31,182 nt of DNA, taken from positions 1 through 31,182 of the forward strand of contig NZ_CAMLJP010000079.1 of assembly GCF_946480385.1 (NCBI RefSeq), given 5' to 3'. The position numbers and the translations under genes were made by a program. The notes beneath the pieces were generated by a model that had not been told where the DNA came from, searched no databases, and saw nothing but the letters and a program-made list of their open reading frames with translations. Source of the DNA: an uncultured Azospirillum sp. (GTDB lineage: Bacteria; Pseudomonadota; Alphaproteobacteria; Azospirillales; Azospirillaceae). Every line of letters starts with the position of its first letter. Position 1 is the first letter of the stretch. Positions 1-31,182 of the stretch are shown in pieces.

Positions 1-667
<667 letters not shown>

Positions 668-1453
668 TCAGAGGAAACCCTCCACCAGCGCCGCGAATTC
701 GGCCGGACGTTCGGCATGCAGCCAGTGCCCGACCCCCTCGATCATGCGGATTTCCGCCTTGGGGAAATAGTGGCGGATGGCGTCGTGATGCTCCGGCCGG
801 ATGTAGTCCGACGCGCCGCCGCCGATGAACAGGGTGGGGCCGTCATAGCGGGCGCCGGCGAAATCGGGGAAGCCGATCAGCCCCTCCATGTTCGCCCCGA
901 TGGAGTCGAGATTGATCCGCCAGGAGAAGACACCGTTCTCCAGCACCAGATTCTGCATCAGGAAGGAGCGTAGCGGCGCCTCCGGCACGGCGTCGGCCAG
1001 CTGGGCCTCCACCTCCGGCCGGCGGGTGACGCCCTCCAGTTTCGCGGCCTTCATCGCGGCGACGAAGGGGGCGTGGGTGTGGGTGTAGGCGACGGGGGCG
1101 ATGTCGGCGACCACCAGCCGCTCCACCCGGTCGGGATGGGCCAGCGCCAGCGCCATGGCGGTCTTGCCGCCCATCGAATGGCCGACCACGGTGGCGCGGG
1201 CGAAGCCGCGGTCGTCGAGGAAGCGCAGCACGTCGGCCGCCATCTCCGGGTAGCTCATGCCGTCGGCCCAGGGGGCGCCGCCGTGATTGCGCAGGTCCAG
1301 CGCATAGACCCGGTGCTGCTCGCCGAAGCGGCGGGCCAGCGTCTGCCAGTTGCGGGCCGAGCCGAAAAGCCCGTGCAGGACCAGCATCGGCGTGCCGCCA
1401 TTGGCTTCGCCGGCTTCCAGATAGGTCAGGGGGAGGGCTTGCTGCTGCGGCAT
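668..1453 (-). CDS. Alpha/beta-fold hydrolase, ABHD11/YbfF type
   Basis: A 261-residue cytosolic alpha/beta hydrolase. Seen in the sequence: oxyanion-hole motif LHGLFGSARNW (27-36), nucleophile elbow GHSMGG (Ser93), an acidic residue in GGGASDYI (Asp216) and the catalytic His in GVGHWLHAERP (His243). The LHGLFGS and HSMGGK motifs and the overall length match the YbfF/ABHD11 esterase group, which hydrolyses short acyl esters or thioesters; the natural substrate is not deducible. The ATG at 1453 is preceded by AAAGG at good spacing. It diverges from murJ with a 135-bp gap between them and runs toward eno. A related haloalkane-dehalogenase-like function is less likely because the ABHD11 motifs are intact. 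Confidence 0.88.
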   Translation of the reverse strand: MPQQQALPLTYLEAGEANGGTPMLVLHGLFGSARNWQTLARRFGEQHRVYALDLRNHGGAPWADGMSYPEMAADVLRFLDDRGFARATVVGHSMGGKTAMALALAHPDRVERLVVADIAPVAYTHTHAPFVAAMKAAKLEGVTRRPEVEAQLADAVPEAPLRSFLMQNLVLENGVFSWRINLDSIGANMEGLIGFPDFAGARYDGPTLFIGGGASDYIRPEHHDAIRHYFPKAEIRMIEGVGHWLHAERPAEFAALVEGFL

Positions 1454-1588
1454 GTCGGGGACCTTTGACCGATTGGGTGACTGGAGATGCGTTCTGGACG
1501 GATGCGGGCGGCGATCCTATGACGAACGCGGACGGACCGCTAGGATGCCGCCCGGCCAATTCTGCACCACAAGAGCGACCCTGCCATC

Positions 1589-3139
1589 GTGTTCCGTCAT
1601 ATCCTGTCCGTCGGCGGCCTGACCCTGGCCAGCCGGGTGCTCGGTTTCCTGCGCGACGTGCTGACCGCGGCGCTGCTGGGGGCGGGGCCGGTGGCCGACG
1701 CCTTCTTCGTCGCCTTCCGGCTGCCGAACCATTTCCGCGCCCTGTTCGCGGAGGGCGCCTTCAACTCCGCCTTCGTGCCGCTGTTCTCGGGCAAGCTGGT
1801 GCAGGATGGCGCCGCAGCCGCCCGCCGCTTCGCCGACGAGGTGATGACCCTGCTGGTCATCGTGCAGATGGTGTTGCTGCTGGCGGTGCTGGCCTTCATG
1901 CCGCAATTCATGACGGTCTTCGCCCCCGGCTTCGCCAACGACCCGGAGAAGTTCCGGCTGGCGGTGCTGTTCACCAGCATCACCTTCCCCTATCTGCTGC
2001 TGATCTCGCTGGTCTCGCTCTATGGCGGCGTGCTGAACAGTATGAGCCGCTTCGGGGCGGCTGCCGCGGCGCCGATCCTGATGAATCTGTGCCTGATCGC
2101 GGCGCTGGTGGTCGGCACGCCGCTGATGCCGACGGCCGGCCACGCGCTGTCCTGGGGCGTTCTGGCGTCGGGCGTCGCGCAGTATCTCTATCTGGCCTGG
2201 GACGCCCGAAGGGCCGACATGACCCTGCGGCCGGTGATGCCGCGGCTGTCGCCCGACGTGAAGCGCTTCCTGGCGGTGCTGGGGCCGGCGGCGCTGGGAT
2301 CGGGGCTGACCCAGATCAGCCTGTTCGCCGACACCCTGATCGCCTCGGCCCTGCCGACCGGCGCTGTGTCCTACCTCTATTACGCCGACCGGCTGAACCA
2401 GCTGCCGCTGGGGGTGATCGGCATCGCGGTCGGGACCGTTCTGCTTCCGGAAATGTCCAAGCGGATCAAGAGCGGCGACGAGGCCGGCGCGGTCGACAGC
2501 CAGAACCGCGCCATCGAGCTGTCGCTGGTTCTGACCCTGCCGGCCGCCATCGCCTTCCTGGTGGCGGGCACGCCGATCCTGTCGGTGCTGTTCCAGCGTG
2601 GCGCCTTCGGCCCGTCGGACGCCTCCGCTTCGGCGCTCACCCTGCAGGCCTATGCGCTGGGTCTGCCGGCCTTCGTGGTGATCCGCAGTCTGGTCAACGG
2701 CTTCTACGCCCGCCACGACACGGCGACGCCGGTGCGGATTGCGCTGGTGGCGGTCGGCATCAATGTGGCGCTGAAGCTGGCGTTGATGGGACCGCTGGCC
2801 CAGGTCGGGCTGGCGGTCGCCACCTCCGTCGGCGCCTGGGTGAATGCCGGGCTGCTGGCGCTGCTGCTGCACCGGCGCGGCCTGTTCCGTGCCGACGCGC
2901 GGCTGACCCGCAACCTGCCGCGCATGGCGATCGCCGCCGCCGCCATGGCCGGCGCCCTGTGGCTGGCGACCGAGCGGCTGGCCCCCTGGCTGGGTGCCAT
3001 GAGCATGGTGGAGCGGCTGGGCGGGCTGCTGGTTCTGGCGGTCGTCGGGCTGGCCGTCTATGCCGTCGCCGTCGTCCTGTTGGGGCTGGTGCGGCGCAGC
3101 GACCTCGGCCGTCTGCGCCGCCGCCGGGCGAAGGCGTAG
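1589..3139 (+). CDS. murJ: Lipid II flippase MurJ
   Basis: A 516-residue polytopic inner-membrane protein of the MVF/MATE family that flips lipid II for peptidoglycan synthesis. The start SVGGLTLASRVLGFLRDV is diagnostic. Arg16, Arg22, Asp37 and Arg50 align with the functionally important R18, R24, D39 and R52 of E. coli MurJ with a two-residue offset. Further signatures are FRLPNHFRALFAEGAFN and YYADRLNQLPLG. Hydrophobic segments run the whole length, consistent with about 14 helices. The start is a GTG at 1589 that matches the family N-terminus exactly; longer frames upstream are not coding. It is divergent from the hydrolase, and its stop lies one base from the stop of the convergent sulfurtransferase. 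It is essential in most bacteria. Confidence 0.96.
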   Translation: MFRHILSVGGLTLASRVLGFLRDVLTAALLGAGPVADAFFVAFRLPNHFRALFAEGAFNSAFVPLFSGKLVQDGAAAARRFADEVMTLLVIVQMVLLLAVLAFMPQFMTVFAPGFANDPEKFRLAVLFTSITFPYLLLISLVSLYGGVLNSMSRFGAAAAAPILMNLCLIAALVVGTPLMPTAGHALSWGVLASGVAQYLYLAWDARRADMTLRPVMPRLSPDVKRFLAVLGPAALGSGLTQISLFADTLIASALPTGAVSYLYYADRLNQLPLGVIGIAVGTVLLPEMSKRIKSGDEAGAVDSQNRAIELSLVLTLPAAIAFLVAGTPILSVLFQRGAFGPSDASASALTLQAYALGLPAFVVIRSLVNGFYARHDTATPVRIALVAVGINVALKLALMGPLAQVGLAVATSVGAWVNAGLLALLLHRRGLFRADARLTRNLPRMAIAAAAMAGALWLATERLAPWLGAMSMVERLGGLLVLAVVGLAVYAVAVVLLGLVRRSDLGRLRRRRAKA

Positions 3140-3150
3140 CTCAGCCTTCG
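3129..3150. terminator. Possible bidirectional hairpin between convergent genes
   Basis: A perfect 7-bp inverted repeat, CGAAGGC / GCCTTCG, with an 8-base loop that contains the stop codons of both murJ and the sulfurtransferase. There is no T-tract on either side, so it could act only as a weak or Rho-assisted terminator or as an mRNA 3'-end stabiliser. The position exactly at the junction of two convergent genes is the main argument for function. Confidence 0.4.
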
Positions 3151-3983
3151 GTCTGCAAGGGCCGCTGCGGATCGGCGCTCCATTCCGACATGGAGCCGTC
3201 ATAGAGCCGCACGCCCGGTACGCCGGCGATCTCGCTGAGCGCGAACCAGGACACCGAGGCGAGGTGGCCGGTGTTGCAGAAGGTGATGGGCTGGTCGCGC
3301 AGCGGCAGTCCGGCCCGGTCGGCCAACGCCTTCACCGCCTCGGGCGAGGCGAAGCGGTGCTCCGCCGGGGAGAAGAGGGCGGCGATGTCGAGATTGACGG
3401 CGCCGGGAATGGTGCCGGCGGCGCGGGCCTGCGGGCTCTTGGCCTTGCCGGCGAACTGCTCGGCCGAGCGGGCGTCGTGCAGCGGCGTGCCGCCGGCCTG
3501 CACCGCCGCCTCGACCTGCTCCACGGTGGCGCGCAGGTCGGCGCGCGGGTGGACGGTGAAGCTGGTCGGCTGGCGAACCGCCGGCTGCGGATCGACCGGC
3601 CCGCCGGCCGCGGTCCAGGCGGCGAAACCGCCGTCCAGCACCGACACCGCGTTATGGCCCAGCATCTTGAAGGTCCAATAGACGCGGGTGGCGTTGCCCA
3701 TGTCTGACGCATTGGCGCCGGCGGCCACCAGAACGACATGGTCGGCGTTTGCGATCCCCAGCCCGCCGATCAGCCCGGCCAGCACTTCCGGTTCCGGCAG
3801 CATCCCGGCCCCGCCGCCGACCACAGTCCGCCAGCCAGCCGTTGCGTAATCGGAATGAACCGATCCCGAAACGAAGCCGCCGGCGGGCGGGGTCCGCACG
3901 TCGAGGACGACGATACCGGGGCTGTCGAGCCGGCTTTTCAGCCAGGAAGCGTCCACAAGCGGGGAAATGCTGCTGTCGGTCAT
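3141..3983 (-). CDS. sseA: Sulfurtransferase with tandem rhodanese domains (SseA-like)
   Basis: A 280-residue protein, the normal length for thiosulfate / 3-mercaptopyruvate sulfurtransferases, which transfer sulfane sulfur to cyanide or thiols. There are two rhodanese modules: residues 8-130, inactive (no Cys, ending VLDGGFAAW), and 150-275, active, with Cys236 in the loop FCNTGHLASVSWF and the closing YDGSMSEW motif. The CNTGH loop is common in alphaproteobacterial members and differs from the CGSGVTA loop of classical mercaptopyruvate enzymes, so the preferred donor is uncertain. The reading frame is open much further upstream, but the ATG at 3983 begins the conserved ISPLVDASWLKSRL segment and is preferred. 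It is convergent with murJ and divergent from fliN. Confidence 0.9.
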   Translation of the reverse strand: MTDSSISPLVDASWLKSRLDSPGIVVLDVRTPPAGGFVSGSVHSDYATAGWRTVVGGGAGMLPEPEVLAGLIGGLGIANADHVVLVAAGANASDMGNATRVYWTFKMLGHNAVSVLDGGFAAWTAAGGPVDPQPAVRQPTSFTVHPRADLRATVEQVEAAVQAGGTPLHDARSAEQFAGKAKSPQARAAGTIPGAVNLDIAALFSPAEHRFASPEAVKALADRAGLPLRDQPITFCNTGHLASVSWFALSEIAGVPGVRLYDGSMSEWSADPQRPLQTEG

Positions 3984-4221
3984 CAGGATGAACCCGGTTC
4001 CGGTTGGTCGATGCCCTGCGGTGCCTGGATCGTTGCTCAACAGCAACGAAAAGGCCGGCAAGCGGGCGGGCGGACAGTGTGGGCGAAGCGCCGGTATGGG
4101 AAAAGCCCAATCTTGTCGCAATCCCCATCGGTCGGTGGCGTTGCCGGCTAACCCGTCCGGGGTGTAGGATGTCCCGTTCGTGTAAGAAGGCGCCCATTCC
4201 GGCGCGGGAGCTTGGACAGCC

Positions 4222-4524
4222 ATGGCCAACATCGACGACCTGCTCGGCGCGGCCGATCCCAACGACGGCGACGCCGCGTCCTTCGCCATCGGCGACGCGC
4301 CGGTGGAGATCAAGGTCGTCATCGGCACCGCCATGCTCCGCGTCCGCGACCTGCTGAAGCTGGGCCGCGGCGCCGTCGTGGAACTCGACCGTCATCTGAA
4401 GGATCCGACCGACGTCTATGTCGAAGGCGTGCTGGTCGCCCGCGGCGAGGTGGCGATCATCGACGACAAGATCGGCGTCACCCTGACCGACTTCATCAAG
4501 TCCAGCCGCGAATGGAAGCGCTGA
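4222..4524 (+). CDS. fliN: Flagellar motor switch protein FliN
   Basis: A 100-residue SpoA-domain protein. FliN forms the lower C-ring of the flagellar switch with FliM and helps dock CheY-P and the export apparatus. The diagnostic stretch spans residues 28-95: PVEIKVVIG, RVRDLLKLGRGAVVELDR, PTDVYVEGVLVARGEVAI and KIGVTLTDFI. The N-terminal tail is short, as in other alphaproteobacterial FliN proteins (E. coli FliN is 137 residues). No other flagellar gene lies within the window, so this copy sits alone. It could be an orphan second FliN, which only the whole genome can show. Confidence 0.9.
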   Translation: MANIDDLLGAADPNDGDAASFAIGDAPVEIKVVIGTAMLRVRDLLKLGRGAVVELDRHLKDPTDVYVEGVLVARGEVAIIDDKIGVTLTDFIKSSREWKR

Positions 4525-4685
4525 CCGCGGCGTCCCATCCTTGGGGCCGCCTCTGGAATTGCTTCATTCGGTAGCAGCCGCGCCCGCGCTGGCGTCTTGA
4601 CGGCGGGCGGTGGCTTTTGGTCTCGTTATGCGTGGTCGTGGGATGTGCCGTCGCCGACGGCATCGCCGGCCCGGAGAGCGATGCC

Positions 4686-5945
4686 ATGACCCACCACGCC
4701 GTCTCGCCATCCTCCTGCCTGCCGCGCCTTTTTTCCAATCCGCATGCCGACCATGAGCGGGTCTATGGCCCGTCGGAACGCGCGATCCTCAGCCGCGCCG
4801 CCTTCGAGGAGGCGATGGCGGAAATCGGCGCTTGGCCCGGCTATGCGCCCACCCCGTTGCGCTCCCTACCGGGACTGGCGCGGGAGGCCGGGATCGACCG
4901 CCTCTGGTACAAGGACGAAAGCGCCCGCTTCGCTCTCGGCAGCTTCAAGGCGCTGGGCGGGGCGTACGCCGTGCTACGGCTGCTGGTGCGGGAGGTGACG
5001 GCGCGGGTGCCCGGCGTGCCGGTGACCGCGCTGGACCTCGTCGTCGGCCGCTATGCCAAGGTGACGCGGACGCTGACGGTCACCACGGCGACCGACGGCA
5101 ACCATGGCAGGTCGGTCGCCTGGGGCGCGCAGGTGTTCGGCTGCAATTGCGTGGTGTACGTGCCTGCCGCCTGTACGCCCGGCCGCCGCGCCGCCATCGA
5201 AGCGTATGGGGCGCGGGTCGTGGTGGTCGACGGGTCGTACGACGACGCGGTGCGCCGCGCCGCCGCCGACGCGGCGGAGCAGGGCTGGTTCGTCGTCTCC
5301 GACACCTCCTACACCGGCTATATGGATGTGCCGCGCGATGTGATGCAGGGCTACACCATGATGGTGGAGGAGGCGATCTCGCAATTGCCCGCCAGCGAGC
5401 GGCCGACCCATGTCTTCGTGCAGGGCGGCGTCGGCGCGCTGCCCGCTGCGGTCTGCGGCCATCTGTGGGAAAGCTGGGGCCGCCAGCGCCCGCGCTTCGT
5501 GGTGGTGGAGCCGCACAGCGCCGATTGCCTGTATCAAAGCGTGGTGGCCGGGCGTCCGGTGCGGTCGGAGGGCGATCTGGACACGGTGATGGCGGGGCTT
5601 GCCTGCGGCGAGGTCTCGCTGCTGGCCTGGGCGATCCTGGAGCGCGGCGCCGACGATTTCCTGACCATTCCCGACGAAGGGGCGATCGCCGCCATGCGCA
5701 AGCTGGCGGAAGGCAGGCATGGCGGCCGTCCGGTGGTGGCGGGAGAATCCGGCGTCGCCGGGCTGGCCGGGCTGCTCTGCGCCGCGGCGCATGAGGAGAC
5801 CCGGCTGGCGCTGGGCCTTGTTCCCGACGCCCGCGTGCTGGTGTTCGGGACCGAGGGGGCGACCGACCCGGAGGTTTACGAGCGGATCGTCGGCCGCACG
5901 CCGGAGGCGGTCGCCGAAGGTCTGGTCAACGCAGCAGGTCGGTGA
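4686..5945 (+). CDS. dpaL: Diaminopropionate ammonia-lyase
   Basis: A 419-residue PLP enzyme of fold type II, close in size to YgeX/DpaL (about 400). It splits 2,3-diaminopropionate into pyruvate and two ammonia. Seen: PTPLRSLPGLA, then WYKDESARFALGSFKALGGAYA with the PLP lysine at Lys88, TATDGNHGRSVAWGA (phosphate-binding and substrate loop), the GVGALPAAVCGHLW glycine loop, and VVVEPHSADCLY. These match the DpaL subgroup rather than threonine dehydratase or cysteine synthase. The frame is open from 4617, but the ATG at 4686 has a GGAGAG seven bases upstream and begins the conserved region. The last 20 bases overlap the 3' end of the convergent exported-protein gene. Confidence 0.9.
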   Translation: MTHHAVSPSSCLPRLFSNPHADHERVYGPSERAILSRAAFEEAMAEIGAWPGYAPTPLRSLPGLAREAGIDRLWYKDESARFALGSFKALGGAYAVLRLLVREVTARVPGVPVTALDLVVGRYAKVTRTLTVTTATDGNHGRSVAWGAQVFGCNCVVYVPAACTPGRRAAIEAYGARVVVVDGSYDDAVRRAAADAAEQGWFVVSDTSYTGYMDVPRDVMQGYTMMVEEAISQLPASERPTHVFVQGGVGALPAAVCGHLWESWGRQRPRFVVVEPHSADCLYQSVVAGRPVRSEGDLDTVMAGLACGEVSLLAWAILERGADDFLTIPDEGAIAAMRKLAEGRHGGRPVVAGESGVAGLAGLLCAAAHEETRLALGLVPDARVLVFGTEGATDPEVYERIVGRTPEAVAEGLVNAAGR

Positions 5946-6678
5946 CGATGTTGGCGCCGTCGGCGCTCAGCCGGTCGGCGGTCTCGCGGTAGTCGCGGGC
6001 GCCGGAAAAGCCGCCCTCCGCCGTCACCCGCTGGATCCAGGCCGGCGAGGCGCCGAGCGACACCAAGCGGTCGACCATCATCTGGATGGAGCGGATCGTC
6101 ATCCGGCCGTTCTCCGCCATGCGCGGCGCATGCACCATGAACTCCGCCCGCGGGGCGGCATAGCGCGGATAGCCGGCCAGATAGAGGCCGACGCACATGC
6201 TTTCGCAGGAGTCGCCGTCACGCACCCGCGTGGCGACCGGCCGCCCGCCCTGGCGTTCGGCCAGCACGGCGTCGATCATCCGGTATCCCGCGGCGGTGAA
6301 GCCGCCGGGGCTCGACAGTTCGATCACCAGCGGACGGCGGGCCGGCAGGGTGCGCAGGGCATCGACGAAGCTGCGCTCCGCCCCCGGCGTGATGATGCCG
6401 TCCAAACGCAGGATGGTGATGTCGCCCTGGTCGTCGCGGGACATGGCGGCGTCGGGATAGTCGGAGGAGGTGGGCGCGGCGGGTACCGGGTTGACGGTGA
6501 CGGGGTTGACGGTGACCGGGCCGATGGAAGCCGGAGTGGCACTGACCGGGCTGCCGACTGGGCCGAGCGACAGGCCGTCCGGTTGGGTGGCGGCATGGCC
6601 GAGGGCGGCGCCCGCCATCAGCAGCGCGCCCAGACCGACACCGAACCCGACCTTCCGCAGCAGCTTTTGCACCGACAT
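5926..6678 (-). CDS. Exported ClpP/crotonase-fold protein (COG3904-like)
   Basis: A 250-residue predicted periplasmic protein. Residues 1-30 form a signal peptide (KLLRK, then a Gly/Ala/Leu-rich core ending GHAA). Residues 52-66 are a Pro/Val-rich linker with a short tandem PVTVN repeat. The rest is a ClpP-like fold: the oxyanion motif ELSSPGG (120-126), the SCESMCVGLYLAG helix with candidate nucleophile Ser160, and MVHAPR with candidate His183. Family members are annotated as predicted periplasmic ClpP-like proteins and no substrate is known. The two Cys flanking Ser160 may form a disulfide. The 3' end overlaps dpaL by 20 bp in a convergent arrangement. Confidence 0.75.
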   Translation of the reverse strand: MSVQKLLRKVGFGVGLGALLMAGAALGHAATQPDGLSLGPVGSPVSATPASIGPVTVNPVTVNPVPAAPTSSDYPDAAMSRDDQGDITILRLDGIITPGAERSFVDALRTLPARRPLVIELSSPGGFTAAGYRMIDAVLAERQGGRPVATRVRDGDSCESMCVGLYLAGYPRYAAPRAEFMVHAPRMAENGRMTIRSIQMMVDRLVSLGASPAWIQRVTAEGGFSGARDYRETADRLSADGANIVTDLLR

Positions 6679-6910
6679 CAGACCCTCCCGCGCTCGTCCG
6701 GTTCAGCGTGGCGGGCAAAGCTTGCCTGAGGGTTAACGGCGCGTCTGTGGCCGGCCGCACATTGGGGGTAGAAGAGGCGCGGCGCGATAAAGCGTGCGCG
6801 CGGGCGCAAAGGGCGTTAGAAGAAACAGGATTCCAAGGGTATGGTCGGGGCTCCCTTTTCCAGGGCGGCGCCCGTCCGGTCCCGTGCCGTGAACGTCGAA
6901 GAGCGGAACG

Positions 6911-8362
6911 ATGTCGTACATCCAGGGTGAAACGGGCGATTGGGAAGTCGTGATCGGGCTTGAGGTCCATGCCCAGGTGATTTCGAACGCGAAGCTGTTC
7001 TCCGGCTCCGCCACCGAATTCGGGGCCGCGCCGAACAGCCAGGTCAGCTTCGTCGACGCCGCGTTCCCCGGCATGCTGCCCGTCATCAACGAATATTGCG
7101 TCGAACAGGCGGTGCGCACCGGTCTGGGCCTGAAGGCGCAGATCAACCTGAACTCGGTCTTCGACCGCAAGAATTACTTCTACGCCGACCTGCCGCAGGG
7201 CTATCAGATCAGCCAGTTCCTGCAGCCGATCGTCGGCAAGGGCGAGATCGTGCTGGACCTGCCGGACGGCACCAGCCGCACCGTCGGCGTCACGCGCCTG
7301 CACCTGGAGCAGGACGCCGGCAAGTCGCTGCACGACCAGCACCCGTCCAAGACCTACATCGACCTGAACCGGTCGGGCGTGGCGCTGATGGAGATCGTGT
7401 CGGAACCCGACATGCGGTCCTCGGAGGAGGCGGGCGCCTATGTGCGCAAGCTGCGCTCCATCCTGCGCTATCTCGGCACCTGTGACGGCAACATGGAGGA
7501 AGGCTCCATGCGCTGCGACGTCAACGTGTCGGTGCGCAAGCCGGGCGAGCCCTTCGGCACGCGCTGCGAGATCAAGAACGTCAACTCGATCCGCTTCGTC
7601 ATGCAGGCGATCGAGTATGAGGCCCGCCGCCAGATCGAGATCATCGAGGAAGGCGGCAAGATCGACCAGGAGACCCGGCTGTGGGACACGACCAAGTTCG
7701 TGACCCGCTCCATGCGGTCGAAGGAAGAGGCGCACGACTACCGCTATTTCCCCGATCCCGACCTGCTGCCGCTGGAACTCGACCCGGAATGGGTGGAGGA
7801 CATCAAGAAGACGCTGCCCGAACTGCCGGACGACAAGAAGGCCCGCTTCATCGAGAACTACAAGCTGTCGGTCTATGACGCCGGCGTGCTGGTCTCGGAG
7901 AAGTCGAAGGCCGACTATTTCGAGGCGGTGGCCAAGGGCCGCGATCCGAAGCTGGCCTCCAACTGGGTCACCGGCGAGCTGTTCGGCTATCTGAACAAGG
8001 CCGGCAAGGAGATCGAGGAAAGCCCGGTGTCGGCCGAGAATCTCGGCGGCCTGATCGACCTGATCGCCGACAACACCATCTCCGGCCGCATCGCCAAGGA
8101 AGTCTTCGAAACGATGTTCGAGACCGGCGAGAAGGCCGCCGACATCGTCGAGAAGAAGGGGCTGCGTCAGGTCACCGACACCAGCGCCATCGAAGGCTCG
8201 ATCGACGCCGTGCTGGCCGCCAACCCCGACAAGGTGGCGGAGTTCAGCAGCGGCAAGGACAAGCTGTTCGGCTTCTTCGTCGGTCAGGTGATGAAGGCGA
8301 CCCAGGGCAAGGCCAACCCGGCCATGGTCAATGAAATCCTGACCAAGAAGCTGAAAGGCTAA
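6911..8362 (+). CDS. gatB: Aspartyl/glutamyl-tRNA amidotransferase subunit B
   Basis: A 483-residue subunit of GatCAB, which amidates Asp-tRNA(Asn) and Glu-tRNA(Gln) in organisms lacking the direct synthetases. Seen: [12 protein letters not shown] at the N-terminus (11-22), [15 protein letters not shown] (89-103), the family signature [12 protein letters not shown] (151-162), and a C-terminal YqeY-like tail with [16 protein letters not shown] and [16 protein letters not shown]. The length is normal. The usual partners gatC and gatA are not beside it; the upstream neighbour is the divergent exported protein. The ATG at 6911 begins the conserved region. A clear terminator follows. Confidence 0.97.
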
Positions 8363-8410
8363 GCGGCCACGGCCTGTTGGCGGGGCGAAATCCCCGCCCT
8401 GTCCGAAAGA

Positions 8411-8443
8411 AAGCCTCTCCGCCCGGCGGAGGGGCTTTTTTCT
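8411..8443 (+). terminator. Rho-independent terminator of gatB
   Basis: A 13-bp stem, AAGCCTCTCCGCC paired with GGCGGAGGGGCTT (one G-T wobble), followed directly by a run of T. It lies 48 bases after the gatB stop and separates it from the histidine kinase gene. Confidence 0.92.
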
Positions 8444-8527
8444 TGGGTACTGTCCGTCTATACGGTAAAGCCGCAGTTGAATTTTCCCGGTTTCCATCGT
8501 CACAGTGCTGGAAACGGTGGAGGAACC

Positions 8528-10318
8528 ATGGCGGCGGAGCCGGTGATGGTGGCGCTGGCGGCTGGTGCGGTCGGCGGTCTGCTCGGGGTGCTGCTGGGCC
8601 GGTATGCCGGGCGGCGGACGGCCGGGCGTTTGCCTGCCACATCCGCCAGCGGGTCCGGCACCGGGTCCGGCAGAATCGTGTCGGCGCCGCTCCTCCACGA
8701 ACCGGAGATCGGCGAGCGGCTTGAGATGGCGCTGGAAGCGACCGGGGCCGCGGTGTGGGATGCCGATCTGGTGGCCGGCACCTGCTGGTGGTCGGACACC
8801 TTCCCGCGCATGCTGGGCTTTCGCAGCCGGCCGGCCATGCCGCCCGATTTCTGGGAACGGCGGCTGCATGCGGAAGACCGCGACCGGGTGCTGGCCCACA
8901 TCGCCTCGCATCTGGCAGGGGAGACCTCGGCCTATGCCTATTCCTACCGCCTGCGCCACGAGGCCGGCGGCTGGGTGTGGATCGCCGCCAAGGGCCGCGC
9001 CTTCCGCGACGAGGCCGGGCGCGCGGTGCGCTATGCCGGCATCATGACCGACATCACCGAAGCCCGCCGGCAGGAGGAGCGGCTGCGCGCCAGCGAGGAG
9101 CGGCTGCTGAAGATCATGGAGGCGGCGCCCATCGCGGTGAACGTCACCACCCGCGACGGCCGCTGGCTGTTCTGCAATGCCCAGTCGGTGCGGCTGATGG
9201 GGCGCGACCGGGCGGAGTTGATGCGCACGCCGGTGGCGGACCTCTATGCCGATCCCGCCGACCGCGAGGTGCTGATCGCCCGATTCGACCGCGAGGGGGC
9301 CTTCCGCAATGCCGAAATCCGTTTCCGCCGACCGGACGGCAGCGTCGTCTGGGTGCTGTCCTCGTGGAACAGCATCGAACTGGACGGCGAATCGGCACTT
9401 CTGACCTGGCTCTACGACATCACCGACCGTAAGGCCGCCGAGTCGGCGATGAACCAGGCCAGGGAGGAGGCCGAACAGGCGCTGGCCGACCTGCGCGAGG
9501 CACAAGAAAGCCTGATCCAGGCCGAGACCATGGCGTCGTTGGGCCAGCTGGTGGCGGGGGTGGCGCACGAGATCAACACGCCCATCGGCATCGGCCTGAC
9601 CGCCGCCAGCCACATCGGCGAACAGGCGCAGGCCCTGCGCGACCGATTCGCCGGCAACACGCTGCGGCGTTCGGATTTCCTGGAATTCCTGGATGGCTTG
9701 AGCGAAAGCAGCCGCCTGCTGATGGCCAACATGGACCGCGCGGCGTCACTGGTGCAGAGCTTCAAGCAGGTGGCGGTCGACCAGTCCTCCGGCGACCGGC
9801 GGGTGTTCGACTTGGGCGGCTATATCCGCGAACTGCTGTTCTCGCTGCGTCCCCGTCTGAAGCGCACCAACCTGAAGGTGGCGGTGGAGTGCGACGACGA
9901 ACTGACGATGGACAGTTTCCCCGGCGCGCTGGGGCAGGTGCTGACCAATCTGGTCATCAACGCCGTCGTCCACGCCTATGGCGACGGCGAGCGCCCGTCG
10001 GAGACACCATCCGGCACGATCAGGATCACCGCCCAGCCGGACGGGTCCGACAAGGTGCGGATCGACTTCATCGACGACGGCGCCGGCATCGCGCCGGAAC
10101 ATCTGTCGAAGGTCTTCGACCCCTTCTTCACCACCAAGCGCGGGCAGGGCGGGTCGGGTCTTGGGCTGCACATCGTGTTCAACACCGTCACCGGCCCACT
10201 GGGAGGCACCGTATCCGTGCAGTCCTGGCCGGGGCAGGGCACCCGCTTCACCATCCTGCTGCCGCGCGAGGCGCCGGCCATGCAGCCGGCCCTGACGGAG
10301 GAGCCGGCATTGGGCTGA
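8528..10318 (+). CDS. PAS-PAS sensor histidine kinase
   Basis: A 596-residue hybrid of sensing and kinase modules without a receiver domain. Residues 6-25 are one hydrophobic helix, probably a membrane anchor. Residues 62-178 form a PAS_3-type domain ending GIMTDITEAR. Residues 188-302 form a second PAS ending WLYDITDRK. A coiled segment (303-335) leads to the dimerisation helix with phospho-acceptor His347 in VAHEINTP, then the HATPase: N-box NLVINAVVHAY (474-484), DDGAGI (516-521), FDPFF (530-534) and GGSGLGLHI (541-549). The ATG at 8528 has GGAGGA just upstream; a frame opening at 8477 is less likely. No response regulator is nearby, so the partner and signal are unknown. Confidence 0.92.
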   Translation: MAAEPVMVALAAGAVGGLLGVLLGRYAGRRTAGRLPATSASGSGTGSGRIVSAPLLHEPEIGERLEMALEATGAAVWDADLVAGTCWWSDTFPRMLGFRSRPAMPPDFWERRLHAEDRDRVLAHIASHLAGETSAYAYSYRLRHEAGGWVWIAAKGRAFRDEAGRAVRYAGIMTDITEARRQEERLRASEERLLKIMEAAPIAVNVTTRDGRWLFCNAQSVRLMGRDRAELMRTPVADLYADPADREVLIARFDREGAFRNAEIRFRRPDGSVVWVLSSWNSIELDGESALLTWLYDITDRKAAESAMNQAREEAEQALADLREAQESLIQAETMASLGQLVAGVAHEINTPIGIGLTAASHIGEQAQALRDRFAGNTLRRSDFLEFLDGLSESSRLLMANMDRAASLVQSFKQVAVDQSSGDRRVFDLGGYIRELLFSLRPRLKRTNLKVAVECDDELTMDSFPGALGQVLTNLVINAVVHAYGDGERPSETPSGTIRITAQPDGSDKVRIDFIDDGAGIAPEHLSKVFDPFFTTKRGQGGSGLGLHIVFNTVTGPLGGTVSVQSWPGQGTRFTILLPREAPAMQPALTEEPALG

Positions 10319-10354
10319 TGCGGAACCGCGGCCGGTCAGGCGGCGGTCGGCAAT

Positions 10355-10591
10355 TCAGGCGACGTGCAGTTCGTGGAACTGCAGATGCTTGGGCCGCCGG
10401 CCGCGGCGCTTGGGCACCGCGAAGTTGGCGAGCGCACCGTTCTCCCCGCGCAGTTCGGCGTTCAGTTCCTGCACGCAGCGCTGCAGCAGTTCCTTTTCGC
10501 GCTGGTCCTCGCGGTCGGTGATCTCCAGGCAGCTCAGCTTGATCTCGACAAGGTCGATCAGCGTTTCGGCGCAACGGCGTGACAGGGTCAT
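10355..10591 (-). CDS. Small conserved-looking protein of unknown function
   Basis: A 78-residue cytosolic protein that I cannot place in a family. Residues 1-50 are strongly helical and charged (CAETLIDLVEIKLSCLEITDRED, then EKELLQRCVQELNAELRG), suggesting a short coiled coil. The tail is basic (KRRGRRPKHLQFHELHV), which could bind nucleic acid. The frame is open to 10678, but the ATG at 10591 has a strong GGAGGA about 7 bases upstream and is preferred. It is convergent with the histidine kinase, 36 bp away. The pattern of Glu/Leu repeats and the good ribosome site support a real gene. Confidence 0.65.
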   Translation of the reverse strand: MTLSRRCAETLIDLVEIKLSCLEITDREDQREKELLQRCVQELNAELRGENGALANFAVPKRRGRRPKHLQFHELHVA

Positions 10592-10802
10592 GGCATCCTC
10601 CACGGCGACGGGGTGCGGCGTCACTGTCCGGCGGGGCGGGCCTTCGCGATGCCCCCGCGCGACCGAGTTGTGCGTCACCCAGGCTTTTTATTGCTCATGG
10701 TGGCATCATATCCGCCTTCCGTTAAAAAGCACCTAAAATTTTATATAGATTTGTCTCTCTCTGACGATTTTCGGGAAAAGCGGATTTGTGTGTCCGTAAG
10801 CG
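10592..10802. other. Intergenic region with AT-rich block
   Basis: No gene seen. Around 10720-10770 there is an AT-rich block (including AAAATTTTATATAG) in otherwise GC-rich DNA. It probably serves as a promoter or UP-element region for the leftward small gene, the rightward tRNA gene, or both. Confidence 0.4.
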
Positions 10803-10831
10803 TTGACAAGGCTACGGCCGGCCGCTAGAAC
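10803..10831 (+). promoter_or_regulatory. Sigma70-type promoter of tRNA-Ser
   Basis: TTGACA at 10803-10808, a 17-bp spacer, then TAGAAC at 10826-10831. Transcription would begin about 35 bases before the mature tRNA. The -35 box is a perfect consensus. Confidence 0.7.
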
Positions 10832-10873
10832 CCTCCCCACGCCAGCGATGCCCCACGGGCAACCGCACTGGCT

Positions 10874-10963
10874 GGAGGGGTGGCCGAGTGGCTGAAGGCA
10901 ACGGTTTGCTAAACCGTCATAGGGTTTAAAGCCCTATCGTGGGTTCGAATCCCATCCCCTCCG
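10874..10963 (+). tRNA. tRNA-Ser (anticodon GCT)
   Basis: A complete 90-base class II tRNA. The acceptor stem GGAGGGG pairs with CCCCTCC (10956-10962), followed by discriminator G. The D-arm is TGGCCGAGTGGCTGAAGGC, the anticodon loop TTGCTAA gives anticodon GCT (codons AGC/AGU), there is a long variable arm, and the T-arm is GTGGGTTCGAATCCCAT. The 3' CCA is encoded at 10964-10966. The integrase gene lies 91 bp downstream, so the 3' half of this tRNA is the probable phage attachment site; the tRNA itself is intact. Confidence 0.97.
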
Positions 10964-11054
10964 CCACCGCGTAGGCGAATCAACGACATAGCAGGTTCAG
11001 TGGAGTGGTTCGAAGGTTGCAACCTTCGTGGAACCGTTACAGCTATGCCGACTT
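10941..11054. other. Candidate attL region of the prophage
   Basis: The T-arm and acceptor 3' half of tRNA-Ser followed by 90 bp of non-coding DNA up to the stop of a tyrosine integrase. Integrases of this family commonly recombine at tRNA 3' ends. The matching direct repeat (attR) is not in this window, consistent with the element running past the right edge. The region also contains an 18-bp palindrome and 12-bp-spaced repeats described separately. Confidence 0.6.
11011..11028. repeat. 18-bp perfect palindrome near attL
   Basis: CGAAGGTTGCAACCTTCG is a perfect 18-bp dyad, extended outward by GGTTC on the left and GAACC on the right with two unpaired bases. It sits between the tRNA and the integrase stop. 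It could be the integrase terminator stem (no T-tract follows) or a binding site for Int, Xis or a host factor. Confidence 0.6.
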
Positions 11055-11064
11055 CTATGCCGAC
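11043..11064. repeat. Tandem CTATGCCGAC repeats (possible Int arm sites)
   Basis: CTATGCCGAC occurs at 11043-11052 and again at 11055-11064, a 12-bp period. A second pair of TATGCCGACC lies inside int at 11376-11385 and 11388-11397 with the same period. Arm-type integrase sites are short direct repeats near att, so this is a candidate, but the second pair also encodes part of int. Confidence 0.35.
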
Positions 11065-12143
11065 CTGCCTCCAAACCGCATCGCCCGTTGGCGTGTCGTC
11101 GGGTCGACGTAATCCAGGTACATCTCCGTCACCTTGACCGATGAATGGCCCAGCACGAGCTGCAGGTCGTAGATGCTTCCGCCGTCGCGCAGATAGTTCA
11201 CCGCGAACAGGTGGCGCAGGTCATGAAGCCGGAATTTCAAGGGGTTGCGCTTCCTTCCGGCCTTCTCGTCCGCCGCGTTCAGCCGCTCCCGGATTTGAAT
11301 GTGGCGGCTCGACACGTTGCGGTACGGCAGCCCGTCGCCATGCCAGAACACCACGCCGGATTTGATGTGCCGAGGTATGCCGACCACTATGCCGACCCCC
11401 ACCGGGCTGAGCGGAACCACGCGGGCTCGCCGTGCCTTCGTGGTGGTCAGCGTGATGCTCGTGCCGTCGGTGGAAATCTGGCTGCGCTGTAGACCGAAGA
11501 CCTCCGACTCGCGCATCCCCGTCGCCGCCAGGAACCGCACCGCCGCAGCCCACATCGGCTTCACATTGGCGCAGTAGCGTTCGATCTCCTCCGCGGTCGG
11601 CAGGACGATGGGCTCCCGACGTTCCTTGATGTGCGAGCGGTCCCAGGTTCTGGCCGGGTTGTCGTCCCGCCATCCCCAGCCGATCGATGCATGCAGCACG
11701 CTGGACAGGGCGGTCAGGTCGCGCCGCAGCGTCGCGTTGGTGGCGTCGCGCTGCTGCTTCGACCAGGACACGATCTCGCCGATGGTCTTCTGAGTGATTC
11801 GCTCCAGCGGCAGTTCGCAGAGCGGCACCCGCCGGCCGGTCGTCGTGTCGGTCACCATGGCCGGGTCGATCTGCCCGATCGACACGGCATAGCGTTCGGC
11901 GGTGGAGGGATCGACGTTCTCCGGCAGGAACTCCTCCAGCCAGCGGCCGATCGCCTCCGGCCAGGAATGCAGGTTGCCCCGAAGCTCGGCTATGCGCCGG
12001 TCGCGGCGGAGGCGGGCTTCCGCTTGATCCGTTGTTCGTAGGCTTTCACGTACTTGCTGGCCGCCGATCTGGACCTTGAGATACCAAGTGTCTCCGACTT
12101 GGTAGAGGTTCTGGTCACCGGGAGCCGATGGGCGTTTTGACAT
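11055..12143 (-). CDS. int: Phage integrase, tyrosine recombinase
   Basis: A 362-residue site-specific recombinase that integrates and, with Xis, excises the prophage. The N-terminal arm-binding part contains YQVGDTWYLKVQIGG (14-28), a SAM-like core-binding domain spans about 60-165, and the catalytic domain about 178-350. Catalytic residues are visible: Arg211 in ATGMRESE, His307-Asp-Leu-Arg310-His311 in RLHDLRHLF, His333 in LGHSSVKVTEMY, and nucleophile Tyr342. All are intact, so the enzyme should be active. The ATG at 12143 has AGAGGA seven bases upstream. Its stop faces the tRNA-Ser gene 91 bp away. The first 154 bases overlap the 3' part of the excisionase-like gene in another frame. Confidence 0.95.
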   Translation of the reverse strand: MSKRPSAPGDQNLYQVGDTWYLKVQIGGQQVRESLRTTDQAEARLRRDRRIAELRGNLHSWPEAIGRWLEEFLPENVDPSTAERYAVSIGQIDPAMVTDTTTGRRVPLCELPLERITQKTIGEIVSWSKQQRDATNATLRRDLTALSSVLHASIGWGWRDDNPARTWDRSHIKERREPIVLPTAEEIERYCANVKPMWAAAVRFLAATGMRESEVFGLQRSQISTDGTSITLTTTKARRARVVPLSPVGVGIVVGIPRHIKSGVVFWHGDGLPYRNVSSRHIQIRERLNAADEKAGRKRNPLKFRLHDLRHLFAVNYLRDGGSIYDLQLVLGHSSVKVTEMYLDYVDPTTRQRAMRFGGRSA

Positions 12144-12346
12144 GCTTCTTCCTCTTGGTTCTTGATCCAGCGCCGGAGCTGCTCGGGGTCGAATGTCCAG
12201 CGCCCGCCGAGCATGGCGGCACCGGGGATCTTCCCACCACAGGCGAGATGCTGGACGGTCCGGATCGACAGTCCGGTGATCTCGGCTGCCCTGGGTGTCT
12301 GGACGCGCTCGGGTTCGCCCACCCGCTTTCCCTGTGCCTTGGTCAC
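11990..12346 (-). CDS. xis: Excisionase-like helix-turn-helix protein
   Basis: A 118-residue product if it starts at the GTG at 12346, which has AGGAG upstream and overlaps the previous stop as GTGA. Residues 15-65 form a MerR/excisionase-type winged helix: VQTPRAAEITGLSIRTVQHLACGGKIPGAAMLGGRWTFDPEQLRRW (15-60), with the GxW wing motif. Such proteins bend att DNA and direct Int toward excision. The C-terminal 50 residues lie in DNA shared with int (11990-12143) and are basic and low in complexity, so they may be dispensable or the true end may be poorly constrained. Position immediately before int supports the role; a simple helix-turn-helix regulator is the alternative. Confidence 0.75.
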   Translation of the reverse strand: MTKAQGKRVGEPERVQTPRAAEITGLSIRTVQHLACGGKIPGAAMLGGRWTFDPEQLRRWIKNQEEEACQNAHRLPVTRTSTKSETLGISRSRSAASKYVKAYEQRIKRKPASAATGA

Positions 12347-12588
12347 GCCGGCTCCTGTTCGCTGAGGGTCATCATCCGGAGGAAGGCGGCCATGTCTCGG
12401 TCGACCAGGGCCTGCACGCCGCCATGCCGGCTCTCCGCCAGTTGCCGGTGCGCCTCGATCAGCCTCTCCCTGTTCTCCAGGCTCGGGTCCTGATCGAAGG
12501 CGAGAGCGGCCTCGCACTTCGCCTTGGCCGCCTCCACCCGCTCCGCGTCGCTAACCCGCCGGCGCGGGAAGGCGATGATCGTTCCCAT
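12343..12588 (-). CDS. Small prophage protein of unknown function
   Basis: An 81-residue product that I do not recognise. It is mostly helical and charged (RRVSDAERVEAAKAKCEAAL, then ENRERLIEAHRQLAESR), with no membrane segment. The ATG at 12588 overlaps the stop of the upstream gene by one base (TGATG), and its own stop overlaps the GTG of the excisionase-like gene as GTGA. It therefore sits in a translationally coupled chain and probably shares regulation with xis and int. A GTG at 12591 in the same frame is a less likely start. Confidence 0.7.
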   Translation of the reverse strand: MGTIIAFPRRRVSDAERVEAAKAKCEAALAFDQDPSLENRERLIEAHRQLAESRHGGVQALVDRDMAAFLRMMTLSEQEPA

Positions 12589-13061
12589 CACACAGGCTCC
12601 CCGCGCTCCAGGGCGCGTTCCAAGTCGGCGTACTCGCCGGGTTGGGCGATATCGCTATCGGGGGCGTAGCCGGAGACGATCCGAAGGCTGTCGGGCCGGT
12701 GGCGGAGCACCCACCACCAGAAGCGGAAATACAGCTCGCAATGGGCCTCCTCCCGGTCATCGGGGCTGAGTTCCATCCGGCGGGACCGCCAGCCATGCCA
12801 GAATGCGCGGCTGTGTGTCCTCCCAGGTTCACGGCTGTCAGGCATCTCGGCCAGCCGCCGTCCGGCAACCACGTGGGCCTCATCAAGGCGGGCAAGGTCG
12901 CACAGCGTGCGCACCGGCACCTTGATGCCGCGCTTCCACAGGGCGTCATAGCTCGCCAGCGTGGCCGTATGGTATGCGGGAGCCTTCGGATACGCCGGCA
13001 CCGTGTCCAGCGCGCCGATCACGGCATGCAGGAAACTCTGAGCCTCTTCAACCGTCTGCAT
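12588..13061 (-). CDS. Prophage protein of unknown function
   Basis: A 157-residue cytosolic product with no family that I recognise. Visible features: a helical N-terminus (VEEAQSFLHAVIGALDTV), a middle part VPVRTLCDLARLDEAHVVAGRRL, and an aromatic-rich segment HCELYFRFWWWVLRHRPDS at about 105-123. The ATG at 13061 overlaps the stop of the ParB-like gene by one base (TGATG), so it is translationally coupled to it. The open frame upstream to 13202 is out of register with any ribosome site and overlaps ParB-like coding sequence. Confidence 0.7.
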   Translation of the reverse strand: MQTVEEAQSFLHAVIGALDTVPAYPKAPAYHTATLASYDALWKRGIKVPVRTLCDLARLDEAHVVAGRRLAEMPDSREPGRTHSRAFWHGWRSRRMELSPDDREEAHCELYFRFWWWVLRHRPDSLRIVSGYAPDSDIAQPGEYADLERALERGEPV

Positions 13062-14023
13062 CACGCCACCGCCGGGCAGAGGCGTTTGGCGTCGGCGAGG
13101 CCCTTGTCGTAGGCCTTCACCAGCGAGGCGATCAGGGCGTCCTGCACCGACAGCCCGACCAGCTTCCGCATCTTGCTGGCCTGTTCGCACAGCACGGTGC
13201 AATCCGTGCCGGACAGCGCCTTGATCAGCCGCTCCTCGTCCAGCCGGTCACGGTACTGCACCACCAGCGTCACCACCGCCTCGATCACTGGGCCGCGGAG
13301 CTGGTCGGGCACTTCCCGATAGGCGCTCGCCAGGGCCGACAGGGCGCGCACCACCGGCCGCTCGCCATACTTGGCGATCAGCTTGCGGATGGTCGCCACC
13401 GACTGCGTATGCCGGGGCGGGAGTCGCTTGGAGGTGTTGCTGATGTGATAGGCGATCTCGATCCCCGACCGGGTGCAGACGTTGAGAACCTGCACCGCGT
13501 CCGGGTCACCGGCGATCAGCTTGCCCCGGAACATCTGGAGGGTGGTCATCGGCGTGCGGTCGGCGTTGACCGCGACGAAGACCTTGGCTTGCTCCTTCAC
13601 CTCCTCGGTGCGGATGATCCAGCAGGGCAGCTCATCGACCTGGGGGTGGAGCAGGGCGGCGGCGGCGCGGTGCTGGCCGTCGACCACGGCGAACAGGTCG
13701 CCGCCGATCTCCGTCACCGTCAGCGGCTGGCACTTCTCCCAGCGCCAGCGTTCGACCATCCGCTTGATCTGCGTCTTCGACTTGTCGGAGAGGTTCCGCT
13801 GATAGCGCGGGTCGATCCGCAGGGCAGCCTTCGGCAGCCAAGCGAAGACCGGCATCGGGCCGAGATCCCCGGAGGGTTCCAGGTCCCGGAAGGCCAGTTC
13901 CGTCACCCGGCCCGGCGCATCGTCGCGGGTTTCGACAACGGCGACCTCTTCCGGAGCGGCGGCGTTGCCGGAGACGCACTCGGCGATCTCCGTCAGCGAC
14001 CAGGGGGCGAGCATTCCGTCCAT
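13061..14023 (-). CDS. ParB-like nuclease-fold protein of prophage
   Basis: A 320-residue protein with a ParB/sulfiredoxin N-terminal fold at about 60-145: WLPKAALRIDPRYQRNLSD (63-80), QPLTVTEIGGDLFAVVDGQHRAAAAL with the DGQHR motif at 115-119, and the CWIIRTEEVKEQAKVFVAVNADR strand-helix. ParB folds of this kind bind CTP or act as nucleases in phages and plasmids. The C-terminal part is helical with no recognised DNA-binding domain and no ParA partner is nearby, so plasmid-style partition is unlikely. A role in phage DNA metabolism or regulation is an inference. The ATG at 14023 has GGGAGG at 8-base spacing. It is the sixth-from-last gene of the leftward operon, counting back from int. Confidence 0.78.
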   Translation of the reverse strand: MDGMLAPWSLTEIAECVSGNAAAPEEVAVVETRDDAPGRVTELAFRDLEPSGDLGPMPVFAWLPKAALRIDPRYQRNLSDKSKTQIKRMVERWRWEKCQPLTVTEIGGDLFAVVDGQHRAAAALLHPQVDELPCWIIRTEEVKEQAKVFVAVNADRTPMTTLQMFRGKLIAGDPDAVQVLNVCTRSGIEIAYHISNTSKRLPPRHTQSVATIRKLIAKYGERPVVRALSALASAYREVPDQLRGPVIEAVVTLVVQYRDRLDEERLIKALSGTDCTVLCEQASKMRKLVGLSVQDALIASLVKAYDKGLADAKRLCPAVA

Positions 14024-14045
14024 GTCATGGTCCTCCCTTCTCCGG

Positions 14046-15155
14046 TCAGGCTGCCGGCGGGCTGCGGCGCAGGCCGAGCAGCCGGTCCATCTCTTCATGC
14101 AGGGCCTGTTCGCATCCCGGCTCGAAGCGCTCCGTCAGGGTGGAGAAGTCCAGCCGTCGCAGGCTTTCCAGTTCCGCCTCCGACAGGCTCTCGGCCTTCT
14201 CGGGCAGCATCACGCGGGCGAGGGCTATCATGCTGGCGCCGTAGATGATGCGGGTGGCGCTATCCCGTGCCTCATCGGAGAAGGAGGGCAGCAGCGGCAC
14301 CAGCCGTTCCCGCAGCGGTGGGCCGTGCTTCGCCCGATCCTCGGCGGCCTTCTTTGCCTTCCGCTCCTCTTCCTGCTGGCGGTAGCGCTCCGACACTGCG
14401 GCGCGATGGGCTTCGACTGCGCTGCACAGCCGCTCGACGGCGCTGTCCGGCAAGTGGCCCAAATCGGCGAGGGCTGCACGTTCCTCTTCCGAAAGAATGG
14501 CGCCGGGAAGGAACTGATAGTCGCCCTTGTCGTCGTACCCGAAGGCGCAGGCGAATGAGCCGTAGGCGTCCAGCGAAGCGAGGATGGCACCCATCCGATC
14601 CGGCGCCCCGCTCTTGGCGGCACGGTAGGCCGCAGCCATGGCGAAGAGTTCGCCACCCTCGCCGAGCGTGAAGATGCGCAGCAGGTCGGCCGGCTTCTGA
14701 TCGACGATCATGTCCGGCTTGGCGGTCAGCGTGTCCCGCCATTCCGTATCGGTGCGGGGATGCTCGACCGCCGCCGGCTCCACCACGACGGCCAGACGGC
14801 CCAGAGCGATCAGGTCCGGCAGAAGCCCGTGGTCGAAGCCCTGGAGCGCGTCCTCGTCGCTCTCCAGCAGGCAGCGCATCTTCAACATGCGGTCGGCGTC
14901 CGTCAGCGCCGTGAAGCCGGTCACCCGGTCGCGCAGCACCCCTTCCAACTGGTCGGCCGCGCTGCCGAGGCTGGACGTGGCGTCCTCCTCGTCTCCACAG
15001 GGCAAATCGCCGGTGATCTTCCAGAACAGCGACGACACCGTCCACACCCGGCGCCAGTCCAGATAGGCCGCGCGCAGGACCGGAGAGATCGGCGACCCGA
15101 CGAAGGAGGCCGGCGCGTCTTCGGCGACGGGCTTGGAAATCGGCAGCAGGCTCAT
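14046..15155 (-). CDS. Large prophage protein of unknown function
   Basis: A 369-residue acidic protein with no family that I recognise. It is helical throughout, with a charged coiled stretch RYRQQEEERKAKKAAEDRAKHG at about 258-279 and a C-terminal acidic-leucine segment SLSEAELESLRRLDFSTL. There is no signal peptide or membrane segment. The ATG at 15155 overlaps the stop of the upstream gene as ATGA, and 22 bp separate its stop from the ParB-like start, so it belongs to the leftward operon. Its size and its neighbour suggest that it works with the ParB-like protein, but nothing in the sequence shows how. Confidence 0.75.
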   Translation of the reverse strand: MSLLPISKPVAEDAPASFVGSPISPVLRAAYLDWRRVWTVSSLFWKITGDLPCGDEEDATSSLGSAADQLEGVLRDRVTGFTALTDADRMLKMRCLLESDEDALQGFDHGLLPDLIALGRLAVVVEPAAVEHPRTDTEWRDTLTAKPDMIVDQKPADLLRIFTLGEGGELFAMAAAYRAAKSGAPDRMGAILASLDAYGSFACAFGYDDKGDYQFLPGAILSEEERAALADLGHLPDSAVERLCSAVEAHRAAVSERYRQQEEERKAKKAAEDRAKHGPPLRERLVPLLPSFSDEARDSATRIIYGASMIALARVMLPEKAESLSEAELESLRRLDFSTLTERFEPGCEQALHEEMDRLLGLRRSPPAA

Positions 15156-15400
15156 GCGGTCCTCCCGTTGAGAATGGCATCGACAGCCTCGTTACCGAGG
15201 CGCTGGCGGCAGTGGTCGGTGATCTGGTCGATGGCGTCGGCGCGGCCCTTGGGGTTGGCGAGCGCTAGCAGGCGGAACAGCCGGCGGACCGGCGGGCAGT
15301 CGGAGCGGCTGGCCTCGTGCAGCCAGAAAGGATCGGCCGGAGTTGCCAGCAGCATGTCGGCGGAATCGGCCTGGACCGGGGTGGGGGATATGTAGCTCAT
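15152..15400 (-). CDS. Small prophage protein of unknown function
   Basis: An 82-residue product, unrecognised. The N-terminal 20 residues are low in complexity (SYISPTPVQADSADMLLATP); the rest is helical and basic (SDCPPVRRLFRLLALANPKGRADAIDQI). Start and stop overlap the neighbours as ATGA on both sides, so translation is coupled to the ProQ-like gene upstream and the 369-residue gene downstream. It could be an accessory subunit of either. Confidence 0.7.
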   Translation of the reverse strand: MSYISPTPVQADSADMLLATPADPFWLHEASRSDCPPVRRLFRLLALANPKGRADAIDQITDHCRQRLGNEAVDAILNGRTA

Positions 15401-15915
15401 GCGATCCCCTCCTCCGGCTGGCGGACGGCTGCCTGCTCCGGGCTGACGATGCCGGCCGGGTTGCCGTCCAGATCGACGCGGATGGCGCCCGCGACCAGCG
15501 CGGCCCGGTATTTGGTGCCGAGGCAATAATCCCGGACGGCGCGCTCGATCCGGTTGCGGGACAACGGCAGCCCGTCCTCTCCGGTGACGCCGCGGGCGAT
15601 GAGATCGGCGGTGATGCCGACCTTCAGCGGGTGCTTCGGCGTTCTGGATTTCGGCGGGTTGAAGCAGGCCGGGAAGGCGGCGGCCAGGGCGCGGCGGTCG
15701 GCGCGCAGGCTGGTGCGGCGCATTCCTCCAGCGGCGGCATCGTCCTCCGCCACCATCCGCTCCAGTTCCGTCAGCATCAACCGCTGACGGTCCAGGGTCA
15801 TGCGGTTCCACAGGTAGGACATGCGGGCGGCGACGGCGAGGCGCCGGTCAGCATCGTCCGCCACAGGCGTTCCGGGGGTGTCATCCGCCAATGGCGGCGT
15901 GGTCAGCATCTTCAT
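15397..15915 (-). CDS. ProQ/FinO-domain RNA-binding protein, phage-encoded
   Basis: A 172-residue protein with a ProQ/FinO domain at about 72-162: RALAAAFPACFNPPKSRTPKHPLKVGI (75-101), TADLIARG, the LSRNRIERAVRDYCLGTKYRAAL helix pair (118-140) and the closing VDLDGNPAGIVSPEQA (147-162). ProQ and FinO proteins bind stem-loops in mRNAs and small RNAs and promote RNA pairing; FinO represses plasmid transfer through an antisense RNA. The N-terminal 70 residues are an extra helical region. The ATG at 15915 has GGAGG at 8-base spacing. The stop overlaps the next start as ATGA. A role in antisense control of phage genes is an inference. Confidence 0.82.
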   Translation of the reverse strand: MKMLTTPPLADDTPGTPVADDADRRLAVAARMSYLWNRMTLDRQRLMLTELERMVAEDDAAAGGMRRTSLRADRRALAAAFPACFNPPKSRTPKHPLKVGITADLIARGVTGEDGLPLSRNRIERAVRDYCLGTKYRAALVAGAIRVDLDGNPAGIVSPEQAAVRQPEEGIA

Positions 15916-15947
15916 CGGGAAGCCTCCGAAAAGGCCGCGGCCGGGCG

Positions 15948-16487
15948 TTACGCCGTCGGCTGCGCGGGGTCGATGGTGTCGGTCAGGTCGGCCAGGAGGT
16001 GGCCGTATCCGGTCTCCTCCAGCGTCTCGCGGATGGAGCGGATGGCGTCGGCGAGGCCATCCTTCATGGCCCGCGGCGTCCGGAAGTTGGCGCGGTCCTT
16101 CAGCAGGGCGTCGAGCTTGAGGGCGACGGCGGCCAGCAGCCCGGCGAAGCGGCCGTCCTGCACGGAAGCGGTTTCCGTCACGGCATCCTCCAGGGTGCTG
16201 GCGGCGATGCGTCCGGGCACGATCCCCGCTTCGGCGAGGGCGCTCTCCAGTTCGTAGAGGTCGGGCATGCCGGAGCCGGTGCGCAGCGCGGTGGTGACGG
16301 AGGCGAGGGCCTTCAGCACCATCGGCAGGGCCGACACCATGCCGGCCAGTTCGGTCCGGCGGGGGCCGGTGATCTCCACCAGTCCGAAGCCGTCGAAGGT
16401 GATGGAGCAGCGGTCGCCCTTGTGGATGGTGATCGGCCGGGGCGGGATCATGCCCGTCTGGCTGGCCGGTGGACTGGTGTCGATCAT
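15948..16487 (-). CDS. Prophage protein of unknown function
   Basis: A 179-residue product if the ATG at 16487 (AAGGTG at 8 bases) is used; the frame is open to another ATG at 16559 that lacks a ribosome site. The two starts both begin MIDT, so the 24-residue extension contains a partial duplication. The visible parts are ITIHKGDRCSITFDGFGLVEITGPRRTEL (residues 19-47, beta-rich) followed by helices with LAAVALKLDALLKDR and a tail DLTDTIDP. I do not recognise the family. It lies 32 bp upstream of the ProQ-like gene in the leftward operon. Confidence 0.68.
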   Translation of the reverse strand: MIDTSPPASQTGMIPPRPITIHKGDRCSITFDGFGLVEITGPRRTELAGMVSALPMVLKALASVTTALRTGSGMPDLYELESALAEAGIVPGRIAASTLEDAVTETASVQDGRFAGLLAAVALKLDALLKDRANFRTPRAMKDGLADAIRSIRETLEETGYGHLLADLTDTIDPAQPTA

Positions 16488-16590
16488 GGACGGGGCACCT
16501 TGCGGGCAAGGGGAGGGCGTCGCCGCGAGCAGGGCACGCGGCGCAGCGGTGTCGATCATCGTGAAAAGCGGTGGAGCGCCGGGCGGGCGG

Positions 16591-17190
16591 TCAGTGCGCC
16601 TTGCTGCCGGCCGGTGCGAACAGGGCGTCGTAATCCACGCCGAGCTTGGCGGCGACTTCCCGCACCACCTTGTCGTCCCAATGCTTCGCGAGGTCGCGGA
16701 CGATGCAGCGCGGAATGTTGTCGGCCGGGGTGTAGCCGAAGGAGTAAGCGCCGGGGAGGTTCATCGCCCTGGCCAGCCGGGACGCTTCGGCCATGGTGCG
16801 GGCGTTCACCAGAACGCCTTGAATGGGTTTGCCGTAGATGTCGCTGGCGCTGACATGCCATTCCCGGAACGGAAGGCCGGCAAGCTCCGCTTCGGTGGGG
16901 ACCGTGCCGGGCGGCAGTGGGTCGGTGGGTTCGTCCTCCTGCATCTGGGCGCATGCTTCGTCGAAAACGGCGTTCCAGATGCGGACGAACTCGGGATCCT
17001 TGAGCGGCTTACCCAGCGTCTGCGACAGGCGCAGTTCGGCGATGTCCACATATTCATCGGACAGCCAGCTGCCGCTGTCGACCCGGTCGAGTTTGGCGGC
17101 CAGCATCTGGGCGAAGAGGCGGAGTTCCGGCGAGAGGATGACGGTGTTGGAGCCGTTCAGGGCCGGCTCATGCCCGTCGTGAAGATCCAT
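16591..17190 (-). CDS. First gene of leftward operon, unknown function
   Basis: A 199-residue cytosolic acidic protein that I do not recognise. Segments visible: SPELRLFAQMLAAKLDRVDSG, DIAELRLSQTLGKPLKDPEFV, and a mixed alpha/beta C-terminal half with FREWHVSASDIYGKPIQGVLV and DNIPRCIVRDLAKHWDDKVVREVAAKLGVD. The ATG at 17190 has GGGAG at about 8 bases; the frame extending to 17289 crosses the probable promoter and is rejected. It is the first gene after the promoter at 17261-17289, so it would be expressed earliest and most strongly of the set. Confidence 0.7.
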   Translation of the reverse strand: MDLHDGHEPALNGSNTVILSPELRLFAQMLAAKLDRVDSGSWLSDEYVDIAELRLSQTLGKPLKDPEFVRIWNAVFDEACAQMQEDEPTDPLPPGTVPTEAELAGLPFREWHVSASDIYGKPIQGVLVNARTMAEASRLARAMNLPGAYSFGYTPADNIPRCIVRDLAKHWDDKVVREVAAKLGVDYDALFAPAGSKAH

Positions 17191-17260
17191 GTCCACACTC
17201 CCGATGATGGGGCGGCGACTCGAAGGTTGAGGGAGCGCCTGCCGGGTGAGGATGTGACGG

Positions 17261-17307
17261 ATATTGCAGGATGCAGCGCAATGCGTCAATACGCAAATCG
17301 CGCAATG
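17261..17307 (-). promoter_or_regulatory. Promoter and probable CI operator of leftward operon
   Basis: Reading leftward, TTGACG (plus 17284-17289), a 17-bp spacer, then CAATAT (plus 17261-17266). The -35 box lies inside the inverted repeat TGCGT-CAAT-ACGCA (17282-17295). The 9-mer CAATACGCA (17287-17295) recurs in the cI/cro intergenic region at 22650-22658, and GCGCAATG occurs twice here (17276-17283 and 17300-17307). This suggests control by CI or Cro. The region up to 17393 holds no gene. Confidence 0.55.
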
Positions 17308-17393
17308 AGTTTAGAAATTGCATTCAACGCATTTCGGCGATCTGCGGTACCGAGTCGGACGTGGGCGGGCGTTCGGACACCCGCCCAGTCAAC

Positions 17394-17810
17394 TCACGCT
17401 GCAATGCCGGACAGACGCTCTGCATCCTGGATCAGCGCCCACAGCAAACGGGTCCGTTCATCGCTGTAGGGCTGGGGGCCGAAGCGGTGTTCGGTGCCGT
17501 CCAGTTCGGCGGACAGGTTCCAGGCGAGCCGGAGCCGCACCGCCAAGCCGGCCGGAGTGCGAGGCACCAGGGCCGCGACGCGATCCTGTACGGCCGCATA
17601 GCGGGCGCACAGCACGTCGCGGGCTTCGTCGCTGTCGGCGCTGTAGAGGGCGGCGACCAGATCGTCCATCTCCCGGCCGAGCGCCAGCAGGGCGTCGTCA
17701 GGGTGGAGCGACGGCACGACGGACGGGGGAGGAAGGAGGGCGGCCGGCGCCACGCAAGCCGCCACCGTTCCCGCCAGGATGCCCCGGCGGGTCGAGATAC
17801 GGTGATGCAT
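17394..17810 (-). CDS. Tat-signal exported protein of unknown function
   Basis: A 138-residue product. Residues 1-30 look like a twin-arginine signal peptide: ISTRRGILAGTVAACVAPAALL. The mature part is helical and acidic (DDALLALGREMDDLVAALYSADSDEARDVL, then RTRLLWALIQDAERL). No family is recognised. The ATG at 17810 has GGAG nine bases upstream, lying in the end of the antirepressor gene; the two genes are 6 bp apart and probably co-transcribed. An exported protein here would be an unusual partner for an antirepressor. A lysogenic-conversion role is conceivable but unsupported. Confidence 0.68.
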   Translation of the reverse strand: MHHRISTRRGILAGTVAACVAPAALLPPPSVVPSLHPDDALLALGREMDDLVAALYSADSDEARDVLCARYAAVQDRVAALVPRTPAGLAVRLRLAWNLSAELDGTEHRFGPQPYSDERTRLLWALIQDAERLSGIAA

Positions 17811-17816
17811 GGGCGG

Positions 17817-18647
17817 TTACTCCATCGCGGGAGCGTGGTGGACGCTGGAACCGCCCAGGCCGTTGGGGCGGAGAAGGGGCAGGGTGGCCGGCGCACCGCC
17901 GGAACCGCTCAGCAGCTTCGCGAGCTTGGTGAGGCCCTTCGGGGTGACGAAGACCTGATAGACGGCTTTGTCGGACCCGTCCGGCCGTTCGACCGTGTCG
18001 GTCTTCATGTGCAGATAGCCGGCGTTGACCTTGTCCTGATAGGCCATGCGCTGGTTACCGCGCTTGTAGGTCCAGCCGTTGGTGTCGCACCACTTCATGA
18101 ACCAGTGCGGGGAAACCTGGAGAGCCTTGGCCGCCAGCGTCATATTGACGTTGCCGTCGGCGTTGGCGATCCGGTCGAAGGCTGCGACCACCGGCTTGGT
18201 GGCTTCGATCTCCGCCTTCTGCTGCTCGATGGTGTCTGCCTGATCGGCAGCCAGCCGCAACGCCTCGGAAAGGGTCTGCGGGATGGCAAACTGAGGCGCC
18301 ATCGCACCCCGCTCATAGGCGTCGAACCGCTCGATGATCTCGATAGTGATCTCCGTCGCCTCCGGTGTCTCTGACTTGGCGGTGATGAAGATCGCCTGCT
18401 TGCGGTTCAGGTAGTGCGCCTTGCCGGGACGGCCTCCCTTCGGCGAGGTTTCCGCCACCGTGGCGGAAACCCCCAGAGCGACTAGGGCGTCGGCGTGGCG
18501 CTCAATCAGGTTCCGGATCTTATGAGCGTCCGAAAAGCCCAGCCGTATCGCAAGGTCGAGATCGCGGATGCGCGGCTCGCCATTAACATCTTTCAGTGCC
18601 AAACCATTGCTATTGTCCCTGTCGGACGGCATATCTATGCAGTTCAT
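17817..18647 (-). CDS. Phage antirepressor with KilAC domain
   Basis: A 276-residue protein. The N-terminal module (about 25-112) resembles the DNA- or protein-binding heads of phage regulatory proteins, with RDLDLAIRLGFSDAHKIRNLIERH and HYLNRKQAIFITAKSETPEATE. Residues 140-165 form a coiled linker (DTIEQQKAEIEATKPVVAAFDRI), and the C-terminal KilAC/ANT domain (about 150-245) has NMTLAAKALQVSPHWFMKWCDTNGWTYKR and VYQVFVTPKGLTKLAKLL. KilAC proteins counteract phage repressors and favour lytic growth. The ATG at 18647 has GAGGT at 8 bases. The RHH gene 18 bp upstream reads the same way, and together they mirror arc-ant of phage P22. Confidence 0.88.
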   Translation of the reverse strand: MNCIDMPSDRDNSNGLALKDVNGEPRIRDLDLAIRLGFSDAHKIRNLIERHADALVALGVSATVAETSPKGGRPGKAHYLNRKQAIFITAKSETPEATEITIEIIERFDAYERGAMAPQFAIPQTLSEALRLAADQADTIEQQKAEIEATKPVVAAFDRIANADGNVNMTLAAKALQVSPHWFMKWCDTNGWTYKRGNQRMAYQDKVNAGYLHMKTDTVERPDGSDKAVYQVFVTPKGLTKLAKLLSGSGGAPATLPLLRPNGLGGSSVHHAPAME

Positions 18648-18665
18648 GACGTTGACCTCATGAAG

Positions 18666-18908
18666 TTAATCGGCCCCTGCCAGGGTCGGTTGAAACCGCA
18701 AGCGGCACTCTTGGTCCTGCCAGACCTCGGGTGCCGTTTGCATTTCTGGAGGAATATGTTGGAAACCTTCTCTCATCCCGATCTCAACCAGCCGTCGTAC
18801 TGCCTCGCTACGCGAGGGTATGGCTCGCTGTGCTCGTCTCCATTCATCCAGCAGTTCAATGAACGAAGGAGTGGTTCTCAGTTCGATTCGCTCAGTCCGT
18901 CTCTCCAT
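18666..18908 (-). CDS. Ribbon-helix-helix repressor, Arc-like
   Basis: An 80-residue Arc/MetJ-type DNA-binding protein. The strand RIELR (7-11) would enter the major groove, and two helices follow (SFIELLDEWRRAQRA and SRSEAVRRLVEIGM). The ATG at 18908 has GGAG nine bases upstream; an earlier in-frame ATG at 18926 lies in the operator. It is directly upstream of the antirepressor gene in the same direction. It is paralogous to the divergent gene at 19031: 25 of the first 45 residues are identical without gaps. By analogy with P22 Arc, it should repress its own promoter and hence antirepressor expression; this is inference. Confidence 0.85.
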   Translation of the reverse strand: MERRTERIELRTTPSFIELLDEWRRAQRAIPSRSEAVRRLVEIGMREGFQHIPPEMQTAPEVWQDQECRLRFQPTLAGAD

Positions 18909-18912
18909 GACC

Positions 18913-19000
18913 GCGTCTCCGTACATGCCGCGTGTCCGTACATTCGGCTATATCGGAGAGTGCGTCAAGTCTTTTGACGGAAGGTCCGCGTGTCCGTACA
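18913..19000. promoter_or_regulatory. Three 13-bp direct repeats, probable RHH operators
   Basis: GCGTCTCCGTACA at 18913-18925, GCGTGTCCGTACA at 18930-18942 and GCGTGTCCGTACA at 18988-19000. The first two are 17 bp apart start to start; the third lies 58 bp further, next to the divergent gene. The core TGTCCGTACA is near-palindromic (TGT...ACA). The repeats lie between two divergent paralogous RHH genes, each promoter having its own copies. Confidence 0.75.
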
Positions 19001-19030
19001 CTCCGGCCGATCTTTTTACGGAGTGACGCC

Positions 19031-19435
19031 ATGACCATGAAAACCGAGCGTTTCGAGATGCGGACATCCGCTGCGTTCGCACGGGTCATTGATGAATGGC
19101 GCAGAAAGCAAGACTTAATTCCAAGTCGATCAGACGCAGTCCGCTCACTTGTGACTCAGGGACTAATGTATGAGAACCTGCATATTGCGTTTGGAAAAAT
19201 AATACGCTGCGTTGCCGATGGGGCTGAGCAAGGAAAAGTTTCTAAAGACATCGCAGACGCTGTTGCTGAAATGATGAATCCCGTTGTCCGTGACCTTGAA
19301 GATTACAGAGACAGTCAGAGCGACGAACTTCGAGAAATGAAGGAGGTTTTTTCCGAAATTTCTCAGCTTAGAGAGGCCGATCCTGAAGGATTTGCAAAGA
19401 AATACCCAAATCTCTTGGCAAAAAAAGCACCATAG
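19031..19435 (+). CDS. Ribbon-helix-helix repressor, Mnt-like, with C-terminal coiled coil
   Basis: A 134-residue protein. Residues 5-45 are an RHH domain (strand RFEMR 7-11; helices AAFARVIDEWRRKQD and SRSDAVRSLVTQGL) paralogous to the gene at 18666-18908. Residues 60-134 are a long charged helix (ADAVAEMMNPVVRDLEDYRDSQSDELREMKEVFSEIS), probably a tetramerising coiled coil, which P22 Mnt also carries. The ATG at 19031 has GGAG at 8 bases; the frame open from 18932 crosses the operators. Its codons are AT-rich compared with the flanks. The inferred role is maintenance of lysogeny by repressing the arc-like/antirepressor promoter. Confidence 0.82.
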   Translation: MTMKTERFEMRTSAAFARVIDEWRRKQDLIPSRSDAVRSLVTQGLMYENLHIAFGKIIRCVADGAEQGKVSKDIADAVAEMMNPVVRDLEDYRDSQSDELREMKEVFSEISQLREADPEGFAKKYPNLLAKKAP

Positions 19436-19461
19436 AGGACATTTTATCAAGCTGATCAGGA

Positions 19462-19562
19462 AGCCCATTTGGGCTAAGGTGGAGCAATGCCGCTATAAGT
19501 GCGCTCCGATAGCGCGCTCCACCAATGAGAAAGGGCCGCTCTATCGGGCAGCCCTTTCTCAT
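19462..19562. terminator. Three consecutive hairpins between convergent genes
   Basis: AGCCCATTTGGGCT (19462-19475, 6-bp arms), then GGTGGAGC (19478-19485) paired with GCTCCACC (19516-19523), then ATGAGAAAGGGC (19525-19536) paired with GCCCTTTCTCAT (19551-19562). All arms are perfect. The block separates the Mnt-like gene (ends 19435) from the convergent ATPase gene (ends 19588). The outer hairpin is a plausible bidirectional terminator; the first two suggest a structured RNA. Confidence 0.55.
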
Positions 19563-19587
19563 GAATAACTTACCGGATTGTGTTTTT

Positions 19588-20835
19588 CTAAGAAGGTATA
19601 ATTGGCAGAAGAGGTTGATCAGGCTGAATTAAGAAGTACTTTGATTCTTTCCCAATCATTCCGCTCCTTATCCCCTTTATGATCACGTATGGCTGCATCA
19701 TTGGATCTCGAAATCTGTATCTATACTGACGCTCAGTCCCTCTTCTGATAAGTACATTCCCTCTTTTGTCGGAAATGAATTCTGTTAAGTGTCTCTGAAA
19801 ATGAGCATGTCTTTTCTTTTTTGATAAGATAGCGTTTAGCGGCTCAATCACGTCCGTTGGTGTAAAAAATCCACTATCATCTGTTCTTGCAAGGGCGCAA
19901 GCAAGGAGAACTTGAGAAAAGAAATTCTCTGCTTGGTTACTCTCTGTTGCCGCCCTATAATTGTCTTGAAATGACTGGTCTTCCTCCTCTATAAACCTTT
20001 CCATTGCGGCATCGACGTCATCCACATCAATGAGAATGCGTTGATTAGATGCGGCACTCTGAGCTGAAAATTTACCAAGCATTTGGGTAAAGTATGGAAG
20101 TCCGCGAGATAGTGTCACTATCATCCAGCGTGCATCGTTGCTGATTTTCATTGGAGTAAGCTTGAGCCGCTTATCGATAATCTCATTTAACTCTAGCCTA
20201 GACATCCTCTCAAGCTTGATTTGTGCAAGGGCCCGGCGAATAGATGCGTGGTCTGAGATCAGGCTGCTGACATCTTCTGAAACCCCTACAATTACAATTG
20301 TGGCATTGATTGAGTAATCGTGCAGAGATTTTATAACATTTGCCGTCAACTCCCGTGCATTCAAGTCAGTAAGCTTGTCAAATTCGTCAATTATTATGAT
20401 AGGTATAGCGTTTGGTTTCGTGCAAGAAAGCTCGCGTCTGATTATATCAGGGGTGAGGTGGTCATAATCCGATTTAACATCTATTAACTCAGATTTCCCA
20501 ATGTGATGCGCAGTGGTCTGTATTTCCTCTAGAGCTTTAAGCCAAAGGCTGGTGAAATCATCAGACGGATCAGCTTGCACACGAGCTGCGATGACGGTTT
20601 GAAGAGTCTTGTTATAACGACGCCAAAATACATTAGATATAGACGTTTTCCCCACTCCGCGCTCACCATATAATAGGACATGGCGGGATCGGTCTAATAC
20701 TGCTTCTAGAATTCTTCTCACTTCCGAAGCGCGGCCGGCAAACAACTCTTCTTCTGCTATTGGTGCACCAGAAAATAGAGAGGTTAGTTCGAAACTAAGC
20801 GCGAACCAATCATCAGCTGTAATAGGCTTATCCAT
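19588..20835 (-). CDS. ORC/Cdc6-like AAA ATPase, possible phage-defence or exclusion protein
   Basis: A 415-residue P-loop ATPase. Seen: LFAGRASEVRRILEAV (31-46), a domain entry often found before ORC/Cdc6 and STAND-like ATPases; Walker A GERGVGKT (57-64); Walker B IIIIDEFD (147-153); a sensor-1-like strand TIVIVGVSED (179-188); an SIRRAL motif with arginine-finger candidates Arg200/201; and a C-terminal helical, probably winged-helix region (320-380). There is no replication gene beside it and no nuclease domain in the protein. The coding sequence is AT-rich relative to the prophage, a sign of separate acquisition. The ATG at 20835 has AAGG upstream. It sits next to the Mnt-like gene, where P22 carries sieA. 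Function is not known. Confidence 0.75.
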   Translation of the reverse strand: MDKPITADDWFALSFELTSLFSGAPIAEEELFAGRASEVRRILEAVLDRSRHVLLYGERGVGKTSISNVFWRRYNKTLQTVIAARVQADPSDDFTSLWLKALEEIQTTAHHIGKSELIDVKSDYDHLTPDIIRRELSCTKPNAIPIIIIDEFDKLTDLNARELTANVIKSLHDYSINATIVIVGVSEDVSSLISDHASIRRALAQIKLERMSRLELNEIIDKRLKLTPMKISNDARWMIVTLSRGLPYFTQMLGKFSAQSAASNQRILIDVDDVDAAMERFIEEEDQSFQDNYRAATESNQAENFFSQVLLACALARTDDSGFFTPTDVIEPLNAILSKKKRHAHFQRHLTEFISDKRGNVLIRRGTERQYRYRFRDPMMQPYVIIKGIRSGMIGKESKYFLIQPDQPLLPIIPS

Positions 20836-21110
20836 GTAGCCGCAACCTTTAGTGGGGAGGGTGAGCAGAAAGCGGAAGGTTTTGAGTGCGACATCAAAGG
20901 CTTTGAGTAGGTATGGTCAACTACCCTCCAACGTGGATCGATGCAGCCCAATCATGCCTTGTCTTGATGCTCCCTTAGTTAGGCAGGTTAGGATAGAGAG
21001 GCATCCAATAATACGAATGCCTATCGCCATGTGCAATCGTGACGTGGCAGAGCAATCCTCATAAGTCGAGACTTGGCTTCAGCGTGGCGGTGCGACAATC
21101 AGGTCAAATG
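20836..21110. other. Intergenic region upstream of ATPase
   Basis: No convincing gene on either strand. It should contain the leftward ATPase promoter. Composition is intermediate, and I find no clear -35/-10 pair or repeat. Confidence 0.4.
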
Positions 21111-21136
21111 ACAAAGGGCCGCCCCGAGGCGACCCT
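21111..21136 (-). terminator. Terminator of the 116-residue gene
   Basis: Reading leftward, the hairpin AGGGTCGCC-TCGG-GGCGGCCCT (one internal mismatch) is followed by TTTGTCATTTG. It lies 37 bases after the stop at 21174 and ends the two-gene unknown operon before the ATPase promoter region. Confidence 0.65.
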
Positions 21137-21173
21137 AACAAACGCATATTCTATCAAAGTATCTGGAAGAAAA

Positions 21174-21524
21174 TTACGGTTCAACATCCTCAACTTCGAA
21201 GTCGTATCGCCGCCGTCCGCCTATGTCCTCATAGGTCCCGCACCACCAGATTTTGATCAGAACTCTTGTTCGGGTGCCGCTAAAATGCTGGTACATGACG
21301 TAGAGACCAGCTCGTTCGCGGATCAGGAAGGTGCCTTGGCTTGGATCGGTCCAGACTACATCGGCATTGTAACCGGGCTTTTCTTCAAATGAATTTTCAA
21401 TTTTATCTATTATGGAGCGTTCGAAGGATGGCAGATCATTCCGGCGCTCCTTGTAGGAGTCAGCGGCCTCAATATCACATACCGTCCGGAGGGGAGACGA
21501 GCCGAAAGGTAAGCGAGGCGGCAT
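21174..21524 (-). CDS. Unknown 116-residue protein, second gene of a pair
   Basis: I do not recognise this family. The N-terminal 20 residues are basic. Residues 30-116 form a compact alpha/beta pattern: helix PSFERSIIDKIENSF, then strands ADVVWTD, GTFLIRERAGLYVMYQHFSG, RVLIKIWWCG and YDFEVEDVEP. That single helix followed by a beta sheet would suit a small toxin or inhibitor, but no catalytic motif is visible. The ATG at 21524 lies 3 bases after the stop of the 59-residue gene, so the two are co-translated. Its terminator lies 37 bases downstream. Lower GC than the core phage genes suggests cargo. Confidence 0.6.
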   Translation of the reverse strand: MPPRLPFGSSPLRTVCDIEAADSYKERRNDLPSFERSIIDKIENSFEEKPGYNADVVWTDPSQGTFLIRERAGLYVMYQHFSGTRTRVLIKIWWCGTYEDIGGRRRYDFEVEDVEP

Positions 21525-21527
21525 AAG

Positions 21528-21707
21528 TCAGGGAGCCTTGCGAAGCGGCTTCCAGCCGGACTTGCCAACTTCCTTCGCGACACGCGCAATAACCTTGCTT
21601 GCACGGCGCTGTTGCTCCGGCGTCAATGTCTTGGGCGAAGGCATAACCTTGGGCGCGCCTGCTAACATCAAGGCGCCACCATGCGCGGACTTTGATTGGA
21701 ATTTCAT
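21528..21707 (-). CDS. Unknown 59-residue basic protein, first gene of a pair
   Basis: The reading frame starts at the ATG at 21707 and encodes a basic protein with a helical C-terminal half (LTPEQQRRASKVIARVAKEV) and a tail GKSGWKPLRKAP. There is no clear ribosome site. A 27-codon upstream frame ends in TGA overlapping this ATG and could couple translation. The same frame is also open 100 bases further upstream without an ATG. The 3-base gap to the 116-residue gene suggests an operon; an antitoxin or DNA-binding role is only a guess. Confidence 0.45.
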   Translation of the reverse strand: MKFQSKSAHGGALMLAGAPKVMPSPKTLTPEQQRRASKVIARVAKEVGKSGWKPLRKAP

Positions 21708-21853
21708 GAGATTAAGGCCGCTATCATGGTTGCTGCATATAGTGTGAACATCTTCTCTGTCGCCAGCGATGACCTTTTTAGGATCACTCCTTTGGGGTAG
21801 GCTGTCAACTTACAAGTGGTAATCGAGAGGGCGGCCAGTAGGTGTCGGCGGCT

Positions 21854-22600
21854 TCACATCCGTCGGGCAAACCACACGACTCGCCCGATGATGTTCACCT
21901 CGTCGGAGGTGCGCTCATAGCGGCCATGGCGCGGGTTGTCGGACGCGATGACGACCCGCGGCGGATCGCTGTTCGGCACGAACTCCAGCCGCTTCACCAC
22001 CACGCCGAAGCCGTCCCACAGGGCGAAGATGCCGGGCGGGGAGGGGAAGCGGTCCTCCAGGTGGACCATCACCCGGTCGCCGCTGACCAGCGTCGGCTCC
22101 ATGCTGTCGCCCTGGACGGGGATGATCCGGGCGGCCCCGTTGCCGATGCGCAGCTCCTGCCGGAGATAGTCCGGGGGGAACTCCCACAGGCCGGTGATCT
22201 TCTCCGTCTCGCTGTAACCGCCGCCGTCGCCGTTGGGCTGGTAGTCGAGCAGGGCCTCGCCCCCGGCGCCCATGCCGGCCCGCACGTCGATCTCAGGGAC
22301 CGGGATGGTGTCGTCGCTCTCGCCGGTCAGCCGCCGGTCAGCGGGCGGGGCAAGCGGCTCCGGTGGGGTCGAGGCGATGGCGGCCGGGCCTTGGCCCTCG
22401 CCGGTCAGCAACCAAGCGGCGGAGACGCCGAGAAGCGAGGCGTAGCGGTCGGCCACATCGGCGCGCAGGCCGCGCTCGCCGCTTTCATGCAGGGCATAGG
22501 TCGGCTGCGGCACGCCGTGGCTGGCGGCGAACTCCTTGGCGGTCCGATAGCCGGCCGCGGTGCGCGCGAGGCGCAGGCGCTGTGCAATGTCACGCTTCAT
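21854..22600 (-). CDS. cI: LexA/CI-like phage repressor (HTH plus S24 peptidase)
   Basis: A 248-residue repressor that should maintain lysogeny. The N-terminal XRE helix-turn-helix (about 3-65) includes QRLRLARTAAGYRTAKEFAASHGVPQPTYALHESGERGL (7-45) and ASLLGVSAAWLLTG. A Pro/Ala-rich linker (70-95) leads to a LexA-like S24 domain (about 155-240) with nucleophile Ser166 in VQGDSMEPTLVSGD and general-base Lys203 in GVVVKRLE. A GMGAGGEA segment at 109-116 is a possible self-cleavage loop, so RecA-triggered induction is plausible. It diverges from the Cro-like gene across 104 bp of repeat-rich DNA. The ATG at 22600 has an AGG nine bases upstream. Confidence 0.93.
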   Translation of the reverse strand: MKRDIAQRLRLARTAAGYRTAKEFAASHGVPQPTYALHESGERGLRADVADRYASLLGVSAAWLLTGEGQGPAAIASTPPEPLAPPADRRLTGESDDTIPVPEIDVRAGMGAGGEALLDYQPNGDGGGYSETEKITGLWEFPPDYLRQELRIGNGAARIIPVQGDSMEPTLVSGDRVMVHLEDRFPSPPGIFALWDGFGVVVKRLEFVPNSDPPRVVIASDNPRHGRYERTSDEVNIIGRVVWFARRM

Positions 22601-22616
22601 GACTGTGAGCCTAAAG

Positions 22617-22674
22617 GTAAGCGGGGCTTACGCAAGCAGCGATAAATTGCAATACGCATAGCGACGGGTTGACA
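22617..22674. promoter_or_regulatory. cI/cro operator region
   Basis: Between the divergent genes: inverted repeat GTAAGC-GGG-GCTTAC (22617-22631), the 9-mer CAATACGCA (22650-22658) shared with the leftward promoter at 17287, and a consensus -35 TTGACA (22669-22674) for the rightward cro gene. A matching -10 is not clear (CTCTAT at about 19-bp spacing). CI and Cro probably compete here. Confidence 0.6.
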
Positions 22675-22704
22675 GAAGAATTGCGTTAGGCCACTCTATG
22701 CTGC

Positions 22705-23070
22705 ATGAAAACCTTCATCGACATCATTGCCGAATGGCCGAGCGACCAAGCCTTTGCCGAGGACGCCGGGGTTACGGCGTCGCTGGTGGTGTGCTGGCGC
22801 CATCGAAACAGCGTGCCGGCCAAATGCTGGCGGAAGCTCGTGTGCGGTGCGGTGCTGCGCGATCTGCCGGTGACGCTGGAAGCTCTGGCGATTGCCGCCG
22901 AAGACCGGCCGAACTGGACCCGTCGCGCCAAGGGCGCTCGACGCTCGATCCGCAGGCCGCCCGCCCGCCGTGGGCGGAGAACGACGGCGGCGCCTCGGGG
23001 GACTGAAACCCAAGGCGCCGCGGTAGGTTCAATCGTGCCGGCGGCGGGTGCGAACCGTCCCGGCACATGA
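22705..23070 (+). CDS. Cro-like DNA-binding protein
   Basis: A 121-residue product. Residues 1-50 (MKTFIDIIAEWPSDQAFAED, then GVTASLVVCWRHRNSVPAKCWRKLV) match the small helix-turn-helix family (carph-isopro / YdaS-like) that often takes the cro position; WRHRNSVPAKCW is the diagnostic part. The C-terminal half is basic and rich in Arg/Pro/Ala (ARRSIRRPPARRGRRTTAAP) and probably disordered. The gene diverges from cI. The ATG at 22705 has no good ribosome site, and the transcript may be nearly leaderless. The inferred role is repression of cI and entry into lytic growth. Confidence 0.78.
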   Translation: MKTFIDIIAEWPSDQAFAEDAGVTASLVVCWRHRNSVPAKCWRKLVCGAVLRDLPVTLEALAIAAEDRPNWTRRAKGARRSIRRPPARRGRRTTAAPRGTETQGAAVGSIVPAAGANRPGT

Positions 23071-23189
23071 GGAAGGAGGATCGGGTGGGTGCCTTCCCAG
23101 GACAGATTTGCCGCGTCGCCCGATCTAGGGCAATGCGCGCGATGGTGGTGCGGCCGGTGCAAACGGCGCAGACCCGCGCACGCACGCGG

Positions 23190-23360
23190 TCAGTGGGCCT
23201 GCGGCCTGCGGGTTGCCCGCTCCGCCAGCACCTTCACGCGCCCCTTCAGCGCCAGCAGGTCGCGCCGCTCGCCGGCCGGCAGCAGTTCGGCCATCAGCGT
23301 CATGCGGGCCAGGACTTCCTCGGTGTGCTGGGTGAAGTCGGTGCCCAGGCTGTCGGTCAT
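23190..23360 (-). CDS. Small protein of unknown function, opposite to early genes
   Basis: A 56-residue frame from the ATG at 23360, which has GGAG nine bases upstream. The product is helical and charged (TQHTEEVLARMTLMAELLPAGERRDLLALKGRVKVLAERATRR), a plausible short coiled coil. It lies antiparallel to the rightward early operon. Plus-strand frames over the same DNA look less protein-like. No family is recognised. Confidence 0.5.
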   Translation of the reverse strand: MTDSLGTDFTQHTEEVLARMTLMAELLPAGERRDLLALKGRVKVLAERATRRPQAH

Positions 23361-23533
23361 CGTCGGTGTCTCCATCCCGGTTCGGCCGGTGCATCCGGCG
23401 GCTTCGAAAAAAGCGCCCGTCCGAAGACGGGCGAGGTTCCCAACGTCAACGATGAGGCATCCGCCTCTCCGTGCCCGAACCATGGCATGGGGAGTTGTGT
23501 CGGATGCATCACAACCTTGAGGTCAATCCGCCA

Positions 23534-23929
23534 ATGTCTGTGACGGATCAGGCACTCATCGACGAAGCACGGGAGTGGTTACGGGACGCCGGGGACGGCG
23601 CGCCGACCACCAAGGCGTCGCTGACCCGTGGGGCGAAGGAGCTGGGCATCAGCTTCAACCGCGCCTGGGCCATCTACTATGGCCGCGTCGAGCGGCTGTG
23701 GGCGTCCGAGTACCTGTCGATGAAGGCCCGAGCCGAAGCCGCCAAGGCCCGGAGGATCGCCCGACTGAAAGCCGAAATTGCCCGACTGGAGACCGTGGAT
23801 GCCGCTATCACCGCCCGCCTGGATGCTGCGGCTGTATCAAGCCTGGGTGCGGTGGCGGATCAACCGGCTGCGGCGGCGCCTGCTGAAGCAGGAGAACCGG
23901 AAGTGACCGGTCGGGGAGTCCGCACCTGA
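23534..23929 (+). CDS. Unknown early phage protein, possible DNA-binding
   Basis: A 131-residue product if started at the ATG at 23534; an in-frame ATG at 23504 with GGGAG upstream is an alternative. Residues 24-60 (TTKASLTRGAKELGISFNRAWAIYYGRVERLW) look like a helix-turn-helix, followed by a long basic helix (KARAEAAKARRIARLKAEIARLETV) and an Ala/Pro-rich tail. It overlaps the next start by one base (TGATG). The place before primase and helicase suggests a replication or regulatory role. Confidence 0.6.
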   Translation: MSVTDQALIDEAREWLRDAGDGAPTTKASLTRGAKELGISFNRAWAIYYGRVERLWASEYLSMKARAEAAKARRIARLKAEIARLETVDAAITARLDAAAVSSLGAVADQPAAAAPAEAGEPEVTGRGVRT

Positions 23930-24141
23930 TGCACATCCACCCCGTCGCCGATCTGCCGGTCGAGGCTGCGCCCGGCTCCGCGGCATTGAACGAGGCGCGC
24001 CTGCGCATCGTCGCCGACGCCTGCCGTCTCGACACGCCGGAGCAACGCAAGCTGCTGGTCACGGCGCTCTATGAGGACGGGATCCTGTCGATGGAGGAGA
24101 CGGCGGCCCTGTTCGACCGTCTCGGGCTGGCGGAGGCATGA
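23929..24141 (+). CDS. Small early phage protein of unknown function
   Basis: A 70-residue acidic product, unrecognised. The C-terminal part (TPEQRKLLVTALYEDGILSMEETAALFDRLGLAEA) looks like two short helices with a turn and may be a protein-interaction module. It is coupled to its neighbours through a one-base overlap upstream and ATGATG downstream at the primase start. Confidence 0.65.
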   Translation: MHIHPVADLPVEAAPGSAALNEARLRIVADACRLDTPEQRKLLVTALYEDGILSMEETAALFDRLGLAEA

Positions 24142-25121
24142 TGCGCGACCCCGCCGCTATCGAGCGCGCCCGATCCGTCCCGCTGTCCGAGGTCGCGGCC
24201 AAGCGCCTGCGGCTGGTCAAGGCCGGGCGCGAGTTCAAGGCCTGCTGCCCCTTTCATGACGAGAAGTCGCCGAGCTTCTTCATCAGCGACCGCAAGGGCT
24301 TTTTCCACTGCTTCGGCTGCGGGGCGCACGGCGATGTGATCGACCTGCTGCGCCGGCTGGACGGGCTGGACTTCGCCGCCGCGGTCGAGGCTCTGTCGGG
24401 CGAGCGCCCGGCGCTCCGCCGCAACACCGCCCTGGAGTTCGAGCGCCGCATGATGGCGGCCACCGAGGAATACACCGCCGCCGAGGGCAGGGGCTGGGAA
24501 CCGGATGAGGACGAGCGCGCCCGCATGGAGCATGCGCGCGCCATCTGGTTCAACGCCCGGCCCCTCGCCGGCACGGTCGCCGAGACCTATCTGCGCTGGC
24601 GCGGCATCCGCCTGCCGCTGCCGCCGACCCTGCGCTTCGCCCCGGCCCTGTGGCACGCCACCGCCCGGCGGGAGTTCCCGGCGCTGGTGGCGGCGATGCA
24701 GGACGGCGTCGGCACCATCACCGCGGTCCAGCGCATCTACCTGACGCCGGACGGGCGCGGGAAGCTGGACGTGAAGCCCCGCAAGAAGGGAAAGGGGCCG
24801 ATGCGCGACGGCGCCGTGCGGCTGGCGCGGCCGGGCAGGGTGCTGGGGCTGGCCGAGGGCATCGAGACGGCGCTGTCGGCCCGTCAGATCTACAGCCTGC
24901 CGGTCTGGTCGGCCAATGGCGCCGGCCGCATGCACAGCGTCGCCTTGCCGGACTGCGTCGAGCATGTGGTGGTGTTCGCCGATGCCGGGGAAACCGGCAT
25001 GGCCGCCGCCCAGCGGGCCGCCGACCTGTTCGCCGGCCGCGGGCTGCTGGTCGACATCGAGGCGCCGCTGGAAGGCGACTGGAACGACGCGCTGATGGCG
25101 CGCGGGGCGGTGGCGGCATGA
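24138..25121 (+). CDS. Phage primase: CHC2 zinc finger plus Toprim
   Basis: A 327-residue primase-like protein. The N-terminal CHC2 zinc finger (residues 33-66) has CCPFHDEKSPSFFISDRK and FFHCFGCGAHGDVIDLL with ligands Cys37, His40, Cys58 and Cys61. A helical linker follows. A Toprim-like domain (about 232-310) has GLAEGIETALSA with catalytic Glu240 and VVVFADAGETG with Asp282. The usual second Asp of the DxD motif is Gly284 here, so metal binding may be unusual. It synthesises primers or helps initiate phage replication with the helicase, whose ATG overlaps its stop as ATGA. The start is ATG at 24138 or 24141, both overlapping the previous stop. Confidence 0.88.
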   Translation: MMRDPAAIERARSVPLSEVAAKRLRLVKAGREFKACCPFHDEKSPSFFISDRKGFFHCFGCGAHGDVIDLLRRLDGLDFAAAVEALSGERPALRRNTALEFERRMMAATEEYTAAEGRGWEPDEDERARMEHARAIWFNARPLAGTVAETYLRWRGIRLPLPPTLRFAPALWHATARREFPALVAAMQDGVGTITAVQRIYLTPDGRGKLDVKPRKKGKGPMRDGAVRLARPGRVLGLAEGIETALSARQIYSLPVWSANGAGRMHSVALPDCVEHVVVFADAGETGMAAAQRAADLFAGRGLLVDIEAPLEGDWNDALMARGAVAA

Positions 25122-26263
25122 GCGTCGTCACCCCTCTGCGGACCCAGCGCCGCATCGAACCCTTCGAGATCGTCTATCCGTCGCAGTGGGCCGGCCAGAA
25201 GGCGCCGCCGCGCGATTGGGTGATCGACGGCGCAGCCCTGCGCGGGACGGTGTGCCTGTTCTCCGGCGACAGCGGGCTGGGCAAGTCGCTGCTGATGCAG
25301 CAGTTGCTGACCTGCGCGGCGCTGGGGCTGCCCTGGCTCGGCATGACCGTCGATCCCTGCAAGACCTACGGCATGTTCTGCGAGGACCCCATCGACGAGC
25401 TTCAGCGGCGGCAGGAGGACATCAACCGCTATCTGGGCGTCGATGCCGGTGACCTGGAACTGCGGATGGCGATGACCTCGCGGGTCGGCAAGGACAACGC
25501 GCTGATGCGCTTCAACCGTCGATCCGATCAGGGGGAAACCACACCGCTGTACGACCAGCTCCGCACCCATGTGCTGGACCAGGGCGCGCAGATCGTCGTG
25601 GTCGACACAGCCGCCCAAGTCTTCGACGGCGTGGAGATCAACCGCGGGCAGGTGACGATGTTCGTCAACGCGCTGGCCCGCATCGCCATGGAGATCAACG
25701 GCACCGTCATCCTGACTTCCCACCCCAGCACCCAGGGGATGCAGAGCGGCACCGGCACATCCGGCTCCACCGCCTGGAAGGCCACCGTGCGCTGCCACAT
25801 GTACCTGAAGCGGCCCAAGGGGTGGGACGAGGAGGACGAGGAGCAGGCGGACGACCGCGTGCTCAAGACCATGAAGTCGAACTACGGCAAGGCCGGCGCC
25901 GGGGTGAAGCTGCGCTGGGTGGAAGGCGTCTTCACGCCGATGGACACCCCGCAGCCGACCCGGAACGTGATCGACCGGATCGACGCCGACAACCGGCTGG
26001 TGGACGCCCTGCGCTATCTCGTCAAGCAGGGCAACCGGGTCGCCATGGACCCGAACAGCCGCACAGGATTTGCAAACCTCGCGCGCGGTCTGCCGTCCTG
26101 CAAGGACCTGAAATGGCAGTTCATCGCCGACGCGCAGGGGCGCCTCATCGACGCAGGGAAGATCGTCGCGGTGGAGATGGGGCCTCCCTCCCGCCGCTTC
26201 GTCTACCTTCGTACCCCCGATACCAAGTATCCGGGGGAAAGGGCGGGGGAAACCGGAGAATGA
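25118..26263 (+). CDS. RecA-fold replicative helicase/ATPase (RepA-like, AAA_25)
   Basis: A 381-residue ATPase. Walker A is SGDSGLGKS (49-57) and Walker B QIVVVDTA (158-165). LTSHPS (199-204) and GTSGSTAWKATVR (213-225) are typical of the RepA-like hexameric helicases that unwind plasmid and phage origins. The C-terminal 130 residues are likely a winged-helix or primase-contact region. There is no signal or membrane segment. The ATG at 25118 overlaps the primase stop (ATGA), so the two are made together. The frame open from 24650 is a shadow of the primase. An iteron-like repeat array lies 140 bp downstream. Confidence 0.88.
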   Translation: MSVVTPLRTQRRIEPFEIVYPSQWAGQKAPPRDWVIDGAALRGTVCLFSGDSGLGKSLLMQQLLTCAALGLPWLGMTVDPCKTYGMFCEDPIDELQRRQEDINRYLGVDAGDLELRMAMTSRVGKDNALMRFNRRSDQGETTPLYDQLRTHVLDQGAQIVVVDTAAQVFDGVEINRGQVTMFVNALARIAMEINGTVILTSHPSTQGMQSGTGTSGSTAWKATVRCHMYLKRPKGWDEEDEEQADDRVLKTMKSNYGKAGAGVKLRWVEGVFTPMDTPQPTRNVIDRIDADNRLVDALRYLVKQGNRVAMDPNSRTGFANLARGLPSCKDLKWQFIADAQGRLIDAGKIVAVEMGPPSRRFVYLRTPDTKYPGERAGETGE

Positions 26264-26403
26264 GCATCCCCGCTTCCGGCAGGACCGACCGATCTTCCAT
26301 GATTCCCGCTGCCGGGTTTCACCATACACATGCCGACCGCGACGTGTCCTTGGCCGTCCGGGCGTGTGCTGTTCGTGCCGAAAATAGGTCAGCAATGCTG
26401 CTT

Positions 26404-26526
26404 GTTCACCCCCTTCGCACCCCCTTCGCACGGGGGGTTCGCAGGGGGTTCGCACTCCCCTTCGCACCCCCTTCACAGGGGTTCGTACCCCCCTGTTCGC
26501 ACCCCCCTATCTCCCTGCGGGAGATA
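26404..26526. repeat. Iteron-like array and hairpin: candidate phage origin
   Basis: Nine degenerate units built on TTCGCA followed by runs of C or G begin at 26405, 26414, 26425, 26438, 26449, 26461, 26472, 26482 and 26496, mostly 9-13 bp apart, near one helical turn. Two units are changed to TTCACC/TTCACA and one to TTCGTA. C-tracts (left) and G-tracts (centre) can pair. Directly after is the perfect stem TATCTCCC-TGC-GGGAGATA (26508-26526). The block fills most of the 325-bp gap after the helicase gene; 26264-26400 holds nothing else I recognise. Confidence 0.65.
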
Positions 26527-26588
26527 TACGGGCGTAGGGCGCTATCGGCGCGCCCTGCCCGTACCAGCCGACGAGAGGACCGAATGCC

Positions 26589-26921
26589 ATGACGAATTCC
26601 CGTAAGCGTCCCATGCTGGCATCCGCCGGCCATCACGCCGACGGCGTGGTCGAGCTGTTCCGGCTCCAGAGCGAGTTGGAGGCCAAGGCCCGCGCCCTGC
26701 TGGCGAACCGGGAGCGGCTGGGGGCCGGCGGCGCCATGCCGGACGACCCGACCGAGACCGGTCTGCGGGCGGACATCCGCCGCATCGGCGAGCGGATCGA
26801 CGCGCTGGGCGGCACCGGGGTGATGGTGGACATCTGGGACGATCTCGACCGCACCGCCGGGCACCACGCCTCGACGGCGGTGGATCACGCCTGGCGCGGC
26901 ATTGGCGGTTGGGCTGCATGA
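26589..26921 (+). CDS. Phage protein of unknown function
   Basis: A 110-residue product, unrecognised. It is helical (DGVVELFRLQSELEAKARALLANRERLG, then LRADIRRIGERIDALGG), with a C-terminal HHASTAVDHAWRGIGGWAA. A GAGAGGA lies upstream of the ATG. Its stop overlaps the next ATG as ATGA. It is the first gene after the repeat array, in the direction of the replication genes. Confidence 0.7.
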   Translation: MTNSRKRPMLASAGHHADGVVELFRLQSELEAKARALLANRERLGAGGAMPDDPTETGLRADIRRIGERIDALGGTGVMVDIWDDLDRTAGHHASTAVDHAWRGIGGWAA

Positions 26922-27721
26922 CCGCTGCGACCGCTCCCGCCGGCTCTGGGCGGCGGCCCGCCAACGATGCCATGGCACCCGACACCCGTCAGCCGGTGGA
27001 CGTCGAGAGGCTGGCGATCTGGGCAATCCGCGACCAGAAGGCGGACCGCACCGGCGGCGCGCTGTTCGATCTGGAGGCCGCGCTCGACCATCCCGACCGG
27101 GAGCCGCAAGGCAGCAGCCGGGACGGCGTCGCCACGCTGATGCGCCGGCGGGAGACGGGTGGTTGCCGCATTGACGGTGGTGGGCCGATGCGGGGTGTCC
27201 AGCCCCGCGTCCACCCGGATGCCGAGGCGGTGGTCGACGCGATCCGCGCCATTCCAGATTGGCGTCAGCGCGGGCTGGTGTTCGAATACGCCCAGCTCGG
27301 CGACCGGCCGGACTGGTCCAACGGCGACCAGATGCTGGTCCCCGTCCCGGTGCCCGAAAGCCGTCGCGGAGCAGTGCGTCACGTCGTCCGGGCGGAGTGG
27401 GTCGACCTGCCGCTGCAATCGGTGCTGCTGGCCGATCTGCGGCGCCGCGGCGTGCCGATCCTCGACCGCTACGGCCGGCGGCGGTTCCCGTCGCAGGAGC
27501 CGGGCTTCGCCTACCGCATCACCGATGACGGCGGGCGTCAGGTGGCCGTGCGCTGGTGCCCGGTGGAGCCGTATCCGTCGGACGCTTGGATCGCCAACAT
27601 GAACGCCATTTATGCGGCGTGGCATGCGGGGATGATGGCGCTTGAGCGGGGGCTGCGGCGCGTGGTGTTGCGGGATCACCGACTCGTCGGGTTCTGTGTG
27701 CCGGCGGAGCCATGGACTTGA
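26918..27721 (+). CDS. Phage protein of unknown function
   Basis: A 267-residue product with no family that I recognise. The N-terminal 35 residues are low in complexity. Later segments include FEYAQLGDRPDWSNGDQMLVPVPVPESRR, VVRAEWVDLPLQSVLLADLRRRGVPILDRYGRRRF (beta-rich) and the helical tail WIANMNAIYAAWHAGMMALERGLR. There is no obvious catalytic motif. The ATG at 26918 is coupled to the previous gene; the in-frame ATG at 26909 is less likely. It is the last gene of the rightward early block. Confidence 0.7.
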   Translation: MTAATAPAGSGRRPANDAMAPDTRQPVDVERLAIWAIRDQKADRTGGALFDLEAALDHPDREPQGSSRDGVATLMRRRETGGCRIDGGGPMRGVQPRVHPDAEAVVDAIRAIPDWRQRGLVFEYAQLGDRPDWSNGDQMLVPVPVPESRRGAVRHVVRAEWVDLPLQSVLLADLRRRGVPILDRYGRRRFPSQEPGFAYRITDDGGRQVAVRWCPVEPYPSDAWIANMNAIYAAWHAGMMALERGLRRVVLRDHRLVGFCVPAEPWT

Positions 27722-28036
27722 TGGGGGAGAATAGGCTCAAAAAGGCAGCTGCGGTGACGAGAATAAAGAGGCCCACCTCGGGAGAAGGAGGCGGGCCTGA
27801 GTGGACAATTAGCGCTCTCTCAGCGCGTGACGATTAGGAAGCAGATGGTTTAGTGACGCAACGATAAATGCCTCCTCGATGGTGCGGCTAAGGGATTGGC
27901 AGGTATGTGAAACTGTCGGAATTGCACTGCTGATTGGTACAAAAGCCCGCTGGCCGGACAGCATGGCTATAACCGGCGGCGCGGTCGGGATGGTGGAGTG
28001 GCCACCACCCGCGCCGCACGCATGGAGGGCAAGAGG
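27722..28036. other. Gap without a confident gene
   Basis: It contains a GC-rich hairpin (see 27769-27798), a small GCGC stem near 27812, and a GGTGG...CCACC stem near 27990-28008 just before the 24-residue peptide gene. A 50-codon leftward frame from an ATG near 27964 has neither a ribosome site nor the codon bias of its neighbours, and I do not call it. Confidence 0.4.
27769..27798. terminator. Hairpin after early block
   Basis: AGGCCC-A-CCT paired with AGG-C-GGGCCT across a short loop. Leftward it is followed by CTTTATTCT; rightward there is no T-tract. It lies 48 bp after the stop at 27721 and could end transcription in either direction. Confidence 0.45.
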
Positions 28037-28111
28037 ATGAATCAGATCCTCACTCTCCTGATCCTGCTGTTGCAGGTTCTCAAGGCTGTCCTTGATTACC
28101 TGAACCGCTGA
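28037..28111 (+). CDS. 24-residue hydrophobic peptide
   Basis: The frame ATG at 28037 to TGA at 28111 encodes a 24-residue, almost continuous hydrophobic helix (NQILTLLILLLQVLKAVLDY) with a polar C-terminus LNR. GGAGGG lies eight bases upstream of the ATG, the best ribosome site in the region. Such peptides include type I toxins and small membrane regulators. A stem-loop (GGTGG...CCACC) lies upstream. No antisense RNA is visible by eye. Confidence 0.5.
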   Translation: MNQILTLLILLLQVLKAVLDYLNR

Positions 28112-28190
28112 TCGGGCGGGCGGGCGTGTCGGGGCGGCAACCCCGGCGCGCCTACCCCGAAGATAGGGCGAATCCACCACACCGGCAACG

Positions 28191-28208
28191 ATAAGCGATA
28201 TCGCTTAT
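28191..28208. repeat. 18-bp perfect palindrome
   Basis: ATAAGCGATATCGCTTAT is a perfect dyad without a loop, typical of a dimeric DNA-binding protein site rather than a terminator. It lies 4 bp beyond the stop of the leftward gene at 28213. Confidence 0.6.
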
Positions 28209-28212
28209 AGGC

Positions 28213-28428
28213 TCATTCGCTGTAGCGGTCGTGGGAGTCCTGTCGGATTTCCTGCATGGTCAGTTCCCCAAACCACCGCCGCGGATTACCGCACATCCAA
28301 CAGCTACAGGAGGCGAGGTTGTCGGCGAGCCGCTGATGGCGCTGGCCGGGATAGAACCGTTTCGCCCGTGCGAGCATCCGCGCCCGCTCCTGTCGACGAC
28401 GGGCGCGCTTCATGTCCTTGAACATCAT
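28213..28428 (-). CDS. Small Cys-rich phage protein (CSCWMCGNPR motif)
   Basis: A 71-residue basic protein. The N-terminus is Arg-rich (KRARRRQERARMLARAKRFY). The motif SCSCWMCGNPRRWFGELTMQE (about 46-66) has three Cys, CxC-x2-C, and looks like a small metal-binding knuckle. Short proteins with this motif recur in phages and bacteria of this class as uncharacterised genes. The start is ATGATG at 28428/28425 with GAGAGG immediately upstream. The frame open to 28518 overlaps doc and is rejected. Function unknown; nucleic-acid binding is plausible. Confidence 0.75.
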   Translation of the reverse strand: MMFKDMKRARRRQERARMLARAKRFYPGQRHQRLADNLASCSCWMCGNPRRWFGELTMQEIRQDSHDRYSE

Positions 28429-28486
28429 GCCTCTCAAGCACAACGCCCCGGTGCGCCCTGCCCAACGGCGGGCAGCGCTGCCGGGG

Positions 28487-28888
28487 CTATGTCGGCTTGA
28501 TCGGCTGGAGGTGATCACTCATCAGGTCTGCCAACTTGTCCTCATCAATGCGGCCTTCGATCAGGGCCACGATCCAATGGCCGAGTTCCTCGTTATCCTC
28601 GGCGACCCATTCGTAGCCGTTGAAATCGAGGAACAGCAAAGCAGAGGTGGCCGCCGTCCGCTTGTTGCCCTGCTCGAAGCAATGGTTCTGCGCGATGCCA
28701 TGCAGGAGCGCCACGGCGAGGCGGACAACGTTGGTCTCACCGTAGGTCCAGCGGTTGATCGGCTTGGCTGCGGCGCTTTCTAAAAGTCCCCGATCACGGG
28801 TGAAATGCGTCTCGCCGGTCTCCTCCACCTCTCGCCGGTTGATGGCTTCGAGGTCGTCCGGCATCAGCCAGAGCGGCTCACTTGGCAA
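28487..28888 (-). CDS. doc: Doc-family toxin (Fic fold)
   Basis: A 133-residue toxin of the Fic/Doc family. Doc phosphorylates elongation factor Tu and stops translation. The catalytic motif HCFEQGNKRTAATSALLFLDFNG (69-91) has His69, Phe71, Gly74, Asn75, Lys76 and Arg77 in place. The N-terminal EPLWLMPDDLEAINRREVEE and RDRGLLESAAAKP segments are standard. The start appears to be a TTG at 28888, which overlaps the upstream antitoxin gene by 11 bp; a later ATG at 28864 would cut off a conserved strand. Cys70 replaces the common Pro or Ala. It appears active. Confidence 0.9.
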   Translation of the reverse strand: MPSEPLWLMPDDLEAINRREVEETGETHFTRDRGLLESAAAKPINRWTYGETNVVRLAVALLHGIAQNHCFEQGNKRTAATSALLFLDFNGYEWVAEDNEELGHWIVALIEGRIDEDKLADLMSDHLQPIKPT

Positions 28889-29072
28889 GGTAGGCGCGCG
28901 TCTTCGAAATCTTGCCCATCACCTTCGTCAGGCGCTCGTCGAAATCGGCCTTGCTGGTGGCGGGCTTCGGTTCAAACGCGGAAACGGCGGGATTGGCAGA
29001 CTTGCCTGTTGCCGGAAGCTCCGTCATGAAGTTCGCACGGAGCATGTCATCCTTCGGCTTGCGAACAGCCAT
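28878..29072 (-). CDS. Putative antitoxin partner of Doc
   Basis: A 64-residue basic protein with no Phd-type domain visible. The N-terminal half is loosely structured (AVRKPKDDMLRANFMTELPATGK); the C-terminal half is helical (SKADFDERLTKVMGKISKTRAYLAK). The ATG at 29072 has AGGAG at 8 bases. It overlaps doc by 11 bp, and a 20-bp palindrome lies upstream, so it is probably the antitoxin and autorepressor. A C-terminal helix that blocks the Fic active site, as in Phd, is plausible. Antitoxin identity rests on position. Confidence 0.65.
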   Translation of the reverse strand: MAVRKPKDDMLRANFMTELPATGKSANPAVSAFEPKPATSKADFDERLTKVMGKISKTRAYLAK

Positions 29073-29094
29073 AACGCAATCTCCTACGCGTCGG

Positions 29095-29147
29095 GTTTGC
29101 ACATGCGTGCAAACATCGAAGTTACTTTAACACATTGCTGTTTCCAA
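29095..29147 (-). promoter_or_regulatory. Promoter and palindromic operator of the doc operon
   Basis: Reading leftward: TTGGAA (plus 29142-29147), a 17-bp spacer, TAACTT (plus 29119-29124), then GTTTGCAC / GTGCAAAC with a 4-base centre (29095-29114) over the expected start of transcription, 23 bp before the antitoxin ATG. Autorepression by antitoxin or toxin-antitoxin complex is the obvious reading. Confidence 0.65.
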
Positions 29148-29156
29148 CGTCACGGC

Positions 29157-29270
29157 TCAGCGGTCAGTCGCCTTTTCCATGTCGTCGAGCGTCACCATCA
29201 GCGTGAGAGGGGCAACGGGCGACGGTGCGAAGCCGTTCCCTTGGTCGGTGATGCCCGGCGACGGCGTCAC
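29157..29270 (-). pseudogene. tacT-type GNAT toxin, internally deleted remnant
   Basis: A 37-residue frame starting at a GTG (29270) that overlaps the antitoxin stop as GTGA, where a TacT acetyltransferase gene normally starts. The first 9 or so residues (TPSPGITDQ) resemble a TacT N-terminus. The rest (GFAPSPVAPLTLMVTLDD) resembles the conserved C-terminal strand of these GNAT toxins. The roughly 130 residues between, with the acetyl-CoA-binding core, are missing and the two ends are joined in frame. The product cannot be an acetyltransferase. The antitoxin gene is intact. Family assignment is from the motif only. Confidence 0.65.
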
Positions 29271-29554
29271 TTCTCCCACGGGGCTTTCCCGGCCATCAAA
29301 GCGCGGAGCTTGTCGATGTCGCCGACGGGTTCGTCCAGCATTTCCAGAAACCGCTTATGGCTGGCGTCGTCTAGGTAGAACACCCGCTGGTCCAGCAGCA
29401 CGCCCTCGGCCGCGCGGAAGGCGGCTTCGATAACGAACTCGGTACGCGTCTTGCCGACCAACTTGGCGGCGCGGTCGATCACATCTCGCTTGTTCGGCGG
29501 CACCCGCATACTGATCGTGTTGGATACCGGGTCCGCATCGTTTTCTCTCGGCAT
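29267..29554 (-). CDS. TacA-type antitoxin (DUF1778, ribbon-helix-helix)
   Basis: A 95-residue antitoxin. The RHH domain spans residues 13-55: strand TISMRVPP, helix KRDVIDRAAKLVGK and helix RTEFVIEAAFRAAEGVLL. The C-terminal toxin-binding tail is FYLDDASHKRFLEMLDEP and ends LMAGKAPWEK, typical of TacA. It would bind its promoter and neutralise a TacT acetyltransferase. The ATG at 29554 has GGAG at nine bases. The toxin gene downstream survives only as its two ends, so the antitoxin is an orphan unless it acts on another toxin. Confidence 0.9.
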   Translation of the reverse strand: MPRENDADPVSNTISMRVPPNKRDVIDRAAKLVGKTRTEFVIEAAFRAAEGVLLDQRVFYLDDASHKRFLEMLDEPVGDIDKLRALMAGKAPWEK

Positions 29555-29791
29555 TCACCCGATCTCCAGGCAAGGGAGCCGCCGGTGCTCACGGCTCGGT
29601 GCGTTGGCGCAATGTATGTGGCGGTCGGTTCGACAGCGTCAACACACCGCGAACTCCTGGCATCTGGAGCGCGGCAGGACGTTCGAACACATGGTGACCG
29701 TCCAAGCCGGCAAAATCGATTGGTTAAGGTTTCTTAAAGGATTTCCCTGCAATAGTTGACGCCGTGCACCGCTTGAGGTGTGACTGAAACC

Positions 29792-29830
29792 AACCCCGCC
29801 GGAGGAATCCGCTGCGGGGTTTTGTTGTTT
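29792..29830 (+). terminator. Rho-independent terminator before late genes
   Basis: An 8-bp perfect stem AACCCCGC / GCGGGGTT (29792-29799 with 29814-29821) and the T-rich tail TTTTGTTGTTT. No rightward gene ends before it; upstream to 29555 I see no gene on the plus strand. It therefore acts on a short transcript from a nearby promoter, as an attenuator or antitermination target, 17 bp before the membrane-protein gene. Confidence 0.8.
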
Positions 29831-29846
29831 CTGGAGTTTCGCCACG

Positions 29847-30170
29847 ATGGACACTCTTCCGCTCCCCGACGTCGGCGACACGCTCGCTCGCATCGCTATC
29901 CTGTCGCCGGCCGCTCAGATCACGGCGCTGCTGGTGATCGGCTGTGTGGTGGGACTCTGGATTTGGTCCCGTCGGCCGCTGCCGGGCCCCGATGCCGCCA
30001 CGGTGGTGGAAGCCCTGCGGGTTACAGCTCAGGCGCAGGCGGAGACATCGGCCAGCATGACGGCCATCGTTCAGCAGAACGAGCGGATCGCCGAGGACGT
30101 TAAGGCGGTGGTGTCGGAGGTGCGCAGCCTGACGCAGCTCGTGATCAAGAGTCTGAAGCCGACGGCGTGA
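29847..30170 (+). CDS. Small one-helix membrane protein of the phage
   Basis: A 107-residue product. Residues 21-41 are a transmembrane helix (AAQITALLVIGCVVGLWIW) followed by a positive RR. Residues 50-107 are a soluble amphipathic helix (VVEALRVTAQAQAETSASMTAIVQQNERIAEDVKAVVSEVRSLT), probably a coiled coil. It fits a holin-like, spanin-like or small scaffold role, but there is no lysis gene beside it, so the function is open. The ATG at 29847 has TGGAG upstream. Confidence 0.7.
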   Translation: MDTLPLPDVGDTLARIAILSPAAQITALLVIGCVVGLWIWSRRPLPGPDAATVVEALRVTAQAQAETSASMTAIVQQNERIAEDVKAVVSEVRSLTQLVIKSLKPTA

Positions 30171-30268
30171 TTATGGACCTGTTGAGCATCCCGTCTGATG
30201 TGCTCTCCCAGATGATCGCAGTTGTCGAGGCAGTTCACTTGGATGTGCTTCGACGGGCACGGCACCTC

Positions 30269-30775
30269 TCAGGTTCGCAGCATGTGCCGACCGCGCGGAA
30301 CTCGACCGCGCTTCAGTCCAACTGCGGCCGGATCGATGCTGAGCGCGGAACAAGCAAATCGGTAGGAGAGTGACAGCAGGCCGAGCGAAAAGAGCGGATC
30401 TTGTGATCGATTAAGGAAGTCATCGTAGGGGCTTAAGGAGCCGACAACCCTTCTCCAGAGAAGAGGATCATCCAGGAACATCAGGTTCATGCCCCAAGCG
30501 CCGAACTGCCGGCGAGCCAGCCCATCGCTGGACAGCAGAAGATCAACGTGATGGTGTCGGTCGTCGGCAGTGATCCTACGAAAGATTGAGTTAACCGCCT
30601 CTTCAGGCCCCTCCAAAGTCTGAAGGAACACTCCACCACATTCAATCATGAAACCTGTGACGTTTGAGCTTCTGTTGTATCTTGCAGACGACACGCATAT
30701 AACCTGCATATCGGTGTATGACATAATAGATTTTAGCTCGCTCCTGAAAGTATAAAATATCATGTATATCTCCAT
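30269..30775 (-). CDS. BLUF-domain blue-light photoreceptor
   Basis: A 168-residue flavin photoreceptor. Residues 1-100 align with short BLUF proteins such as PixD. Tyr8 in IYMIFY, Asn34 in RYNRSSNVTGFMI, and Gln52 in FLQTLEGPEEAVNSIF, the residues that hydrogen-bond FAD and switch in light, are all present, as are Trp94 and Met96 in FGAWGM. Asn31 of PixD is Tyr33 here. The C-terminal 65 residues are helical and basic at the end. The ATG at 30775 gives the right spacing to Tyr8; an internal ATG at 30763 has a better ribosome site but loses it. It is AT-rich, reads opposite to the phage genes and has no effector domain. Confidence 0.85.
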   Translation of the reverse strand: MEIYMIFYTFRSELKSIMSYTDMQVICVSSARYNRSSNVTGFMIECGGVFLQTLEGPEEAVNSIFRRITADDRHHHVDLLLSSDGLARRQFGAWGMNLMFLDDPLLWRRVVGSLSPYDDFLNRSQDPLFSLGLLSLSYRFACSALSIDPAAVGLKRGRVPRGRHMLRT

Positions 30776-30911
30776 AGTTCCGCATTTCTTCTGATTGAGT
30801 GCGGGTTCTGTGAGAGAGCATAAGATTATGATGGTGGTAAGTTTTGTCACCGATCAAAATGCTTCGAATAATTTCTTCGTTGTAACAGAGATGAAATCCA
30901 GTGGGGTGACA

Positions 30912-31182
30912 ATGCGTTCGAGCGTCACCATCACCGGCAGCCTGGAGGACGCCTTCAACGAATGGACGGAAGGGACCGCCCGCCGGCTGACCGACGCCAC
31001 GGAACATGCCGCCTCTACCATGCGTGACGAGATGCGGGCCGCCATGTCGAATGCCGGTCTCGGCAAGCTGGGGCGGGCGCTGGGCCATGCCGGCTATCCT
31101 GGGGGCGGTAACTACAGCATCCATCCCGCCGCCGAGGTGTTCGTCCGGGGCAAGGCCGCATCGGCTGCGAAGTGGGAAGGGG
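30912..31182 (+). CDS. Phage structural-region protein, DUF6441-like (cut by window edge)
   Basis: About 90 residues are visible. The pattern TITGSLEDAFNEWTEGTARRLTDATEHAASTMRDEMRAAMSNAGLG, then HAGYPGGGNYSIHPAAEVFVRGKAASAAKWEG, resembles DUF6441 proteins found among tail or head-tail genes of alphaproteobacterial prophages. The function is not established. The frame is open upstream to an ATG at 30828, but the ATG at 30912 with GGGGTG just before fits the family start. It is the first sign of the late region, so the structural genes continue to the right. Confidence 0.65.
   Translation, partial: MRSSVTITGSLEDAFNEWTEGTARRLTDATEHAASTMRDEMRAAMSNAGLGKLGRALGHAGYPGGGNYSIHPAAEVFVRGKAASAAKWEG

Follow-up and report, generated by a model that had tools for sequence, protein, structure and literature searches.

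Genes and control region of the locus

The window, i.e., the whole stretch of DNA analysed here (31,182 bases), comes from an Azospirillum-like genome and holds the left part of a prophage. Its features are collected in Table 1. At the centre of this study are three genes: those of two putative repressors, RHH1 and RHH2, and that of a predicted antirepressor, ANT. RHH1 and ANT are co-directional and separated by 18 bp, and RHH2 diverges from them across a gap of 122 bp (18909-19030, counted from the second possible start of RHH1). All three genes lie where the original prediction, made from the letters of the DNA, had placed them in what it called an immI-like layout.

The KilAC domain of ANT covers residues 145-247 (PF03374, E=1.1e-26) and scores 93.7 bits against a curated cut-off of 25.3, while residues 44-112 are weakly Rha-like (Phage_pRha, 7.8e-6, below cut-off). 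It aligns with P1 Ant1 along 94-96% of its length as the query, at an identity of about 27% (E about 2e-9 to 2e-8). ANT is thus predicted to be an antirepressor of the P1 Ant1/KilAC type and a full-length relative of Ant1. At the junction of RHH1 and ANT an inverted repeat can form a hairpin over the ANT start codon. Its stem is the same in the closest related prophage found (locus L001; see below), with 18 of 18 bases identical, and the folds reach -8.1 kcal/mol in the window and -9.4 kcal/mol in L001 (both for whole folds, calculated without a shuffle control). Translation of ANT might possibly be coupled to that of RHH1 via this start-codon hairpin.

RHH1 and RHH2 are paralogues, as had been claimed: 27 of 52 residues (52%) are identical (E=2e-16). 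Their fold is less easily read. RHH1 matches PF01402 below the cut-off (E=0.047; 14.1 bits vs 20.5), and a Pfam search of RHH2 returned no match. Within their family PF01402 matches 3 of 15 members at E up to 0.1 (best 1.1e-4), and the top PDB match of the family profile is the RHH domain of NikR, in register, at E=0.089. Structure prediction, which had been proposed as a check, gave a mixed answer for RHH2: the AlphaFold2 monomer has helices at residues 14-25, 33-66 and 72-116, which include the two RHH helices and bear out the helical C-terminal tail, but it lacks a strand, and Foldseek returned no significant match to this model and no RHH protein. This evidence, weak but consistent, suggests that both proteins carry the RHH fold.

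Between RHH1 and RHH2 lie three near-identical operator-like sites, GCGTSTCCGTACA, which are the only ones in the window within two mismatches. They are copies of an 18-bp repeat, CCGCGTSTCCGTACAYKC, with a 13-mer core, GCGTGTCCGTACA, that at up to 2 mismatches is likewise confined to these three places in 31,182 bases (at up to 3 mismatches it occurs 13 times vs 8.8 expected). The best repeat of the control region was reached by 0 of 200 dinucleotide shuffles, and in the inner core, TGTCCGTACA, 8 of the 10 positions are palindromic. The sigma-70-like promoter of RHH2 is the only one found in 18600-19100, where shuffles average 0.2; over 10800-24500 the scan found 4 vs 2.4 in shuffles. The possible leftward promoter of RHH1-ANT has its -35 back to back with that of the rightward promoter; it was not reported by the promoter scans and has a poor -10 (2/6).

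Replication genes lie to the right of the CI-like repressor, which is of the LexA type predicted for 21.8 kb and carries, besides its S24 domain, a V-R-A-G-M site (read from sequence) that we take to be lambda-like. Judged by codon-position GC, every likely gene from RHH1 (18.9 kb) down to the integrase (11.0 kb) is on the minus strand, and RHH1-ANT may head a long leftward operon (11055-18926, minus strand). The ATPase block between RHH2 and CI gave weak matches only in PADLOC; L001 has other genes at this place, which marks it as a cargo hotspot, possibly for defence.

Table 1. Features of the window, with window coordinates
Feature	Position	Strand	Remarks
tRNA-Ser	10874-10966		adjoins prophage integrase
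Integrase	11055-12143	-	adjoins tRNA-Ser
tRNA-Gly (ARAGORN call)	14570-14664	-	inside likely gene 14046-15155; probably spurious
ANT, predicted antirepressor, 276 aa	17817-18647	-	PF03374 KilAC; phrog_63 anti-repressor Ant 1.2e-44
Inverted repeat at RHH1-ANT junction	18643-18664	-	hairpin covers ANT start codon, just past RHH1 stop
RHH1, Arc-position putative repressor, 86 aa	18666-18926	-	first gene before ANT; alternative ATG start 18908
Operator-like copy 1	18911-18928		overlaps RHH1 start
Operator-like copy 2	18928-18945		over -10 position of possible leftward promoter
Possible -35 of leftward RHH1-ANT promoter, TTGACG	18963-18968	-	read from sequence
Sigma-70-like promoter for RHH2, TTGACG-17-TACACT	18974-19002	+	9/12 matches
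Operator-like copy 3	18986-19003		over -10 of rightward promoter
RHH2, Mnt-position putative repressor, 134 aa	19031-19435	+	diverges from RHH1-ANT; long helical C-terminal tail (predicted)
Low-GC block	~19.0-21.5 kb		RHH2 inside
ATPase, AAA/nSTAND1-like, low-GC	19588-20835	-	PF20703 1.1e-11; phrog_6841 1.6e-45; between RHH2 and CI
CI-like S24 (LexA-type) main repressor	21854-22600	-	presumed ANT target; PF00717 2.4e-10; phrog_4 3.1e-37
Fic/Doc-type protein	within 28487-29554	-	PF02661 1.2e-12; near right end of window
TacA1-type antitoxin	within 28487-29554	-	PF08681 6.1e-22; near right end of window

Related loci and known systems

The one locus returned by a search of genome contigs with the RHH1 and RHH2 sequences was L001, from Azospirillum sp. 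412522. The same sequences found nothing in viral contigs, RHH1 had no match in annotated phages, and a search of plasmid DNA yielded fragments in 3 records, which amounted to 1-4% of the query. The L001 prophage has the same layout and the same operator sites (its copy 3 is TGTACGTACA, a perfect palindrome), and its integrase adjoins a tRNA-Ser(gct), as in the window; the integrase and its flanking genes look, by eye, like those of the window. The prophage runs on into terminase-, portal- and tape-measure-like open reading frames (named by eye from their translations, in a part of the prophage before which the window ends), and we dropped a reading as a phage satellite for this reason.

Between the two prophages, protein identity is 95% for ANT, 96.5% for RHH1 and 97% for CI vs 49% for RHH2, and neither the ATPase nor the 116-aa ORF of the window had a match in the 12.4 kb that L001 spans. 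At the DNA level, RHH1 is 96% identical, operators 1-2 are 95% and operator 3 is 94% identical; past operator 3 the figures are 59% for the RHH2 leader, 74% for the RHH part and 50% for the C-terminal part. From this profile we conclude that RHH2 is represented in L001 by a different allele, which diverges right after operator 3 and whose putative operator-reading half is better kept. L001 also encodes (3547-4284, minus strand) a second protein whose N-terminal part is ANT-like (37% over 149 residues); no such protein was seen at the corresponding place of the window.

A third relative of RHH2 (P0010) is known as a protein alone. In genome G012 a solo RHH protein (locus L183, 9975-10541) is 56% identical to RHH2 over 48 residues and has the same residues, R-E-R, at the predicted contact positions (see below). 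Upstream of the gene, an exact GCGTGTCCGTACA stands 312 bases and ATTTGTCCGTACA 74 bases from the start. Alongside is a homologue of CI, 52% identical over 65 residues, and the surrounding 11.6 kb gave no match to an antirepressor. The case appears to tie an RHH protein to an operator-like site, and falls short of proving binding. The locus may be what is left of a switch after the loss of arc and ant.

P22 immI is a textbook switch of P22-like phages, and the layout in the window resembles it. In both, a divergent RHH gene is followed by co-directional RHH and antirepressor genes, the two repressors are paralogous (Arc and Mnt are 47.5% identical over 40 residues), and the divergent repressor is the longer one (P22 Mnt has 83 residues, Arc 53). 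Accessory genes adjoin the gene in mnt position in both, going by excerpts of PMC2629481. The main repressor is cleavable in both as well: the cleavable CI had been taken as a mark that sets this locus apart, and the available part of PMC11016777 describes P22 C2 as itself subject to RecA-induced autoproteolysis.

The differences concern descent and detail. RHH1 and RHH2 fall in a clade apart from Arc and Mnt (support 100/99; see below), gave no match to PF03869, reached a best E of 0.05 against Mnt or Arc in phmmer (in a set of 4 proteins), and their family has a profile-profile probability of 7% against Arc/Mnt; all RHH domains may still share a distant ancestor. ANT compared with P22 Ant gave a 9-residue BLASTP match (E=0.63, same set size) and no phmmer hit. 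The proteins are, as predicted, not obvious P22 homologues. The 18-bp gap between RHH1 and ANT contrasts with the 68-bp arc-ant gap that holds sar, one type of operator serves both promoters whereas P22 is annotated with separate Arc and Mnt operators, and the switch lies 2.4 kb from CI whereas that of P22 is in the late operon. Variation as such is expected, since the 'ant morons' of P22-like phages are highly mosaic, with ten types in sixteen genomes (PMC2629481, in part). On the evidence of sequence, the switch of the window is not P22 immI by descent: its repressors and antirepressor fail the homology tests and the sar-holding gap is missing.

What the locus appears to join to P22-style control is a P1-style antirepressor: the Ant1/Ant2 proteins of P1 immI are the closest functionally characterised relatives of ANT that we found. 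P1 immI is under the control of the c4 antisense RNA, and Rfam includes a C4 family. A search of 17300-23000 against Rfam at E up to 1 gave no match, to be read with the caveat that sar may be absent from Rfam and that an RNA inside a coding region would escape a comparison of gaps. Two further arrangements come close. The Erwinia phage Midgardsormr38 has a divergent RHH pair first, in the order Arc / Arc - antirepressor - KilAC antirepressor, and one of its antirepressors matches the KilAC-type profile; its RHH proteins, unlike those of the window, are Arc-type, and it has an extra antirepressor gene. In Komagataeibacter phages phiKX1 and phiKX2 the antirepressor is 43-47% identical to ANT and a divergent RHH_1-type gene is present, but an RHH gene in Arc position was not detected.

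Recurrence of the layout and predicted base-reading residues

To learn how common the layout is, we searched an antirepressor profile against 82 genomes of the order of the L001 host (60 places in 35 genomes), 385 alphaproteobacterial genomes (11 matched at E up to 1e-20) and IMG/VR (at least 125 loci confirmed, 80 of them kept). The frames surveyed are a part of the places found, with some duplicate loci left out by hand. Among 154 antirepressor frames, 17 had RHH genes of both kinds upstream, same-strand and divergent; 30 had the divergent gene alone (within 450 bp in 15), 2 the same-strand gene alone and 105 neither. Counting identical frames once (10 repeats dropped) leaves 16, 29, 2 and 97 of 144. 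Detection used two RHH profiles built from the first loci found, so divergent RHH types would be missed. The full layout thus occurs in 16 of 144 distinct frames, the window included, although the assignment of one, L093, depends on a hit of 11 bits. Midgardsormr38 (L065) was counted among the same-strand-only frames since the divergent Arc gene of this phage is farther away than the 1,300-bp cut, and L023, outside the 154, has the layout with a Rha-like protein (antirepressor profile score 19 bits).

The original prediction was right about the arrangement and read it well, and the genome search that it had suggested shows the layout to be neither unique nor as unusual as first thought, with the annotated Erwinia phage carrying a similar cluster. 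We found no earlier description of an RHH_1-type pair before a KilAC antirepressor, or of shared reading residues in such pairs, among the titles and starts of abstracts listed, a body of literature in which few subscription journals are covered.

Some loci depart from the pattern. In one (L089, 599-2226) a row of one RHH_1-type and two Arc-type hits is divergent from the antirepressor, which brings both RHH types into one locus, though not as a divergent pair. In genome G637 (contig C76, 42449-42868) a 234-residue open frame has two Arc domains and is a possible fused repressor pair.

We built a tree from 19 pairs (the 16 plus those of P22, the Erwinia phage and L023), i.e., 38 short rows, in which Arc-type (24 rows) and RHH_1-type sequences (14 rows) separate at a support of 100/99, with a warning from the tool about few columns and long branches. 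Both roles, Arc position and Mnt position, occur in each clade, and the role label needs 12 changes on the tree. The suggestion of a convergent form fits this picture of RHH_1-type and Arc-type pairs in two separate clades. None of the 19 pairs was of mixed type, and shuffled pairings equalled the likeness of the own partners in 0 of 20,000 trials for all pairs, 302 of 20,000 for 6 RHH_1-type and 4 of 20,000 for 12 Arc-type pairs; these and the permutation counts below treat loci as independent and are inflated by kinship among them.

In Arc, the beta-strand residues Q9, N11 and R13 read DNA. The same contact spacing is found in AmrZ (K18, V20, R22; PMC3325190, in part). According to our alignment, RHH1 and RHH2 both have R-E-R at the predicted contact positions. 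Over 18 loci (L001 excluded as a near copy of the window; positions assigned by hand), partners agree at 36 of 54 contact sites, which 0 of 50,000 within-type permutations equalled. Column by column, on an automatic alignment, the middle contact stands out: it is identical in 9 of the 12 Arc-type loci vs 1.5 expected, the largest excess of any column, and the 9 agreeing pairs carry 8 different residues there. For the 6 RHH_1-type loci the middle residue is identical in 3 vs 0.5 expected and differs in the other 3; its p=0.008 is the lowest of any column (columns 17, 22 and 46 have p 0.03-0.04) and alone would fail a correction for all columns.

For replication, we searched Pfam Arc in 398 Pseudomonadota genomes (117 matches in 86 genomes) and examined 60 stretches, leaving out the 16 strongest matches, taken as AmrZ-like chromosomal genes, most of the weakest and a few others. 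This gave 11 further divergent pairs, although some of the proteins are related to those of the first set; in 3 cases the locus also had a hit to the KilAC-type profile. The middle contact was identical in 5 of 11 vs 1.0 expected (51 of 100,000 permutations) and the first in 7 of 11 vs 3.1 expected (404 of 100,000), and these were the two columns with the largest excess. Since 6 of the 11 pairs disagree at the middle residue, partner agreement is a tendency and no law. In 10 of the 19 control regions, P22 not among them, duplicated repeats exceeded those of shuffles at p up to 0.05; identity of the contact triad was not significantly associated with such repeats (6/9 vs 4/10, Fisher p=0.37).

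The new observation is that pair partners agree at predicted base-reading residues far beyond chance. Both members of a pair thus seem tied to one and the same DNA site, a point that the original prediction did not make. A broader statement, which we put forward as an evenly balanced proposition, is that divergent RHH pairs guarding antirepressors form a module that recurs on at least two separate RHH clades, and that selection keeps the two partners reading the same operator, with changes in base-reading residues tending to be matched. P22 Arc/Mnt, with partly different residues and separate operators, would then be the less typical case.

Proposed working and alternatives

We read the gene order, the paralogy, the operator repeats with their conservation in L001 and the identical R-E-R residues as those of an immI-like antirepressor switch. 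As the best explanation of the whole, it is likely that the switch is part of the immunity region of a temperate tailed phage, which lies dormant in a soil bacterium related to Azospirillum, and that two RHH repressors keep ANT silent in this switch. For binding, repression, an action of ANT on CI and the timing of each repressor, we infer the working mostly by analogy with P22 immI as described in the available parts of PMC11016777, PMC2629481 and PMC7549136. In the lysogen, RHH2 would sit on TGTCCGTACA at both divergent promoters and ANT would be silenced. On entry into a cell without these repressors, the leftward transcript would be made and with it ANT, which would block a repressor of the CI class and so favour lytic growth; the hairpin over the ANT start would probably couple its translation to that of RHH1. 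RHH1, binding the same TGTCCGTACA operators after infection, would finally close its own operon.

The same repressors could have a wider charge. RHH1 and RHH2 might control the whole leftward early operon down to the integrase, much like lambda PL, with ANT as one cargo gene among others, a reading that we consider possible, if less than probable. The run of likely genes on the minus strand alone between 18.9 and 11.0 kb fits it, as do a 138-aa ORF that starts 6 bases past the end of ANT and a scan that found no minus-strand terminator-like sites between 18.6 and 11 kb, although that scan, with 5 sites in total vs 9.6 in shuffles, may miss real ones. Against it, the combination of an RHH gene, an antirepressor gene and a divergent RHH gene is seen at 16 distinct loci, a comparison of these genes alone.

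The target of ANT may also differ from the one we presume. Trans-acting antirepressors are known from the Gifsy prophages, and CI, with its S24 domain and V-R-A-G-M site, may not need an antirepressor for SOS induction; ANT could then act on the repressors of other prophages or of a superinfecting phage and not on its own CI. We regard this as unlikely: ANT and CI are both conserved between the two prophages, and P22, too, pairs a cleavable repressor with an antirepressor (PMC11016777, in part). Least plausible to us, and quite improbable, is that RHH2 is a private regulator of the swapped low-GC cargo (the ATPase etc.) and shares its operators with RHH1 by descent only. RHH2 does lie inside the low-GC block and differs between the prophages along with the cargo, but the ATPase gene is on the opposite strand and convergent with it, RHH2 keeps R-E-R, the operator is the same at both promoters, and a divergent RHH gene recurs at the antirepressor loci of other phages (a comparison of RHH genes, not of cargo).

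With the immI-like switch as the preferred reading, the P22-type layout of two repressors is now seen outside the P22-like lineage, where it is built from another RHH clade and combined with a P1-type antirepressor. It comes with a testable rule, namely that pair partners tend to share base-reading residues. If this is true, operator sharing would be predictable from sequence, divergent pairs would offer a natural set for studying the co-evolution of two transcription factors on one site, and the comparison of the two prophages would suggest how a prophage may swap one repressor and its cargo with immunity retained.
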